From Lachnospiraceae bacterium (GTDB lineage Bacteria; Bacillota; Clostridia; Lachnospirales; Lachnospiraceae): 62,879 nucleotides of DNA. Below are positions 1 to 62,879 of this stretch, in pieces. The stretch is from the NCBI GenBank assembly GCA_017467845.1, contig JAFUKH010000002.1:1-62879 (forward strand). The letters run 5' to 3'. Each line of letters begins with the position of its first letter. Positions within the stretch are counted from its first letter, which is position 1. The notes beneath the pieces are model-generated. The model had not been told where the DNA came from. It did no database searches and worked only from the letters and a program-made list of their open reading frames with translations. The translations under genes and the position numbers were made by a program.

Positions 1-287
1 GAACGTAATTCGCCACTTTGTGAAATTTAAGCAGTTTCGAACAGTTTACAAATACAGAGACATAATTCCAAAAGAAAGCCGGCATTTTTGTTTACGTAAG
101 GAATCCGCCCTATGCAGGACCGATACGCAGAGTGTCTAACGCGTGGAAATAACACAACTCGAACACAAAAGGCAGCTTTGGAAATTACTACGCATTTTTT
201 CTAAGCCTGCAAACGTAGGGAAGGTATTCCCCGCACAACATTCCTCGCAATCAACTCCTGTATTATGCAACAGCCTCTTGATTTGCC
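1..287. other. Left-edge non-coding stretch
   Basis: No convincing gene, tRNA or terminator was found in this stretch, which lies downstream of the stop of the minus-strand GGDEF gene. A short GCCGGC palindrome near 80 is followed by a run of T, but the stem is too short to call a terminator. Minus-strand frames here are short and interrupted by stops. Confidence 0.5.
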
Positions 288-1853
288 CTATTCTTTCATT
301 TCCCGTTTTTTCTGATACATAGTATGGTCAGCTCTGGCGAAGACGTTCTCGTAAAGGAAATCTTCGTCTCTGTTATATTCGGCTATGCCCAGAGCAATGG
401 ATATCGGTAATTCCTGATTTTTTATGGAGACGGTAATCTCGGACATTCTCTCATAAAAGGAATTGTAAAGCTCTGCCCGATTTTGGTAATCTTCGTTTTC
501 CAAAATGGCAACAAACTCATCACCGCCAATGCGGAAAACAGGACTATGCTTAAAGATATTGCAGATATACTTGGCAGAATTAATAATTAATAGGTTGCCG
601 GCGGCGTGGCCATAAGTATCATTGGTGGATTTCAAGCCATTGGCATCGAATAAGGCAATGGCAAATTGGATATTCCCAAAGGTCATTTTGGCCTTGAGGG
701 TAGATACATACTCCTGATAAGCCATATTGTTGCGGATGCCTGTAAGACTGTCCTTGTAGGCGAGACCATTGATGTAGCCAACATATTCTTTAAGGGATGC
801 AGCGGTTTTCTGGAAACTTTTGGCCAGAGTACCGATTTCGTCGGTGGACTGACAATTAATTTCCACATCGAAGTCACCATCTGCAATCTTAACGGCAGCT
901 AAAGTCAGCTCTTTCAAAGGACGGACAATATGTTGAATCATCAGTATGGTGATACAGCTTGCTGCCAACAGAAAGAAAATAGTGGAAAAGCCAAGGAAGC
1001 GGATGAACAAATCTCCTTCCTTATTTACATTTTCACGGTGTGCATGAGTAACCAGTGTACAGCCATTTGTCAACCTAATCTCTGTCTCAAAGGAACTTGC
1101 TTCTTTTTCCGGACGAGGTTCCCCCTGTGATAGGCTTGGGTGATAGAGAATATTATTATTTTCATCTACCAGATATGCGAAGCCATCTTCAAAGAAGGAG
1201 ATGTTTGAAATAGTAGCGGATATGTCGGAAAAGTCGATATCCATACCAACGACACCAAGAAGGGTGTCTTCCGCATAAAGTGGAACCACATAGGAAATCA
1301 TATACAGGTCATTATTCTGATTGTGGTAGGGTGCCAGCCAAGTGGGTTTCCTATTTTCTACCGGAATATGATACCAACCCACATGCTCCACATCATCCTT
1401 AGCATAAGCTGCGATATCCGTGGGGGGATATTTTAAAAGAGAATCGTTTCGCTTGATTCTGGAGTAGAAAAATCCATCGTAAGAAAGGGGAAGTTCGTAG
1501 TTCCACCTCATATAAAAGGAAACCACTTCCTTCGTGTTGGTGGCAATTTCCCAGAATTTATTCTCCATGGATTTCTCGAAGTTTTGTTGATAGCTTGCAT
1601 CTTTGACAAACCGGTTCATGGACGTTAGCTCTTTTAGAGTCATATTTGCCATGATATCTACAGACTGTTTTACTTCGTTCAGAAGATTGTTTAGAATCAT
1701 TCCATGCTCCTGACAGGTCAGCTCTAAGACCTGCATTGCAGATTTCTCTACAACACGGTTAATCATCAGACTGCCGGTGCCACCCAGCACCAGACAGATA
1801 AATAATATTTCAATAATAACAGTTATAGTAAATTTCTTTTGCAGTGAATTCAT
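288..1853 (-). CDS. Membrane diguanylate cyclase (dCache-HAMP-GGDEF)
   Basis: A 521-residue membrane sensor predicted to make cyclic di-GMP from two GTP. The first transmembrane helix lies at about residues 8-30. An extracellular dCache-like ligand-binding domain follows (about 33-275), with the typical YxxSYVVPLY and GVVGMDID strands. A second helix (about 283-305), a HAMP linker and a C-terminal GGDEF domain complete it. The active-site motif is intact (FRIGGDEF, GGDEF at residues 443-447). No RxxD inhibitory site precedes it, so product feedback may be weak. Its ATG overlaps the stop of the upstream EAL gene by 4 bases (ATGA on the minus strand), so the two are probably translated together, placing synthesis and breakdown in one operon. 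The ligand is unknown; dCache domains often bind small metabolites. Confidence 0.9.
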   Translation of the reverse strand: MNSLQKKFTITVIIEILFICLVLGGTGSLMINRVVEKSAMQVLELTCQEHGMILNNLLNEVKQSVDIMANMTLKELTSMNRFVKDASYQQNFEKSMENKFWEIATNTKEVVSFYMRWNYELPLSYDGFFYSRIKRNDSLLKYPPTDIAAYAKDDVEHVGWYHIPVENRKPTWLAPYHNQNNDLYMISYVVPLYAEDTLLGVVGMDIDFSDISATISNISFFEDGFAYLVDENNNILYHPSLSQGEPRPEKEASSFETEIRLTNGCTLVTHAHRENVNKEGDLFIRFLGFSTIFFLLAASCITILMIQHIVRPLKELTLAAVKIADGDFDVEINCQSTDEIGTLAKSFQKTAASLKEYVGYINGLAYKDSLTGIRNNMAYQEYVSTLKAKMTFGNIQFAIALFDANGLKSTNDTYGHAAGNLLIINSAKYICNIFKHSPVFRIGGDEFVAILENEDYQNRAELYNSFYERMSEITVSIKNQELPISIALGIAEYNRDEDFLYENVFARADHTMYQKKREMKE

Positions 1854-3763
1854 GAGGTTGCTCCTTTAACCGACCTACAGTAAGCTACAAATTTATCACC
1901 GGGAACCGGTCTGGAGAAGTAGTAGCCCTGGCAGTAATCTACGCCGAGGGAGACCACTTTATCAAGCTGTTCTTTTGTTTCTACACCCTCAATCAGCACC
2001 TTGAAATTCATATCTTTGAGCATACGTACCGTACAGGATAGGATGGTCTGTGCATTTTCATTGGTGTCGGAATTCCAGAGTATACTTTTGTCCAGCTTGA
2101 TAATGTCAAAATCCATATCAAACATGTAACTGAAGTTGGAGTACCCCGTACCATAATCGTCCATGGAGAAGGTAAAGCCCTGCTCCTTTAAACGTCTCAT
2201 AGTATCTAAGAAAACATCGGGACTGTGTACTGCAACTGACTCGGTGATTTCTAAGTTAAAGCGGAATGGGGGCAGATTGTATTCTTTTAAAATGCTATGG
2301 AAGGTTTCCGGTAAGCCGGTATACATACACTGTACTGTAGAAAGATTCACTTCGATGTACTCAATACCGTATTGTGCTAAATCGTTTTTTCTATAGAATT
2401 CGCAAGACTGACGGAATACCACCTCTCCGACCTTTACAATAAGTCCTTCGTTTTCTGCGATTGGTATAAATTCATCCGGCGGAATCTCGCCAAGTTCTTC
2501 GTCAAACAAACGAACCAGAGCCTCTGCAGAATTGATTCTACCCAGCTCTTTGTTCCAGATAGGCTGGTAATATACCTGGAAGGAGTGATTGTCCAATGCT
2601 TTCTGGATGGCTTGTGCTACTTCATTGCTGCGCTGAAGAGCCTTCAGCTCCTTGCCACGCATGATTACTTCATCTCCCAGTGCTCTGTTGCTGTCTACCA
2701 CAGCCAGCAAAGCGTCCAGAGATTTAGCGGTTTCCGGGATATCAATAATGGAAATATGAACTCTTAAATCCAGCTCGAATTCATTGTATTGCCAAGGGGA
2801 TTCGAACTTGGTCTTTATTTCTTCTGCAATATGGGCAATTTCCTCATGGGAAATGCAGTACAGGGATAAACAGAAGTTGTCCTTTTCACAGTCATAAACT
2901 ACACCATTTCTGGTAAAGGAACGCATCCACTGTGCAATATTAAAACGCACTTCATTCATTGCAAGGATACCCAGAACACTTTGATAATTATTTATATTGG
3001 TCAGCTTTACAGAGATAACACTGTAGTCTACCTTGGACTTGATATAGATATCATTGTCTTCCAGGAAGGCGCGCCTGTTATATACCTTGGAAATAGCGTT
3101 ATAAATATCAGCCTCGTTCTCTAAGGTGAAAAGTACACCAAGGAAGGACAGGGACTGGATAAACAGCTCAATCAAAGCGGTAGGGAACATCATCTGGATG
3201 ACCACGGAACAGATGCTGCTGATAGCGAAGAAAACAATGGCAATCAAACTATCCTTGGGAATGGATCTTCCTTTGGTGATGATATAATACACGGACATGC
3301 AGATGTAAAAGAATGCGCTGGTATAGAGGTAAATCATCATGTAACTGTGGGTGTATAAGCCATTGGCATCATAATAGAATACCCAACGGAAGATGGGATT
3401 CAGTAAAAGCATAGTTAAGGTAATCAGGTACGGAATAGAAAGAAGGGCAAAGAAACGCCGGTTTTTCCTTATGTAAACACCGGTAGCAGTCAGGATATAT
3501 AAGCAGATAAGCAGAGCCTGCATATTGTGTGTGCACAAATACAGGAAGTTGAGGATATCTCTGCACAGGACAGAAAAGTTCTGGGGATAGGAAATCGCGA
3601 TGGAGCTTGTGATATCAAAAATACAGGAAATTAATCCGTTCAGTGCAACGATAAAAAACATCATATGCTGAGGCTTCTTAATTCCTTTTCGGGACAGTGT
3701 GAAGTATATCAGTATTAGCAGCACAAGGGTTGCTGCGATATCGTAATGTATGTTATAAAGCAT
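1850..3763 (-). CDS. 7TM EAL-domain phosphodiesterase with degenerate GGDEF
   Basis: A 637-residue membrane protein predicted to hydrolyse cyclic di-GMP. Residues 1 to about 210 form roughly seven hydrophobic helices, like the 7TM input modules of sensor kinases. A GGDEF-like fold follows (about 235-370) but its signature is lost (DCEKDNF at the active site), so it is not a cyclase. The C-terminal EAL domain (about 385-635) keeps the metal and catalytic signatures: SAEALVRL, EVNLS, LEITES, MDDYGTGYS, IKLDKS and IEGVET. The start is supported by an AGGGGG ribosome site just upstream. It is coupled by a 4-base overlap to the downstream GGDEF gene. The protein sits next to the divergently transcribed helicase gene. 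The 7TM ligand is unknown. Confidence 0.9.
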   Translation of the reverse strand: MLYNIHYDIAATLVLLILIYFTLSRKGIKKPQHMMFFIVALNGLISCIFDITSSIAISYPQNFSVLCRDILNFLYLCTHNMQALLICLYILTATGVYIRKNRRFFALLSIPYLITLTMLLLNPIFRWVFYYDANGLYTHSYMMIYLYTSAFFYICMSVYYIITKGRSIPKDSLIAIVFFAISSICSVVIQMMFPTALIELFIQSLSFLGVLFTLENEADIYNAISKVYNRRAFLEDNDIYIKSKVDYSVISVKLTNINNYQSVLGILAMNEVRFNIAQWMRSFTRNGVVYDCEKDNFCLSLYCISHEEIAHIAEEIKTKFESPWQYNEFELDLRVHISIIDIPETAKSLDALLAVVDSNRALGDEVIMRGKELKALQRSNEVAQAIQKALDNHSFQVYYQPIWNKELGRINSAEALVRLFDEELGEIPPDEFIPIAENEGLIVKVGEVVFRQSCEFYRKNDLAQYGIEYIEVNLSTVQCMYTGLPETFHSILKEYNLPPFRFNLEITESVAVHSPDVFLDTMRRLKEQGFTFSMDDYGTGYSNFSYMFDMDFDIIKLDKSILWNSDTNENAQTILSCTVRMLKDMNFKVLIEGVETKEQLDKVVSLGVDYCQGYYFSRPVPGDKFVAYCRSVKGATS

Positions 3764-3844
3764 CTTTTCCCCCTAAATAGTACGAATTTACTATGAGTAT
3801 ACACTAATTTTTATAGGAAGAGAACAAAAATACATGAAAAATCC

Positions 3845-3873
3845 TTTTTCTATGCAGAAAAATGGCTTATAAT
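3845..3873 (+). promoter_or_regulatory. Promoter of the helicase gene, close to the start codon
   Basis: A perfect TATAAT at 3868-3873 ends only 7 bases before the helicase ATG at 3881, so the expected transcription start falls at or next to the start codon. The -35 region is poor (TTTTTC with a 17-base spacer). No Shine-Dalgarno sequence lies between this -10 and the ATG. Confidence 0.5.
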
Positions 3874-3880
3874 CCCCAAT

Positions 3881-5908
3881 ATGACATTTCATGAATTTTT
3901 AAACAAATATAAAATTAGATTAAGCAGGCAGCAGCTTGAGGCTGCGCAGGCCATAGAGGGGCCGGTGCTTCTTTTAGCAGTACCGGGAAGCGGCAAAACT
4001 ACCGTGCTGGTAACAAGGCTGGGATATATGATATACGGATTGGGAATTGATCCGGAACATATTCTGACAGTGACTTACACCGTGGCGGCTACCAGAGATA
4101 TGGCAGCTCGATATGTGAGTATTTTTGGCGAGGAGTATGCAGGAAGGCTGGAGTTTCGCACTATTAACGGTATCTGTGCCCGCATCATTCAGTATTGCGG
4201 AAAACTTCTGGGCAAGACCACCTATGAGCTGGTGACGGAGGAAAAACTTTTGTCGGAGTTGCTCATCGGCATCTACCGGGAGGTGATGAAGGAGTATCCC
4301 ACGGAAAGTGATATTAAAGCGTTGCGCACCCGTATAACCTATGCAAAAAATATGATGTTGACCCAGGCACAATTACGTGATCTGGACGAGGAGGATATTC
4401 CATACTCTGAAATCTATATGCGCTACTGCTCAGAACTGAAGGCAAGGGGCTGGATGGATTATGATGACCAGATGGTGTATGCTTATCGTCTGCTAAAAGC
4501 CATTCCGGAAGCTTTGGAATTCTTCCGAAGTAGGTATCAGTATATCTGCGTGGATGAGGCTCAGGATACCTCTAAGATTCAGCATGCGATTATTTCTTTG
4601 CTGGTAGGAGAGAGGGGCAACCTTTTCATGGTTGGAGATGAAGATCAAAGTATATACGGCTTTCGTGCAGCATATCCGGAAGCACTAATGAGCTTTGGCA
4701 AGGAGCATCCGGGAGCGAAGATATTATTGATGGAGGACAATTTTAGAAGCACCGGACAGATCGTGGCGGCAGCAGGGAAATTCATTAAGAAAAACATCCA
4801 CAGATATGAGAAAAACATGCGTCCCTCCAGAGAGGAAGGAAGTGCTATTCGAGAGATTCCGGTGAAATCCAGAAAGGGACAGTATAATTACCTTTTGAAG
4901 GTGGCGGAGAATTGTACTGAAGAGACAGCGATTCTCTACCGGGACAATGAAAGTGCACTTCCTCTGGTGGACCTTTTAGAGCGAAGAGGAATCCCTTATC
5001 GGATTCGGACTGCGGATTATACCTTTTTCTCTAATCGTGTGGTGACAGATATTTTGAATATTATTAAATTTGCCATGAACCCTACGGATACGGAGCTTTT
5101 CTCTAAGATTTACTTTAAGATTGGAACCTACCTTAACAAGGCTGCCATGGAGGAGCTGTGTGAGAATAGTGTGGTATACGGTTGTCATGTGCTGGCGGCG
5201 GCACCTCTTTGTAAGAAGCTTCACCCCCAGACCGTTAAGAGCTGTAAAGCTATGAAGACACATATGGAGAATCTGCTGACAGAGCGGGCAGATAAAGGAA
5301 TCTACCGCATTGTGCATTTTATGGGCTATGGTGATTATCTGGAGCGCATGAAGATAAAGGATCGTCAGGTGGATATTCTGGAAGCCTTAGGAGAGAATAT
5401 CGGTACGGTGGCACAGCTACCGGGTAGGCTTGAGGAATTGCAGCAGCTTTTGCTGGAGAAAGAGAATGATGTAAGATGCCCGCTGATTTTGTCCACCATC
5501 CATTCCAGCAAGGGTCTGGAATATGATACGGTGTATCTGATGGATGCTTTCGACGGAATTTTTCCGGAGAGGGTGATTAAGGATATGCGAAATGCGGTAC
5601 CTGAGGATGTGAAAGCCTACGAGGAGGAGCGGCGTCTTTTTTATGTAGGTGCCACCCGAAGTAAAAATCATCTGAACATATTTACGATGGACAAGCAGTC
5701 TTCCTTTGCAGGTGAGCTGTTTGATATGTCTCAGGAGGACTATGAGCGGTTTTGTTGCCGGATTCAGGTAAGACAGAGCATTTCCCATAAAAAATATGGG
5801 CAGGGCGTGGTACAATATAAGAACGGGGATATTGTAACTGTACTTTTTGCGGAGGGCGAGAAGAAGCTTTCCATGCGTATGCTGATGGAGAAGAAGCTAC
5901 TGGTGTAG
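3881..5908 (+). CDS. UvrD/PcrA-like superfamily 1 DNA helicase
   Basis: A 675-residue ATP-dependent 3'-5' DNA helicase of the UvrD/Rep type. Key motifs are in order: Q-motif region RLSRQQLEAAQ (13-23), Walker A AVPGSGKTT with Lys39, Walker B with VDEAQDTS, motif III GDEDQSIYGFR, the motif IV region DNFRST, STIHSSKGLEYDTVY and the C-terminal VGATRSKNHL. It is slightly shorter than PcrA/UvrD and ends in a small domain (HKKYGQGVVQYKNGD) resembling the Tudor-like C-terminus of PcrA. The start is fixed by the N-terminal Q motif, yet there is no ribosome binding site and a TATAAT lies just upstream, suggesting a leaderless message. Three small ORFs follow closely. Its role is probably DNA repair or replication support; the exact paralogue is not determined. 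Confidence 0.9.
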   Translation: MTFHEFLNKYKIRLSRQQLEAAQAIEGPVLLLAVPGSGKTTVLVTRLGYMIYGLGIDPEHILTVTYTVAATRDMAARYVSIFGEEYAGRLEFRTINGICARIIQYCGKLLGKTTYELVTEEKLLSELLIGIYREVMKEYPTESDIKALRTRITYAKNMMLTQAQLRDLDEEDIPYSEIYMRYCSELKARGWMDYDDQMVYAYRLLKAIPEALEFFRSRYQYICVDEAQDTSKIQHAIISLLVGERGNLFMVGDEDQSIYGFRAAYPEALMSFGKEHPGAKILLMEDNFRSTGQIVAAAGKFIKKNIHRYEKNMRPSREEGSAIREIPVKSRKGQYNYLLKVAENCTEETAILYRDNESALPLVDLLERRGIPYRIRTADYTFFSNRVVTDILNIIKFAMNPTDTELFSKIYFKIGTYLNKAAMEELCENSVVYGCHVLAAAPLCKKLHPQTVKSCKAMKTHMENLLTERADKGIYRIVHFMGYGDYLERMKIKDRQVDILEALGENIGTVAQLPGRLEELQQLLLEKENDVRCPLILSTIHSSKGLEYDTVYLMDAFDGIFPERVIKDMRNAVPEDVKAYEEERRLFYVGATRSKNHLNIFTMDKQSSFAGELFDMSQEDYERFCCRIQVRQSISHKKYGQGVVQYKNGDIVTVLFAEGEKKLSMRMLMEKKLLV

Positions 5909-5946
5909 GGTATGTATTTGAGAGCTAGTGTAGAGGAGGAACCGAA

Positions 5947-6183
5947 ATGGTAGTGATGATATCAGGAATTATACGTAAGGATGATGACAAAAGAGTGTGT
6001 GTACTTTTCAGTGATGACAACCGCATGGCGGAAGGAACGGTTCCAGCCTGTAAGATTATCTCCAACACCGGGTTTTCCAAGGAGGAAGTGGAAGGATTGG
6101 AGAAATACCTGCGGGAAAGTGAACCGGATATTTGGGAAGAGGCACTGAAGGTAAACCCGCTGAAGGGATTTCTGGGAATGTAA
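5947..6183 (+). CDS. Small conserved-looking protein, unknown function
   Basis: A 78-residue protein I do not recognise. It starts at an ATG preceded by a strong GAGGAGG site and lies 38 bases after the helicase stop. It has an N-terminal beta-rich half (MISGIIRKDDDKRVCVLF) and an acidic helical C-terminal half (EEVEGLEKYLRESEPDIWEEA). There is no signal peptide or membrane helix, so it is cytosolic. The spacing suggests co-transcription with the helicase and with the next two small genes. Good ribosome binding and acidic-helix composition argue for a real gene rather than a chance ORF. No function is proposed. Confidence 0.65.
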   Translation: MVVMISGIIRKDDDKRVCVLFSDDNRMAEGTVPACKIISNTGFSKEEVEGLEKYLRESEPDIWEEALKVNPLKGFLGM

Positions 6184-6192
6184 GGAGCTTTT

Positions 6193-6408
6193 ATGTTTGG
6201 AAAGAGGAAAGCTACAGTTAAGAAAAGCTATGATAAAGAGGAGCAGCGCCCTGTCATCAAGTGCAGCATCTGCACCGGGGAGCAGGTGGCAGGTTTTATC
6301 AATAAAAAGACAGGGAAGTTTCAGGAAGTGATGCTTGTGAAAGATGAGACTGACTTGAAGCTTTTCAAGGATATGTATGGTCTGGAAGATGTGGAGAAGG
6401 TGTATTAG
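6193..6408 (+). CDS. Small CxxC protein, unknown function
   Basis: A 71-residue, lysine-rich cytosolic protein with a single CSIC motif (about residues 25-28) followed by GEQVAGF and an acidic C-terminus (YGLEDVEKVY). It starts 10 bases after the stop of the preceding small gene, with TAAGGAG as ribosome site. A CxxC pair could bind a metal together with a partner or as a dimer, but one pair alone cannot be assigned. It is the middle gene of a compact trio downstream of the helicase; the next gene also carries cysteine pairs. Function unknown. Confidence 0.65.
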   Translation: MFGKRKATVKKSYDKEEQRPVIKCSICTGEQVAGFINKKTGKFQEVMLVKDETDLKLFKDMYGLEDVEKVY

Positions 6409-6411
6409 GAT

Positions 6412-6603
6412 ATGGAGATTACAATTCATTGTACCCACATGGAGAGGGCAGCCTGCCCTGTATGTGGCAGTAAGAATATCGTGGGGCTTGGCAAAGAGCA
6501 TTGTCATTGTGGACAGTGCGGCCAGAGCATGATTGTAGAAATAGTGGAGAAAATAAGGGATAACGAAGAAGCAGAGCAGTTTATACAGATGAGTCTGTTT
6601 TAA
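6412..6603 (+). CDS. Small zinc-ribbon-like protein
   Basis: A 63-residue protein with cysteine pairs typical of a zinc ribbon: CPVC (about 15-18) and CHCGQCG (about 31-37). It starts 4 bases after the previous stop. A basic, glycine-containing loop (GSKNIVGLGKEHCH) separates the cysteine clusters and the C-terminus is an acidic helix. Zinc binding is inferred from spacing. The partner, whether nucleic acid or protein, cannot be told. It closes the helicase-small ORF run. Confidence 0.65.
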   Translation: MEITIHCTHMERAACPVCGSKNIVGLGKEHCHCGQCGQSMIVEIVEKIRDNEEAEQFIQMSLF

Positions 6604-6741
6604 GGATTGGATGAAGAAAAATAGTGTTGAGGGGCGTAGGAAGATAGTTTTTCTGTATACGCCCATGAAGATGGTCGTACTGAATATAAAGTCAAAAGAA
6701 TTAACCATGATTTGGTTGTATAAAAATAAGGAGGGACAAGC

Positions 6742-7605
6742 ATGAAATCAAAAGTTTATTTTTCCAAGGAAATCACCCCGGAGAAGGTGGTGGAGTTATA
6801 TCAGAAGCTGGGAGTCCGGTTGCCGGGTAAGGTGGCGGTAAAGGTACATTCCGGTGAGGAGGGCAATCAGAACTTTTTAAGACCGCCTTTCTGGAAGCCT
6901 ATGATTGAGCTGGTAAAGGGAACGGTGGTAGAGTGCAATACCGCTTATCAGGGCTCTCGTGATACTACAGTAAAGCATATGAAGTTAGTTAAGAAGCATG
7001 GATGGACAGAGTACTTTGATGTAGATATCATGGACAGTGAAGGTCCGGATATGGTGCTTGAGGTGCCGAAGGGTAAGCGTATCAAGAAGAATCTGGTGGG
7101 TAAGAATCTGTCAAATTACGATTCCATGCTGGTGCTTTCTCATTTTAAGGGACATCCCATGGGAGGCTATGGCGGAGCAATCAAGCAGCTTTCCATTGGC
7201 GTGGCATCTTCTGCAGGTAAGGCATATATCCATGGTGCAGGGGAACCGGAGAAAATCTGGACGGCAGATCATGATTCCTTCCTGGAATCCATGGCGGATG
7301 CGGCGAGCTCTGTGATAGATTATTTTAATGGAAATGTAGCGTATATCAACGTTATGAAAAACATGTCCGTGGATTGTGACTGTTGTGCGGTAGCAGAGGA
7401 TCCTTGTATTGCGGATATTGGTATCTTGGCATCCTTAGACCCTATTGCCATCGATCAGGCTTGTATCGATTTGGTGTATGCTTCTAAGGATAGGGGTAGA
7501 GATCATCTTCTTGCACGTATCGAGTCTCGTAATGGGATCCACACCATTGAAGCGGCAGCGGAAATCGGCTATGGAAGCAGGGAATATGAGTTGATAGAAC
7601 TATAA
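6742..7605 (+). CDS. DUF362 family protein
   Basis: A 287-residue cytosolic protein matching the DUF362 family by its conserved blocks: VAVKVHSGEEGN, the GxPMGGYGGAIKQLSIG segment, SSAGKAYIHG and the C-terminal DIGILASLDPIAIDQA. Many DUF362 proteins carry a 2x[4Fe-4S] ferredoxin domain. Here no such double CxxCxxCxxxCP motif is present, only a short VDCDCCAVAEDPC cluster (about 211-222), so it is the short form. The start has a strong GGAGGG site at 6731-6736. It is followed by a GH2 gene after 57 bases, but no functional link is evident. The biochemical role of the family is not established; redox or cofactor chemistry is only a guess. Confidence 0.8.
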   Translation: MKSKVYFSKEITPEKVVELYQKLGVRLPGKVAVKVHSGEEGNQNFLRPPFWKPMIELVKGTVVECNTAYQGSRDTTVKHMKLVKKHGWTEYFDVDIMDSEGPDMVLEVPKGKRIKKNLVGKNLSNYDSMLVLSHFKGHPMGGYGGAIKQLSIGVASSAGKAYIHGAGEPEKIWTADHDSFLESMADAASSVIDYFNGNVAYINVMKNMSVDCDCCAVAEDPCIADIGILASLDPIAIDQACIDLVYASKDRGRDHLLARIESRNGIHTIEAAAEIGYGSREYELIEL

Positions 7606-7662
7606 TTCATTGATGAAAATAATGCCCTGCTTTTGGGCACACCCTTATATTTTGGGAGGAAT

Positions 7663-9930
7663 ATGAGACAAGTAGTAAATATCAATCAGAATTGGTTTTT
7701 TTGTAAAACAGAGGAGATTCCCACGCTGCTCCCGGAGAGTTGGGAGCTGTTAAATCTTCCCCACACATGGAATGCCGTGGACGGACAGGATGGTGGCGGA
7801 GACTACTTCCGAGGACATGGGATATATGCGAAGAAGCTTTTAATGAGTGAGCTTCCCGAGGCAGAGTTACGCTATTTGGAGATTAGAGGTGCCAATTCCG
7901 GCGCAGATGTATATTGGAATGGTGAAAAGATTGCACACCATGAAGGAGGATACTCTACATGGAGAGTGTTACTGCCTAAGGTGCAGAAGGAGAATCTACT
8001 GATAATTGATGTGGATAATTCCGCCAATGATAGGATATATCCTCAGTTTGCGGATTTTACATTTTACGGAGGCCTTTATCGTGATGTGAATGTCATCGGT
8101 GTAAGTGCAAGTCACTTCGCACTGGAAGAGCTGGGAACGCCGGGAATCAAGGTGACACCGGATGTGGCAACGAAATCTGTGGAAATTCATGTTTTTCCGG
8201 AAAATGTACAGTTCGGTCAGAATATCCGCTATACCATAAAGGATGGGGAAGGATGCGTGGTAGAAGAAAATGTGGCTTCCGCAGAAAGTACAGTCACTAC
8301 CATCCCTTTGGAGAGTATTCATCTGTGGCATGGGCGTAAAGACCCTTACCTTTATACGATATCCGCAGAGCTTTTGGAGGGAGAAAAAGTTTTAGATAAT
8401 GTAGAAGCGCGCATTGGTTTCAGAAGCTTTGAAGTGGATCCGGAGAGAGGATTTATCTTAAATGGTAAGGAGTATCCTCTGCGAGGCGTATCCCGCCATC
8501 AGGACAGATGGGGAATTGGCAATGCACTTCTTCCGAAGCATCACAGAGAGGATATGGATTTAATCTGTGAGCTTGGGGCGAATACTATTCGACTTGCCCA
8601 CTACCAGCACGACCAGTATTTTTATGACCTCTGTGATGAAAAGGGTATGATTATCTGGGCAGAGATTCCTTATATCTCTAAGCATTTGGTAAATGGTGTG
8701 GAGAATACCGTGTCCCAGATGAAGGAGCTGATTATCCAGAATTATAACCACCCCTCCATTGTCTGCTGGGGACTGAGTAATGAAATTACCATGGTGGGAA
8801 ATGCAGATGAAGCCACTCTGGAAAACCACAGGATATTGAATGATTTATGTCACGAAATGGACAAGACACGTTTTACCACTATGGCCTGCTTTACAGCGGC
8901 GCCTATTACCGATCCGTATGTACAGATTCCGGATACGGTTTCCTACAATCATTATTTTGGTTGGTACGGCGGAGATACCTGCATGAACGGTCCATGGTTT
9001 GATAAGTTCCATGAGGCTCATCCCAGGACTCCCATTGGATGCTCTGAGTATGGATGTGAGGCACTGAATTGGCATACCTCTGACCCTGCTCAGGGAGATT
9101 ACACAGAGGAATACCAAGCGTATTATCATGAAGAGCTGATAAAGCAGCTTTTCAGCCGCAAGTATATCTGGGCTACTCATGTATGGAATATGTTTGATTT
9201 CGGCTGCGACGGCAGAAACGAGGGTGGCGAGAACGGTCAGAACCACAAGGGTTTGGTTACCTTTGACCGAAGCTACAAGAAGGACTCTTTCTATGCATAT
9301 AAGGCATGGCTTTCTGACGAACCCTTTGTGCATATCTGCGGAAAGCGTTACGTGGACAGGGTGGAAAAGGTTACCAAGGTGACCGTGTATTCCAATCAAC
9401 CTGAGGTGGAGTTGTTTGCTGGCGGAGTGTCTTTAGGAAAGAAATCCAGTCCGGAGCATTTCTTTTATTACGAGGTACCTAATGCAGGGGTGACCAAGTT
9501 GGAGGCGGTAGCAGGACAGTGTAAGGATTATAGTGAGCTTCATAAGGTGGAGGTATTTAATGAGGAATACCGTTTTAAGGAGCAGGGAGCAATACTGAAT
9601 TGGTTTGAAATCACCGCGCCGAAAGGCTATCTGTCCATCAATGATACTTTGGGTGATGTGATGAGTACTTTCCGCGGCAAAATCTATGTGGTACAGTTCC
9701 TGCTGAGCATAGTAAAAGGGATTAAAAAGGATTCTACCGGTAAGGATAAGAGTGGAAACGCAGGAGCCTTTGCCGGCATGCTGAAGAACAAGAATATCTG
9801 GCAGATGGCAGCGGGATTTACGATTATCCGTATTGCCAATATGGTGGGACTTGCGGGTGTGAAGGTGGAGAAGGAAACTCTCTTAAATCTGAATAAGAAG
9901 CTGAATAGTATTATGTATTGCAAAAAATAG
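7663..9930 (+). CDS. Glycoside hydrolase family 2 (beta-galactosidase-like)
   Basis: A 755-residue cytosolic enzyme (no signal peptide) with the GH2 order of sugar-binding jelly roll, immunoglobulin-like domain and TIM barrel. The general acid/base is Glu374 in WGLSNEIT and the nucleophile is Glu462 in GCSEYGCEALNW. The usual GH2 GVSRHQD loop and HVWNMFDFG are present. I chose ATG 7663 rather than the in-frame TTG at 7633 because GGGAGG lies just before it. The beta-galactosidase call is likely, but beta-glucuronidase or beta-mannosidase cannot be excluded by reading alone. After the catalytic part comes an unusual C-terminal helical tail of about 110 residues beginning GYLSINDTLGDVMS. It acts on imported oligosaccharides. 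Confidence 0.85.
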   Translation: MRQVVNINQNWFFCKTEEIPTLLPESWELLNLPHTWNAVDGQDGGGDYFRGHGIYAKKLLMSELPEAELRYLEIRGANSGADVYWNGEKIAHHEGGYSTWRVLLPKVQKENLLIIDVDNSANDRIYPQFADFTFYGGLYRDVNVIGVSASHFALEELGTPGIKVTPDVATKSVEIHVFPENVQFGQNIRYTIKDGEGCVVEENVASAESTVTTIPLESIHLWHGRKDPYLYTISAELLEGEKVLDNVEARIGFRSFEVDPERGFILNGKEYPLRGVSRHQDRWGIGNALLPKHHREDMDLICELGANTIRLAHYQHDQYFYDLCDEKGMIIWAEIPYISKHLVNGVENTVSQMKELIIQNYNHPSIVCWGLSNEITMVGNADEATLENHRILNDLCHEMDKTRFTTMACFTAAPITDPYVQIPDTVSYNHYFGWYGGDTCMNGPWFDKFHEAHPRTPIGCSEYGCEALNWHTSDPAQGDYTEEYQAYYHEELIKQLFSRKYIWATHVWNMFDFGCDGRNEGGENGQNHKGLVTFDRSYKKDSFYAYKAWLSDEPFVHICGKRYVDRVEKVTKVTVYSNQPEVELFAGGVSLGKKSSPEHFFYYEVPNAGVTKLEAVAGQCKDYSELHKVEVFNEEYRFKEQGAILNWFEITAPKGYLSINDTLGDVMSTFRGKIYVVQFLLSIVKGIKKDSTGKDKSGNAGAFAGMLKNKNIWQMAAGFTIIRIANMVGLAGVKVEKETLLNLNKKLNSIMYCKK

Positions 9931-9984
9931 AGTCCAATTTATTAGATATAATTTAACAGAAAATTCAGAAAACAAATAAAAAAA

Positions 9985-10013
9985 TAGACTTTTTTCTCAT
10001 AAAATGGTACTAT
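9985..10013 (+). promoter_or_regulatory. Promoter of the GGDEF-EAL gene
   Basis: TAGACT at 9985-9990 and TACTAT at 10008-10013 are separated by 17 bases. The -10 has an extended TGG in front. The start codon of the next gene lies 33 bases further on. Confidence 0.6.
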
Positions 10014-10046
10014 GGTATTAGAACATAAAATGAGGTGTACTATCCT

Positions 10047-12335
10047 ATGATTTGGTATGATGTTTCATTTAAAATGGTAATATTTGCAATGGCTTCCTGT
10101 ATATATATGTGCCATAAGCAAAGCGGAAGAATTCGAAATATGGTGATGCAGATTTTGACCGCCGGTTTATTGGTTGTAATAGCCAATTATGTTCGTTTTT
10201 TATCCGGTGACGAGCTGGTAGTATCTGTATGTATGTCACTGAATTTTGCCGGAGTCACATGGTTGATGTTCTTCTTGCTGGGATTTATTCTGTTATTTTG
10301 TGGTATCAAGGTGCGAAAGGATGTCATCCGTTATTCTATGGTGGTAGGTGCGATTGATAATCTTTCCATGCTTGCGAATATCTTTTTTAATCATGCCTAT
10401 ACTTTGGAAGAGGTAGGCGTTTTGGATGGACGTAGCATGTATGATTATGTTCCTACGGTTTTTTTCTGGATACATTATGTTTTGATTTTCCTATTAGTAT
10501 TTCTGTGTATTAATACACTTATATACAAGATGCTTAAAAGTCCGGGACCATATCGAAGTAAGTATCTGATGATTATGGGGGTAATCAGTTTTGTATTTTT
10601 ACTGAATGCACTGAAGATGTACTTACATATGGGAGTGGATATCTCCGTTTTCGGCTATGCGATTGCGGGTATTGGCATTTACTACTCATCCATGATATTT
10701 ATTCCTCAGCAGTTTTTGGACAGAAGTCTTCAGTTCGTCGGGGAAGATATGCTGGATATGATTATTATTCTGGACTTGGAGAATATCTGTATCTATGCAA
10801 ATAAGACGGCAAGAAAATATTTCTGTATGAATGAAGTGCTGAAGTTCTACGGAAAGCATCCTATCTATCAGTGGTGTATGGACTTTAACAGTAAGCAGCT
10901 GGATGACGGCGTTTATACCAAGCATTTTAAATGCGAAGACAAAACGATTCATATTCACATGCAGTGTCATAAGCAGTATGATAAGAAAGGGCGTTTTACA
11001 GGTAGTGTTTTTGTTATTAAGGATAAAACCATAGAGGTAGAGGAATATCAGAGACAGAAGTATTTAGAGACTCACGATCCTCTCACCGGTGTTTATAACA
11101 AGGAGGCGTTTTACCTTCGCGCTGCACAGATTTTGCAGGATAATCCGGATGAAGAGTATCTTCTGGTGTGCTCAGATATTCACAAGTTCAAGCTGGTAAA
11201 CGATATTTTCGGCACAGACACCGGTAACAAGATGCTGCAGACCATCGGCAAGGTACTTAAGGAACGCTGTGATGACAGAGATGTATACGGACGACTGGGC
11301 AATGACAGGTTTGGACTTCTGATGCCGAAGAAACGTTATGATGAAAATGTATTTATCGAAGGTCCGGCAGATGTTGCACATATCGATGGAAGAGAATCCT
11401 ATCCGCTGACTATCTACGTAGGTGTATATGAGGTTGTGGATCGGGAGATGCCGATTTATGCTATGTGTGACAGAGCACAAATGGCTATCGATTCCATCAA
11501 GGGCGATTTTGAAAAGCGAGTAGCTTATTACGATGATAAGATTCGAGAAGGTGCGGTGAAGGAGCAGGAATTAATTGCAGACTTTGCTCACGCTTTCGAA
11601 AAGGATGAACTTAAGATTTACCTGCAGCCACAGATTAATACTAAGGGTGAGGTAAATGGTGCTGAGGCATTGGTACGCTGGATTCATACGAAAAAGGGGC
11701 TGATGCTACCAGGTGAGTTTATTCCGGTATTTGAGAAAAACGGTCTAATTTCCAGATTGGATAAGTATGTATGGGAGTTGGCTTGTAAGCAGCTTCGTAA
11801 GTGGAAGGATGAAGGAAACGAGGATACGTATATCTCGGTAAATATTTCCCCGGAAGATTTCTACTTCATGAATATCTACAAGGAGTTTACCGGACTTGTA
11901 AAGAAGTATGATATCAATCCGCGTAACTTAAAGCTGGAGATTACGGAAAGTGCCATTATAGTGAATCTCCCCAGACAGCTGGAGCTGATAAAGATGCTTC
12001 GTGAAGCAAGCTTCATCGTAGAGATGGATGACTTCGGAAGCGGATATTCGTCCCTGAATATGTTAAAGGAAATTCAGGTGGATGTGCTGAAGCTGGATAT
12101 GGCGTTTTTAAAACGATCTGACAACGAGGAGCGAAGTAAAATCATTCTTCAGACCATTATCGAGATGTCAAAGCAGCTGGAGATGCCTGTTATCATGGAG
12201 GGTGTAGAAACTCAGGAGCAGGTAGATTTCCTTACCGGTATCGGCTGCGATATGTTCCAAGGTTTCTTCTTTGCAAGACCTATGGAGATTGAAAGATTTG
12301 AAGAGATTTATTTAAAAGATAAACTAAAAAAATAA
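10047..12335 (+). CDS. 7TM-PAS-degenerate GGDEF-EAL c-di-GMP phosphodiesterase
   Basis: A 762-residue membrane signalling protein. Residues 1 to about 215 form around seven hydrophobic helices. A PAS-like sensor (about 225-345) and a GGDEF domain (about 350-490) follow, and the latter's signature is LGNDRF, so cyclase activity is probably lost although it could bind GTP. The EAL domain (about 510-755) is complete: GAEALVRW, VNISPED, LEITES, MDDFGSGYS, LKLDMAF, MEGVETQEQ. ATG 10047 is preferred over the GTG at 10035 because GAGGTG at 10032-10037 sits at the right distance from it. It has the same overall design as the 7TM-EAL protein at the left end. It is a single-gene transcript ending at a strong terminator. 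Confidence 0.9.
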   Translation: MIWYDVSFKMVIFAMASCIYMCHKQSGRIRNMVMQILTAGLLVVIANYVRFLSGDELVVSVCMSLNFAGVTWLMFFLLGFILLFCGIKVRKDVIRYSMVVGAIDNLSMLANIFFNHAYTLEEVGVLDGRSMYDYVPTVFFWIHYVLIFLLVFLCINTLIYKMLKSPGPYRSKYLMIMGVISFVFLLNALKMYLHMGVDISVFGYAIAGIGIYYSSMIFIPQQFLDRSLQFVGEDMLDMIIILDLENICIYANKTARKYFCMNEVLKFYGKHPIYQWCMDFNSKQLDDGVYTKHFKCEDKTIHIHMQCHKQYDKKGRFTGSVFVIKDKTIEVEEYQRQKYLETHDPLTGVYNKEAFYLRAAQILQDNPDEEYLLVCSDIHKFKLVNDIFGTDTGNKMLQTIGKVLKERCDDRDVYGRLGNDRFGLLMPKKRYDENVFIEGPADVAHIDGRESYPLTIYVGVYEVVDREMPIYAMCDRAQMAIDSIKGDFEKRVAYYDDKIREGAVKEQELIADFAHAFEKDELKIYLQPQINTKGEVNGAEALVRWIHTKKGLMLPGEFIPVFEKNGLISRLDKYVWELACKQLRKWKDEGNEDTYISVNISPEDFYFMNIYKEFTGLVKKYDINPRNLKLEITESAIIVNLPRQLELIKMLREASFIVEMDDFGSGYSSLNMLKEIQVDVLKLDMAFLKRSDNEERSKIILQTIIEMSKQLEMPVIMEGVETQEQVDFLTGIGCDMFQGFFFARPMEIERFEEIYLKDKLKK

Positions 12336-12343
12336 CACCATTC

Positions 12344-12382
12344 TAAAAAAAGGTTCATTTCTTCGGAAATGGACCTTTTTTA
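12344..12382 (+). terminator. Intrinsic terminator with UUCG loop
   Basis: An 11-bp stem (AGGTTCATTTC at 12351-12361 with GAAATGGACCT at 12366-12376, one G-T pair) closes a TTCG tetraloop. Runs of A before it and T after it complete the terminator of the GGDEF-EAL gene. Confidence 0.9.
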
Positions 12383-12395
12383 TAATGTAACCATC

Positions 12396-12592
12396 CCGAG
12401 CGAAGCACTTTACCGGAAAGAGTTGCACCCGAGCTTGCTCGAAGGTGCAAAACTTTTCGGTAAAGTATTTGGCGAGAGCCAAATATTTGCAAAAGGAAAG
12501 CTGCGAAGCAGCGATTTTGCAAATAGTGCGAGCGGAATGTAAATGTCGTGAGCGAAATGCAGATGCTGCGAAGCAGCGATTTTGCAAATAAG
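12396..12592 (+). repeat. Structured intergenic element, copy A (three hairpins plus a partial repeat)
   Basis: Three consecutive hairpins lie between the terminator and the GH94 gene. Hairpin I (12407-12466) has about 26 pairs with a CGAG/CTCG tip. Hairpin II (12467-12484) is ATTTGGC-GAGA-GCCAAAT. Hairpin III (12485-12524) has a perfect 10-bp outer stem, an internal loop with GGAAA on the 5' side, and GCTGC-GAA-GCAGC at the tip. A degenerate second copy of hairpin III lies at about 12558-12590. The same order, with different stem sequences but kept pairing, recurs at 19921-20040. Both copies begin with CGAGCGA. It may be a mobile repeat or a structured leader of the GH94 message. Confidence 0.75.
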
Positions 12593-12613
12593 CGAGGGTA
12601 GGAGGATAAGAAT

Positions 12614-15307
12614 ATGGAAACCTATAGATTTGATACAAAAACGGAAAGTTTTACTCTGGATAATCCGGAAAGTACTTCCTCTTTATATTTTCCCATTGCC
12701 GGTGAAAAGGGGCTGAAAAGTTGCGTTACACCTACGCTTTCCGGAGATGCCAAGCTGGACCAGAATCACTTTTTATTACAGCCCATGAGCGTGGAGGATC
12801 TGTCAAACAGTAGGAATATCCGTAGTTTCTGGTGCCGTATGAAGGACGGAAGAGTGTGGTGTGCTACGGGAGGCAGTGCAGAGAGCAGATATCGGGAAGC
12901 CATGGGAGAGGGAGATGAGGTAACCTTATCTGCCGGATATATGTGGCAGGAGATGAGCCGGAGATGGAGGGAAGGACCTCTTTCTGCCAAGGTACTCAGC
13001 TTTGTGCCCGTTAGTGAGCCCCAGGTAGAGTGCCACCGTGTCATTATCACAAATCATAGCCAGGAAGGGGTAAGCTTTACTTCAATCGCAGCGATTCCAA
13101 TCTACGGACGAAGCGCAGATAATCTCAGAGATCACCGTCATGTAACCGGTTTGTTACATCGTATGGAGATACTTGAAAAGGCTGTGACGGTAACTCCCAC
13201 ACTTTCCTTTGATGAGAGAGGTCATCAGAAAAATCACCATACCTATTATGTATGCGGCGTGCAAGGAGACGGAGAGGCGCCGGAAGGCTTTTATCCTACG
13301 GTAGCAGAATTTGTAGGTGAGGGAGGCTCCTTCGATGCACCAAATGCCGTGTATGGAAATCTGAGCGGCTGTAAGGCAGGAGAAATACGGGAAGGAGAAG
13401 AAGCGGCCTGTGCTCTTCGTTTCAAGGAGATTACTTTGCAACCGGGTGAAGCTGTAGAGTATCTGCTTTTTGCGGGAGTGTGTCAGGAAAAGAAGCAGAT
13501 AGGCTCGGTGCTTTCGAACCTGGGGAGTGGGGAAAGCGTGCAGAAAGCTTATGATGAGACACATCTCTTCTGGCAAGAGAAGGTTAATATTCGGATCCAT
13601 ACCGGAGATGAGAAATTTAATCACTTTATGCGCTGGGTTGCTTTCCAGCCTATTTTGCGCAGAATTTACGGCTGCTCCTTTTTACCTCATCACGATTATG
13701 GTAAGGGTGGCAGAGGCTATCGCGATTTGTGGCAGGATTGTCTGGCGTTACTTTTGCTCAGTCCGGAAAATGTCAGGGAGCTTTTATACTCTAACTTTGG
13801 TGGTGTGCGCATGGATGGAACCAACGCTACCATCATTGGGGAAAAGCCCGGCGAGTTTGTGGCAGACCGCAATAATATCTGTAGAGTCTGGATGGATCAT
13901 GGATTGTGGCCGCTGCTGACTACGGCTCAGTACATTCACCAGACCGGGGATGTGGCATTTCTTCTTAGAGAAAACTCATATTTTAAGGATCAGCAGGCCT
14001 GCCGTGGTACAGCGGTGGATGAGTTGTTTGACTTTTCCAAAGAGCCGGTGCAGAAAACAGAAGCCGGAGAGATTTACCGGGGAACTATTTTAGAACACCT
14101 GCTGGTGCAGCTGATTACTGTATTTTATGAGGTGGGTGAGCACAATCATATGAGACTTCGGGGGGCGGATTGGAACGATGCGCTGGATATGGCTCGGGAG
14201 CGGGGAGAAAGCGTAGCTTTTACCGCAGCTTATGCAGGGAACTTTGAGATATTGGGACAGCTGATTGAGGGTTTGGAGAAGACAGGTATCAGCTCTGTAG
14301 AACTTGCGGAGGAAATACTTCCTTTGCTTGTGGATAATGTGGCACTTTACGAGGATATTCGTGGAAAAGTGAAGCTGTTACAGGATTATACGGAAAGCTG
14401 CAAATACACCATTACAGGTAGAAAGGTCTCCGTGCCGCTAACGGAACTTAAGAGAAGCCTTTGCGGTAAGGGGAAATGGATAAAAGACCACATTCGTAAA
14501 ACAGAACTGCTCACCGTGGGAGAGAACCGGTGGTTTAACAGTTATTACGACAACAACGGCAGAGCCGTGGAAGGGCTTCATGGAGAAAACCTTCGGATGA
14601 TGTTGACGGGACAGGTATTTACCATTATGTCCGGCACTGCCACCACGGAACAGATTTCTGAAATATGTAAGAGTGCCGATGCCTATTTATATGAGGCAAA
14701 GAAGGGCGGCTACAAGTTAAATACGGATTTTAAGGAATTGAAGACCGATCTTGGAAGAATGTTTGGCTTTGCCTATGGTCACAAAGAAAATGGTGCTGTG
14801 TTTTCCCATATGACCACCATGTATGGGAACGCCCTTTACCAGAGAGGCTTTGCAAGGGAGGGCTACAAAGCACTGAATACCCTGTATCAGGGAGCGTCAG
14901 ACTTTGAGACTTCACGTATCTACCCGGGAATTCCGGAGTATTTCGATGGCAAGGGAAGGGGGCTTTATCATTATCTGACCGGAGCAGCCAGCTGGTACTT
15001 GCTGACCATTGTGCAGGAGGTATTCGGTATCAAGGGACATTTAGGAGCTATGGTACTGGAACCCAGACTGCTGAAGGAACAGTTTGATGAAAAAGGAGAA
15101 GCCTTCATAAGCCTTGGCTTTGGAGGGAAGCGATTTAAGATAACCTATCAAAATCCCAAGAAGAAAGACTTTGGAGAATATAAAATTTCCGAGGTCAAGG
15201 TAAACGGACAGGCAGCTTCCTTTGGGGGAACGGAGGTTTTGTCTGTAGAGCAGATTGCAGCTTTAGACGGCTGCAAGGTGCAGGAAATCTGCGTAACATT
15301 ATCTTAA
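12614..15307 (+). CDS. GH94 disaccharide/oligosaccharide phosphorylase
   Basis: An 897-residue cytosolic enzyme of family GH94, which splits beta-linked glucosides with phosphate to give alpha-glucose 1-phosphate. It has an N-terminal beta-sandwich, a linker and a (alpha/alpha)6 barrel. Signature segments are GYRDLWQDCL, VWMDHGLWPL, GADWNDAL with the likely catalytic Asp522, GTATTEQ and YPGIPEYFDGKGRG. Length (about 900) fits laminaribiose phosphorylases better than cellobiose phosphorylases (about 810), but substrate cannot be fixed by reading. TAGGAGG at 12599-12605 sets the start. It is followed after 12 bases by a second, larger GH-Q phosphorylase, so the two probably act in series on beta-glucan oligosaccharides. 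Confidence 0.85.
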   Translation: METYRFDTKTESFTLDNPESTSSLYFPIAGEKGLKSCVTPTLSGDAKLDQNHFLLQPMSVEDLSNSRNIRSFWCRMKDGRVWCATGGSAESRYREAMGEGDEVTLSAGYMWQEMSRRWREGPLSAKVLSFVPVSEPQVECHRVIITNHSQEGVSFTSIAAIPIYGRSADNLRDHRHVTGLLHRMEILEKAVTVTPTLSFDERGHQKNHHTYYVCGVQGDGEAPEGFYPTVAEFVGEGGSFDAPNAVYGNLSGCKAGEIREGEEAACALRFKEITLQPGEAVEYLLFAGVCQEKKQIGSVLSNLGSGESVQKAYDETHLFWQEKVNIRIHTGDEKFNHFMRWVAFQPILRRIYGCSFLPHHDYGKGGRGYRDLWQDCLALLLLSPENVRELLYSNFGGVRMDGTNATIIGEKPGEFVADRNNICRVWMDHGLWPLLTTAQYIHQTGDVAFLLRENSYFKDQQACRGTAVDELFDFSKEPVQKTEAGEIYRGTILEHLLVQLITVFYEVGEHNHMRLRGADWNDALDMARERGESVAFTAAYAGNFEILGQLIEGLEKTGISSVELAEEILPLLVDNVALYEDIRGKVKLLQDYTESCKYTITGRKVSVPLTELKRSLCGKGKWIKDHIRKTELLTVGENRWFNSYYDNNGRAVEGLHGENLRMMLTGQVFTIMSGTATTEQISEICKSADAYLYEAKKGGYKLNTDFKELKTDLGRMFGFAYGHKENGAVFSHMTTMYGNALYQRGFAREGYKALNTLYQGASDFETSRIYPGIPEYFDGKGRGLYHYLTGAASWYLLTIVQEVFGIKGHLGAMVLEPRLLKEQFDEKGEAFISLGFGGKRFKITYQNPKKKDFGEYKISEVKVNGQAASFGGTEVLSVEQIAALDGCKVQEICVTLS

Positions 15308-15319
15308 AGGAGACCAACT

Positions 15320-18300
15320 ATGAACACCACATTCACTATAAATGACTATGAAAAACAGGACACCTTTGCGGGTTTTTTACCGGGTTTATCCGGCATTCAC
15401 GGAATCCCCATCTGGTGCTATTACGTAAACAGAGGCCAGTGCATTTCCTCCTTCGGTGTGGAGGATAAGGATCATGCCATCATGGAGTTTTTCCCCGCTC
15501 ACCAGTCCTACCGTGAGACACCTCTTGCGGGCTTTCGAACCTTTGTAAAGCTGGACGGAAGGGTATCGGAGCTTTTCACAGGAGAGGAAACTGTGAAAAA
15601 GATGCATGTTCATATGAATGGACTTTCTATTGAAGAAGAGAATTCTGCACTGGGCTTACATACAAGCGTGGACTACATCACTCTTCCTGACGAACGTACG
15701 GGGGCATTGGTGCGAAAAGTGACGATTACTAATCTCAACAAGGTAGAAATGCACATGGAGCTTCTGGACGGAATGCCGGTAGTGATTCCCTATGGTATCA
15801 GTCTTGGAAGCGTAAAGGATATGGGACATACCTCTATGGCGTGGATGCAGGTGGAGGATGTAGAAAAAGGTGTGCCTTTCTTCCGCGCCAGAGCAAGTAT
15901 GGCTGACACTGCTACGGTCAATGTAATTACCGGGGGAAACTATGGTGTGGCTGTGGACGCTCTTGGGGAGAGATGCAAGGTTATTGTAGACCCCAAGCTG
16001 GTATTTTTCTATGATGATTCTTTCTGCAAACCCATCGGCTTTGAGAAGCATTCTCTAAAGAGCCTTCTTGGAGCATCTCAGGTGGTGGTAAACCAGTATC
16101 CTTGCCTATTCTTTGGCAAGGAGGCGAACCTTAAGGCGGGAGAAAGCCTTGTACTTTATGAGGTTATTGGTCAGGTATCCTGCAAGGAGAAGCTGGAAAG
16201 ATTTTTAGAGAAGGAGCTGAGCAGTGCTTATTTTGAAAAGAAGTTTGAACTGGCAGCTCAGCTTCCCATGGAGCTGACTGCGGGAATTGACACCTGCACG
16301 GGAAATGAAGACTTTGATGCCTACTGCAGATATACCTACATGGATAATATTTTGCGCGGCGGATATCCCATTACATTGCCCGGGGGCAAGATTTTCTATG
16401 TGTATTCCAGAAAACACGGTGACTTGGAACGTGATTATAACTACTTTCGTATGCTTCCGGAGTTCTATTCCCAGGGTAACGGTAACTTCCGTGATGTAAA
16501 CCAGAATCGCCGTTGTGATACCTTCTTCTGTCCCTATGTAGATAAGGAAAACATTGTGAAGTTCTACAGTCTGATTCAGCTGGATGGTTATAATCCACTG
16601 TCCATTGAGAAGGTAACCTATACTTTAGCTCAGGAGCAGGCGGGAGATATTTTCGATGCACTAAGCCAGCAGCAGAAGGAGGAGCTGCTTAGCTTTTTGG
16701 AGAACCCCTTCACTCCCGGTGGCTTTTATCAGAAGCTGGAGGAAGTAGGTGTGCTGGAAGAGAGCAGGCAGGAAAGTTTCTTTACTACAGTGATGGAGCA
16801 GGCAAAGGGTACTACTGCGGCCAACTTTGGTGAAGGCTATTGGAGTGATCACTGGACCTACAATCTGGATTTAATTGAGAGCTATTTGCAGATATTCCCG
16901 GATAAAGAAGAGGCGCTTTTAAAGACACCGGTAACATATTACCGTAGCCAGGTGCCTATTCTTCCCCGTAGAAAGCGTTATGTGAAGACGGAGAACGGTA
17001 TTCGCCAACATTATTTTTTAGACCATAGCAAGCAGCTGAATGATGAAGAAAAGCTGTTAAAGGATAGATTCGGACAGGGTAATGTGGTGGAATCCACTCT
17101 TTTGGAGAAGCTCCTTCTTTTATGCTTTACCAAGTACAGTGCATTGGATGCTTATGGTATGGGGGTAGAAATGGAGGGCGGTAAACCGGGCTGGTACGAT
17201 GCCCTGAATGGTATGCCGGCCCTGTTTGGCTCCTCCATGGCGGAGACTTGCGAGCTACTTCGTATGATGAACTATACCATCCGGGCATTGGAGAAATATG
17301 ATATCGGCGTGGATATGCTGGCAGAAACCGCAGACTTTATGAATAAGCTGGGTGAGCTTACGGCTAGGGCGGAAGAGCTTAGTGATATGGAGCTTTGGAA
17401 TCAGCGCTGTGACATAAAGGAGCATTATTGGGAACAGACCTTTAGCGGTATCAGTGGTGCCAGAGAAGAGTACGCTGCCCGGGAAATCCTTGGCATATTA
17501 AAGCCGATGCGTGACCTTGTGGCAGCAGGGGTGAAGAAGGCCTGTGATGAGGAAAATGGTGTGTGCCCTACCTACTTTACTTATGAAGTGAAAAAATATC
17601 GTCAGGATGAAGAGGGTATTTATCCTGAGGAATTTCTGCAACACAGAGTTCCACTCTTCCTGGAAGGTGCGGTGCGTTATTTAAAGCTTCCTGTAAGCCC
17701 GGAAGAAAAGGAAACCTTATATGCCCGGGTGCGTGAACGCGACCTGTATGATGAAAAGCTTGGTATGTATAAGGTTAATGCTTCCTTGGAAAACGCATCC
17801 TACGAGCTGGGAAGAGCCAGAGCCTTTACACCGGGCTGGCTGGAAAATGAATCCATCTGGCTTCATATGGAGTACAAATATTTACTGGAACTGCTAAAGA
17901 GCGGTATGTATGAGCAGTTTGCAGAGGATTTCCATAAGGCAGCAGTGCCTTTTCTGGATCCCAAGGTATATGGGCGAAGCATTTACGAGAATTCCTCCTT
18001 TATTGCAAGCTCCAAGAATCCCAATCCCGCTTACCATGGCAGAGGCTTTGTGGCCAGACTTTCCGGTTCTACGGCGGAGTTTTTACAGATGTGGATTTTG
18101 ATGATGTTCGGTGAGCTTTTTGATTATGAACAGGGAGAGCTCATCTGTCGCTTCACTCCTATGCTTCCGGCATATCTGATTGGAGAAAATCACAGGGTGG
18201 AGGTAACTCTCTGCAGCAAGACCAAGGTAATCTATACTCTTTCCGGCGAAGGAGATTTCTTCCCGGGACAGTATGAGACTTCAGCCATTGAGTTGCACTA

Positions 18301-18409
18301 TGAGGATGGTAGCTGCTATAAGGCCGCCGGAGCAGTACTTCGTGGTAATGTGGCTGAAGATGTGCGTAGCGGGAAGGTGTCAAAAATTTGTATTGGACTA
18401 AAAAAATAA
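15320..18409 (+). CDS. Large clan GH-Q phosphorylase (GH161/GH149/GH94-SOGP-like)
   Basis: A 1029-residue cytosolic protein related to the GH94 fold but much longer, as in GH149 and GH161 beta-1,3-glucan phosphorylases and in 1,2-beta-oligoglucan phosphorylases. Recognisable parts are the N-terminal beta-sandwich (about 1-310), the substrate-loop segments GGYPITLPGGKIFYVYSRKH and GNGNFRDVNQNRR, and PGWYDALNG, whose Asp627 aligns with the catalytic Asp of GADWNDAL in the neighbouring GH94 enzyme. The C-terminus has PAYHGRGFVARLSGS. The gene follows the GH94 gene by 12 bases with its own AAGGAG site. I favour a beta-1,3-glucan oligosaccharide phosphorylase from length and partnership, but the family assignment is inference. 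It would shorten imported oligosaccharides, leaving disaccharide for GH94. Confidence 0.75.
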   Translation: MNTTFTINDYEKQDTFAGFLPGLSGIHGIPIWCYYVNRGQCISSFGVEDKDHAIMEFFPAHQSYRETPLAGFRTFVKLDGRVSELFTGEETVKKMHVHMNGLSIEEENSALGLHTSVDYITLPDERTGALVRKVTITNLNKVEMHMELLDGMPVVIPYGISLGSVKDMGHTSMAWMQVEDVEKGVPFFRARASMADTATVNVITGGNYGVAVDALGERCKVIVDPKLVFFYDDSFCKPIGFEKHSLKSLLGASQVVVNQYPCLFFGKEANLKAGESLVLYEVIGQVSCKEKLERFLEKELSSAYFEKKFELAAQLPMELTAGIDTCTGNEDFDAYCRYTYMDNILRGGYPITLPGGKIFYVYSRKHGDLERDYNYFRMLPEFYSQGNGNFRDVNQNRRCDTFFCPYVDKENIVKFYSLIQLDGYNPLSIEKVTYTLAQEQAGDIFDALSQQQKEELLSFLENPFTPGGFYQKLEEVGVLEESRQESFFTTVMEQAKGTTAANFGEGYWSDHWTYNLDLIESYLQIFPDKEEALLKTPVTYYRSQVPILPRRKRYVKTENGIRQHYFLDHSKQLNDEEKLLKDRFGQGNVVESTLLEKLLLLCFTKYSALDAYGMGVEMEGGKPGWYDALNGMPALFGSSMAETCELLRMMNYTIRALEKYDIGVDMLAETADFMNKLGELTARAEELSDMELWNQRCDIKEHYWEQTFSGISGAREEYAAREILGILKPMRDLVAAGVKKACDEENGVCPTYFTYEVKKYRQDEEGIYPEEFLQHRVPLFLEGAVRYLKLPVSPEEKETLYARVRERDLYDEKLGMYKVNASLENASYELGRARAFTPGWLENESIWLHMEYKYLLELLKSGMYEQFAEDFHKAAVPFLDPKVYGRSIYENSSFIASSKNPNPAYHGRGFVARLSGSTAEFLQMWILMMFGELFDYEQGELICRFTPMLPAYLIGENHRVEVTLCSKTKVIYTLSGEGDFFPGQYETSAIELHYEDGSCYKAAGAVLRGNVAEDVRSGKVSKICIGLKK

Positions 18410-18508
18410 CACCTTTTTAAAAATCGGACCATTTTTTCCGGTATTTCGGAGAACTATACTTAGCTTACAAAGTTGAAACCGTAAAGGATTTCTAAAGGAG
18501 GATAAATC

Positions 18509-19912
18509 ATGAAATTGAAAAAGTTAACCGCTCTTTTATTGGCAGGTGCAATGACACTTTCTCTCGCTGCATGTGGCGGCGCAGAAGAGCCACAGGCTAG
18601 TGTGGGAGCAAATGCTGGAAACGACAAAAATGTAACCGAAGACGGAGAGTTATCAGGCAAGTTAATTATCTGGACTCTTGCAGAGGATCTGGGAAAGTTC
18701 GCAGATAAGTTTAAGGCAGAGAATCCCGGCGTAGAAACCGAAGTAGTAGTAATCGCTCCTGCTGATTACCCAACCAAGGTGGAGTCAGCATTACTTGGTG
18801 GTTCCGATGAACCGGACATTATCGTTGGTGAGCCACAGATGCTTGAGTCGATGTACGAAGCAGGATTCTTTGAGGATTTAAATCAGGCACCTTACAACGT
18901 ACAGGATTACGCAGGTGACATTGTAGACTATGTATGGGAAGTTGGTCAGGATGCAGATGGTATCCAGAGAGCGATTTCATACCAGATTACTCCTGCAGGA
19001 ATCTACTACAGAAGAGATATTGCTAAGGAAGTGTTCGGTACCGACGATCCTGGGAAAATCGGAGAAATCTTCTCAAGCTACGATTCTATGTTGGAGGCAG
19101 GTATTACCTTAAAGGAAAATGGTTACAGAATCTTTGCATCTGATGCAGAGACCAACTACTTCTCCGGTGACAGCGCATGGGTTATTGATGGAAAGCTAAA
19201 TGTTGCAGAAGCAAGATATGAATATATGGACATGTGTACTGAGCTCTATCAGCAGGATTTAACTGCTTACGCAAGCCAGTGGGCAGCGCCTTGGTATCAG
19301 GCAATGGGCGGCGAAGTACCTATCTTAACTGCTGAGACTCAGTGGGGTACCGATGACATGAACATCTGGGATGCTGAGAACTTCAACGCTGCAACCGAAG
19401 GTATGGAGACTACAGAGGTATTCGCTTATGGTCTTCCTTCCTGGGGAACAATCACTATGGCTCCTCATTGGGGAGAAACCGAAGGCAATTGGGGTGTATG
19501 TGCAGGTCCTGCTTACGGATTCGGTGGCGGTACTTATATCGGTATCAGCTCACAGTCTGATGTAAAGGATATCGCATGGGAGTTTCTTAAGTACTGTACA
19601 TTAAATGAAGAAACCGCAGATTGGTGGATTGAAGAGTCTAATGGTGACGTTGTTTCTTTAGTTTCTGCTTTAGAGAAGCATGCAAATGATGAGGTAGCAG
19701 CATTCGGCGGACAGAATGTTTACAAGTTCTGGTTAGAGCAGGCAGAAGGAATTGATTATTCTAAGGTAACCAAATACGATACCGCAATCGGTAATGCATG
19801 GGGTGAGGCAATCACCGCTGTAAAGACCGGTCAGATGACCAGAGATGATGCGATTTCGGAGTTCTATGATAAGGTTGCATCAACCTATCCGGATATTGTA
19901 ATAGAAAGATAA
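18509..19912 (+). CDS. Sugar ABC transporter substrate-binding lipoprotein
   Basis: A 467-residue family 1 extracellular solute-binding protein. It has a signal peptide and a lipobox (LSLAAC, Cys near residue 21), so it is anchored to the outer face of the membrane. An acidic, alanine-rich linker leads to the two-lobed domain that begins GKLIIWTLAEDLGKF. The C-terminus contains GTYIGISSQSDVKDIAWEF, typical of CUT1 binding proteins. AAAGGAGG precedes the start. Two permease genes follow after a 179-base gap that holds a structured element. Preceding genes are the two phosphorylases, so beta-glucan oligosaccharide is a reasonable but unproven ligand. No ATPase gene lies nearby. Confidence 0.9.
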   Translation: MKLKKLTALLLAGAMTLSLAACGGAEEPQASVGANAGNDKNVTEDGELSGKLIIWTLAEDLGKFADKFKAENPGVETEVVVIAPADYPTKVESALLGGSDEPDIIVGEPQMLESMYEAGFFEDLNQAPYNVQDYAGDIVDYVWEVGQDADGIQRAISYQITPAGIYYRRDIAKEVFGTDDPGKIGEIFSSYDSMLEAGITLKENGYRIFASDAETNYFSGDSAWVIDGKLNVAEARYEYMDMCTELYQQDLTAYASQWAAPWYQAMGGEVPILTAETQWGTDDMNIWDAENFNAATEGMETTEVFAYGLPSWGTITMAPHWGETEGNWGVCAGPAYGFGGGTYIGISSQSDVKDIAWEFLKYCTLNEETADWWIEESNGDVVSLVSALEKHANDEVAAFGGQNVYKFWLEQAEGIDYSKVTKYDTAIGNAWGEAITAVKTGQMTRDDAISEFYDKVASTYPDIVIER

Positions 19913-19920
19913 CTTAAAGC

Positions 19921-20040
19921 CGAGCGACTTCATTTCAGCCGCGCCTGCAAGATTCTCTTGCATAGGGGGGTGAAATAGAAGTTATTTGGCGCAAGCCAAA
20001 TCTGAGCAAAAGGAAAGTCTCGAAGAGACGGTTTTGCAAA
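19921..20040 (+). repeat. Structured intergenic element, copy B
   Basis: It has the same three-hairpin order as the element at 12396-12592. Hairpin I (19927-19982) has outer ACTTC/GAAGT and ATTTCA/TGAAAT stems and a TGCAAGA-TTC-TCTTGCA tip. Hairpin II (19984-20001) is ATTTGGC-GCAA-GCCAAAT. Hairpin III (20006-20037) has GCAAAA/TTTTGC, the same GGAAA internal loop and GTCTC-GAA-GAGAC. Three adjacent base pairs of the hairpin III tip differ from copy A while pairing is kept. It lies between binding protein and permease, where it could limit read-through or protect the upstream message. Confidence 0.75.
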
Positions 20041-20091
20041 GAGGCTTTAAGGATATTATGTAAGGAATAATTTGTTTGGAGGTAAGGAAGG

Positions 20092-21012
20092 ATGGCTGAG
20101 ACCATGACGGAAACAAAAAAAGTCAAACGTAGAAATTATAATAACGTGGCATATATCATGGTAGCGCCCTTCGTAATTGTGTTCTTAATCTTTAGCGTTT
20201 ATCCGGTACTTCGTACCCTGCAGCTAAGTTTTACGGATTACAAGGGCTACGGGGAATTAAATTTCACCGGTTTAAAGAACTACTTACGAGTTCTGACAGA
20301 TAAGTATTTCTGGAAGTCTCTGGGTAATACGCTGAATATCTGGATTTTGAATATTGTTTTGCAGCTTGGCCTTGCCTTCCTGCTTACCATCATTTTCAGC
20401 GACATCAAATATAAAATCAAGGGATTAAGCATTTTCCGTTGTATTTTCTATTTGCCTAATATTATTGCCACAACATCAGTAGCGTTCTTATTTAAGACGC
20501 TGCTGGATTGGAGGTACGGAACCGTGAATCAGATTCTTTACAAGCTGGGAATTGTATCATCTCCCATTGATTGGCTGGGACAGACAGAAACAGCACCTTA
20601 TGTGGCATCGGTAATCCTGTCCTGGATGTGGTTCGGTAACTCCTTCATTATGCTGATGGCAGGTGTGCAGGGAATTAACAAGGATTATTTTGAGGCAGCA
20701 GCTATTGATGGTGCCGGCAGATGGACCGTCTTTGGTAAGATTACATTGCCGCTACTAAAACCGATTTTACTGTATGTATCCATTACTTCTTTAATCGGTG
20801 GTCTGCAGATGTTCGACCTTCCGTTCTTGATGTTTAATGGAACCAAGGGTGACCCTCTGGGTGTAACACAGACCATGGTTATGTACATGTACAAGTTCGG
20901 ATTTGAGACTCATCAGGTGGGATATGCATCTGCAATTGCATATGTACTTTTCACACTGATTCTGGTTGTATCACTGATACAGTTCAAAGTAATGAATGGT
21001 AAGGAGGATTAA
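20092..21012 (+). CDS. Sugar ABC transporter permease (MalF type)
   Basis: A 306-residue inner-membrane permease with six predicted helices. The basic N-terminus is followed by helix 1 at about 20-40. The EAA loop that contacts the ATPase reads EAAAIDGAGRWTVFGKITLP (about 202-221). Together with the next gene it forms the CUT1 channel for the binding protein at 18509. A GGAGG site at 20079-20083 supports the ATG at 20092; an alternative ATG four codons on cannot be excluded. It is separated by only 3 bases from the next permease. Substrate is not determined by the sequence. Confidence 0.9.
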   Translation: MAETMTETKKVKRRNYNNVAYIMVAPFVIVFLIFSVYPVLRTLQLSFTDYKGYGELNFTGLKNYLRVLTDKYFWKSLGNTLNIWILNIVLQLGLAFLLTIIFSDIKYKIKGLSIFRCIFYLPNIIATTSVAFLFKTLLDWRYGTVNQILYKLGIVSSPIDWLGQTETAPYVASVILSWMWFGNSFIMLMAGVQGINKDYFEAAAIDGAGRWTVFGKITLPLLKPILLYVSITSLIGGLQMFDLPFLMFNGTKGDPLGVTQTMVMYMYKFGFETHQVGYASAIAYVLFTLILVVSLIQFKVMNGKED

Positions 21013-21015
21013 GGA

Positions 21016-21843
21016 ATGGCTACACATATTAAAAGAGCAATTATCTACATTGCCTTAATCGCTCTGGCTACGGTATGTATATTGCCCTTCATACTGATGA
21101 TGGTAAATGCTACAAGAAGCGGTCGTGAAATTATGACTTCTTTTACCTTCATTCCCGGCAATAGCTTACAGGAAAACTGGGAAACGGTGTCCGGATACTT
21201 TAATCTGTTCTTAGGCTTTTGGAACAGCTTAAAGGTTGCGATTCCCGCAACCATCCTGACCTCCTATTTCTCGGCAATTACTGCCTATGCACTGGCAATC
21301 TATAAATTTAAGGGAAGAAACCTAATCTTTTATACCATCGTGATTTTCATGATGATTCCGGGTCAGCTGGGATTAATCGGATTCTACAATCTGGTATCCT
21401 CCTTAAAGCTGGTGAACTCGTACATACCGCTTATTGTACCGGCCATTGCGGCGCCGGGAACGGTATTTTTCTTAAGACAATATGTATTGTCGGTGTTACC
21501 GCCTTCTCTTTTGGAAGCGGCAAGAATAGATGGTGCCGGAGAATTTCATATTTTCCATCGCATCGTACTTCCTATCATGGTGCCTGGTGTGGCGACCATG
21601 GCAATCGGAGGATTCATTGGTAACTGGAACGCATATCTGGTCCCACTCATCCTCTTAAATACACCGAAAAAGTTTACGTTGCCTGTTATGATCGCATCTC
21701 TCAATTCCTCAACAGATATTGCATCTAATCAGGGGGCCATTTACTTAGCAGTTGCCATTTCCGTAATTCCGATACTTATCGTATTCTGCTTCTGCTCTAA
21801 GTATATTATCAGCAGTATTTCTGCAGGTGGCGTGAAAGAGTAG
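21016..21843 (+). CDS. Sugar ABC transporter permease (MalG type)
   Basis: A 275-residue permease with six predicted helices, the second half of the CUT1 importer. The EAA loop is EAARIDGAGEFHIFHRIVLP (about 173-192) and the C-terminus ends in ISSISAGGVKE, as is common for MalG-type subunits. It starts 3 bases after the MalF-type gene, so the two are co-translated. No ATPase gene follows; CUT1 importers of Clostridia commonly share a distant MsmK-like ATPase. The region after its stop holds a long foldback sequence. Confidence 0.9.
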   Translation: MATHIKRAIIYIALIALATVCILPFILMMVNATRSGREIMTSFTFIPGNSLQENWETVSGYFNLFLGFWNSLKVAIPATILTSYFSAITAYALAIYKFKGRNLIFYTIVIFMMIPGQLGLIGFYNLVSSLKLVNSYIPLIVPAIAAPGTVFFLRQYVLSVLPPSLLEAARIDGAGEFHIFHRIVLPIMVPGVATMAIGGFIGNWNAYLVPLILLNTPKKFTLPVMIASLNSSTDIASNQGAIYLAVAISVIPILIVFCFCSKYIISSISAGGVKE

Positions 21844-21878
21844 AGGTGGCTACGGTTGGGGGGATTGGTTGACTTTCC

Positions 21879-22141
21879 GCGCCAGAGAACGATACCCTCT
21901 CTCTTCGAACAAGCGGCATCAAGTCATTAAGTTAAGAGCACTTAGTTCAGAATTGGTATGTCTTATTCAGACACGTTCTCACTCCGTGAAAAACGTAGCG
22001 GTACTAAGCTCGGAAATACCTCGCTAAGTGCCGACGTTTTTCAAGGGTCTTCATAAGACACATCAATCCTGAACTAAGTACTCTTAACTTAATGGCCATA
22101 GGCTGAGGGTGTCTCAGAGAGAGGGTATCGTCCTCTGGCGC
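21879..22141. repeat. Long imperfect inverted repeat (263-nt foldback)
   Basis: Four nested arm pairs share one centre. Outer arms 21879-21903 and 22117-22141 match at 24 of 25 positions. Second arms 21925-21966 and 22053-22094 match at 38 of 42. Inner arms 21987-21996 and 22034-22043 match at 10 of 10, and a weaker pair lies inside. The four differences in the second arm are all transitions. No transposase is present. It could be a MITE-like foldback or a long RNA hairpin in an operon gap. Confidence 0.8.
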
Positions 22142-22193
22142 TGGACTGAGGCAAGCACAACCGTAGTTTGATAAACTGTAGTTTGTATAAGTA

Positions 22194-22219
22194 GTGCAAG
22201 GGCAGGAGTGTCCTTGCAC
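22194..22219 (+). terminator. Possible weak terminator or attenuator hairpin
   Basis: An 8-bp perfect stem (GTGCAAGG at 22194-22201 with CCTTGCAC at 22212-22219) is followed by TTTCT only. Without a longer T run it may attenuate rather than end transcription before the orphan binding protein. Confidence 0.4.
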
Positions 22220-22279
22220 TTTCTGGCATGCTTTGATACACTGAAAATGGTAGATATTTCCTGTGTTGGGGGAAGATGG

Positions 22280-23866
22280 ATGAAAAAGAGATTTGGTTTG
22301 ATAGTAGGAATAGGGGCTTTGGTTCTGGGCATGTCCGGCTGTGGGCAGGCGGATGAGCCAGCCGGTGAGGTGGCATCTGTAACGGAGGAACCCATTGTGC
22401 TGGACTGGTATGTGAATTATACATGGTACAATACGCCTTGGGGCGGGAATATTGTTTCGGAGAAGATTACGGAGGATACGGGTATTTCCATCAATTTTCA
22501 GGCACCCATGGGTAATGCGGAGGAGAAGTTTAACGCGCTGATTTCTTCAGATACTTTGCCGGATATCATTACATTGGGCTGGTGGGAAGACCAGGTGGAT
22601 GAAATGATTGAGAAAGAGATGGTGTATGCTCTGAATGTACTGGCGGATGAGTACGACACACTCTTTTGGCAGGTGGCAGATCAGGAAGCCGTGAACTGGT
22701 ATACCCGGGAGGACGGCAATATTTATTGTTATCCCAATTCATCCTACTCCCCATCGGATTATGAGAATTACAATGTGGCTTCCAACCAGACTTTTCTGGT
22801 GCGGAAGGATATTTATGAAGCCTTGGGTTGTCCGGATATGACCACCACAGAGGGCTTTATAGATGCGGTACGCCGTGCTGCAGAGGAGTTCCCTACAGTG
22901 GACGGAGAACCGCTGATTCCCATCGGAGCGCACATTTTTGATTCAGGCGGATGTGTATCCTTTGACCAATATTTGCAGAATTTCCTGGCAGTGCCTTATG
23001 AAAAGGAAAATGGTGACGTATATGACAGATACACGGACCCGGATTTTGTAACTTGGCTGAAAGCCTTTCGTCAGCTGGGGGAAGAGGGTTATTTGAAAGA
23101 AGATATTTTCATTGACCAGAGAGCCCAGATGGAGGAGAAGCTTTCCAAGGGAAGATATTTTTGTATGCTTTATCAGCGCACGGACATGGCAGATCAGCAG
23201 GCTGCGCTGTATGCCAATCATCCGGAGCGTGTTTACATAGCAGTGGATGGTCCCAGGAATGCAGCCGGCGACGATCCGGTACTGCCCGGTGCAGGGATTA
23301 ATGGCTGGACGGTTACTCTGATTTCCAAGAATTGCGAGCATCCGGATAAAGCCATTTCGTTGCTTTCTTATCTGATGAGTGATGAGGGGCAGAAGCTGAT
23401 TTACCTTGGGGTAGAAGGCGTCACCTACGATATGGTGGATGGGAAAGCGGTGGTGAAAGAAGAAGTCCGCAGACTTTTAAACACGGACCGCGAGCAGTAC
23501 GATGCGCTTTACGGTGCGGACAATGCCTATTGGATGCTGCAGGACAATGCAACACAGCTTCAGTGGAGTCAGCCATTGACAGAGCCCAACGGTCAGCTGG
23601 AGGAGTGGACCTATCCTTACAGTCACTATCTGGCACAGTACGAGACCAGCTATGACAGTAACACAGAAGCTGGAAATGCAGATAGTAATATCAAGAGACT
23701 TTGGGGAAAAACCCTTCCAAAGCTTTTGCTTGCACCTACGGAAGAGGAATTTGATGCAATTTTTGCAGACTTTGTGGAGCAGAGAGAGCAATTGGGTTAT
23801 GAGTTGGTCTGTCAGGAGAGTAAGAAGATGATTCAGGACGCGAAGAAGCGTCTGGGAATGGAGTAA
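22280..23866 (+). CDS. Orphan ABC-type solute-binding lipoprotein (LplA-like)
   Basis: A 528-residue lipoprotein of the larger, LplA-like type of extracellular solute-binding protein. The true start is ATG 22280, behind GGGGGAAG; the frame is open further upstream but lacks a ribosome site. The signal peptide ends at a lipobox GMSGC (Cys near residue 20). The mature part begins VLDWYVNYTWYNTPWGG, and SKNCEHPDKAISLLSYL near the C-terminus is typical. No permease genes follow. Instead a YesM-like kinase starts 10 bases after its stop, and a YesN-like regulator after that. It may serve the importer upstream, or work as an extracellular sensor subunit for the kinase. Confidence 0.85.
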   Translation: MKKRFGLIVGIGALVLGMSGCGQADEPAGEVASVTEEPIVLDWYVNYTWYNTPWGGNIVSEKITEDTGISINFQAPMGNAEEKFNALISSDTLPDIITLGWWEDQVDEMIEKEMVYALNVLADEYDTLFWQVADQEAVNWYTREDGNIYCYPNSSYSPSDYENYNVASNQTFLVRKDIYEALGCPDMTTTEGFIDAVRRAAEEFPTVDGEPLIPIGAHIFDSGGCVSFDQYLQNFLAVPYEKENGDVYDRYTDPDFVTWLKAFRQLGEEGYLKEDIFIDQRAQMEEKLSKGRYFCMLYQRTDMADQQAALYANHPERVYIAVDGPRNAAGDDPVLPGAGINGWTVTLISKNCEHPDKAISLLSYLMSDEGQKLIYLGVEGVTYDMVDGKAVVKEEVRRLLNTDREQYDALYGADNAYWMLQDNATQLQWSQPLTEPNGQLEEWTYPYSHYLAQYETSYDSNTEAGNADSNIKRLWGKTLPKLLLAPTEEEFDAIFADFVEQREQLGYELVCQESKKMIQDAKKRLGME

Positions 23867-23876
23867 CAAAAAACTT

Positions 23877-25697
23877 ATGAAAAGGCTTAAGAACCGGTTT
23901 CAGGGCCTAAAATTAAATATAAAATTTACGCTGATTTGTACGGTGTTCGTATTGATTCCGGTGGTAGTACTCTCTACGTGGGTATTCACCAGTATGGAAG
24001 AGAATGTTATCAATGAGCGTGTGAATAATCTGAGCTACAAGCTGAGCAAGGGCTATGACCAGGCGATTACCAGTATGGATTCTGTAAATATGTCCACGCA
24101 GTTTTTCTTAAGCGATCAGGCACTGAAGGAGTTCCTGGTAGCGCAGAAAAGTGGTAATCCCTATGATACGAAGAGGTCCATTGAGTTCTACAACGAGGAT
24201 ATTGCGTCCTTGGAGCGAATGATTAACAATAACTCTGCGCTGTATCAGATTCGTGTTTATGTGGATAGCATAGATATGCAGGAGATGATGCCCATCCTTT
24301 ACCGTATGGACCGAATGTATAAGCAGCCATGGGCACAGAAGGAAGACTATTATGGTTGGAATTTTGGCTACAAGGATAGTATTTTTGATGATTATGGTAA
24401 GCTGTACAAGGATAACCCTATCCTGTCCCTGGTAACACCTATGGAAGCCTTTGGAGAAGGTGTTATCGGCATTATTGAAGTCACCATGTATATGGAGACC
24501 ATGTTCCCTATGCTGTATGATGGGGATGAGAAGGAATGGACCTGCTTTGTAGATGACAACGGTGAGATGATTTTTGCAGAGCAGCCCCAAGGTGATAAAG
24601 AGGAAAGAGTGGGCAAGGTGCTGGAGTATGTAAGGTCCTTGGAGAATGTAGGTACGGAAGCTACGGTATATTACAGTGACGAAGAAGGTCATCTGATATG
24701 CGGCTATCAACCATTGCCGGAGCTGGGCGGTGCCCTGATTAGTGTCAGTGATATCGGCGCGGACTTGGGAAGTATCGCTAAGGAGCGGGCGGTGTTTGTA
24801 CTAGCGGCCTTTGGGGTAATAATAGTACTGGCACTGGCTGCTGATATGGTGGTTCGCAGTATGCTGAAGCAGTTTTACAGTATATTACATTCCATACGAG
24901 AGGTACAAAAGGGCGATTTGGATGTGGTGATTCAGAATTGTGGCAGAGATGAAATGGGTGAGCTGGGCAACCAGATTAACAAGATGCTTGGCAGTATCAA
25001 GCAATTGACGGAAACCAATCTAAAGCATGAGCTTCTGGTGAAAAATACAGAAATTAGGGCACTTCAGAATCAGATTAACGCCCACTTTATTTACAATGTA
25101 CTGGAGTCCATTAAGATGATGGCAGAGATTGAGGAAAAGTATGATATCTCCGATGCCATCACAGCACTGGGTAAGCTGCTTAGGTACAGTATGCGTTGGA
25201 CCAGTGGAAATGTAACCGTGGGAGAAGAGCTGGAGTATATTCGCAATTATTTAAGCCTGATTAACCTGCGGTTTGATTATGAAATTTATCTTTCGGAGAA
25301 CATTCCGGAGGTGATATATAAGCAAGAGATTCCCAAGTTATCCCTACAGCCTATTGTGGAAAATGCCATTTATCACGGAATCGAAGAGATGGCAGAAGAC
25401 ACAAGCATTTATATTAAAGGCTTTGTGGAGGGAGACGATTGTGTTATCGAGATTACCGATGCAGGCAAGGGCATGGATGAAGAGGAAGTGGAGCAACTTC
25501 TTCGTAAGATTAACGGAGAGTTGGAGGCTTCCGGCGGCAGCGGTAACGGTATCGGTCTAAAGAATGTCCAGGATCGTATTAAGGTAAGCTTTGGAGAGAG
25601 ATATGGTATTGAGATTGCCTCTAAGCTGGGCTGCTATACCAAGATAATGGTGCGGATTCCCATTACGCACCCTGTAGAAAGCAAGGATGTAAAATAG
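23877..25697 (+). CDS. YesM-like sensor histidine kinase
   Basis: A 606-residue membrane kinase. The first helix is at about residues 19-39, a large extracellular sensor spans about 40-300, a second helix is at about 302-325, then a HAMP domain (about 326-380). The cytoplasmic His_kinase domain has QINAHFIYNVLES with the phospho-accepting His403. The ATPase domain has VENAIYHGIEE (N box), DAGKGM and GNGIGLKNVQDRI (G boxes). It starts 10 bases after the binding-protein stop and overlaps nothing; the regulator gene begins 1 base after its stop. Family knowledge: YesM/LytS-type kinases next to sugar transporters sense carbohydrates and phosphorylate an AraC-type regulator. Target genes are probably the local transporter and lacLM. 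Confidence 0.9.
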   Translation: MKRLKNRFQGLKLNIKFTLICTVFVLIPVVVLSTWVFTSMEENVINERVNNLSYKLSKGYDQAITSMDSVNMSTQFFLSDQALKEFLVAQKSGNPYDTKRSIEFYNEDIASLERMINNNSALYQIRVYVDSIDMQEMMPILYRMDRMYKQPWAQKEDYYGWNFGYKDSIFDDYGKLYKDNPILSLVTPMEAFGEGVIGIIEVTMYMETMFPMLYDGDEKEWTCFVDDNGEMIFAEQPQGDKEERVGKVLEYVRSLENVGTEATVYYSDEEGHLICGYQPLPELGGALISVSDIGADLGSIAKERAVFVLAAFGVIIVLALAADMVVRSMLKQFYSILHSIREVQKGDLDVVIQNCGRDEMGELGNQINKMLGSIKQLTETNLKHELLVKNTEIRALQNQINAHFIYNVLESIKMMAEIEEKYDISDAITALGKLLRYSMRWTSGNVTVGEELEYIRNYLSLINLRFDYEIYLSENIPEVIYKQEIPKLSLQPIVENAIYHGIEEMAEDTSIYIKGFVEGDDCVIEITDAGKGMDEEEVEQLLRKINGELEASGGSGNGIGLKNVQDRIKVSFGERYGIEIASKLGCYTKIMVRIPITHPVESKDVK

Positions 25698-25698
25698 T

Positions 25699-27171
25699 AT
25701 GCGTACATTATTGATTGTTGAGGATGAAAAATTAATTCGTCAGGGTATCAAGGTGATGGTACAACGGAGTGGCGTGCCTGTGGAACGGATATTGGAATGC
25801 TCTAACGGAGAGCAGGCTCTGGAAGTACTGAAAAATGAGGAAGTGGATGTGATGTTCACGGATATCCGTATGCCCAAGATGGATGGGATTGCTTTGGTGA
25901 AGGAGGCACAGCTTTTGCCCAACGTACCTTTGACGGTGGCTGTCAGCGGATATGATGAATTTTCCTATGCCGTGGAGATGCTTCGCAGTGGTGTGCGGGA
26001 ATATCTGTTGAAACCTGTGGATCGTGACAAGGTAAAGGAAATCCTCTTTAAGCTGAATGAGGAGCTGGAGGCAAAGCTGGAAACCGCCAAGCAGGACAGG
26101 GGAACTCTTTGCAGACAGTTTAAATATGTGATTTTAAATGAGAAGCTGACGGAGGAAGAAAAAACTCAGCTACAGAAGCAGTATGAAGATTTTGCTTTCT
26201 TGAAGAATTACTATATGGTGTGCTCTAATCTCTGTGATGAAGCTGTGGTTCATCAGGATGAGAAGGATTATTATTATTTAAGCGATGTGGAGGGCCAGGA
26301 ATTGTATCTGGTACAGGAGGGACAATTACAGGAACTTCTGGAAGAAGAATTACCGGAGAAGTATGTGGGCATCAGTGGTCCTCACCGGGGAATCCATAGT
26401 TTACGCCAGGCATATTATGAGGCATTCTTTGCCAGAAAAGAGGCGTTTTATCTGGGAAAGAGAGCTGCGCTCTTTGATAAATGTGTAATGAGAAAAGAAC
26501 CCTCGCTGCATTTGGAAGAAGCATCGGTGTCACAGATGGTCCAGCTTCTTGGGACGGACAAGTGGGGGGATGCTTTAAAGCAAATTGCCAGAGTATTTAA
26601 GAATGCTTCTCTGGGAGGTTACAGCTTTGCTGAGATAGAGGCAGGCATGAGGGTACTGTTGGATGATATGTTCGCCACCTATGCAGGTGTGCTTTCTGTG
26701 ACTAAGGAGCAGTGGAAGGATGCGTACGGTATCTACGACTACAACAATTTGGAGGAGTATCAGGCAGAGATTATGGGTTGGCTGCAGGAATTCTGTGAGA
26801 CCTTAAAGAGCCGGTATGACGATTACCGCAACAAGCAGAAGATTCATCAGGCTATAGCATTTATTAAGGAAAACTATAATAAGGATTTGAATATGGCGGT
26901 GGTATCTAATCATATCTCCATGAACTATTCCTTATTCTCCTATGTGTTCAAGCAGTATACCGGAACCAATTTTGTAAACTACTTGAAGGAAATCCGCATT
27001 ACGGAGGCAAAACGCTTACTTGAAGAAACCGATATGAAGATCATTGATATCAGCGAACAGGTAGGGTATGATAACGAAAAGCATTTTATGAAAATCTTCA
27101 AGAGTGCCTGTGGGGTATCGCCTACGGAGTATCGTAAGAATGTGCAGTTTCGAAGTAAAAGTGAAGAGTAA
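25699..27171 (+). CDS. YesN-like response regulator (REC-AraC)
   Basis: A 490-residue cytosolic DNA-binding regulator. The N-terminal receiver domain (1 to about 120) has VDVMFTDIRMPKMDG with phospho-accepting Asp55 and Lys105 in LLKPVD. A middle region of about 250 residues is of unknown fold, as usual for YesN-type proteins. The C-terminal AraC-type double helix-turn-helix spans about 390-485, with NMAVVSNHISMNYSLFS and IIDISEQVGYDNEKHFMKIF. It follows the kinase by 1 base and precedes lacL by 10 bases, suggesting that it regulates its own operon, including the beta-galactosidase. Operator sites could not be assigned. Confidence 0.9.
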   Translation: MRTLLIVEDEKLIRQGIKVMVQRSGVPVERILECSNGEQALEVLKNEEVDVMFTDIRMPKMDGIALVKEAQLLPNVPLTVAVSGYDEFSYAVEMLRSGVREYLLKPVDRDKVKEILFKLNEELEAKLETAKQDRGTLCRQFKYVILNEKLTEEEKTQLQKQYEDFAFLKNYYMVCSNLCDEAVVHQDEKDYYYLSDVEGQELYLVQEGQLQELLEEELPEKYVGISGPHRGIHSLRQAYYEAFFARKEAFYLGKRAALFDKCVMRKEPSLHLEEASVSQMVQLLGTDKWGDALKQIARVFKNASLGGYSFAEIEAGMRVLLDDMFATYAGVLSVTKEQWKDAYGIYDYNNLEEYQAEIMGWLQEFCETLKSRYDDYRNKQKIHQAIAFIKENYNKDLNMAVVSNHISMNYSLFSYVFKQYTGTNFVNYLKEIRITEAKRLLEETDMKIIDISEQVGYDNEKHFMKIFKSACGVSPTEYRKNVQFRSKSEE

Positions 27172-27181
27172 GGAGGAGAAT

Positions 27182-29056
27182 ATGAAGCCGGATATTACAT
27201 GGTTGGATAACCCGGAGGTATTTAGGGTAGGGCAGCTGCCTGCCCACAGTGACCACAGCTATACCATAAAAGGAAAAGCTTCGGCAGTGTGTCTGAATGG
27301 GCAGTGGGATTTTGCGTACAGTAAGTGTGCGGGAGAGAGGCCGGTAGAATTTTATAGAGAAGATTTTGACCGCAGTGGGTGGGACAAGATTACTGTTCCG
27401 GGCCATATTGAGCTGGCTGGATATGATAAGATTCATTACATTAATGTAATGTACCCCTGGGAGGGCATGTACTACCGCAGACCGGCGGGATTTGTATCAG
27501 AGAAATACACCAAGGGGCAATTTAGTGAGGCAGATTACAATCCTGTGGGAAGCTATGTGACCGGATTTGATTTGCCGGAGCATTTTCAGGGAAAGCGTGT
27601 GTGCATATCTTTTGAGGGTGTGGAACAGGCCATGTATTTGTGGATAAATGGTCAGTTTGTGGGCTACGCTGAGGATAGCTTTACTCCTTCGGAGTTTGAC
27701 CTGACACCATATGTACGCAAGGAAGGCAATCTGCTGGCTGTGGAAGTACATAAAAGAAGTACCGCAGCATATCTGGAGGATCAGGATTTCTTCCGATTTT
27801 TTGGTATTTTCCGAGATGTGAAGCTTTATGCCAAGGGTGATGTACATGTAGAGGATCTGTGGGTGAAACCGGTGTTCAATGCAGACAACAAGACAGGCTC
27901 TTTGACGGTGGATGTGAAATTATCTGTGGCAGATAATCATCCCTTGGAGGAGATGCAATTAAATTATGCCTTGAAAGATAAAGAAGGAGCCGTAGTATTC
28001 TGCGGCATGCGTAAATGTGAGGAGAAATTTACTTTTTCGCCGGATACAGGCTTTGAAGTGATTCCTTGGGATAACTATAGTCCATATTTGTATGACTTAG
28101 AAATAACACTGCAAGATAGTGATGGCAATGAAATCGAGTGCATTCACCAGCCGGTGGGCTTTCGTAGGATTGAAATCAAGAATAAGGTAATGCTTTTAAA
28201 TGGACAGCGCCTAAGGATTGTGGGTGTAAACCGTCATGAATGGAATTGCAGGACGGGCAGATGTATCACCATAGAGGACATGAAATGGGATATGGAGCTG
28301 TTTAAGGAAAATAATATTAATGCGGTTCGTACCTGTCATTACCCGGATCAGATTGCATGGTATGGTCTGTGCGATGAAAACGGTATCTACTGTATGTCCG
28401 AGACCAATCTGGAAACTCATGGTTCCTGGCAGAAATACGGATGTAATGATCCCTCTTGGAACCTTCCCGGGGATTTTCCGGAGTGGAAAGAGGCGGTGCT
28501 GGACAGAGCCCGTACCAATTTTGAAACCTTCAAAAATCATCCTTCGGTGCTTTTCTGGTCCCTTGGAAATGAGTCCTTTGCCGGGGAGAATTTGGTGGTA
28601 ATGCATGAGTTCTTTCAGAAGGTGGATCCTTCCAGACCGGTACATTACGAGGGTGTGGCCAATAACCGTGTGTACGAGGATCGTATCTCTGATATGGAGA
28701 GCCGTATGTATGCGGAGCCATGGGAGATAGAGGAGTACCTGAGTAACAATCCGAAGAAGCCTTATGTGCTTTGCGAGTATATGCACGATATGGGTAATTC
28801 CATCGGCGGTATGAAGTCTTATATGGATTTGTTTGATAAGTATGAGATGTTCCAGGGTGGCTTTATTTGGGATTACATTGACCAGGCAATAATGGTGTTT
28901 GATGAGATTACAGGGGAAGAAGTGCTTCGCTACGGCGGAGACTTTGATGACAGACCTTGTGATTATGAGTTTTCCGGAAATGGTATTGTATTTGCGGACA
29001 GAACGCCTAAGCCGGCATTGCAGGAGGTAAAGTATTATTATGGACTGTACAAATAG
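27182..29056 (+). CDS. lacL: Beta-galactosidase large subunit (GH2, LacL-like)
   Basis: A 624-residue cytosolic GH2 protein equivalent to the N-terminal two thirds of E. coli LacZ. The acid/base is Glu464 in WSLGNESFAG and the nucleophile is Glu532 in VLCEYMHDMGNS, positions close to LacZ 461 and 537. Other LacZ blocks are present: GVNRHEWNCRTGR, RTCHYPD and ETHGSW. I place the start at ATG 27182, just behind AGGAGG; the frame is open upstream inside the regulator gene. It lacks the LacZ C-terminal domain, which is encoded by the next gene with a 17-base overlap. This split is the LacLM arrangement. It hydrolyses imported galactosides, possibly galactose side chains of plant glycans. Confidence 0.9.
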   Translation: MKPDITWLDNPEVFRVGQLPAHSDHSYTIKGKASAVCLNGQWDFAYSKCAGERPVEFYREDFDRSGWDKITVPGHIELAGYDKIHYINVMYPWEGMYYRRPAGFVSEKYTKGQFSEADYNPVGSYVTGFDLPEHFQGKRVCISFEGVEQAMYLWINGQFVGYAEDSFTPSEFDLTPYVRKEGNLLAVEVHKRSTAAYLEDQDFFRFFGIFRDVKLYAKGDVHVEDLWVKPVFNADNKTGSLTVDVKLSVADNHPLEEMQLNYALKDKEGAVVFCGMRKCEEKFTFSPDTGFEVIPWDNYSPYLYDLEITLQDSDGNEIECIHQPVGFRRIEIKNKVMLLNGQRLRIVGVNRHEWNCRTGRCITIEDMKWDMELFKENNINAVRTCHYPDQIAWYGLCDENGIYCMSETNLETHGSWQKYGCNDPSWNLPGDFPEWKEAVLDRARTNFETFKNHPSVLFWSLGNESFAGENLVVMHEFFQKVDPSRPVHYEGVANNRVYEDRISDMESRMYAEPWEIEEYLSNNPKKPYVLCEYMHDMGNSIGGMKSYMDLFDKYEMFQGGFIWDYIDQAIMVFDEITGEEVLRYGGDFDDRPCDYEFSGNGIVFADRTPKPALQEVKYYYGLYK

Positions 29057-29993
29057 ATTACGAATCGTGTTTGGCGATTACTCCTTTGGTGTGCACGGAA
29101 AGGAGTTTGATTACATATTTTCCTATGGAACCGGCGGACTGGAGTCTCTGGCGGTAAGGGGGAAGGAATGGCTTTATCGCAGTCCCAGACCAACCTTCTG
29201 GCGTGCACTTACGGACAATGACAAGGGCTGTAGATTCCAGCTACGAAGCGGTATGTGGCATTCGGCTGATATGTTCCAGGCCTGTGTGGGAATTCGCCTC
29301 CTAGTAGATGGGCAGGAATATGAGAATCCTTGGGCACCCAACAATAATCAGTGGGCAGATAAGGAAAGTGCAGAGCGTATAGAGATTGCCTATACTTATG
29401 AGACTATCACAGTGCCGAAGACTACCGTAGAAGTGACCTACAAGGTGGACGCGCAGGGAACTATCGGTGTCAAGGTACATTATTTTGGAAAAGAAGAGCT
29501 GCCGGAGCTTCCGGTGTTTGGTATGAGGTTCATCATGCCTACAAGGGCCGCCTCCTATACCTATGAGGGTTTGTCAGGAGAAACCTATCCTGACCGTATG
29601 GCAGGCGGTATCCCGGGTGTATACAAGGTGGAAGGTATGCCGGTTACCCCTTATATGGTGCCTCAGGACTGTGGTGTACATATGGCTACCAAGTGGGTGG
29701 AAATCACCAGAAATTATGTGAAGAACAATGCGGATAACGGAGATGAGGAATTCAGCTTGCGTTTTGAAATGGATGAAGCTCCCTTTGCGTTCTCCTGTCT
29801 GCCATACACTGCTCAGGAGCTGGAAAACGCCAGTCATCATGAGGAGCTTCCTCTTCCTCGCCGCTGTGTACTCTCCGTTCTGGGAGCAGTCCGTGGTGTG
29901 GGCGGTATCAACAGCTGGGGTGCAGATGTGGAAGAACCATATCGCATCAGTGGTGAAAAGGATATTTGTTATTCTTTCAAAATCTGTTTCTAG
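29040..29993 (+). CDS. lacM: Beta-galactosidase small subunit (LacM-like)
   Basis: A 317-residue protein corresponding to the C-terminal beta-sandwich (domain 5) of LacZ. The block RPTFWRALTDNDKG supplies an active-site loop in the LacZ family and PELPVFGMRF and CGVHMATKW are also typical. It starts inside the end of lacL (17 bases shared, different frame), so translation is coupled and the two proteins should assemble in fixed ratio. Without LacM, LacL-type subunits are generally inactive (family knowledge). The operon ends at the strong terminator that follows. Confidence 0.9.
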   Translation: MDCTNRLRIVFGDYSFGVHGKEFDYIFSYGTGGLESLAVRGKEWLYRSPRPTFWRALTDNDKGCRFQLRSGMWHSADMFQACVGIRLLVDGQEYENPWAPNNNQWADKESAERIEIAYTYETITVPKTTVEVTYKVDAQGTIGVKVHYFGKEELPELPVFGMRFIMPTRAASYTYEGLSGETYPDRMAGGIPGVYKVEGMPVTPYMVPQDCGVHMATKWVEITRNYVKNNADNGDEEFSLRFEMDEAPFAFSCLPYTAQELENASHHEELPLPRRCVLSVLGAVRGVGGINSWGADVEEPYRISGEKDICYSFKICF

Positions 29994-30013
29994 TTAAAGA
30001 TGGAGAAAAGACT

Positions 30014-30065
30014 TAGCAGAGATTAAATTAAGTTAATTTAACTTAATTTAATCTCTGCTATTTTT
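30014..30065 (+). terminator. Strong terminator, 23-bp perfect stem
   Basis: The arms 30014-30036 and 30038-30060 are perfectly complementary around a single central base, and TTTTT follows. It ends the binding-protein/YesMN/lacLM operon. The AT-rich top contains TTAACTTAA, a motif that also occurs near the exported GH26 gene at 46.5-46.7 kb, so the DNA palindrome may in addition bind a regulator. Confidence 0.85.
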
Positions 30066-30159
30066 GCGATAAAATGCTGAAAAGTGAGCGTTTTTACTAC
30101 GAGAAGTTAAAAAAACAATAATTTTTTTACATTTTTGCCGTAAAAATTAGATTTTGCTG

Positions 30160-30188
30160 TTGACAATTTAGCTAAATAAGTTTATATT
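30160..30188 (+). promoter_or_regulatory. Strong sigma-A type promoter of the second importer
   Basis: TTGACA at 30160-30165 and TATATT at 30183-30188 are separated by 17 bases. The first gene of the importer starts at 30266, leaving a leader of about 70 bases. Two palindromes overlap or follow this promoter. Confidence 0.8.
30166..30177. promoter_or_regulatory. Operator-like palindrome 1
   Basis: A perfect 12-bp palindrome, ATTTAGCTAAAT, fills the spacer between the -35 and -10 boxes. A protein bound there would block polymerase. It shares the core TTAGCTAA with the second palindrome. Confidence 0.65.
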
Positions 30189-30198
30189 TCTAATTACA

Positions 30199-30210
30199 AG
30201 TTAGCTAACT
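30199..30210. promoter_or_regulatory. Operator-like palindrome 2
   Basis: A perfect 12-bp palindrome, AGTTAGCTAACT, lies just after the -10 box at about the transcription start. Its centre is 33 bp from that of palindrome 1, about three helical turns, so two repressor dimers could bind the same face of the DNA. Confidence 0.65.
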
Positions 30211-30265
30211 AATTAATTAAAACAAATTAAGGATAAGCGTAGGTATTAAAGCTTAGGAGGGTTTT

Positions 30266-31615
30266 ATGAAATTGTTAAAAGCAAAGAGATTAATGGCAAC
30301 AACTTTGGTCGCAGCAATGGCGATTTCCGGTTTGACTGGATGTGGGAAGACGGAAGCTCCGGCAGAGGCATCATCAAATACCGCAGAGTCAAATGATGTA
30401 GTTGGGGCTCCTGCAGAGGAAACTATATCAGGAAAAATCAAATTCTTAACCAATCGTACTGACTTAGATACAGATGGTACATATGAGAAATTGATTGCTA
30501 AGTTCAACGAGAAATATCCTGATGTAACTGTAAAGGTAGAGAGTATCACTGATTATGCCGGCGAGTTAGCAATTCGTATGCAGACAGAAGAATATGGTGA
30601 CGTTCTAATGATTCCAGATGCAGTTCCAAGTTCAGAATATGGTAATTACTTTGAGTCTTTCGGAACGGTAGAAGAATTAAGTGACAAGTATCAGGAAGGC
30701 TATTTATATTCTAAGTACTATGATGGTCAGGTTTACGGTTTAGCATACATGTGTACCGTACAGGGTATCGTTTACAATAAGGCTGTATTTGAGCAGGCTG
30801 GTATCGAGACTCTTCCTACTACTCCGGACGAGTTCCTTGTGGCATTACAGAAGATTAAGGACAACACGGATGCAATCCCTTACTATACCAATGCAAACAG
30901 CGGTTGGACATTGGATCAGTGGGAAGATCATACCTATGGAACCATTACCGGTAATGCAAACTACAAGAATAATGAGTTAATCTCAGACAAGAACGCCTTT
31001 GCAGAGGGTTCTTCACACTATACAGTAGCTAAGTTATTATATGATATTATTAATCAGGGATTATGTGAGGAAGATCCTACTACCTGTGATTGGGAAGCGT
31101 CTAAGGGTATGTTAAACCGTGGTGAAATCGGATGTATGGTACTTGGTAATTGGGCTATTCAGCAGATGAAGGATGCAGATGAGTTCCCGGACAATGTTTC
31201 TTATATGCCTTTCCCTGTAACTGTTGATGGGAAGCAGTATGCAACTTCAGGAACGGATTATTGTTACGCAGTTAATGTTAACAGCCAGAATAAGGAAGCT
31301 GCCAAGGCATTCGTTCAGTTCATGGTAGATGAGAGTGGTCTTGCACTTGCTTCCGGTGGTATCAGCTTACTTAAGAGTGATCCTATGCCTGCAGGTCTTG
31401 AGAACTTTGAGAACGTAACCTTTATCGTTGATCAGCCAGCTACAGCAGAGAATGCCGGTAAGTTGGATGAGGTACAGTCTGACAGTGGTATTACTTTATA
31501 TGATGGAGGCTTCCGTCTTAACAATGTTGTAGATATCGCAAGAGGTGCTAGTACAATGACCTTTGAAGAATATATGCAGATGTTAAATGACGATTGGGCT
31601 GCTGCAGTAAAATAA
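30266..31615 (+). CDS. Sugar ABC transporter substrate-binding lipoprotein
   Basis: A 449-residue CUT1 solute-binding lipoprotein. The signal peptide ends at GLTGC (Cys near residue 27). The binding domain starts GKIKFLTNRTDLDTDG. AGGAGGG lies just upstream of the ATG. It heads an operon with two permeases and a cytosolic GH26 enzyme, so manno-oligosaccharides (or another GH26 substrate such as beta-1,3/1,4-glucan or beta-1,3-xylan) are the likely ligand. It is clearly similar to the N-terminal domain of the GGDEF fusion protein encoded at 34519: for example DEFLVALQKIKDNTDAIP here against DEFLVALKNIKERTDAIP there. A hairpin after its stop probably keeps its transcript level above that of the permeases. 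Confidence 0.9.
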   Translation: MKLLKAKRLMATTLVAAMAISGLTGCGKTEAPAEASSNTAESNDVVGAPAEETISGKIKFLTNRTDLDTDGTYEKLIAKFNEKYPDVTVKVESITDYAGELAIRMQTEEYGDVLMIPDAVPSSEYGNYFESFGTVEELSDKYQEGYLYSKYYDGQVYGLAYMCTVQGIVYNKAVFEQAGIETLPTTPDEFLVALQKIKDNTDAIPYYTNANSGWTLDQWEDHTYGTITGNANYKNNELISDKNAFAEGSSHYTVAKLLYDIINQGLCEEDPTTCDWEASKGMLNRGEIGCMVLGNWAIQQMKDADEFPDNVSYMPFPVTVDGKQYATSGTDYCYAVNVNSQNKEAAKAFVQFMVDESGLALASGGISLLKSDPMPAGLENFENVTFIVDQPATAENAGKLDEVQSDSGITLYDGGFRLNNVVDIARGASTMTFEEYMQMLNDDWAAAVK

Positions 31616-31656
31616 TTCATAGTTGGTTATGATAATCTCCATTATATATTAAATCA

Positions 31657-31693
31657 GGAAAAAGACTTCCCTCGAGAAGTCTTTTTCCCTACT
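31657..31693 (+). terminator. Attenuating hairpin between binding protein and permeases
   Basis: A perfect 13-bp stem (31657-31669 with 31676-31688) and a six-base CCTCGA loop. The T run lies inside the stem's 3' arm and the tail is CCCTAC, so partial read-through into the permease genes is expected. Confidence 0.75.
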
Positions 31694-31713
31694 AAGAGAA
31701 GGATTCTGGCATT

Positions 31714-32619
31714 ATGAAAACACAAGGAAAAAAATATAAAGCTCCGCTCAGACGCTTGAGCTACCAGCGAACATTAACAATTTGTCTGTTTTTGGCGATT
31801 CCAATGGTATTGCTTATTCTTTTTACATATCTTCCTTTTGGCGATATGCTTCATTATAGTACACTTAAGTGGAATGGCTTCTCTGAACCGGAATTTATCG
31901 GCCTGGATAATTACAAAACACTTTTTTCAAATCCGCAGTATTTTTCGGTATTTAAAACAAGTATTTACTATTTCATCGGTTCATTGATCCAGATTGCATT
32001 AGCGTTATATCTGGCGACCATACTTTATTATCCGTTAAAGTGTAAAAACTTCTTTAAAGGCGTATTGTTCTTTCCTTATATGTTAAATGGTGTGGCAATC
32101 GGATTTGTTTTTTTATATTTCTTTAAGCCGGATGGCGCACTGGATTCCCTGTTGATGCTCCTTGGAATGCCGGAAGAGTCCCTGCCACTTTGGCTGGGGA
32201 ACCCAAGTTTGGTTAATATCTCTCTGACATTTGCGTCAGTCTGGAGATACATGGGACAAAACATGGTAATGTTCGTGGGAGCAATTCAGAGTATTAATTC
32301 CGAATATTTCGAAGCTGCCCAGATTGATGGTGCAAGCAGATGGCAGCAGTTCCGTTATATTATTTTACCGAGTATTCGTTATATTATTTCGTTAAATATG
32401 ATTCTTGCCATAAAGGGAGCAATCAGTGTATATGAGATACCATTTGTTATGACAAAAGGAAGCGGTGGTTCAATGACATTCGTTATTAAGACCTTACAGA
32501 CCGCGTTTACAGATAAAAAGATTGGCCTTGCAAGTGCCATGGGTGTAGTGCTTCTTGTAATAATCATGATTATTACGGCAATCCAAAAAGTGCTTATTGA
32601 AGGAAAAGAAGAAAAGTAA
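31714..32619 (+). CDS. Sugar ABC transporter permease (MalF type)
   Basis: A 301-residue permease with six predicted helices and a basic N-terminus. The EAA loop is EAAQIDGASRWQQFRYIILP (about 198-217). It belongs to the importer whose binding protein is encoded just upstream beyond the attenuating hairpin. The next gene is the second permease 28 bases later. The C-terminus (AIQKVLIEGKEEK) is basic and cytosolic. Confidence 0.9.
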   Translation: MKTQGKKYKAPLRRLSYQRTLTICLFLAIPMVLLILFTYLPFGDMLHYSTLKWNGFSEPEFIGLDNYKTLFSNPQYFSVFKTSIYYFIGSLIQIALALYLATILYYPLKCKNFFKGVLFFPYMLNGVAIGFVFLYFFKPDGALDSLLMLLGMPEESLPLWLGNPSLVNISLTFASVWRYMGQNMVMFVGAIQSINSEYFEAAQIDGASRWQQFRYIILPSIRYIISLNMILAIKGAISVYEIPFVMTKGSGGSMTFVIKTLQTAFTDKKIGLASAMGVVLLVIIMIITAIQKVLIEGKEEK

Positions 32620-32647
32620 TTGACTTAGCATAGAATCGAGGTTTACC

Positions 32648-33490
32648 ATGAAAATAAGAAATAAAAGTCAGCTTATTTATTATGTGATTCAATATTTGAT
32701 ATTGGGTATTCTTACATTTATTACCATTGCTCCCCTTGTTTTGGTGTTCTTTGCTTCCTTCAAGACCAATAAGGAACTTTTGACCACCGGTGTACTGACC
32801 CTACCGGAGAATTGGTTTAACTTTGAGAATTACATAACTGCCTGGACAAAGGGAAATATGGCGACAGGCTTTTTTAATACAATATTAATTTTGGTTGCAA
32901 GTATTACTGCAACCATCCTGACCGGTACTATGACGGCATATGTTTTGAGCCGTTTTGAATTCCGCATGAAGGGACTTGTCAAGTTCCTGTTCTTAACGGC
33001 ATCACTGATTCCCAGCATTACCATGCAGATGAGTACCTTCCAGATTATTGTTGGCCTTGGACTTTATAATACCCGCTGGGCTACCATTATCCTCTTTGCA
33101 GGAACAGATATTATTTCTATCTACATTTTTCTGCAGTTTTTGGATAATATATCTTACTCGCTGGATGAGGCAGCAATTATGGATGGCTGTTCTTTCCCGA
33201 GAATATTTTTCAGAATTATTATGCCTTTGTTAAAGCCGGCGGTTGTTACGGTAATAATTATCAAGGGTATCGGATTTTACAATGAATTTTATACTCCTTA
33301 TCTGTACATGAAGGATAAAGAATTGCAGGTGATTTCTACATCCCTTTACGCTTTCCAGGGGCCTTATGGCACTCAGTGGGAGATCATCTGCGCGGCTTGT
33401 GTGATTACCATGTTGCCAGCATTAGTTGTGTTCTTGCTTCTGCAGAAGCATATTTACAGTGGTCTGACCGCAGGTGCAGTAAAGGGTTAG
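32648..33490 (+). CDS. Sugar ABC transporter permease (MalG type)
   Basis: A 280-residue permease with six predicted helices. The EAA loop reads EAAIMDGCSFPRIFFRIIMP (about 177-196) and the protein ends IYSGLTAGAVKG, the usual MalG-type tail. It follows the MalF-type partner by 28 bases and precedes the cytosolic GH26 gene by 25 bases. No ATPase is encoded in this operon. Confidence 0.9.
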   Translation: MKIRNKSQLIYYVIQYLILGILTFITIAPLVLVFFASFKTNKELLTTGVLTLPENWFNFENYITAWTKGNMATGFFNTILILVASITATILTGTMTAYVLSRFEFRMKGLVKFLFLTASLIPSITMQMSTFQIIVGLGLYNTRWATIILFAGTDIISIYIFLQFLDNISYSLDEAAIMDGCSFPRIFFRIIMPLLKPAVVTVIIIKGIGFYNEFYTPYLYMKDKELQVISTSLYAFQGPYGTQWEIICAACVITMLPALVVFLLLQKHIYSGLTAGAVKG

Positions 33491-33515
33491 GAGTATACTT
33501 TAGAGGAGATTACAT

Positions 33516-34430
33516 ATGGGCTTATCCAATCCAAAAGCAACCCCGCAGGTTCGTTCGTTATATCAGTTTATCTGTGATAATTATAAAAAGCATATCATTT
33601 CCGGTCAGCAGGAGGCGATTTGGGATGGTAAAGAGAATACAGAGTTTGAGTATATCGAAAAGGTAACCGGTAAGCTTCCGGCTATCCGTGGCTTGGATTT
33701 TATAGAGGATACCTTTGATGATGTAGTGCGCCGCTCCAAAGAGTGGAATGCAAAGGGTGGCATTGTCAGTATTTGCTGGCACTGCGGACCGGATTTCACA
33801 GAAGGATATCCGGAGAGTCAGAAGCTGGAAATTGGGGACTGGGATGCCTTTCTGACCGAAGGAACCCCGGAATATGAGAAGCTGCTTTGGGGCATTGATA
33901 GGGGGGCTAAGGCGCTTCTGGAGCTTAAGGAAGCAGGGATTCCGGTGCTTTGGAGGCCTTTCCATGAGTTTGATGGTAACTGGTTTTGGTGGAATAAGGG
34001 CGGTGCAGAGAATTTTAAAAAGCTCTGGAAGGTGATGTATGACCGTTATACCAACCACCATGGACTGAACAATCTTATCTGGGTACTTGGTTATACACAT
34101 TTAAACAAGGATTATATAGATTGGTTTCCGGGCTGGGAGTGTGTGGACATCATAGGAGCAGACTCCTACATTAATGGTCCCAATACCAATTTGTATCAGT
34201 CCATGATAGAGATTGCAGGTGAAGAGCGACCGATATGCTTTCATGAATGTGGAGTAATTCCTACGCCGGAAGAGTTGTTATCGGAGGGAGCAATGTGGTC
34301 CTGGTTTATGACCTGGCATACAAAGCATATTATGCAGGATAATGACCCGGATATCCTAAAGCAGATATATAATTCTGATTATGTGCTAACGTTGGAAAAT
34401 CTTCCGGATTTGTCAACATATCCTTATTAA
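33516..34430 (+). CDS. Cytosolic GH26 glycosidase (mannanase/mannobiohydrolase-like)
   Basis: A 304-residue single-domain GH26 TIM barrel. The acid/base is Glu151 in LWRPFHEFDGNWFWW and the nucleophile is Glu244 in ICFHECG. GH26 is mostly beta-1,4-mannanase, but includes exo-mannobiohydrolases, beta-1,3-xylanases and lichenases. It has no signal peptide, so it acts in the cytosol on oligosaccharides brought in by the importer of the same operon. This differs from the exported lipoprotein GH26 at 46740. AGAGGAG at about 33502 supports the start. A strong terminator follows. Confidence 0.9.
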   Translation: MGLSNPKATPQVRSLYQFICDNYKKHIISGQQEAIWDGKENTEFEYIEKVTGKLPAIRGLDFIEDTFDDVVRRSKEWNAKGGIVSICWHCGPDFTEGYPESQKLEIGDWDAFLTEGTPEYEKLLWGIDRGAKALLELKEAGIPVLWRPFHEFDGNWFWWNKGGAENFKKLWKVMYDRYTNHHGLNNLIWVLGYTHLNKDYIDWFPGWECVDIIGADSYINGPNTNLYQSMIEIAGEERPICFHECGVIPTPEELLSEGAMWSWFMTWHTKHIMQDNDPDILKQIYNSDYVLTLENLPDLSTYPY

Positions 34431-34437
34431 TTGTTGG

Positions 34438-34474
34438 AGGAGTTACTAAAAATGCTCGTTAGTAACTCCTTTTT
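34438..34474 (+). terminator. Intrinsic terminator after cytosolic GH26
   Basis: A perfect 12-bp stem (AGGAGTTACTAA at 34438-34449, TTAGTAACTCCT at 34459-34470) is followed by TTTT. It separates the importer operon from the GGDEF fusion gene. Confidence 0.9.
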
Positions 34475-34518
34475 GTGGTATAGTAATATAGTACATATTT
34501 ACTATTTGTGAGGAAAAA

Positions 34519-37500
34519 ATGAAGAAGGTTATTGGGTTATTAATTGCATTAATCGTACAATCCGGTATTTTATCATTTGGCTTTGAGATTACAGTGTCTG
34601 CGCAGCAGGAGATATCGGGGGAGCTGGAGATAATCTCTAATATCGCTGATGATGAAATGGAGAAGTATCTGGATGGTTTCTTAAAGAAATATCCTGATGT
34701 GGAAATAGAGTACAAGTGTTACAGCAATTATGAGAGCGAAATGAAAAAACGAATAGATAGCGGTGACTATGGAGATGTTTTGTTTTTTCCAAGTTATCTT
34801 TCCCAAAATGAATACGGAACGTATTTTAAGCCTCTGGGCTCTTATTTTGAGCTGGGACAAAAGTATCTTTATTTAGAATCCTCCAAACGAATAGGGGGAG
34901 CTGTATATGGTGTTCCGTCCAGCGCTTATACAGCAGGTATTCTATATAATAAAGATGTATTTTATCAGGCCGGCGTTTCTGAAACGCCGAAAACAATAGA
35001 TGAGTTTTTGGTGGCACTTAAAAATATTAAAGAACGGACGGATGCGATTCCTTTCTTTACCAATTACTCTTCTCCATGGGCACTGCAATTTTGGGAATAC
35101 TTTCCCTATATTGAGATGACGGGGGATTCCGATTATAAGGAAAGTCAGTTTATTAAGGAAAAGAATCCGTTTTTAAAGGGAAGCACACATTATCAGGTGT
35201 ATGAGCTACTCTATAATATTGTGGAAGCAGGATTAAGTGAGGATGATCTTACAGAGTTAAGCTGGGATGACTCCAAAGAAATGTTGAATCAAGGTGAAAT
35301 TGGATGTGTTGCAATTGGTTCATGGGCAGTTTCCCAGTTTAAAGCAGTGAGTGAAGATTCTGAGGCAATTGCATTTATGCCTTTTCCTAATGAAATTCAG
35401 GGAAGGCAGTACATGACCATATCAACGGATTATTGTTATGGAATCAGTAGAAACAGCAATAATCCGGAGGCTGCCAAGGCATATATAGAGTATATGCTGG
35501 ATGAGTCCGGATTTGCCTTGGACCATGAGAATCTGTCGGTGGTGAGGACGGATCCTTATCCGGATTCCTTTGGAGATATGGAAAATGTGATTCTTCTCTG
35601 CAACAATCCGCCCGAAGGGGATACATATAAGGTGAAGCAAAAGCTAAGTGCCAAGCTGAATCTGGAAGATGGGGCAGAGGTTATGCGTGTAATTGAAGCC
35701 GCCAAGGGGCTTCGGCAGGAGACTTTTGATGATATAGCCACGGATTGGAATTCCAGATGGGAATCCTCCAGAACACCGGATATGGAGGTGGAGGAGAAAG
35801 AGGTTAATGCATTGCTTCAGAGCGTTGTTATTGACAATTACGAAGTAAGCTTTTCGAAAACAGAAGAGGAATATCTAAAAGAAAAAGGACAGTTGAAAAT
35901 AGGTTATTCTCTCAATATGGCACCGTTTCAGTATGAAAAGGAGGGTATATTTACCGGTTTGTCCGCATATGTGTGTGAGCTGATTGGGGAGAATACCGGC
36001 TTATCTATAGAATATGTTTCTTATGATAATACACAAGAAATGGTTGTGGCACTGTCGGAAGGTCGAATCGATATGATTGCGGGTATGGATGCGGATGGTG
36101 ACTATGACTACAACCTCCAGTACTCTAAAGAGTATATGTCTCAGATGAATGTTCTGATTAAGAATAAAGCAGTAGCGGTTTCTGCCCTTGAAAATGCCCG
36201 GATGGCTTATGCGGAAGGAGAAAAGGTAAAGCGTAATGCTTTAATACAAGAGAAGACGGAGGATATTTTCGCAACATATACAGATGTCATAGCGGCAGTA
36301 GATGCAGCGACTGTGGATTGTACGGTGATGAACTATTATACTGCAGATTACTACATACAGGAATTAGAGTGCAAAAATGTATCTGTAGTACCGTTGTCGG
36401 AAAACGGAACAATGTGTTTTGCTTTTACCGAGGATGTGGATACCAGACTTATATCCATCTGCAATAAGTGTATCTATGGTATCCCGGAAGGTAACCTCCA
36501 GGTAATTCTCCGGGAATACATGGAGCCTACGGCAAAGCCCGTTACTCTAAAAAGATTCGTGGAGGAAAATCCGGTTACAAGCCTGTTGGTAGTATCAGGT
36601 GTTTTCTTGCTTATCGTTTTGGCGTTTGTTACAGTAATGCTGGAAAAGAATAAGAGCGCGAGAAAGCAGGCGCTTGATGTACAGCGTTATGAGATGCTGA
36701 CTTCATTGGTTGATGAGTATATTATCGAATATGATTACGCAACCGAAGTGTGCTTCTTTGACCATAAGCTTCAGGAGAGATTTGCGATAGACAGGAATGT
36801 TAAATTCAGCGCCAATCAGGATGAAGATGAAAACATTAACCGGATATTACAGAACTATCATCAGGCTCTTGAAGATAATAAAGAGACAACACAGCCCTTT
36901 AAACTAACGGATGTGGATGGAAACGAGCAGTGGTACCGATTGGTGTTCCATATTATTTACAAGAATGATGGTTCGCCCCGCAACGTAATTGGCAAGCTAT
37001 GCAATGTGCAGAAAGAAGTGGAAGAGCTACAACAGATGGAGGATATTGCACTGCGAGATCCATTGACCGGAGTTTATAACCGAAAGGGCTTTGATAAGAG
37101 CCTGCGTCTTCTTGAGGAAAATGCAAAAGAGCACCAGCCTTTTTCTCTTGTAGTAATGGATTTGGATAATTTTAAGGGGGTAAACGACACTCTCGGACAT
37201 GCAGGAGGAGATGCTGTGCTGCAGCTTCTGGCAGGAAAGCTTCAGGAAGTGTTTACAACAAATACTGTTATTGCAAGATTTGGCGGCGATGAATTTATGT
37301 TGTGTGTTTACAACACAGATAAAGAAAGAGTTGCGAAGCTCCTTGGAAAGCTGGTTAAGGAGATGGATATTAACTTCTTATATCAGGAACAGACAAGGAA
37401 GATTTCTATCAGTGTGGGCGCGGTTTTCTCTGACCGGCTGGAGGAATTCGATGCCTTGTTTGAAGAAGCTGACAAAGCACTGTACGAGACAAAAGAACGA

Positions 37501-37536
37501 GGAAAGAATGGATTTGTAATTAATGAATTGGCATAA
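34519..37536 (+). CDS. Solute-binding protein-PAS-GGDEF fusion, membrane diguanylate cyclase
   Basis: A 1005-residue membrane protein. After a signal peptide or anchor (1-30, no lipobox) comes a CUT1-type sugar-binding domain (about 35-430), then a second, amino-acid-type SBP_bac_3 domain (about 450-670, starting GQLKIGYSLNMAPFQY). A transmembrane helix (about 685-705), a PAS-like domain (about 715-840) and a GGDEF domain with intact RFGGDEF follow. No RxxD inhibitory site is seen. The first domain is a paralogue of the importer binding protein encoded at 30266, four genes upstream. The expected role is to report external sugar as cyclic di-GMP inside the cell. The gene has its own transcript, set off by terminators on both sides. 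Confidence 0.9.
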   Translation: MKKVIGLLIALIVQSGILSFGFEITVSAQQEISGELEIISNIADDEMEKYLDGFLKKYPDVEIEYKCYSNYESEMKKRIDSGDYGDVLFFPSYLSQNEYGTYFKPLGSYFELGQKYLYLESSKRIGGAVYGVPSSAYTAGILYNKDVFYQAGVSETPKTIDEFLVALKNIKERTDAIPFFTNYSSPWALQFWEYFPYIEMTGDSDYKESQFIKEKNPFLKGSTHYQVYELLYNIVEAGLSEDDLTELSWDDSKEMLNQGEIGCVAIGSWAVSQFKAVSEDSEAIAFMPFPNEIQGRQYMTISTDYCYGISRNSNNPEAAKAYIEYMLDESGFALDHENLSVVRTDPYPDSFGDMENVILLCNNPPEGDTYKVKQKLSAKLNLEDGAEVMRVIEAAKGLRQETFDDIATDWNSRWESSRTPDMEVEEKEVNALLQSVVIDNYEVSFSKTEEEYLKEKGQLKIGYSLNMAPFQYEKEGIFTGLSAYVCELIGENTGLSIEYVSYDNTQEMVVALSEGRIDMIAGMDADGDYDYNLQYSKEYMSQMNVLIKNKAVAVSALENARMAYAEGEKVKRNALIQEKTEDIFATYTDVIAAVDAATVDCTVMNYYTADYYIQELECKNVSVVPLSENGTMCFAFTEDVDTRLISICNKCIYGIPEGNLQVILREYMEPTAKPVTLKRFVEENPVTSLLVVSGVFLLIVLAFVTVMLEKNKSARKQALDVQRYEMLTSLVDEYIIEYDYATEVCFFDHKLQERFAIDRNVKFSANQDEDENINRILQNYHQALEDNKETTQPFKLTDVDGNEQWYRLVFHIIYKNDGSPRNVIGKLCNVQKEVEELQQMEDIALRDPLTGVYNRKGFDKSLRLLEENAKEHQPFSLVVMDLDNFKGVNDTLGHAGGDAVLQLLAGKLQEVFTTNTVIARFGGDEFMLCVYNTDKERVAKLLGKLVKEMDINFLYQEQTRKISISVGAVFSDRLEEFDALFEEADKALYETKERGKNGFVINELA

Positions 37537-37566
37537 AAAATCGTCGCTTTAAAGCGACGATTTTTT
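37535..37566. terminator. Bidirectional terminator between convergent genes
   Basis: A perfect 32-base palindrome, A6-TCGTCGCTTT and its complement ending in T6, lies between the stops of the GGDEF fusion (plus) and the HerA-like ATPase (minus). It can end transcription in both directions and overlaps the last bases of the fusion gene. Confidence 0.9.
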
Positions 37567-37591
37567 ATGTTTTGCCCTCCGAACCGGCGAT

Positions 37592-39166
37592 TTATAATTT
37601 AAAAAGCGTACCGATAATGTTGCGGGCAAGAGAAGCACCCACGTTACCCCCCAGCTTCTTACCAAAGGATCCTCCTACGGATTTTCCTAAGGTGTTACCG
37701 ATTTCACGGCCGATAGTGCCGGCAGCGGAGCTGGCAACGCTCTTAGTTGCACGTTTAATTTGTTTCTGCCTTGCGGCAGCTTCCTTTTCCTCGGCCTTTT
37801 TGGCAGCGGCAGCTTCCTTCTCAGCCAGCTTTCTTGCAGCTTCCTCTTCCTTTGCAGCAGCTTCTTCTTCTGCCTCTGCAATTGCCTTACGCTGTAAGAA
37901 TTCATGGGCAGATTCATCATCAATAGGATCTGCATATTTCATGTAAAGCTTACTGTAGCGGATTTCCTCGCTTCTAAGGCTTTGGTCGATAGGACCCATC
38001 TGGCTCTGTGGAGGAAGAATTGCGGTCTTTTGTACAATGGTAGGAACACCATCCTCATCTAACACCGATACCAATGCTTCGCCGATTCCCAGAGATGTAA
38101 TCGCCTCATAAGTGTCAAATTCAGGATTGGGACGGAAGGAATCTGCAGCGGTTTTAACGCCCTTCTGCTCTGCCGGAGTATATGCGCGGAGAGCGTGCTG
38201 CACCTTATTTCCAAGCTGGGCCAATACCCCATCCGGGATATCCTTAGGGTTCTGGGTGATGAAGTATACACCTACGCCCTTAGAACGAATCAGTTTTACT
38301 ACCTGCTCGATTTTCTCCAGTAGTTCCTTAGAAGCGTTATCAAAGAGAATATGAGCTTCGTCAAAGAAGAATACCATCTTGGGCTTATCTAAATCTCCGG
38401 CTTCCGGAAGAACTTCAAAGAGCTCAGATAACATCCAGAGTAAGAAGGTAGAGTACATGGTAGGATTGTTGAAGAGTTTCTCGCACTCTAAAATGTTAAT
38501 CATACCCTTACCGCCCACTGCTTGGAACCAATCTTGTACATTCAGTGCCGGTTCGCCGAAGAATAAGTCGCCACCCTGGCTTTCCAGAGAGATAATAGCA
38601 CGGATAATCGCCGCAAGACTCTGCTTGGACATATTTCCGTAGGTCAGGGAAAACTCCTTGGAATTCTCGCTGACATAGCTAATCATGGAGCGTAGGTCCT
38701 TGGTATCTACTAAAAGTAAATTCTCGTCATCTGCAATCTTGAAAATAACAGAGAGAATATCGGTCTGAATATCATTTAAATCAAGGATTCTGGCTAAGAG
38801 AAGCGGTCCCATCTCGGAAATGGTGGCGCGAAGAGGAATTCCCATCTCACCGTATACGTCCCAGAAGGTGGTAGGATAGCTGGTATATTCGAAGCCCTCC
38901 TTATCAAGGGAAAGTTCTTCAATCTTAGCGGAAACGGTCTTGGTAGGTGCACCGTTAGCAACCATACCGGATAAGTCACCCTTGATATCTGCTAAAAATA
39001 CGGGAACGCCCAAATCACTGAAGCTTTCCGCCATTACCTTTAAGGTCACAGTCTTACCGGTACCGGTGGCACCTGCGATCATACCGTGGCGGTTAGCCAT
39101 GGAAGGATATATAAATACTTTTTCGGAGCCTGCCTGCCCAATCCAAATCTTATCATTTGAAACCAT
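37592..39166 (-). CDS. HerA/DUF853-like ATPase (YjgR type)
   Basis: A 524-residue cytosolic P-loop ATPase of the HerA-FtsK superfamily, DUF853/YjgR group. The Walker A motif is AGATGTGKT with Lys38, preceded by the short N-terminal strand KIWIGQAGSEKV. The Walker B is MVFFFDEAH. An arginine-like sensor region GVGVYFITQNPKDIP follows. Residues about 430-485 form an alanine/lysine/glutamate-rich coiled coil and the C-terminus is glycine-rich (GKSVGGSFGKKLGGNVG), as in family members. The role is unknown; DNA-pumping activity is inferred from the superfamily. It lies between glycan genes without evident connection. A GGGAGG site precedes the start. Confidence 0.9.
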   Translation of the reverse strand: MVSNDKIWIGQAGSEKVFIYPSMANRHGMIAGATGTGKTVTLKVMAESFSDLGVPVFLADIKGDLSGMVANGAPTKTVSAKIEELSLDKEGFEYTSYPTTFWDVYGEMGIPLRATISEMGPLLLARILDLNDIQTDILSVIFKIADDENLLLVDTKDLRSMISYVSENSKEFSLTYGNMSKQSLAAIIRAIISLESQGGDLFFGEPALNVQDWFQAVGGKGMINILECEKLFNNPTMYSTFLLWMLSELFEVLPEAGDLDKPKMVFFFDEAHILFDNASKELLEKIEQVVKLIRSKGVGVYFITQNPKDIPDGVLAQLGNKVQHALRAYTPAEQKGVKTAADSFRPNPEFDTYEAITSLGIGEALVSVLDEDGVPTIVQKTAILPPQSQMGPIDQSLRSEEIRYSKLYMKYADPIDDESAHEFLQRKAIAEAEEEAAAKEEEAARKLAEKEAAAAKKAEEKEAAARQKQIKRATKSVASSAAGTIGREIGNTLGKSVGGSFGKKLGGNVGASLARNIIGTLFKL

Positions 39167-39190
39167 AAATTTTGAACCTCCCTACGTTCC

Positions 39191-39220
39191 TTGCTAATTT
39201 TCATACATACATGGTATCAT
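39191..39220 (+). promoter_or_regulatory. Probable promoter of the GH31 gene
   Basis: TTGCTA at 39191-39196 and TATCAT at 39215-39220 are separated by 18 bases, with TGG just before the -10 as an extended element. The GH31 start is 50 bases downstream behind AGGAGG. Confidence 0.5.
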
Positions 39221-39270
39221 TAATAAAGAGAAAAATAAAGAATAAATCTTTTCTTTAGGAGGAGACAGAT

Positions 39271-41181
39271 ATGATTAAAAAATATAAATTTGGAAAACCC
39301 TTTGAAACCGAAGCGGTGGTAAAGGAGATTCCTGTGGAGGCAGGTAAGCCGGAGATTGGCGAGATTTCGGCGGAGGAAGGCTTTTGTCTTATCTATAAGA
39401 TGACAGATGAGCTGGTAGTCTACGGTCTGGGAGAGGCGAACCGCGGCATTAATAAAAGAGGCTATAAATATGTAAGTCTCTGTAGCGATGATTTTAATCA
39501 TACGGAGGACAAGCTGTCTTTGTATGGAGCACATAACTTTATTCTTCTTTCCGGAGAGAGTCAGGTGGGACTATTCTTTGATTATCCTGCAAAGCTGACC
39601 TTTGATATCGGTTACACACGTCAGGATACTTTGGCGGTTACTTGTGACGATGCGGATTTGTATCTGTATGTGATAACCGGAGAAAGTGCTTTGGATGTAG
39701 TAAAGCAGTTCCGCGAAATCATTGGAGGCAGCTATATACCCCCTAAGTATGCCTTTGGTTTTGGACAGAGCCGTTGGGGATACATGAATGCGGGTGACAT
39801 TGATAGTGTGGTTGAAGGTTATCGCGGTAACAATATTCCTATTGATATGGTATATATGGATATTGATTACATGGTAGATTACAAGGATTTCACTGTAAAT
39901 CCGGAAAGATTCCCTGACTTTAAGAGCTATGTGGCCGGGAAAAAGGAACAGAATATCCATTTGATACCCATTATTGATGCGGGTGTGAAGATTGAGGACG
40001 GCTATGATATTTACGAGGAAGGCCGGGACAAGGGATACTTCTGTAAGAGAGAGGATGGCAGTGACTTCGAGGCCTGCGTATGGCCCGGCTGGACACATTT
40101 TCCGGATTTCCTGAATAAGGATGCCAGAGAATGGTTTGGAAGCAAGTATAAGGTGCTGATTGACCAGGGAATTGATGGCTTCTGGAATGATATGAATGAG
40201 CCGGCTATTTTCTATAGTAGGGAAGGAATCAATGCTTTGGATGAGTGCGTGAAAGAAACTGCCAAGACAAAGCTGGATGCCAAGCCGGGCAAATTGGAAG
40301 AGCATTTCAATAAATTGCAGAATAACCACAAGGATTACGAACGTTTCTACCATAATGTGAACGGGGAGATGGTGCGCCATGATAAGGTGCACAATATCTA
40401 CGGATACAATATGACCCGTGCCGCGGGGGAAGCGTTTAAGAAAATAGCTCCGGAGAAGGACATCCTGATGTTTTCTCGTGCATCCTATATCGGAATGCAT
40501 CGTTATGGTGGCATCTGGACCGGTGATAATAAGTCCTGGTGGAGCCATATTTTACTGAATTTGAAGATGTTACCTTCCTTAAATATGTGTGGCTTTTTAT
40601 ATTGTGGCGCGGATTTGGGTGGTTTTGGTGACAATGCTACCAGAGACCTTTTGCTTCGCTGGTTGGCATTGGGAGTGTTTACGCCACTGATGCGTAATCA
40701 TGCAGCGATCGGAACCCGTGACCAAGAGGCGTACCGTTTTGAGGGAATCGAAGATTTCAGACACGTAATCGGGGTTCGTTATCGACTAATACCATATCTT
40801 TATAATGCATATTTGAAGGCTGCCAAGGAGAACGATATGCTCTTTAAGCCCTTGGCATTTGTATATCCCGAGGACAAGCACTGCAAACAGGTGGAAGACC
40901 AGCTGATGCTTAGTGATGAGTTGATGATTGCGCCGGTTTACACCCAGAATGCGACCGGAAGATACGTATATCTGCCGGAGGAAATGATGTTTGTGAAGTT
41001 TATGCAGGACGGAAGTCTGAAGAAAGAGATTCTGGAAAAAGGCCATCATTATGTGGATGTGGCTCTGAATGAGGTGCCGTTATTTATCCGTAAGGGTTGC
41101 AGGATTCCTCTGGCTGAGGTGGCATTGTCCGTGCCGGAGATAGATGAGAGTAAGACGATGATGGTAGGTTACGAGATGTAA
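39271..41181 (+). CDS. GH31 alpha-glycosidase
   Basis: A 636-residue cytosolic GH31 enzyme, probably an alpha-glucosidase. The nucleophile is Asp307 in DGFWNDMNEPAIF and the acid/base is Asp419 in GGIWTGDNKSWW. The early VYGLGEANRGINKRGY block and the DMVYMDIDYMVDYKDF strand are typical. It lacks a signal peptide, so substrates are imported or internal. GH31 also contains alpha-xylosidases and alpha-galactosidases; the WNDMNEP form favours alpha-glucosidase. The gene starts behind GGAGGAG and is divergent from the HerA-like gene. The next gene has its own promoter. Confidence 0.9.
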   Translation: MIKKYKFGKPFETEAVVKEIPVEAGKPEIGEISAEEGFCLIYKMTDELVVYGLGEANRGINKRGYKYVSLCSDDFNHTEDKLSLYGAHNFILLSGESQVGLFFDYPAKLTFDIGYTRQDTLAVTCDDADLYLYVITGESALDVVKQFREIIGGSYIPPKYAFGFGQSRWGYMNAGDIDSVVEGYRGNNIPIDMVYMDIDYMVDYKDFTVNPERFPDFKSYVAGKKEQNIHLIPIIDAGVKIEDGYDIYEEGRDKGYFCKREDGSDFEACVWPGWTHFPDFLNKDAREWFGSKYKVLIDQGIDGFWNDMNEPAIFYSREGINALDECVKETAKTKLDAKPGKLEEHFNKLQNNHKDYERFYHNVNGEMVRHDKVHNIYGYNMTRAAGEAFKKIAPEKDILMFSRASYIGMHRYGGIWTGDNKSWWSHILLNLKMLPSLNMCGFLYCGADLGGFGDNATRDLLLRWLALGVFTPLMRNHAAIGTRDQEAYRFEGIEDFRHVIGVRYRLIPYLYNAYLKAAKENDMLFKPLAFVYPEDKHCKQVEDQLMLSDELMIAPVYTQNATGRYVYLPEEMMFVKFMQDGSLKKEILEKGHHYVDVALNEVPLFIRKGCRIPLAEVALSVPEIDESKTMMVGYEM

Positions 41182-41212
41182 CCATATGGGGGTTCCTTTC
41201 ATAAGAAAGTTT

Positions 41213-41221
41213 TGGTATAAT
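41213..41221 (+). promoter_or_regulatory. Extended -10 promoter of the GH43 gene
   Basis: TGG-TATAAT at 41213-41221 is a perfect -10 with an extended element. The -35 region (TTCCTT, 17-base spacer) is poor. The start codon is 46 bases downstream. A second TATACT at 41231-41236 has no partner. Confidence 0.55.
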
Positions 41222-41266
41222 TTAAAATGTTATACTAAACATTGAAAGAAAAGGGTAAATGCGGCT

Positions 41267-42865
41267 ATGAAAAGAAAATGGATGTGTTTATTAATGGCGA
41301 GTGCCATGGCAGTATCTTTGTTTGGGTGCGGTGGCGAAGTGGCAAGTGATGCTCCGGTGGAAGACCAGGTAGTGGAAAGTGCTTCTACAGAAGTTGCGGA
41401 ACCGGAGCCGGAGTTACCAAGTGTAACACCTATTGAAATCGCAAAGAGTGAATTTGGTAATCCGGTGGGCGGTTTTAATGCAGAAGGAGTGCTTACCTAT
41501 GGCGGCGACCCTTCCGTGCTGGTGGATGGAGATACTGTATATCTTTACACCGGACGTGATACGGCAGTGGGAGATGCGTATTTGATTCCGGACTATCAGT
41601 GTTACTCTACCACGGATTTGGTGAATTGGACTTATGAAGGTGTGGTACTCAGTGCGTCGGATGTTACCTGGGCGGATAGAAATGCAGCTTGGGCAGGGCA
41701 GGTGGCGAAGCATTATGATGCAGAGACCGGCAAGGATATGTACTATTTTTACTTCTGCTCCTGGGACAAGACGGACAGTGGTAAGCAGTCCATCGGTGTG
41801 GCAGTATCCGAAAGTCCTACCGGGCCTTTTGTAGATATCGGGGAAGCACTGGTGAAGGGGTCTTTTACCACAGATGAAACCTCTGCATGGAACGATATCG
41901 ACCCTACAGTGTGGATCGAAACCGATGAAAATGGGGAAGAGCACAGATATCTTTGCTGGGGAAATTCGAAGCTGTATATCTGTGAGCTGAATGAAGATAT
42001 GACATCTGTGAAGGATTATGATGGTGATGGAGAAATTGTCTTTGGCAATGACGTGATAAGTAAGGGCACGCCGGACTCCTTTACAGAAGCTGCATGGATT
42101 TATCGTAGACAGGATGAAGCAGGAAACTACTATGGTGATTATTACCTCTTCTATGCATATGGCTGGAGAGAACAGCTGGCGTATGCAATCACCGGTAATT
42201 TGATGAAGGGCAGATGGGTATTCGGGGATTATGTTATGGAACCTACCGCGACCTCTAATACCAATCATCCGGCAGTTTTTGATTTCCGGGGAAAGACTTA
42301 TATCATTTATCATAACGGTTCCCTGCCAAATGGTAACGGTTACCGAAGAGTGGCTTGTATAGAGGAGATTGTGTTCGACGAGGACGGCTACGTGCTGTAT
42401 ACACAGGAGACAGCTACCGGTATCAGTGGCGTGAAGTCCACTCTGACTGCAGCAAACGGAGAGGTGCTAGCCCATGCATGGTTTAATAACTCCGCTGCAG
42501 ATGCGTCTTATCCATATAAGGATGTGGCATTGGGAAGCAATCTGGATAAGTCTTCGGAGAATGATACCTATTGGGAAATCGTTCAGGGAAAGGCTGATGG
42601 GGATAACGTGTATTACGTTTCTATTGAAGCCTACAATAAGCCGGGCTTATATATCACTGCTTCGGAAGGTGCGGTAGCTTTGAGTCAGGATTATAACGGC
42701 AAGATGGCAGATGTGCAGACCTTTAAGACTGTGGAAGGATTGTCCGGGGAAGGCGTTTCCTTTGAATCCGTAGCTTTCCCGGGAATGTATCTCACACTGA
42801 CCGGCGGCAGTGCAAGCCTGACAGATGGGACGGATGCGGCCGCATGCTCCTTTATTGTTGAGTAA
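41267..42865 (+). CDS. GH43 family lipoprotein with C-terminal beta-trefoil-like domain
   Basis: A 532-residue exported lipoprotein (lipobox SLFGC, Cys near residue 21). The five-bladed propeller of GH43 spans about 60-370, with the three acidic catalytic residues in order: Asp81 in YGGDPSVL (base), Asp210/Asp212 in WNDIDPTVW (modulator region) and Glu274 in PDSFTEAAW (acid). The C-terminal 120 residues (NKPGLYITAS, FPGMYLTLT) resemble AbfB/beta-trefoil sugar-binding folds. GH43 enzymes are arabinofuranosidases, xylosidases or galactosidases; the exact activity cannot be read. It acts at the cell surface, beside the SGNH esterase gene that follows. Confidence 0.85.
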   Translation: MKRKWMCLLMASAMAVSLFGCGGEVASDAPVEDQVVESASTEVAEPEPELPSVTPIEIAKSEFGNPVGGFNAEGVLTYGGDPSVLVDGDTVYLYTGRDTAVGDAYLIPDYQCYSTTDLVNWTYEGVVLSASDVTWADRNAAWAGQVAKHYDAETGKDMYYFYFCSWDKTDSGKQSIGVAVSESPTGPFVDIGEALVKGSFTTDETSAWNDIDPTVWIETDENGEEHRYLCWGNSKLYICELNEDMTSVKDYDGDGEIVFGNDVISKGTPDSFTEAAWIYRRQDEAGNYYGDYYLFYAYGWREQLAYAITGNLMKGRWVFGDYVMEPTATSNTNHPAVFDFRGKTYIIYHNGSLPNGNGYRRVACIEEIVFDEDGYVLYTQETATGISGVKSTLTAANGEVLAHAWFNNSAADASYPYKDVALGSNLDKSSENDTYWEIVQGKADGDNVYYVSIEAYNKPGLYITASEGAVALSQDYNGKMADVQTFKTVEGLSGEGVSFESVAFPGMYLTLTGGSASLTDGTDAAACSFIVE

Positions 42866-42881
42866 GAGGGGAATTATTCAG

Positions 42882-44150
42882 ATGAAACATAAGTTATTAT
42901 CCATATTATTATGTTGTGTATTATTAACCGGCTGTGGCAGCGCACCGGTATCATCTGCAGTAGCAGAGGAATCACAGGCTACGGAGGCACCGGTAGTTAC
43001 GGAAACACCCATAGAGGCAGAGCCGGAGGTTGTAGGCGTGCCCTTAAAGACCGATTATGTCACGGAAGAAATGTATGAGCGCGCCACAGCCTTTCTGGAG
43101 GGAGATTTGACCAGATTGGCAAAGGCTATGCGTAAGGCACAGGCCGGAGAGGAGATTACGGTAGCTACTATCGGAGGTTCCATTACGGAAGGCTACAGCT
43201 CCAGCACCTTTGGAAATTGCTATGCAACCATTTTCTACAGTTGGTGGGAAAGCTGTTTCCCGGATACTAAAGTGAATTACATCAATGCGGGTATCGGAGG
43301 TACACCTTCTTATCTGGGCGTTCACAGGGTGAAGCAGCAGGTGTTGGATGAGAATCCGGATGTGGTGATTGTAGAATTTTCCGTGAATGACGGCGCAGAT
43401 AATTTTTATAAGAAGAGTTACGATAATTTGGTACGTAAAATTATGATGTCTGAGAATGAACCGGCGGTGTTGCTTCTTTTTACCACCCAGGAGGACGGAA
43501 CCAATGCCCAGGAGAATGATTCTCTGATTGGATTTAAGTACAGACTTCCTATGATAAGTTACGGCAATGCGGTGCTTCCGTCCATCGAGAATGATGAGTT
43601 TACCTGGGATGATATATCTCCGGACAATGTACACCCAAATGATATGGGACATGCCATTATCGGAGAATTGCTTTATACCTATCTAAATGATGTGTACAGC
43701 AGACTGGATGAGATTTCAGAAGAAATCACACCATTTGATTACACATCTCTGACCAAGGAAAGCTACTTAAATGCGGACATGCTTGGTCCGGACGAGATTA
43801 CACCGGCTCAGCTGGGAAGCTTTAAGGAAGCAAGGGTAAATACCTACTTTACCAAGAGTTGGCACACTGCTACCGGAGAAGAATCCATTATCTTCCAAAA
43901 TGTGGAGGCTGCCAATATCGGTATCTGCTTCCAGCGAACCACTGATGGTACATACGGTCAATATGATGTGTATGTGGATGGAGAACCGGTAAAGACCTTG
44001 GATGGCGACTTCAAGAATGGTTGGGGAAGTGCCATTGAATCAGTGGAGGTGTATGTATCCGATGAGCCTGCCCTTCATACCATTGAGATAAAAAAGAACC
44101 CGGATTCCACCGCAGATTTGTTTACAGTACTGCGATTGTTAATCTCATAA
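42882..44150 (+). CDS. SGNH/GDSL esterase lipoprotein, probable carbohydrate acetylesterase
   Basis: A 422-residue lipoprotein (lipobox LLTGC, Cys near residue 18). An SGNH hydrolase domain (about 60-285) has Ser100 in GGSITEGY, the Gly of GIGGT, Asn in FSVNDG and the Asp248/His251 pair in DNVHPND. A C-terminal jelly-roll-like domain (about 300-420) follows. This order resembles CE17-type mannan acetylesterases, in which a CBM35-like domain follows the SGNH fold; with GH26 genes nearby, removing acetyl groups from mannan is a fair but unproven role. The true start is ATG 42882; the frame is open into the GH43 gene. Confidence 0.8.
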   Translation: MKHKLLSILLCCVLLTGCGSAPVSSAVAEESQATEAPVVTETPIEAEPEVVGVPLKTDYVTEEMYERATAFLEGDLTRLAKAMRKAQAGEEITVATIGGSITEGYSSSTFGNCYATIFYSWWESCFPDTKVNYINAGIGGTPSYLGVHRVKQQVLDENPDVVIVEFSVNDGADNFYKKSYDNLVRKIMMSENEPAVLLLFTTQEDGTNAQENDSLIGFKYRLPMISYGNAVLPSIENDEFTWDDISPDNVHPNDMGHAIIGELLYTYLNDVYSRLDEISEEITPFDYTSLTKESYLNADMLGPDEITPAQLGSFKEARVNTYFTKSWHTATGEESIIFQNVEAANIGICFQRTTDGTYGQYDVYVDGEPVKTLDGDFKNGWGSAIESVEVYVSDEPALHTIEIKKNPDSTADLFTVLRLLIS

Positions 44151-44273
44151 GGAACTTAATCGAGCGAGAGCGTGTCAGAATAAAATACATCGTTTTGAAC
44201 GGAGTAATTTCTAAACTAAATAGCATTGCTGAAAGTCCTTCGGTTAATATTTGGATAAGAAAATAAAACATCC

Positions 44274-44302
44274 TTGACTTTTGAAATGGTGGTTGCTAAA
44301 AT
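44274..44302 (+). promoter_or_regulatory. Promoter of the anion transporter operon
   Basis: TTGACT at 44274-44279 and TAAAAT at 44297-44302 are 17 bases apart. The leader to the start at 44409 is about 100 bases and contains CCGTTT and AAACGG arms (44367-44393) just before the ribosome site. The rest of 44151-44408 shows nothing else I can name. Confidence 0.6.
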
Positions 44303-44408
44303 GCAGAACTGTTGAAAATGAATAAATGACAGAAACCCGTTGACTTATACTTAGTGCGCAGGTCCCCGTTTTTGCCAATTTATGTACAAACGGAAAGGAA
44401 GACTAGAG

Positions 44409-45758
44409 ATGATAGCACAAATTACAGCGGTGGCTATCTTTTTGGTAATGTTTGGATTCATTATAACCGAAAAGATAGAACGTCATTATGCAACACTCGG
44501 ATGCGGAGCTGCTACATTGTTACTTGTATTTGGTTTATGCATGCGTGATTTGGGTGCTGCTTTGGAAACTCTGAATATTACGCCGATTTTTTCATTACAC
44601 TTTTGGTATGAAGCAGGTACCTCGGCAGAAAGTTCCAGCGGCATTAACTGGGCAACCATCATATTTATTGCAGGAATGATGGTAATGGTGGAAGGAATGG
44701 CGAAGGCAGGATTTTTCCAATGGCTTTGCATGTCCATCGCCAAACTGGTGCGGTTTAAGACAAAACCTATTTTTATTACGTTTATGATTATGTCAGCAGT
44801 ACTGGCAATGTTTATTGACAGCATTACAGTTATCCTGTTCTTGGCAGCGGTTACGGTAGAGCTGGCTCAATTATTAAAGTTTAATCCGGTTCCAATGATT
44901 TTAGCAGAAATTTTCTGTGCAAATCTAGGTGGTTCTGCCACCATGTGTGGTGATCCTCCTAATATTATTATCGGAACCTCTCTGGGATACAGCTTCGGGG
45001 ATTTCTTGGGCAATACAGGATTAATCGCTGGAATTTCTCTTATAGTTGTTGTAATATATTTTTATCTGGTATTCAGAAAAGAGCTTGTATCAGATGTAAA
45101 CATGGATATGGCAGACGCTTCCAAATATACGTATAAGATAGGAAATAAGAGAAGTTTTGTAATAAGTTGTATTATTTTCGGGCTGGCAGTAGTTCTGCTC
45201 GTAACGCATGCGCAAACAGGGCTTACGGTAGCTACAATAGGTTTGTTCATTGCTGTGCTTACTTTGGTTGCAGCAGGGAAATCCGCTTTAGAACTTTTGA
45301 AAAAGGTCGATTACAAAACGCTTTTATTCTTTATAGGCCTTTTTGTAGTAGTTGGCGGTCTGGAACAAACCGGAGTATTAGAAGTAATAGCAGCATTTAT
45401 TGGAAGAATCAGCGGTGGAAATATGTATCTGATGGTAGCTATTATCATTTGGATATCGGGTATTGCCAGTGCATTTATAGATAATATTCCTTTTGCGGCC
45501 ACAATGATTCCCATTATAAAGAATCTTTCCGTAGCGGAGAATATAGGACTTCCGATTTTGGCATGGACACTTGTCATGGGAACGGATATCGGAGGAAGTG
45601 CAACACCTATCGGTGCATCTGCAAATGTAGTGGGTACCTCAGTGGCGGCAAAAGAAGGACATCCTATAAGTTGGGGCAGATACTGTAAGGCAATGGTTCC
45701 GGCAACTATAATCGTGCTGGTTATTTCCATGGTATGTATCTGGTTTAGATATCTATAG
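44409..45758 (+). CDS. SLC13/ArsB-NhaD type anion or sodium-coupled transporter
   Basis: A 449-residue membrane protein with about 11-12 hydrophobic helices. The paired hairpin motifs of the ion-transporter superfamily are present: CANLGGSATMCGDPPNI (about 172-188) and, in the second half, TDIGGSATPIGASANVVGT. DSITVILFLAA and DNIPFAATMIP fit ArsB/NhaD/CitM relatives. I start at ATG 44409 because AAAGGAAG at 44394-44401 precedes it; an in-frame ATG at 44382 has no ribosome site. The substrate (dicarboxylate, citrate, sulfate, arsenite or sodium) is open. It is followed after 13 bases by a cytidylate-kinase-like gene in the same operon. Confidence 0.85.
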   Translation: MIAQITAVAIFLVMFGFIITEKIERHYATLGCGAATLLLVFGLCMRDLGAALETLNITPIFSLHFWYEAGTSAESSSGINWATIIFIAGMMVMVEGMAKAGFFQWLCMSIAKLVRFKTKPIFITFMIMSAVLAMFIDSITVILFLAAVTVELAQLLKFNPVPMILAEIFCANLGGSATMCGDPPNIIIGTSLGYSFGDFLGNTGLIAGISLIVVVIYFYLVFRKELVSDVNMDMADASKYTYKIGNKRSFVISCIIFGLAVVLLVTHAQTGLTVATIGLFIAVLTLVAAGKSALELLKKVDYKTLLFFIGLFVVVGGLEQTGVLEVIAAFIGRISGGNMYLMVAIIIWISGIASAFIDNIPFAATMIPIIKNLSVAENIGLPILAWTLVMGTDIGGSATPIGASANVVGTSVAAKEGHPISWGRYCKAMVPATIIVLVISMVCIWFRYL

Positions 45759-45771
45759 GAGGTGTGTTGCA

Positions 45772-46374
45772 ATGGAAGAAAAACAATTTATCATTTCCAT
45801 AGGCAGAGAATTTGGAAGTGCCGGACATGAAATAGCGGAAGAGCTTTCCAAAAGATTTCAGATTCCGTTATATGACTATCACCTGATGCGTGAGATAGCA
45901 GATGAAAAGAAAGTTAGCGTTCGGAATTTAGAGCCCTATGATGAAATCCCGAAAAAGGGATTCGGCTCAAGAACGGTAAGGGGATACAGCAATTCACCCC
46001 AGGAAAATATTGCGTATATGCAGTTTGAATTTTTAAAGAAAAAGGCAAGTGAAGGAAAATCCTTTGTAGTCGTTGGTCGTTGTGCAGAGGAAGCGTTAAA
46101 GGAATTTAGCGGCTTAATTACCATTTTCATACTTGGTGATATGGACAAGAAAATTGAACGTATCTGCAAACTTTATGGGATTGATGCTAAGAAGGCCGGG
46201 AATCTGATACTGGAACAGGATAAAAAGCGAAAGAATTATCACAATTATTTCTGTGAAGGCAAGTGGGGAGATTCCAGAAACTATGAGTTTTCTATAAACA
46301 GTAGCAAGCTTGGGGTTCCGGCTACTACGGATATGATTGAAGACTATATTAGAAAAAGATTACAATATATATAA
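45772..46374 (+). CDS. Cytidylate kinase-like family protein
   Basis: A 200-residue cytosolic protein of the cytidylate-kinase-like group (Cytidylate_kin2). It begins FIISIGREFGSAGHEIAEEL, a P-loop variant in which GREFGSAGHE replaces the classic GxxxxGKS, and contains VVVGRCAEEAL and the lid-like EQDKKRKNYHNYFCEGKWGD. Such proteins often sit beside transporters and regulators in Clostridia; true CMP kinase activity is doubtful. AGGAGG lies 10 bases before the ATG. A terminator follows. Confidence 0.85.
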   Translation: MEEKQFIISIGREFGSAGHEIAEELSKRFQIPLYDYHLMREIADEKKVSVRNLEPYDEIPKKGFGSRTVRGYSNSPQENIAYMQFEFLKKKASEGKSFVVVGRCAEEALKEFSGLITIFILGDMDKKIERICKLYGIDAKKAGNLILEQDKKRKNYHNYFCEGKWGDSRNYEFSINSSKLGVPATTDMIEDYIRKRLQYI

Positions 46375-46383
46375 AAATGATAG

Positions 46384-46424
46384 AAGCACTATCTTTTCAT
46401 ATCATGAAAAGATGGTGCTTTTTT
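46384..46424 (+). terminator. Intrinsic terminator after the kinase-like gene
   Basis: A 17-bp stem (46384-46400 with 46404-46420, one G-T pair) and a three-base loop, followed by TTTTTT. Confidence 0.9.
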
Positions 46425-46493
46425 AATTGTGCAAAAAAGCGAAAATTTATTTTAGCAAAAACTAAAAAATAAAAGTAAAAACTAAAAGAACTT

Positions 46494-46515
46494 AACTTAA
46501 AAAATTTTTTAAGTT
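46494..46515. promoter_or_regulatory. 22-bp AT-rich palindrome
   Basis: The half-site AACTTAAAAAA and its perfect complement form a 22-bp palindrome upstream of the GH26 promoter. It overlaps a TTAACTTAA motif (46493-46500) that recurs near the start of this transcript. It may be an upstream operator or simply a bent AT tract. Confidence 0.4.
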
Positions 46516-46654
46516 GTAAAAATACAATATCTAGTTAAATAAAAAACAAAATACTGTATTTATAGTACTAGAAGTTGGTACCAAGGTACTGTGTGCAATT
46601 TGACGATAGCAACAAAGAAATAGGAGAAGTTTTTGACAAAGTGCATAAAAAAGG

Positions 46655-46683
46655 TTGCAAAACTCGGTTTCGTGTAGTAATAT
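46655..46683 (+). promoter_or_regulatory. Promoter of the exported GH26 gene and downstream run
   Basis: TTGCAA at 46655-46660 and TAATAT at 46678-46683 are 17 bases apart. The start codon lies at 46740. A tandem repeat immediately follows the -10. Confidence 0.65.
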
Positions 46684-46693
46684 TCAATTAAGG

Positions 46694-46718
46694 TTAAATT
46701 AACTTAAATTAACTTAAA
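46694..46718. promoter_or_regulatory. Tandem operator-like repeat at the transcription start
   Basis: TTAAATTAAC occurs twice in tandem (46694-46703, 46704-46713), followed by TTAAA. The period of 10 bp equals about one helical turn and the position is right at the expected transcription start, where a bound repressor would block initiation. Confidence 0.5.
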
Positions 46719-46739
46719 CAGAAAAGAAAGAGCAGATTA

Positions 46740-48230
46740 ATGAGAAAGTTTATCAGTAAAGTTGGCTTAGTCACAACAGCGTTCTTATTAACCGGCTGTT
46801 CTGGTGAAGTCCAGGAGCCTGTGGCCACCGAAGCACCGAAGGTTTATGGTTGGGAGGATGCGATGGTTTACGAAGCGGAAGCCGGAACATTGGTTGGAAA
46901 TGTAAGAATCAATAAGGGAATCGTGGAAGGCTTTGAAAAGGCGGTGGAAGATACCTTGACCGTGAAAATACAGGTGGAAGAAACCGGGTTCTACGATATT
47001 AACGTGTCCAGCAAATCTATGGATGGTAATTACAAAGAGAATTACGTGTATGTGGATGGAGAAAAGCTGGGAACGGTTGCAGTAGAAGGTGAGAAGTTTA
47101 CAGATTCTATAATGAGACGCATCTATATGGAAGCCGGAGAGCATGATGTAAAGATTGAAGCTTACTGGGGCTGGATTGCAGTGGATAAGCTGGAGGTTAA
47201 GAAGTCAGATGAACTTGACCCATCCAGATTGGAAATTGAGCCGGTGCTGGTAAATGCTAATGCTACGGATTCAGCAAAGCGTCTGATGACTTATCTCTGT
47301 GATATTTACGGGACTGATATTTTATCCGGTCAGTACTGTGACACAGGCATGTACGGTAATGAAAATGCAGTTATCTGGAAGACCACAGGCGGCAAATATC
47401 CTGCAATCCTTGGTCTGGACATGATTGAATACACACCTTCCCGAGTTGCCAACGGTAGTAGCTCAGAGGCAGTTGAGCATGCCATCGAATGTTGGGAGAA
47501 CGGTGGAATTATTACTTTCTGCTGGCATTGGAATGCTCCGGAGAAATACATTACAGGCAAATGGTATTCTGCATTTTATAAAGAACATACCAACATCGAT
47601 TTGGCGAAGATCATGAGCGGGGAAGATCAGGAAGGCTACGACCTGTTGATGGCAGATATCGATGCTATTGCACAGCAGCTGTTAAGACTTCAGGAAGCAG
47701 ATGTTCCTGTTCTGTGGAGGCCACTTCACGAGGCCAGTGGCGGATGGTTCTGGTGGGGCAATGCCGGAGCGGATGCTTATAAAGAGTTGTACATATTGTT
47801 ATATGACAAGCTGACGAATGAATACGGATTAAATAACTTAATCTGGGTATGGAATGGTCAGGATAAGGATTGGTACCCGGGTAATGAATATGTAGACATC
47901 ATCGGTGAGGATATTTATCCCGGCGAAAAGGTATATACACCACAGACCGCCAAGTACTTAGAGGTTTTGGATTATACAGATGCGAAGAAGATGATTATTC
48001 TTTCGGAGAACGGCTGTATGTTTGACCCGGATCTGGCAATCAGGGATGGTGCAATGTGGGGTTCCTTCGCAACCTGGGGCGGTGAGTTCATCAGCGAATC
48101 TTCTACCTTAATGTTCTTGTCAGAGCAGTACACAGAAGAAGAGATGGTAAAGAAAGTATATAATCACGAGCATGTTATCACACGAGATGAGCTTCCGGAT
48201 TTGAAAAATTATCCGTTAAGGGAAGAGTAG
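46740..48230 (+). CDS. Exported CBM35-GH26 lipoprotein (beta-mannanase-like)
   Basis: A 496-residue lipoprotein (lipobox LLTGC, Cys near residue 20). A CBM35-like module (about 38-160; YEAEAGTLVGN, ETGFYDINV, AGEHDVKIEAYWGW) precedes a GH26 barrel (about 180-490). The acid/base is Glu331 in LWRPLHEASGGWFWWG and the nucleophile is Glu423 in IILSENGC. It should cut mannan or a related glycan at the cell surface, producing oligosaccharides for import; its cytosolic counterpart is encoded at 33516. It starts a long same-strand run: the next gene begins 16 bases after its stop. Ribosome binding is weak (GAAAGAGCAG region). Endo-mannanase is likely, other GH26 activities possible. Confidence 0.9.
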   Translation: MRKFISKVGLVTTAFLLTGCSGEVQEPVATEAPKVYGWEDAMVYEAEAGTLVGNVRINKGIVEGFEKAVEDTLTVKIQVEETGFYDINVSSKSMDGNYKENYVYVDGEKLGTVAVEGEKFTDSIMRRIYMEAGEHDVKIEAYWGWIAVDKLEVKKSDELDPSRLEIEPVLVNANATDSAKRLMTYLCDIYGTDILSGQYCDTGMYGNENAVIWKTTGGKYPAILGLDMIEYTPSRVANGSSSEAVEHAIECWENGGIITFCWHWNAPEKYITGKWYSAFYKEHTNIDLAKIMSGEDQEGYDLLMADIDAIAQQLLRLQEADVPVLWRPLHEASGGWFWWGNAGADAYKELYILLYDKLTNEYGLNNLIWVWNGQDKDWYPGNEYVDIIGEDIYPGEKVYTPQTAKYLEVLDYTDAKKMIILSENGCMFDPDLAIRDGAMWGSFATWGGEFISESSTLMFLSEQYTEEEMVKKVYNHEHVITRDELPDLKNYPLREE

Positions 48231-48246
48231 TTTCAAGGAGATATAG

Positions 48247-51200
48247 ATGAAGAATAAAGGTTTCAAGAAAATATTAAGCATATGTTTATCTGCTGCATTT
48301 GCTCTTTCCATGGTACAGGGAATGCCGGTACAGGCAATGACTGACACCACCATGGAGGAGTATGAGGAGTTAATCGGTACCTATTCGATAGATGCTTCTG
48401 TTCTCGGTTATAACGAGTATGTAGCTTCCTATCCGGCAGATTATCCGGAAAAGGAAATTGTGATTTCCGCAGCGGATTTTGTCAGATATGAAGATGGTGG
48501 CGAAGCTGTGGCTCCGGTTACCTATGATGATTATGAGAACGTACCGGGCGGTGGCAAAAGCGTATATACTTCCGAAGAAGCACTCATTGAATATGAGTTT
48601 ACCGTAGAGGAAAGCGGATTCTATGATATTTCCCTTCTTTATTATCCTATTGAAGGTAAGAATTCTGAAATCCAGAGAGCTTTCTTCATTGATGGGGAGC
48701 TTCCTTATGGTGAACTTTCTCTTATTGAATTTAACCGTGTCTGGACCAATTCCGTATTTGATCTGGTGACCGATGAGAACGGCATCACTGTGAAAAATTG
48801 GGAAAAGGACAATCAGGGAAACGACGTAAAGCCGGGAACCATGGAAATTCCGGAGTGGGTAGAGAGTTATCTTTACGATAGTAACGGATATATAGTAACA
48901 CCACTAAATATTTATCTGGAGAAGGGTGTGCACACCCTTAGCATTGTTTCTCAGAGAGAACCAATGCTGCTCCACCAGATTATCTTTAATAATAGTAAGG
49001 ATATAGAAGACTACGCTTCCTACAAAGCATCTGTGGATGCCAAAGGAGCAAAGGATACCACTGGTGCGAATATTCGTATCGAGGCCGAAACAGCTGTAAA
49101 AACGTCCTCCCAGATGTTGTATCCAAGACAAGACCAGTCTTCACCGGCGGTGTATCCATCCAGCCCCAAGGTGCTTCTCAATAACACCATTGGCGGAACC
49201 TCATGGCAGGATGCCGGTAAATGGATTGAGTGGGAATTTGAAGTACCGGAAAGTGGTTACTACAATATTTCTATGTTCTGTAAACAGAACTTCGTAAGAG
49301 GTATTGATGTCTGCAGAAGAATCCGTATTGATGGGCAGGTTCCTTTCTCTGAATTGAATGATTACGGTTTTTCTTATGAGCAGAGCTGGCGAGAAGAAAC
49401 CTTCCAGGATGAAAGCGGCAATCCTTACAGCTTCTACTTGGAGGCAGGAAAGCATACACTTCGCATGGAAGTAGTATTGGGTGATATGGCAGAGATTATC
49501 AGCACTGTTCAGGAAGCGGTACAGCAGCTGAACAGTATTTATCGCCAAGTGATCTATATTACCGGTGTAGCACCGGATCAGTATCGTGACTATCAGATTG
49601 AAGCAACTCTTCCGGGATTGGAAGCGCAGCTGGTAGATACTAAGGGGCTTTTGGATGAGGCTCTTGCAGCATTGGAGATTACCGCTGGTAATAACTCTGA
49701 TAAGCTGACCGTGCTTCGTACTATGATTGACCAGTTAGAAGAATTGATTGAAGACCAGGAGCGTTTTACGGAGGTAATTGCTTCCTATAAAGTAAATGTG
49801 AGAGCGTGTGGTAACTGGATTACACAGGTACTTCCGCAGCCACTTCAGATTGACAGAATCATGGTTTACTCACCGGACAGCAAGGCGGAAATTGAGGATG
49901 ACAGCTTCCTTTCCAGAGCCGGATATGAAATTAAGAGACTTTATTACTCCTTCATCGTGGACTATAACCAGATTGGTAATGTGGTGGAAGAAGGAGAGGA
50001 CAGCAAGATTTTAACTCTTTGGGTTGGTACCGGACGTGATCAGGCAAATGTTATCAAGGCTTTGATTGACGAGAGATTTACCAATGAAACCGGCATCAGC
50101 GTAAATGTACAGTTGGTTGATATGAATACTCTTCTCCGTGCAACTCTTGCGGGAGAGGGACCGGATGTGGCAATTCAGGTAGCAAACACCAACGGTATTG
50201 CCGGAGCAGTACTTAATACAGGTAATGATACTCCTGTAAACTATGGACTTCGTAATGCAGTACTGGATTTAACCCAGTTTGAGGATTTTGAGGAAGTAAC
50301 CCAGAGATTTTCCGAAAGTGCACTTGTACCCTTCAGCTTTGACGGTGCAACCTATGCACTGCCGGATACCCAGACCTTCCCGATGATGTTCTATCGCAAG
50401 GATATCTTAGCGGAGATTGGACTTGAGGTTCCTACTACTTGGTCAGAAGTTAAGGTGGCAATGACCGTACTTGCTAAGAATCAGATGGAGTTCGGTATGT
50501 TACCAAGTGAGCAGATATATGCAATGCTCCTGTTCCAGAATGGCGGAGAGTATTACACCGAAAACGGTGATGCATCTGCATTGGATTCCGATATCGCAGT
50601 AAGCACCTTCAAGGAGTACTGCGAGTACTACACCGATTATAAATTGGATAAGGCAACCAGTGTGGAAGAAAGATTCCGTACCGGTGAGTGTCCGATTATT
50701 ATTTCAGATTACACTACTTACAACAACCTGCAGGTATCCGCACCCGATATTGCCGGACTTTGGGACTTCACCGTAGTTCCCGGCGCATTGCAGGAAGATG
50801 GCAGTATCCTTCATACCACAGGTAGTACCGGTCTGGCTGACATCATCATGGCAGACACGGAGTACCCGGAAGAATGCTGGGAGTTCTTAAAATGGTGGAC
50901 CAGCGCAGAGACCCAGACCCTCTATGGTAGAGAAATGGAGAGCTTGATGGGCGCCAGTGCAAGAGTTGCCACAGCTAACTTGGAAGCCCTTGGAAATCTG
51001 TCATGGCCGATTCGTGATTATAGAGAAATTATGGAGCAGTATTCTCAGGTTCGGGGAATTCCTCAGGTGCCCGGCGGATACTACTCATGGCGTAACTTAA
51101 ACAATGCATTCTACAGTGTAACCACTGATTCTTCATCAACAGGAAGAACAAGCGTTGCAACACCAAGGGAAGAGCTGATGGATAAGGTACTCTATATTAA

Positions 51201-51255
51201 TGCAGAAATTGATTACAAGAGAGAAGAATTTGGCTTACCGATTGCCGGTGAGTAG
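48247..51255 (+). CDS. Exported carbohydrate-module/solute-binding protein fusion
   Basis: A 1002-residue exported protein. The signal peptide ends near PVQA (about 31) without a lipobox cysteine. Two CBM35-like sandwich modules follow (about 75-265 and 275-425), both carrying the phrase ESGFYDI or ESGYYNI and an AGKHTL-type strand. A helical linker with coiled-coil character (about 425-545) leads to a CUT1 solute-binding domain (about 585-990, starting KILTLWVGTGRDQANV). A binding protein of an importer fused to carbohydrate modules is unusual; without a lipid anchor it must be held in another way or be released. Two permease genes follow, so it should feed them. Ligand unknown; mannan fragments are suggested by the preceding GH26. 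Confidence 0.85.
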   Translation: MKNKGFKKILSICLSAAFALSMVQGMPVQAMTDTTMEEYEELIGTYSIDASVLGYNEYVASYPADYPEKEIVISAADFVRYEDGGEAVAPVTYDDYENVPGGGKSVYTSEEALIEYEFTVEESGFYDISLLYYPIEGKNSEIQRAFFIDGELPYGELSLIEFNRVWTNSVFDLVTDENGITVKNWEKDNQGNDVKPGTMEIPEWVESYLYDSNGYIVTPLNIYLEKGVHTLSIVSQREPMLLHQIIFNNSKDIEDYASYKASVDAKGAKDTTGANIRIEAETAVKTSSQMLYPRQDQSSPAVYPSSPKVLLNNTIGGTSWQDAGKWIEWEFEVPESGYYNISMFCKQNFVRGIDVCRRIRIDGQVPFSELNDYGFSYEQSWREETFQDESGNPYSFYLEAGKHTLRMEVVLGDMAEIISTVQEAVQQLNSIYRQVIYITGVAPDQYRDYQIEATLPGLEAQLVDTKGLLDEALAALEITAGNNSDKLTVLRTMIDQLEELIEDQERFTEVIASYKVNVRACGNWITQVLPQPLQIDRIMVYSPDSKAEIEDDSFLSRAGYEIKRLYYSFIVDYNQIGNVVEEGEDSKILTLWVGTGRDQANVIKALIDERFTNETGISVNVQLVDMNTLLRATLAGEGPDVAIQVANTNGIAGAVLNTGNDTPVNYGLRNAVLDLTQFEDFEEVTQRFSESALVPFSFDGATYALPDTQTFPMMFYRKDILAEIGLEVPTTWSEVKVAMTVLAKNQMEFGMLPSEQIYAMLLFQNGGEYYTENGDASALDSDIAVSTFKEYCEYYTDYKLDKATSVEERFRTGECPIIISDYTTYNNLQVSAPDIAGLWDFTVVPGALQEDGSILHTTGSTGLADIIMADTEYPEECWEFLKWWTSAETQTLYGREMESLMGASARVATANLEALGNLSWPIRDYREIMEQYSQVRGIPQVPGGYYSWRNLNNAFYSVTTDSSSTGRTSVATPREELMDKVLYINAEIDYKREEFGLPIAGE

Positions 51256-51268
51256 AAAGGAGGAAAAC

Positions 51269-52216
51269 ATGGACACACAAGAAATGACCATATCTCAGGA
51301 AGCTTTGGATATTGCAAAAAAGCAGGCTTTGCTTAGCTACCAGATTAAAAGAAATAAAGCATCCTACTTTATGCTGGCACCATATTTTATTCTGTTTTTC
51401 TTCTTTACCGTATTGCCGGTAGCGATATCCGTAGGCTTGTCTTTTACGCACTTTAATATGTTGGAAATGCCCACTTTTGTAGGCTGGAAAAATTACATTA
51501 AGCTGTTTTTAGAGGATGACATCTTTATGATTTCCTTGAAGAACACCTTGCTCTTTGCAGTAATCACAGGACCGATTTCTTATATGCTGTGTTTACTCTT
51601 TGCATGGATTATCAATGAGTTCAAAGGAAAGGTGAGAGCCTTCCTTACCTTGATTTTCTATGCGCCATCCATTTGCGGTAACGCATACTTGGTTTGGAAC
51701 TTAATCCTTACCGGTGACCGCTATGGATACTTAAACGGTATTTTGCTTGAGCTGGATATCATCAACGAAGCAAAGCTTTGGATGCAGACAGAAAAGTACG
51801 TTTTACCCGTACTTATTGTAGTTCAGCTCTGGTTATCCTTAGGAACCGGTTTCCTTTCCTTCATTGCAGGTCTTCAGACCGTGGATAAGAGCTTATACGA
51901 GGCGGCAGCCTTAGATGGTGTTAAGAACCGCTGGCAGGAGCTTTGGTATGTAACTCTTCCGGCAATGAAGCCGCAGCTGATGTTCGGTGCGGTAATGCAG
52001 ATTACCCAGTCCTTTGCGGTAGCGGATATCTCCATTAACTTGGCAGGTAACCCATCTGTAAATTATGCCGGTGCAACGGTAGTAACCCATCTTCTGGACT
52101 ATGGTTCCACTAGATTTGAAATGGGCTACGCATCAGCAATTGCAACCGTACTCTTCCTGTTAATGGTAGGTACAAATAAATTAGTTCAGAAAGTTTTAGG
52201 AAGGGTAGGCGAGTAA
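51269..52216 (+). CDS. Sugar ABC transporter permease (MalF type)
   Basis: A 315-residue permease with six predicted helices. I start at ATG 51269, behind AAAGGAGG, although the frame is open into the preceding gene. A charged, helical N-terminal segment of about 30 residues precedes helix 1. The EAA loop is EAAALDGVKNRWQELWYVTLP (about 212-232). It pairs with the next permease, whose TTG start is 1 base after this stop. Its binding protein is most likely the fusion encoded immediately upstream. Confidence 0.9.
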   Translation: MDTQEMTISQEALDIAKKQALLSYQIKRNKASYFMLAPYFILFFFFTVLPVAISVGLSFTHFNMLEMPTFVGWKNYIKLFLEDDIFMISLKNTLLFAVITGPISYMLCLLFAWIINEFKGKVRAFLTLIFYAPSICGNAYLVWNLILTGDRYGYLNGILLELDIINEAKLWMQTEKYVLPVLIVVQLWLSLGTGFLSFIAGLQTVDKSLYEAAALDGVKNRWQELWYVTLPAMKPQLMFGAVMQITQSFAVADISINLAGNPSVNYAGATVVTHLLDYGSTRFEMGYASAIATVLFLLMVGTNKLVQKVLGRVGE

Positions 52217-52217
52217 A

Positions 52218-53111
52218 TTGGCAAAAAAAGATTATACAAAACCAAAAAAACGACTCTTCCGAAAACGCGAGAAGCAGTTAAATCGTTCCTTTGCGGGAAA
52301 CTCACTTTTGTTCTTTATCATGTTTATCTGTGGTATTTTCATGGTTTTACCGCTGGTCATGATAGTGAACAACGCATTGAAGCCGCTGGATGAGCTGTAT
52401 CAGTTCCCACCGAAAATCTTCGTGCGAAATCCTACTCTGGAGAACTTCTCCGACCTGTTCGTTCTTATGAACGATTCCTGGGTCCCGTTCTCCAGATATA
52501 TCTTAAACACCATCATCATTACTGGTGGTGGAATGGTAGGACACGTAATTGTAGCTTCCCTTGCAGCTTATCCTTTGGCTAAGCATAAATTTCCGGGAAA
52601 GAATATTCTTTTCAGCATGGTAGTACTCTCCATGATGTTCTCATGGACGGTTACACAGATTCCGCAGTACCTGATTATCTCGGCATTGCATATCAACAAT
52701 ACCTATGCAGCACTTATTTTACCGGCATGGTCTTTTGGTATGGGACTTTACTTGATGAAGCAGTTTATGGAGCAGCTTCCGGATTCCCTGATGGAATCCG
52801 CCAGACTGGATGGTGCAGGTGAGTGGAAGATTTTCTGGGAGATTGTTATGCCAAACGTAAAGCCGGCATGGCTTACTCTGGCAATCTTCCAGTTCCAGCA
52901 GATGTGGGGCAACACCGGTTCCTTATTCCTTAGAGATGAAGAGTTAAAGCCTCTCCAGTTCTCACTCCAGCAGATTACTGCCGGTGGTGTAGCCAGAGCA
53001 GGTGCGGCAGCAGCCGTAACATTCATCATTGCAGCAGTACCGATTGCATTCTTCTTGATTTGTCAGAGTAATGTCATAGAGACAATGACAACATCCGGTA
53101 TGAAAGATTAA
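52218..53111 (+). CDS. Sugar ABC transporter permease (MalG type), TTG start
   Basis: A 297-residue permease with six predicted helices after a strongly basic N-terminus (KKDYTKPKKRLFRKREK). The start codon is TTG; GGAAGGG and a near stop-start junction fit translational coupling to the upstream permease. The EAA loop is ESARLDGAGEWKIFWEIVMP (about 195-214) and the C-terminus is IETMTTSGMKD. It completes importer three. The next gene follows after 12 bases with GGGAGGAG. Confidence 0.9.
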   Translation: MAKKDYTKPKKRLFRKREKQLNRSFAGNSLLFFIMFICGIFMVLPLVMIVNNALKPLDELYQFPPKIFVRNPTLENFSDLFVLMNDSWVPFSRYILNTIIITGGGMVGHVIVASLAAYPLAKHKFPGKNILFSMVVLSMMFSWTVTQIPQYLIISALHINNTYAALILPAWSFGMGLYLMKQFMEQLPDSLMESARLDGAGEWKIFWEIVMPNVKPAWLTLAIFQFQQMWGNTGSLFLRDEELKPLQFSLQQITAGGVARAGAAAAVTFIIAAVPIAFFLICQSNVIETMTTSGMKD

Positions 53112-53123
53112 GGGAGGAGAGTT

Positions 53124-54611
53124 ATGAAGCTTAAGATTTATGCAAAGCGCTTAGTATCCGCTCTCCTTACAGCAGTGGTACTGGCGACAGGCGTAGGAAG
53201 CGTAGCAGAGGCGTCCAGCCTTCCATACAGCTCCTACAACTATACTTATTGGGAGGATATCGTGTTCACTCCCGCAGCATATGTTCCAAGATCCTCCGTA
53301 TCAGGAACCAGACTTGAGTTTGGCGGAGAATCCATCGGAGCATTTGTGAATCCTCAGGATTTGTGTAAATCCCCATCCGGTGACATCTTTGTGGCGGATA
53401 CGGGAAATAACCGAATCGTAGTGCTGAATTCTGATATGACACAGGTAATTAATATCGTTACTTCCTTTGATAACAACGGAATGGAAGATACCTTCAATGC
53501 ACCTTATGGTGTGGCAGTGTCAGACAGTAACCAGCTTTATATTGCAGATTCACAAAATCGTAGAATCGTGGTTCTGAATAAGGACGGTTCTCTTGCAAGA
53601 ATTATTGAAAATCCTACATCAGAGGCTTTGGAAGACGGCTTCGTGTTCACTCCTCTGAAGGTGGCAGTAGATTACGCAGACCGTGTGTACTGTATCGCAC
53701 AGAAGATGTACGAAGGTATCATGGTATTTGAGACCAACAATGAATTCGCAGGATTCTTCGGAACCATTTCCGTAGACATTACTCTATGGGAAAAGTTCTG
53801 GAGAAAAATAGCAACCAAGGAAGAGCGTAGCAAATCCCAGTTGTTCATTCCTACAGAATTTACCGGTATCGACATTGATCCCAGCGGATTTGTATATGCA
53901 TCCAATATTGATTCCAATGCCATTCAGGGTGTAAGAAGACTGAATCCAAAGGGCGAGGATGTTATTAAAAAAGGTGCTAATGAAAACCTGGGTGGTGATT
54001 TACAGTATGAAGGTAACACCGATTACTCCGGACCATCCCAGTTTACCGATGTAGTATACCGTAACAATGGTATCTACTCCTGCTTAGACAGAAAGCGCGG
54101 ACGTATCTTTACTTATGATCACGAAGGTAATCTTCTTTATATCTTCGGTGGAATGGGAACCCAGGCGGGAACCTTCTCCATGCCTGTGGCAATCGAGGAT
54201 GTAGGCGGTTATATCGTAGTATTGGATGCAGCCAGAGCGGAGATTTCCTATTTTGAGCCTACGGAGTACGGAAAGCTGATTAATGAGGCGGTTTCCTTAC
54301 GGTACGATGGTGATGAGGCACAGGCAGTAGAAATCTGGAAGCAGGTACTTATCCTAGATGAAAATAACGAGCTTGCCAATACCGGTATCGGTAAGGCTTA
54401 CCTGACAGCAGGTGATTATGAAGAGGCTATGAAATACTTAGAGCTGGGAAGAGCAAGAGATTACTACTCAGTAGCATTTAAGCGATTCAGAAACGATGTG
54501 CTTACTGCCAATGCCAATGTATTTTTGACGGGAGCAGCAATCGTTATCGCAGCGTTTGTGGTTTATAAACAGGTGAAAAAACGAAGGAAGGGGGAAAGAC
54601 GAAATGGGTAA
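53124..54611 (+). CDS. Membrane-anchored extracellular NHL beta-propeller with TPR
   Basis: A 495-residue protein. The signal peptide ends near VAEA (about 30). NHL-type propeller repeats span about 60-375 (SGDIFVADTGNNRIVVLN, NQLYIADSQNRRIVVLN and others). A tetratricopeptide segment follows (about 385-450; EAVEIWKQVL, TGIGKAYLTAGDYEEA). A C-terminal helix (about 462-482) and a basic tail (KQVKKRRKGERR) anchor it with the propeller outside. Propeller and TPR are protein- or ligand-binding scaffolds; no enzymatic motif is seen. Its last 8 bases overlap the next gene, which encodes a YIP1-like membrane protein, so the two are coupled and may form a complex with the flanking importers. Confidence 0.85.
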   Translation: MKLKIYAKRLVSALLTAVVLATGVGSVAEASSLPYSSYNYTYWEDIVFTPAAYVPRSSVSGTRLEFGGESIGAFVNPQDLCKSPSGDIFVADTGNNRIVVLNSDMTQVINIVTSFDNNGMEDTFNAPYGVAVSDSNQLYIADSQNRRIVVLNKDGSLARIIENPTSEALEDGFVFTPLKVAVDYADRVYCIAQKMYEGIMVFETNNEFAGFFGTISVDITLWEKFWRKIATKEERSKSQLFIPTEFTGIDIDPSGFVYASNIDSNAIQGVRRLNPKGEDVIKKGANENLGGDLQYEGNTDYSGPSQFTDVVYRNNGIYSCLDRKRGRIFTYDHEGNLLYIFGGMGTQAGTFSMPVAIEDVGGYIVVLDAARAEISYFEPTEYGKLINEAVSLRYDGDEAQAVEIWKQVLILDENNELANTGIGKAYLTAGDYEEAMKYLELGRARDYYSVAFKRFRNDVLTANANVFLTGAAIVIAAFVVYKQVKKRRKGERRNG

Positions 54612-55236
54612 ATATTTTTCAAAAGAGAAGTGGTCATATCTGCTTTACACACTTTCTCATCCCATGGATGGCTTTTACTGGATTCGTCACCAGGAGAGAG
54701 GAAGCGTCCCTATTGCAATCCTGGCGGTAATTCTTTTCTCCTTCAGTTTTTCTGCGAACAGATTATTAGCAAGCTTTGTAGTAAATGATCTGGACCCTCG
54801 TGGGGTAGATAGTTTATACGAGCTCTGTGGTATCTTAGTGTTCTTTTTACTTATGTGTGTCAGCAACTGGTCCGTAACTTGTTTAATGAACGGGGAAGGA
54901 CGTATGAAGGACATCACTATTGCGGTGGGCTACAGTACAGTACCCATTACTGTATCACTCCTTTTAGGAACCATTGTCAGTCAGGTAGTTGCAGATGATG
55001 AGCAAGCGTTTTATACCATCTTAATCGGTATCGGAATCGCATACGGACTGATTATGATGCTTATCGGAATCATGCAGGTGCACAATTACACATTGGGAAA
55101 GACACTGATTACCCTGTTTTTAACCTTTGTAGCGATGCTGATTATTATCTTCATTACCTTACTTCTGGCAAATATGCTCAGTCAGGTAGTGACATTCTTT
55201 AAAAGTATTTACACAGAAATCATATTTAGGGGATAA
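54604..55236 (+). CDS. YIP1-like multi-helix membrane protein
   Basis: A 210-residue membrane protein. A short cytosolic N-terminus with the YIP1-typical HPMDGFYWIRHQERGS leads to five predicted helices. FLLMCVSNWSVTCLMNGEGR followed by MKDITIAVGYSTVPI is also characteristic of the family. It starts inside the last 8 bases of the NHL-TPR gene. Bacterial YIP1 proteins have no established function. Here the fixed neighbours are an exported propeller, a DUF5696-like ectoprotein and two sugar importers, suggesting a role in assembly or gating of that membrane machinery. Confidence 0.8.
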   Translation: MGKYFSKEKWSYLLYTLSHPMDGFYWIRHQERGSVPIAILAVILFSFSFSANRLLASFVVNDLDPRGVDSLYELCGILVFFLLMCVSNWSVTCLMNGEGRMKDITIAVGYSTVPITVSLLLGTIVSQVVADDEQAFYTILIGIGIAYGLIMMLIGIMQVHNYTLGKTLITLFLTFVAMLIIIFITLLLANMLSQVVTFFKSIYTEIIFRG

Positions 55237-55248
55237 GGAGGCAAGGGC

Positions 55249-57855
55249 ATGAAAGCATCAAAGAAACAAAAAATTAAAAAGCCTATGAGCCTGATGAAAA
55301 AAATCCTGCTTGTTATCCTCGCTGTGGCAGCTGTAATCGGTATCATTTATCTGGCGTATTACCTGATAAATTACACCTTTTACGATAAATATGAGGATTA
55401 TCTAACCTCTTATGAATATGAAGAGGGCGCAGATTATCATACACTTTCCGATTCAGGAAAGGAAGTAGTGGGAATGGATCTGGTGGCAGAGAATGATACG
55501 TTAAAGCTCTACACCAATACCGAAACTGCGGAAATTGCAGTCTATGATAAGAGAAATGGTGAGATCACCTACTCAAATCCACAGGATGCTGATGAAGATT
55601 CCATCGCAAACGGTACCAATAAGGACTACATGAAATCCCAGTTTATCCTGTACTACTACAATGCAGATGTAAAATCCGGTACCTTTGATTCCTACAGCAT
55701 GGCGGTAGAAAAAGGCCAGTTGGAAGTAGAGTCTATTGAAAACGGTGTTCGTTACATTTACACCTTAGGTGATTTTGAAACCAGCAGAACCGGAAATATT
55801 CCGCTCTACATAACGCCGGAGCTTTTAGCAGACCTGCAGAGCAAGGTAGATGAGAAAACTGCTACCAGCTTAGGACGCTACTATGGCGAAAGTGAAACCG
55901 TGGAGGGAATGCTGGAGCTGAATGGTGTTATTCAGCGAAATGTAAAGACCATTGCTAAGATTCAGGGCTGGTTCGATGAGCTGGGCTGGACCGATGAGCA
56001 GTACGAGGAGCAGATGGCACTGGCAGGTGTGGAAGTGGAACAGCCTATTTCCTTTATTGTACCTGTAGAGTATCGCTTAAACGGAGACAGTGTGGACGTA
56101 TCCATTCCTACTTCTCAGATTGAGGAGTTTGGTGGCGGAAGCGTTTATCGTATTCAGCTCCTTCGTTATATGGCAGCAGCGGACATGGAGGAAGAGGGCT
56201 ACATGGTAGTTCCCAACAGCTCCGGTTCCTTGATTAACTTTAATAACGGTAAAACCAATGTTGCACAGTATTCACAGTACATTTACGATTTGGATCCGAT
56301 TTCAGCAAACTATACCACTACCGAAAATCTTGATAGTGTAAAGCTTCCTCTTTTCGGTATCTGTAGGGAAGACACCAGTGTACTTGCTACTGTGGAAGAT
56401 GGTGCCACCATTGCGCAGATTACTGCCGGTGTATCCGGAGTATACGGTGAATATAATTATGTATACCCAAGCTTTACCTTACGTACTGCAGATAACCTGC
56501 AGATGTTCGGCGATTCCGCAACAGAGGTATATGTACTTGAGCCGGAAATGTATGATTGCAACCTGACAGTGAAGTATACCTTCCTCACTGAGGAAAATAA
56601 GGGCTATGCAGGACTTGCGAATTATTACAGAAACAGACTTCTTGCAGAGGGAAGACTGAAGGATAATGACACTAGCGGAGATATTCCTTTCTACTACGAT
56701 ATTATCGGCAGCGTGAAAGAGACTTCCCATATCTTAGGTGTACAGTATCTTCACAACTTTGCGATGACAACCTTTGAAGAGGCAGAAACGATTTTCAAAG
56801 AATTTGCAGCAGCCGGGATTACTAATCAGGTAATGAATTACCAGGGCTGGATGAATGGTGGTTACTACCACGATACAGCGGATAAGATTCGCGTGGTATC
56901 AAAGCTTGGTGGTAAGAGCGGTTTAGAAAGATTAAATGAAACCGTCGCAGCAGGCGGTGGACGTTTCTATGGTGATGTGGCATTCCAGAACGTATCCTTT
57001 GTAGATGACGGATTCAACTACAGCGCAGAGGGGTCCAGATATTACGGAGCAGGATATGTAGTAAGCTTCGGTCTGGTAAATCCCACTACCTTAAGGGCAA
57101 CTTCCGGACTTGGCTATTACGAAAACAAATACGACTTACTTTCACCAAAGTATTTGCCAAGATATGTTGATAAGTTTTCTTCAAAGATTACAAAGATGGA
57201 TGTTGACGGCGTTTCCTTAAGAGATTTAGGAAATTACTTACACTCTGATAAGAAACGAACCAATGTAATTACCAGAGAAGAAGCATATGATGTAGTGATG
57301 GGACAGTGGGAGACCTTAGAGACCACAGGTAAGAATTTGATGGCTACCGCAGCTAATGATTACACCTTTGGTTATGTTACCGATATCATCAATGCACCGA
57401 TTATGCCCAATGATTTCTTTATCGTAGATGAAGACATTCCGCTCTATGAAATGATTATTCACGGAAATATCAATTACTCTACAGAGCTTTTGAATTTCTA
57501 TGACCAGCAGGATATGACGGAAGTCATCCTGAATATGATTGAATATGGTGCAGCTCCTCACTATGTATTTACATGGGAGGAATCCAGCGAGATGAAGCAG
57601 ACAGCTCTGAACCGCTACTATGCTACAACTTATGCGAATTGGAAGGATGAAGCAATGGATGTATACAATCAGGTGAATGCAGCCCTGAAGGAAGTGTCCG
57701 GTGCAACCATGATTAATCACGAAATTATTGAAGAAGATTTACGTAAGGTGACATATGACAATGGTGTCAGCATCTATGTAAATTATAGCAACGACGACAA
57801 GAGTATTGATGGTATTACTATCAAGGCAAATAGCTACGAAATGGAGGGGATTTAA
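55249..57855 (+). CDS. Large membrane-anchored ectoprotein, DUF5696-like
   Basis: An 868-residue protein that I assign tentatively to DUF5696. A basic N-terminus and one helix (about 18-42) anchor it, with the remainder outside. The first half (about 60-450) is beta-rich and begins with a domain like the galactose-mutarotase fold seen before some glycosidase barrels. The second half (about 460-850) reads like a TIM-barrel glycosidase: TKMDVDGVSLRDLGNYLHSD, IVDEDIPLYEMIIHG and FTWEESSEMKQT offer conserved-looking acidic residues. No known GH signature is recognised, so enzymatic function is inference. It lies between a YIP1-like gene (12 bases before) and a permease pair (2 bases after). Confidence 0.75.
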   Translation: MKASKKQKIKKPMSLMKKILLVILAVAAVIGIIYLAYYLINYTFYDKYEDYLTSYEYEEGADYHTLSDSGKEVVGMDLVAENDTLKLYTNTETAEIAVYDKRNGEITYSNPQDADEDSIANGTNKDYMKSQFILYYYNADVKSGTFDSYSMAVEKGQLEVESIENGVRYIYTLGDFETSRTGNIPLYITPELLADLQSKVDEKTATSLGRYYGESETVEGMLELNGVIQRNVKTIAKIQGWFDELGWTDEQYEEQMALAGVEVEQPISFIVPVEYRLNGDSVDVSIPTSQIEEFGGGSVYRIQLLRYMAAADMEEEGYMVVPNSSGSLINFNNGKTNVAQYSQYIYDLDPISANYTTTENLDSVKLPLFGICREDTSVLATVEDGATIAQITAGVSGVYGEYNYVYPSFTLRTADNLQMFGDSATEVYVLEPEMYDCNLTVKYTFLTEENKGYAGLANYYRNRLLAEGRLKDNDTSGDIPFYYDIIGSVKETSHILGVQYLHNFAMTTFEEAETIFKEFAAAGITNQVMNYQGWMNGGYYHDTADKIRVVSKLGGKSGLERLNETVAAGGGRFYGDVAFQNVSFVDDGFNYSAEGSRYYGAGYVVSFGLVNPTTLRATSGLGYYENKYDLLSPKYLPRYVDKFSSKITKMDVDGVSLRDLGNYLHSDKKRTNVITREEAYDVVMGQWETLETTGKNLMATAANDYTFGYVTDIINAPIMPNDFFIVDEDIPLYEMIIHGNINYSTELLNFYDQQDMTEVILNMIEYGAAPHYVFTWEESSEMKQTALNRYYATTYANWKDEAMDVYNQVNAALKEVSGATMINHEIIEEDLRKVTYDNGVSIYVNYSNDDKSIDGITIKANSYEMEGI

Positions 57856-57857
57856 AT

Positions 57858-58787
57858 ATGGCAAAGAAAAAAGCTAAATTATCTCTTCTTCAGAAGCGTA
57901 TGCGAACCGGATATTTATTTATCCTTCCCTGGTTTATCGGATTCGTACTTTTCTATGTACGTTCTCTGATAATGACCGGACAGTTCGCATTTTCGGAGCT
58001 GACCATGAATGCCGGGGAAGGCGGATACTCCCTGACCTTTACGGGACTTGATAATTTTATCTATGCTTTCCGTGCACATGCGACCTTTAAGCAGGTGTTG
58101 ACCACTTCTATCGGCAACATGCTGGTGGATGTTCCGCTGATTATTTTCTTCAGCTTGTTTATGTCGCTGCTTTTGAATAAGAAATTCCCGGGAAGATTCA
58201 TTGTGAGGGCAATTTTCTTCCTGCCGATTATTTTAAATGCAGATGCAATAACCGCTGCACTTGAGCTTTCTGCAGCTATGATGAATGGTGGTATCTCTAC
58301 CATGGCAACCGAAGTGGTAGAAAATGCAACCGCAACAAGCTCCGGTATGAGCATGGATTACTTTATTGACCTGTTCATGAGTCTTGGTATTCCGACCTCG
58401 CTCTTGGATTATGTAATGGCTGCCGTAGCCCGCATTAACGATATTATCTCCGCTTCCGGCGTACAGATCATTATCTTTATTGCAGCACTTCAGTCTATCA
58501 CACCTTCCATGTATGAGGTAGCTAAGATTGAGGGTGCTACCGGTTATGAAACCTTCTGGAAGGTAACCTTCCCAATGGTAATGCCTCACATCGTTACTAA
58601 TGTGGTGTATACCATTATTGATAACTTTGCTCGAAGCGAGGTTGTTGAGCTTGCTTACGATACAGCGTTTACGCAGTTCAATTACGGACTCAGTTCTGTA
58701 TTCAGTTTAGTAAGTACTATTATTACATGTATTATTTTAGTGGTAGTAGTCGGCTTCATTCAGAAGAAGACCTTCTATTATAACTAA
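57858..58787 (+). CDS. Sugar ABC transporter permease (MalF type)
   Basis: A 309-residue permease with six predicted helices. The EAA loop deviates from the norm: EVAKIEGATGYETFWKVTFP (about 214-233), with Val and Glu replacing Ala and Asp. An extra extracellular stretch between helices 3 and 4 (MNGGISTMATEVVENATATS, about 137-156) is unusual. It starts 2 bases after the DUF5696-like gene, so it is part of the same transcript, and pairs with the next gene. The binding protein is likely the one at 61734. Confidence 0.9.
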   Translation: MAKKKAKLSLLQKRMRTGYLFILPWFIGFVLFYVRSLIMTGQFAFSELTMNAGEGGYSLTFTGLDNFIYAFRAHATFKQVLTTSIGNMLVDVPLIIFFSLFMSLLLNKKFPGRFIVRAIFFLPIILNADAITAALELSAAMMNGGISTMATEVVENATATSSGMSMDYFIDLFMSLGIPTSLLDYVMAAVARINDIISASGVQIIIFIAALQSITPSMYEVAKIEGATGYETFWKVTFPMVMPHIVTNVVYTIIDNFARSEVVELAYDTAFTQFNYGLSSVFSLVSTIITCIILVVVVGFIQKKTFYYN

Positions 58788-58805
58788 GAGAAAGGAGAAA
58801 GAGCG

Positions 58806-59780
58806 ATGACACAATATTTAGACAGAGTAGCTAAAACATTTCAAGATGAAGATCAGCGAAAAAGTCTGTTCAATGATGTGAAAAATCTATTAATCAGCAT
58901 CGGACGAATCGCTATTTTGGTGGGTGTAAGCTACGTAATTCTTTCTCCGATAATCGGTATTATCGTTAATTCCTTCTCTTCCAATAAGGATGCGGTAAAT
59001 CCGATGGTATACGTATTACCACATGAGCCTACTTTAGAGAAATATAAGCTGGTAATTGAGCGTATGGATTATCTGCCGACCATGCTTAAGGATCTGGCTT
59101 ATTCAGCATCCCTGATGGTGCTTCAGATTCTGGTATGCTCCATGGTAGGATATGGATTCGCAAGATTTAATTTTCCGCTGAAATCTCTCTTGTTTGGATT
59201 TGTTGTGGTAATGATTGTTATTCCGGGACACAGTATTATGCTCCCTTTGTACATGACGTTTAAGGAATTTGACCCTCTTGGCCTGGCAACTGCCATTACA
59301 GGAGCACCTATCAATCTGATGGGTACACCCATACCGATGTATATTATGACCGTTTTCGGCTGTGGTGTCCGTTCCGGACTTTACATCTACATTTTTAACC
59401 AGTTCTTTAGAGGCCTTCCTAAGGAAATCGAAGAAGCGGCATTTGTAGATGGTGCGGGGGTATGGTACACCTACTTCCGAATTATGTTAGTAAACGCTAT
59501 GCCTTCTGTCATTACAGTTGCAGTTTTCTCTCTTGTATGGCAGTTCAATGATACGTTCTATGCAAACCTGTTCCTGATTCCGGAAAATATCGTAATCAGT
59601 AAGAAGATTTCTTCTCTTCAGATGGTAATTGCAAACGTAGATAAGATTCTGGAAGCAAATATTCAGGAGCTTTACCTGGATGCCGGAATTGTTCTGGTTA
59701 TTCTGCCGATAGTAATCATATATTGTCTGCTCCAGAGACATTTCATTGAAGGCGTAGAACGAAGCGGTATTGTTGGTTAG
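58806..59780 (+). CDS. Sugar ABC transporter permease (MalG type)
   Basis: A 324-residue permease with six predicted helices and a longer cytosolic N-terminus of about 30 residues (RVAKTFQDEDQRKSL). The EAA loop is EAAFVDGAGVWYTYFRIML and continues VNAMPS, so the usual LPxxxP is altered. The C-terminus (FIEGVERSGIVG) is MalG-like. AAAGGAG precedes the ATG. It completes importer four. Confidence 0.9.
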   Translation: MTQYLDRVAKTFQDEDQRKSLFNDVKNLLISIGRIAILVGVSYVILSPIIGIIVNSFSSNKDAVNPMVYVLPHEPTLEKYKLVIERMDYLPTMLKDLAYSASLMVLQILVCSMVGYGFARFNFPLKSLLFGFVVVMIVIPGHSIMLPLYMTFKEFDPLGLATAITGAPINLMGTPIPMYIMTVFGCGVRSGLYIYIFNQFFRGLPKEIEEAAFVDGAGVWYTYFRIMLVNAMPSVITVAVFSLVWQFNDTFYANLFLIPENIVISKKISSLQMVIANVDKILEANIQELYLDAGIVLVILPIVIIYCLLQRHFIEGVERSGIVG

Positions 59781-59835
59781 TCCTAGAGGGATTAACCTTA
59801 AAATCAACTTACACAATCAAAGGAGGATGAAGAAG

Positions 59836-61713
59836 TTGAAAAAGAAATTATTAGCAACACTTTTAGCCAGCTCTATGGTATTTGGCCTTGCAGCTTGCGG
59901 CGGTTCAGCAGAAACACCTGCTGCATCCGAACCTGTAGAAAGTTCTGTAGAAACACCAGTAGAATCTTCTACAGAAGCAACTCCTACCGAGGAGCCTGCT
60001 CCTGAGGTAGTACCTGCAAGTATTGATTTCGAGGACGGAAAGATGGACTTCGTATCAATGTATATGCAGGCAGGTAACTCAGACAACAGTGAGTTATCAA
60101 TTGTTGACAAGGACGGAAGCAAGAAATTATACGTTAAGAACGTAGACGGAAAGGTTTCTTACGTTGGTTTTGATCTTACAGCGTTACTTGGAGCAAATGT
60201 AGCAAATGTAGCTACTATCGAAATGACTATTACTACCGAACATGAAGGCGGCTTCAGTGCTACTTCCGGTAATATCATTTCTTGGGCAGGCGCTGATCTT
60301 GTAGAATACAAGGATGCATGGTCTGTTTACATGGAAAGCAAGAACCCTAACAAGGCCATCGCAAAGATTGAAGAGGGTGAAGAATTTGCAGCTGATGCAA
60401 ATAATATCATGATTGTAACCATGGATACCGATAACGGTCCCGATGAAGAAAACGGTGTAGGTAGCTTCTATATTGATGATGTACGTTTCTTAGACAAAGA
60501 TGGCAACTTAATTACCGCAGATACTTCTGTAGCATTTGTTGGTCCTGAAAGCTTTGCTCCTACCGGAGTGGATATGTCTAACCTTTGTGCTTTAACCGGC
60601 GCAGCTGAGGTAGAAGGCTTCCAGAAGGCACAGGCAGCATGGACGCAGGATGGTGTGGAATTAACTCAGGAAATGATTGATAAGTTAGTTCCCGGTTCTG
60701 TAATCGAAATCTCTTACACTAGTGAGACCGGTAATATGTGGATCGTAATGCCATGGGCAACCGCAGGCTGGATGAGAGTTGGCGATGGTACCAATGGTAA
60801 GTCTTATATAAACGGTTCTCAGAACATTTGTCAGGTAACCTACGAGCAGATCGAAGAATTCTGTGGCGAAGATAAGAGCACTTGGGGAGCAATGCTTCAG
60901 TGTGAGTCTGATGGTGCATGGGAAGTTTACAGTGTGAAGATTGGTCAGGCTGCTCCTGTATATGCATTATCTAATGTAACTGAAGTTACAGATTTCGTAG
61001 TAAGTGAGGGCGCATGGACTCAGAACGGTATCGAGCTTCCTCAGGAAGTATGGGATGCATTCGGTCCGGGCATGGCACTTGAGTTTACATACAGCAGTGA
61101 AACCGGAAAACTTTGGGCAGTAATGCCATGGGCAACCGCAGGTTGGATGAGAGTCGGCGACGGTACTAACGGTCAGGCAGTATGCTACGACGGTAAGTGC
61201 TACGTTACCTACGAGCAGATCGAAAGCTTCTGCGGCGAAGATAAGAGTACCTGGGGAGCAATGCTTCAGGCAGAGTCTGATGGCGCATGGGAAGTATACG
61301 GCTTAAAGATTGGTACTGTTTCTGAGATGAAGATGGTTAACAACAATGTGGAAATCGAAGGCTTCCAGAAGGCACAGGCAGCATGGACCCAGGATGGTGT
61401 GGAATTAACTCCTGAACAGCAGGCATTATTAGTTCCAGGCAGTGTAATTACCTTTAAGTTCAGCAGTGAGACCGGAAAACTTTGGGCAGTAATGCCATGG
61501 GCAACCGCAGGCTGGATGAGAGTTGGTGACGGTACTAACGGAACCGCAGCTTGTAAGGATGGCATTTGCCAGGTTACCTATGAGCAGATTGCAGAATTCT
61601 GTGGTGACGACCCAAGTACCTGGGGAGCAATGCTTCAGGCAGAATCTGATGGTGCATGGGAAGTTTACAGTGTAACAATTGGACAGAGTAAAGTGACTGA
61701 GACTGAGGAATAG
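59836..61713 (+). CDS. Surface lipoprotein with three tandem repeats, putative glycan-binding
   Basis: A 625-residue lipoprotein (lipobox GLAAC, Cys near residue 20) starting at TTG 59836: AAAGGAGG at 59819-59826 touches the ATG at 59827 but is 9 bases from the TTG. A Ser/Thr/Pro/Glu-rich linker (about 25-55) leads to a beta-sandwich-like module (about 58-205). Three repeats of about 115 residues follow (about 257-373, 380-494, 505-616), each with VMPWATAGWMRVGDGTNG, VTYEQI and STWGAMLQ plus SDGAWEVY. Conserved exposed tryptophans suggest carbohydrate binding. No catalytic motif is seen. It lies between permeases and a binding protein, so it probably captures substrate for importer four. Confidence 0.8.
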   Translation: MKKKLLATLLASSMVFGLAACGGSAETPAASEPVESSVETPVESSTEATPTEEPAPEVVPASIDFEDGKMDFVSMYMQAGNSDNSELSIVDKDGSKKLYVKNVDGKVSYVGFDLTALLGANVANVATIEMTITTEHEGGFSATSGNIISWAGADLVEYKDAWSVYMESKNPNKAIAKIEEGEEFAADANNIMIVTMDTDNGPDEENGVGSFYIDDVRFLDKDGNLITADTSVAFVGPESFAPTGVDMSNLCALTGAAEVEGFQKAQAAWTQDGVELTQEMIDKLVPGSVIEISYTSETGNMWIVMPWATAGWMRVGDGTNGKSYINGSQNICQVTYEQIEEFCGEDKSTWGAMLQCESDGAWEVYSVKIGQAAPVYALSNVTEVTDFVVSEGAWTQNGIELPQEVWDAFGPGMALEFTYSSETGKLWAVMPWATAGWMRVGDGTNGQAVCYDGKCYVTYEQIESFCGEDKSTWGAMLQAESDGAWEVYGLKIGTVSEMKMVNNNVEIEGFQKAQAAWTQDGVELTPEQQALLVPGSVITFKFSSETGKLWAVMPWATAGWMRVGDGTNGTAACKDGICQVTYEQIAEFCGDDPSTWGAMLQAESDGAWEVYSVTIGQSKVTETEE

Positions 61714-61733
61714 TATATAAGGAGATTAAAACC

Positions 61734-62879
61734 ATGAAAAATATCAAGAAATTTTTAGCACTTGGCCTTACTGGCGCAATGATGCTTGGAGTGGCAGGCT
61801 GTGGCGGTTCTGACGCTCCTGCAGCTTCAACACCTTCAGAAAGTACTCCGGCAGAGTCCAGCGTAGAGACTCCTGTAGCGGATAACAGTGGTTCTGCAAA
61901 TTCCGGAGAGACCAGACAGATTAATATCGGTACTTGGTGGGTACAGTATTATGATTCTTCCCACACTTCTGTAGAAGATGATCCTTCTTTCGCAGGTGAT
62001 GATCCGGCGTACATGAAGTTCGACAATGTTAAGAAGATTGAGGATAACTACAATGTACAGTTCTATTGGCAGAACTTAACCTACGCAGGTGTACAGGAGT
62101 CCATCAACAACTCCATCCTTGCAGGTTCTCCTGACTGTGATATCTACTTAGTAGATCTTACCTTCGGTATTCCTGCTCAGCTGAATGGACTTGCAACCGA
62201 TTTAAAGACCGTATTACCGGAAGACCATGACTTATTTACCGATCAGGAGCACGTAACCTATCTTGATCTGGGTGATGGCAAGGCTTGTCTCTTAAAGAGA
62301 ACCGAAGCACAGGCTTGTGTAGAAGCTACTTATCCTTTAGCATTCAATAAGCAGATGCTGGAAGACAACAACTTAGAGGATCCTAGAGAATTATATGAGA
62401 GAGGCGAGTGGACTTGGGATAAGTTCATTGAGTACTGTCAGGTATTAACTCAGGATACCGACGGTGACGGACAGATTGATCAGTATGGATTCTGTGGTTT
62501 CAAGAATGATGTATTTGAGCAGTTAATGATGAGTAATGGTGCAAATATTGCAGCCGGTACTACCGAAACTCTTACCTCTGCTGAAACCGGTGAAGCTCTT
62601 CAGATGTTCTACGATATGTACAACACCTACAAGGTTTGCTACCCATATGATGAGTCAGATAAAGACTCTGATACCATGAGAATCCAGTACCGTGAAGGTA
62701 ACATCGGCTTCTGGCCATGTGCAGCTTGGATTGCAGCAGCAGGTCCTGACTACGATCAGAATGGTGACGGAAGCACCATGCTTTCCTTCGATACCGTATA
62801 TGTTCGTTGGCCGGTAGGTCCTAGCGGTGATGCTGAGACTAACGCTGGTAAGCTTACCGCAGGTGAGTTCTATATCATC
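61734..62879 (+). CDS. ABC transporter substrate-binding lipoprotein, cut by the window end
   Basis: At least 382 residues; the frame is still open at the last base. The signal peptide ends at the lipobox GVAGC (Cys near residue 23), followed by a Ser/Pro/Glu-rich linker. The binding domain starts RQINIGTWWVQYYDSS, and DTDGDGQIDQYGF and NIGFWPCAAW are typical of large family 1 solute-binding proteins. AAGGAG precedes the ATG. It lies 20 bases after the triple-repeat lipoprotein and probably serves the permeases at 57858 and 58806. The missing C-terminal part and following genes lie outside the window. Confidence 0.9.
   Translation, partial: MKNIKKFLALGLTGAMMLGVAGCGGSDAPAASTPSESTPAESSVETPVADNSGSANSGETRQINIGTWWVQYYDSSHTSVEDDPSFAGDDPAYMKFDNVKKIEDNYNVQFYWQNLTYAGVQESINNSILAGSPDCDIYLVDLTFGIPAQLNGLATDLKTVLPEDHDLFTDQEHVTYLDLGDGKACLLKRTEAQACVEATYPLAFNKQMLEDNNLEDPRELYERGEWTWDKFIEYCQVLTQDTDGDGQIDQYGFCGFKNDVFEQLMMSNGANIAAGTTETLTSAETGEALQMFYDMYNTYKVCYPYDESDKDSDTMRIQYREGNIGFWPCAAWIAAAGPDYDQNGDGSTMLSFDTVYVRWPVGPSGDAETNAGKLTAGEFYII

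Follow-up and report, generated by a model that had tools for sequence, protein, structure and literature searches.

Two sugar importers and three conserved partner proteins in a Lachnospiraceae operon point to a glycan-uptake machine in Bacillota

In the genome of a Lachnospiraceae bacterium (assembly GCA_017467845.1), an NHL-TPR protein, a YIP1-like membrane protein and a DUF5696 protein (hereafter the trio) are encoded in one tight gene run with the permeases and binding proteins of two sugar importers, and across Bacillota the trio recurs with one importer, usually next to a second. The window analyzed here is the whole contig JAFUKH010000002.1, 62,879 nucleotides in length. This conserved association suggests a machine, not described so far, by which fragments of sugar polymers are captured at the cell surface and brought into the cell. 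As an explanation of the whole, a two-importer glycan-uptake machine with three obligate accessory proteins is the one we favor, with slightly better than even confidence.

All genes lie on the plus strand where a preliminary description had placed them, and the genes, their order and their coupling were as claimed there, including the 8-base overlap of NHL-TPR with YIP1 and the 2-base gap between DUF5696 and the next permease. The transcription unit, however, is likely to include one more gene at its 5' end and to begin at 46740 with a GH26 beta-mannanase carrying a CBM35 (46740..48230; PF02156 4.8e-73, PF16990 3.5e-14), the N-terminus of which, judged by eye, is of the lipoprotein type. A terminator-like hairpin (46382..46422, plus strand; 19 pairs and then a T-rich tail, a consensus match only) sits within the 365-base gap ahead of this gene and may close the preceding unit. 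Counted from the GH26 stop, the gaps are 16, 13, 1, 12, -8, 12, 2, 18, 46 and 20 bases; these values and the lipobox counts given below are approximate, since each ORF was taken from its first possible start codon. The mannanase gene is followed by that of CBM-SBP (48247..51255; 1002 aa, with PF01547, SBP_bac_1, at residues 602-890) and by the permeases of importer 1, PermA1 (51269..52216; PF00528, EAA loop EAAALDG), whose true start is probably the ATG at 51269, preceded by a GGAGG stretch, and PermB1 (52218..53111, TTG start; PF00528, ESARLDG). NHL-TPR (53124..54611; NHL 3.3e-12, TPR_19 9.4e-06), the YIP1-like five-TM protein (54604..55236; PF04893 6.5e-12, five hydrophobic segments) and DUF5696 (55249..57855) come next, and then the permeases of importer 2, PermA2 (57858..58787; PF00528, EVAKIEG) and PermB2 (58806..59780; EAAFVDG), the latter recognized by permease profiles. 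A lipoprotein with three CBM65 domains (59827..61713; PF18259 3.2e-57, three stretches) and the solute-binding lipoprotein SBP2 (61734..62879; PF01547, SBP_bac_1, 9e-09), which is cut by the contig end, complete the visible run; the window being the whole contig, the 3' end of the operon lies outside view. Rfam at gathering scores gave no match in the window.

Conservation of this arrangement was assessed in 171 distinct DUF5696 loci from Bacillota, after two duplicates with the same last 300 residues had been left out and the short loci L001-L002, L004-L015 and L164-L182 (except L166, L168 and L170) had been replaced by the window or longer regions. Locus counts are based on all ORFs, and a locus was left out of a count when a contig end lay too close for the feature in question, hence denominators of 154, 156 and 134 of the 171. 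In 153 of 154 testable loci NHL-TPR and YIP1 immediately precede DUF5696, and two permeases follow it directly in 156 of 156. The unbroken run CBM-SBP, PermA1, PermB1, NHL-TPR, YIP1, DUF5696, PermA2, PermB2 was present in 129 of the 171 loci, with contig-end cases scored as misses, a recurrence far beyond chance; within the run, no additional gene was seen to recur at a constant position, and the flanking ORFs are mostly unannotated. The earlier suggestion that similar neighborhoods occur in Paenibacillus proved right: within a biased sample of named loci, the best 80 of at least 579 matches, 40 are titled Paenibacillus and 37 of these have the exact eight-gene order, the remaining three being cut by a contig end or frame-broken.

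Co-occurrence gave a similar picture. Of 61 related genomes, the same 26 carried full-length DUF5696, NHL-TPR and YIP1, and of 398 Bacillota genomes the same 37 carried all three, with one member occurring alone in only two (an NHL-TPR fragment in G302 and a weak YIP1 match in G270). In the ten single-contig genomes among these, 13 matches to each of the three lay side by side, as judged by eye. The profiles were built from cassette members and therefore detect this subfamily rather than NHL or Yip1 proteins at large, and the phylum-wide scans scored the best few candidates per genome, so that multi-copy genomes are undercounted; up to eight cassettes were found per sampled genome (the relative G026). 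Apparently lone genes were also considered. Seven of 67 NHL-TPR matches in the 61 related genomes had no full-length DUF5696 on their contig, and all seven reach a contig end. Ten contigs with CBM-SBP and no DUF5696 were examined, and in nine the run stops at a contig end no more than about 200 bases on (directly after CBM-SBP in L214, L215, L221 and L223). The tenth, L222 from genome G053, has CBM-SBP and PermA1, but the next 1.5 kb contain neither PermB1 nor the trio, and it is either a true exception or a damaged copy; another locus of the same genome, L040, has no CBM-SBP upstream. In this gene-neighborhood comparison across Bacillota the trio was found neither mostly dispersed nor apart from importers, and the joint function with importers that had been proposed for the three proteins is strongly supported by their order and co-occurrence.

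The locus consists of two blocks, one comprising CBM-SBP, PermA1 and PermB1 (importer 1) and the other PermA2, PermB2 and SBP2 (importer 2) together with the trio; SBP2 would belong to importer 2 by its position. Both importers were thus present as described, but the trio is not so much wrapped by the two as tied to importer 2. In a phylum-wide sample (57 DUF5696 matches, two of them already in the set; 30 regions examined), importer 1 lay upstream in 18 loci and downstream in 5. It was not seen in the other 7, but in four of these the upstream sequence is too short to rule it out. Because importer 1 is found downstream or unseen in some loci, while two permeases always follow DUF5696, we regard it as separable.

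All four permeases of the window have an EAA-type loop, and the pattern was found in 137 of 140 PermB1, 155 of 163 PermA2 and 161 of 162 PermB2 family members. A PermA1 without a working EAA loop was considered and rejected, as the alignment, in which EAGxxDG or EAAxxDG are the commonest motifs, showed the count of 26 of 132 to be an artefact of too strict a pattern. Two seemingly giant permeases in L203 (871 and 821 aa) most likely result from start codons called too far upstream. Each importer of the window thus has the two permeases with EAA loops that mark the CUT1 class. CUT1 ABC oligosaccharide importers share an MsmX/MalK ATPase, and a single OB_MalK (MalK/MsmX-type) ATPase was found in the incomplete assembly of this genome, on contig C51; none was seen in the visible part of the operon. 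The MalF/MalG-type permeases, the solute-binding proteins and the lack of a visible ATPase gene resemble other CUT1 systems, whereas two importers per operon, three extra proteins and a 1000-residue CBM-fusion binding protein are unlike the usual case. This binding protein has two CBM-like modules (by eye), a helical linker and a C-terminal solute-binding domain, and its family profile matches Lin1841 (5ysb) at 4e-23. No lipobox was seen in the window copy, and the lipobox pattern occurs in 10 of 113 CBM-SBP family members and in 92 of 105 of the SBP2 family.

NHL-TPR is built of a signal peptide, an NHL propeller, TPR, a C-terminal TM helix and a basic tail, with hydrophobic segments at 10-28 and 462-480. 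YIP1 scores 46.1 bits against the Yip1 model PF04893, above the curated cut-off of 28.6, and its profile matched no solved structure; the general Yip1 model has two matches in this genome, both inside cassettes. NHL-TPR and YIP1 form a single fused protein in 52 of 154 loci, and on a FastTree tree of DUF5696, PermA2 and PermB2 (50 fused among 155) the fused state changed at least nine times. In the fusions the one C-terminal helix and basic tail of NHL-TPR run on into YIP1, a continuity that would also suit a surface sensor, in which NHL-TPR and DUF5696 bind glycan and YIP1 signals to gate the importer or a regulator. The NHL profile (A7) matches the propeller of mycobacterial PknD (1rwi, 7.4e-29) as such a sensor might lead one to expect, but designed NHL propellers (Pizza) match better, no extra gene was seen at a fixed place in the run with its mostly unannotated flanks, and permeases follow without exception; we consider a sensor improbable.

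Distance matrices of the eight proteins from 130 complete loci correlate at 0.88-0.95. Partial correlations, which come from non-independent pairs and one alignment per family, are highest for NHL-TPR with DUF5696 (0.50) and recover the permease pairs (A1-B1 0.48, A2-B2 0.36); CBM-SBP goes with PermB1 and PermA1 (0.40 and 0.28) and YIP1 with PermA2 and PermB2 (0.28 and 0.24), while NHL-TPR and YIP1 are weakly linked (0.13) although fused in many loci. Such co-inheritance would also fit proteins that merely need co-expression. Obligate co-occurrence and tight coupling would likewise suit a trio that only folds or inserts the permeases and takes no part in transport. Large divergent ectodomains of carbohydrate-enzyme ancestry are unexpected in an assembly factor, however, and to our knowledge most CUT1 importers work without a dedicated helper of this kind, which leaves this explanation very improbable.

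The third protein, formerly called DUF5696-like, is a true family member (PF18952, 5.8e-190) with an N-terminal TM anchor (hydrophobic segment 19-37) and a GH129/DagB-like ectodomain. Its profile (A1) matches DagB (5opq) at 1.4e-11, in both the N-terminal and the C-terminal domain, and the barrel entry of the GH129 enzyme NagBb (5wzn) at 2.9e-06, which makes DUF5696 a distant relative of both, differing from them in its membrane anchor, its tie to importers and the variation of its candidate catalytic acids where these can be placed. The GH129 model PF11308 added nothing: the window protein matches only PF18952 at E up to 0.1, and a weak scan of 149 genomes including this one gave no PF11308 match, nor did its controls. 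A scan of viral contigs returned five pattern matches with no DUF5696 relative among them. Our literature search found no paper on DUF5696, none on NHL combinations, and none or bacteriocin papers only on YIP1 combinations.

Given that DagB is an active 3,6-anhydrogalactosidase, DUF5696 may itself be a working glycosidase that is anchored in the membrane and shortens oligosaccharides before they are imported, with NHL-TPR and YIP1 only holding it near the importer. Three acids in the barrel half are common among 169 sequences, namely Glu765 (Glu 163, Asp 5), Asp727 (Asp 147, Glu 1) and Asp667 (Asp 139, Glu 2). The catalytic acids used as reference are Asp435 of NagBb and Asp486, Glu517 and Asp202 of DagB, but the column aligned with Asp202 holds Gln in 66, Ala in 32, Gly in 18 and Glu in only 10 of the 169. 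Asp667, which by spacing only lies near the expected place of the acid common to DagB and NagBb and is a candidate for DagB Asp486, departs from Asp in 30 of the 169 sequences, and these span several lineages. Columns 668-726 of alignment A3, where Glu517 and Glu531 of DagB would fall by spacing, include none that is acidic in 70% of 60 rows. Beyond residue ~565 the barrel could not be aligned with DagB or NagBb, and acids there are placed by spacing alone; a barrel-only profile (A8) recovered the NagBb entry segment once more (E 0.0016-0.0022), and its further matches were to unrelated proteins, including many phycocyanins, from which we conclude that the catalytic half is not alignable. Because the likely counterparts of the catalytic acids are not fully conserved, cutting by DUF5696 is doubtful, and we hold an active enzyme to be possible but rather unlikely; DUF5696 would more probably act by binding. 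Of the surface complex once pictured as binding, cutting and handing over a polymer, the cutting is not established for DUF5696 and falls most clearly to GH26, which the earlier run had omitted, and capture and hand-over stay conjectural.

The sugar-linked domains of the window are GH26, CBM35 and CBM65. Since a GH26 mannanase probably opens the operon and related loci add GH130 and an epimerase, besides a CE2 esterase, LacI and GH5, beta-mannan is the likely substrate here, as judged from neighbors; the contig ends before any intracellular mannan enzyme comes into view. Other cassette copies neighbor other CAZymes, and seven of the eight in G026 adjoin GH28 and GH29, GH38, GH2, GH35, uronate enzymes and GH30. 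As defined in an excerpt of PMC5320581, a Gram-positive polysaccharide utilisation locus (gpPUL) has at least one polysaccharide-degrading enzyme, a carbohydrate transport system and a transcriptional regulator. The window holds the first (GH26 with CBM35, 46740-48230) and the second (two binding proteins and four permeases, of which three were recognized by Pfam and one by profile), and for the third its contig ends inside SBP2; a LacI gene lies downstream in the related locus L071. The beta-mannan loci of Roseburia intestinalis, as excerpted in PMC6385246, list GH130, an epimerase, an esterase and LacI, all of which occur in related loci here, and share the GH26 mannanase, a binding protein and two permeases; that excerpt names a single binding protein and two permeases, and NHL does not appear in it. 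The portion of PMC13278490 on other mannan users that we consulted mentions no permease, YIP1, NHL or DUF.

A small membrane auxiliary of a CUT1 importer has a precedent in MusI, a small integral membrane protein needed by the maltose importer of Corynebacterium; we know of no propeller or glycosidase-like partner of MusI.

In the two-importer machine that we prefer, two CUT1-type ABC importers would work with an MsmX-type ATPase encoded elsewhere and with the three obligate accessory proteins. NHL-TPR and DUF5696, each held in the membrane by an anchor and exposing its domains to the outside, would act as a pair, and YIP1, with its five helices, would be joined to NHL-TPR, often covalently, and sit with PermA2 and PermB2. 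A surface enzyme such as the GH26 mannanase would cut the polymer, and the assembly, presumably a physical complex, would hold the resulting oligosaccharides and hand them inward to importer 2 (SBP2-A2-B2) and, in most sampled lineages, also to the companion importer 1 (CBM-SBP-A1-B1). Capture and hand-over are our preferred, unproven model. More tentatively, and with doubts outweighing our confidence, it can be speculated that the cassettes represent an unnamed phylum-wide uptake class, in which an ABC importer is joined to a surface hand-over complex (DUF5696 as a disarmed glycosidase, the NHL-TPR propeller, and YIP1 as a clamp to the permease), a Gram-positive functional counterpart of SusD-type capture that would in most cases join two importers in a single assembly.

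Much of the degradation of plant and host glycans falls to Bacillota, and the standard picture of their uptake shows one binding protein with two permeases. In the 171 loci studied here, which range from Lachnospiraceae to Paenibacillus and adjoin different enzymes, three more proteins accompany a permease pair. Should the trio prove to be importer subunits, the textbook view of CUT1 importers would lack components in this class and DUF5696 would gain a testable role. The gene set can also serve as a marker for finding glycan loci in metagenomes.

Eleven genes on the plus strand occupy positions 46740 to 62879 at the 3' end of the window, separated by intergenic gaps of -8 to 46 bases. The run opens with a GH26 lipoprotein carrying a CBM35, followed by a 1002-aa fusion of a CBM and a solute-binding protein (CBM-SBP), the permeases PermA1 and PermB1, an NHL-TPR protein with a C-terminal membrane helix, a YIP1 protein, a DUF5696 protein, a second permease pair (PermA2 and PermB2), a triple-CBM65 lipoprotein and a second binding protein (SBP2), which is truncated at the contig end. 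The window is one entire contig of a 3.0-Mb assembly that is 86% complete. Families were assigned by Pfam, with the exception of PermB2, which was assigned by profile; nothing exceeded the NCBIfam cut-offs, and the weak hits were to generic models for permeases, binding proteins and repeat proteins. Given that the GH26 gene is preceded by a 365-base gap containing a 19-pair terminator-like hairpin, the transcription unit probably starts at 46740; the same-strand run of the preliminary description stands, with its start probably moved one gene upstream. Two other proteins of the window deserve mention: a 1005-aa protein near another sugar importer (34519-37536) combines SBP_bac_1, SBP_bac_3 and a GGDEF diguanylate cyclase and is possibly a sugar sensor derived from a binding protein, and a 1029-aa protein (15320-18409) without any Pfam match at 1e-5 lies directly 3' of a GH94-like phosphorylase (12614-15307).

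The cassette recurs across Bacillota. Full-length DUF5696 was detected in 26 of 61 related genomes (four further genomes gave short matches only), and the regions around these copies were retrieved for comparison. A scan of GTDB contigs yielded at least 579 DUF5696 relatives, of which the best 80 were retained, and a phylum-wide sample showed the protein in 37 of 398 genomes, spread over 20 of 267 genera (E up to 1e-40); 30 regions were retrieved from the 57 places in this sample, and two other places were already in the set. Pooled, these sets give 171 loci, no two of which share the same C-terminal 300 residues of DUF5696. Where 2.5 kb or more was available upstream, DUF5696 is directly preceded by NHL-TPR and YIP1 in 153 of 154 loci, the sole exception (L123) retaining both genes as broken frames, and a permease pair lies immediately downstream in all 156 loci with at least 2.2 kb on that side. 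The eight-gene run from CBM-SBP to PermB2 is intact in 129/171 loci, contig-end cases being scored as misses, with median internal gaps of -13 to 15 bases, as against 85-103 to SBP2. Half of the best 80 contigs (40/80) are titled Paenibacillus; other titled hosts among the loci include Cohnella, Butyrivibrio, Mahella, Gracilibacillus, Alkalihalobacillus and Lederbergia. One contig titled Bacillus subtilis DE0224 (L155) carries a cassette in Paenibacillus-type order, and its title may be wrong or its assembly mixed.

The converse question is whether the three proteins occur apart. In the related genomes the NHL-TPR (A7) and YIP1 (A6) profiles match exactly the 26 of 61 with DUF5696, and in the phylum sample each matches 38 of 398, namely the 37 DUF5696 genomes and one other (G302, a 196-residue NHL fragment, and G270, a weak YIP1 match, respectively); both profiles derive from cassette members, and in the large scans scoring was restricted to the top few candidates of each genome. 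Ten single-contig genomes hold 13 matches to each of the three, all adjacent when the tables were read by eye. All seven NHL-TPR matches in related genomes without full-length DUF5696 on the contig reach contig ends, and the same holds for all but one (L222) of the ten CBM-SBP contigs of this kind. The general Yip1 model matches twice in the window's genome, each time within a cassette, and two of the 14 control genomes, those of Thermotoga maritima and Lactococcus lactis, gave PF18952 matches below the cut-off. Across the 61 and 398 genomes the trio is not mostly scattered, since its members share genomes and positions, and the joint function with importers proposed in the preliminary description is upheld to that extent. 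Five genomes of families f66 and f81 (G100, G122, G142, G195 and G225) each carry at least seven cassette-type YIP1 genes, nearly all in long frames resembling the NHL-TPR fusion; in the one region compared from each (L191, L185, L190, L186 and L210) no importer 1 lies directly upstream of the trio.

Of the 134 loci with 7.5 kb or more of upstream sequence, 126 have CBM-SBP upstream together with PermA1 and PermB1 and four have it downstream; in the other four (L040, L185, L191 and L210) it was not seen. The 30 phylum-sample loci divide into 18 with CBM-SBP upstream, five with it downstream and seven where it was not seen; of these seven, only L185, L191 and L210 offer 7.5 kb or more upstream. 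In L186 and L210 the order is SBP2, fused NHL-TPR-YIP1, DUF5696, PermA2 and PermB2, with no intervening importer 1 gene. The trio belongs with importer 2, because importer 1 moves or is unseen while the trio stays with PermA2 and PermB2. SBP2 itself usually follows the run in Lachnospiraceae and precedes it in Paenibacillus. In genome G053, L222 consists of CBM-SBP and PermA1 followed by 1.5 kb without PermB1, and a cassette of the same genome (L040) is without CBM-SBP; importer 1 may be split or decaying there. Another locus (L151 and L184, one and the same) has six SBP2-like ORFs in series 3' of the cassette, some perhaps fragments, as if several binding proteins were offered to one importer.

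Pairwise distances of the eight proteins across 130 complete loci correlate at 0.88-0.95. Partial correlations recover the permease pairs (A1-B1 0.48, A2-B2 0.36) and are highest for NHL-TPR with DUF5696 (0.50); YIP1 scores 0.28 with PermA2 and 0.24 with PermB2, and CBM-SBP 0.40 with PermB1, 0.28 with PermA1 and 0.26 with DUF5696. NHL-TPR and YIP1 reach only 0.13 despite being fused in many loci, so these values are unsafe as contacts and are a guide for experiments rather than proof.

All four permeases of the window have the ATPase-coupling loop, which is kept in 137/140 PermB1, 155/163 PermA2 and 161/162 PermB2 proteins, the commonest motifs in the PermA1 family being EAGxxDG or EAAxxDG; from this retention two importers are expected. 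In a motif scan reaching 12.5 kb from the cassettes, nine ATPase-like ORFs turned up, none inside the run; five of them (730-742 aa) lie 3' of it in Paenibacillus. A single OB_MalK protein, MsmX-like by eye, was found in the window's genome (contig C51), and others may be missed because the assembly is incomplete. By profile, CBM-SBP comes closest to Lin1841 and to further sugar-binding proteins (4e-23). Whereas 92/105 SBP2 proteins carry a lipobox pattern, only 10/113 CBM-SBPs do, which suggests that the latter are probably held by other means.

NHL-TPR and YIP1 are encoded as one fused protein in 52 of the 154 loci, the second cassette of the window's genome (L003, 688 aa) among them, and the fused state changes at least nine times on a FastTree tree of DUF5696, PermA2 and PermB2, built without the fused proteins themselves. 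By hydropathy, NHL-TPR has an N-terminal and one C-terminal helix and YIP1 has five, and in two fusions the C-terminal helix is followed by four YIP1 helices above threshold. This pattern would place propeller and TPR outside the cell and the fusion point inside.

Whether DUF5696 binds or cuts was considered against two related glycosidases. Its profile (20 members) matches DagB (5opq) at 1.4e-11, over the N-terminal sandwich and the C-terminal domain, and the barrel entry of NagBb (5wzn, GH129) at 2.9e-06; the barrel core resisted alignment by profile. According to PMC5698469, DagB requires Asp202, Asp486, Glu517 and Glu531, NagBb has a counterpart for Asp486 only (Asp435), and the authors assigned DagB outside GH129. 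In the alignment of 169 DUF5696 proteins, Gln, Ala or Gly predominate where DagB has Asp202 (Glu in ten), and Asp667, near DagB Asp486 by spacing only, is something other than Asp in 30. Although acidic residues persist at Glu765 (168/169) and Asp727 (148/169), this variation favours, with modest confidence, binding over cutting. A subgroup with the NHL-TPR-YIP1 fusion (L003, L020, L022-L026, L028 and others) has Tyr or Asn at Asp667.

A literature search found no paper on DUF5696 and nothing relevant for YIP1 or NHL with importer terms; most subscription journals lay outside its reach, so this silence is no proof of novelty. The locus would class as a CUT1 import locus of the gpPUL type (gpPUL as defined in PMC5320581), to which unexplained accessory proteins are added.

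The carbohydrate proteins of the window are the GH26 mannanase with CBM35 and the CBM65 lipoprotein. In related loci, GH130 occurs with an epimerase and LacI in L071 and with GH5 in L144, and L016 has a CE2-type esterase. The beta-mannan loci of Roseburia intestinalis are reported to contain GH26, GH130, epimerase, esterases and LacI (PMC6385246); of these, GH26 is present in the window, and GH130, epimerase, esterase and LacI in the related loci. The second cassette of the window's genome follows a GH43, and in the related genome G026 seven of eight cassettes adjoin GH28 and GH29, GH38, GH2 (two cassettes), GH35, uronate enzymes or GH30. Because cassettes adjoin such different CAZyme types, we infer that the machine may be a platform serving several glycans.
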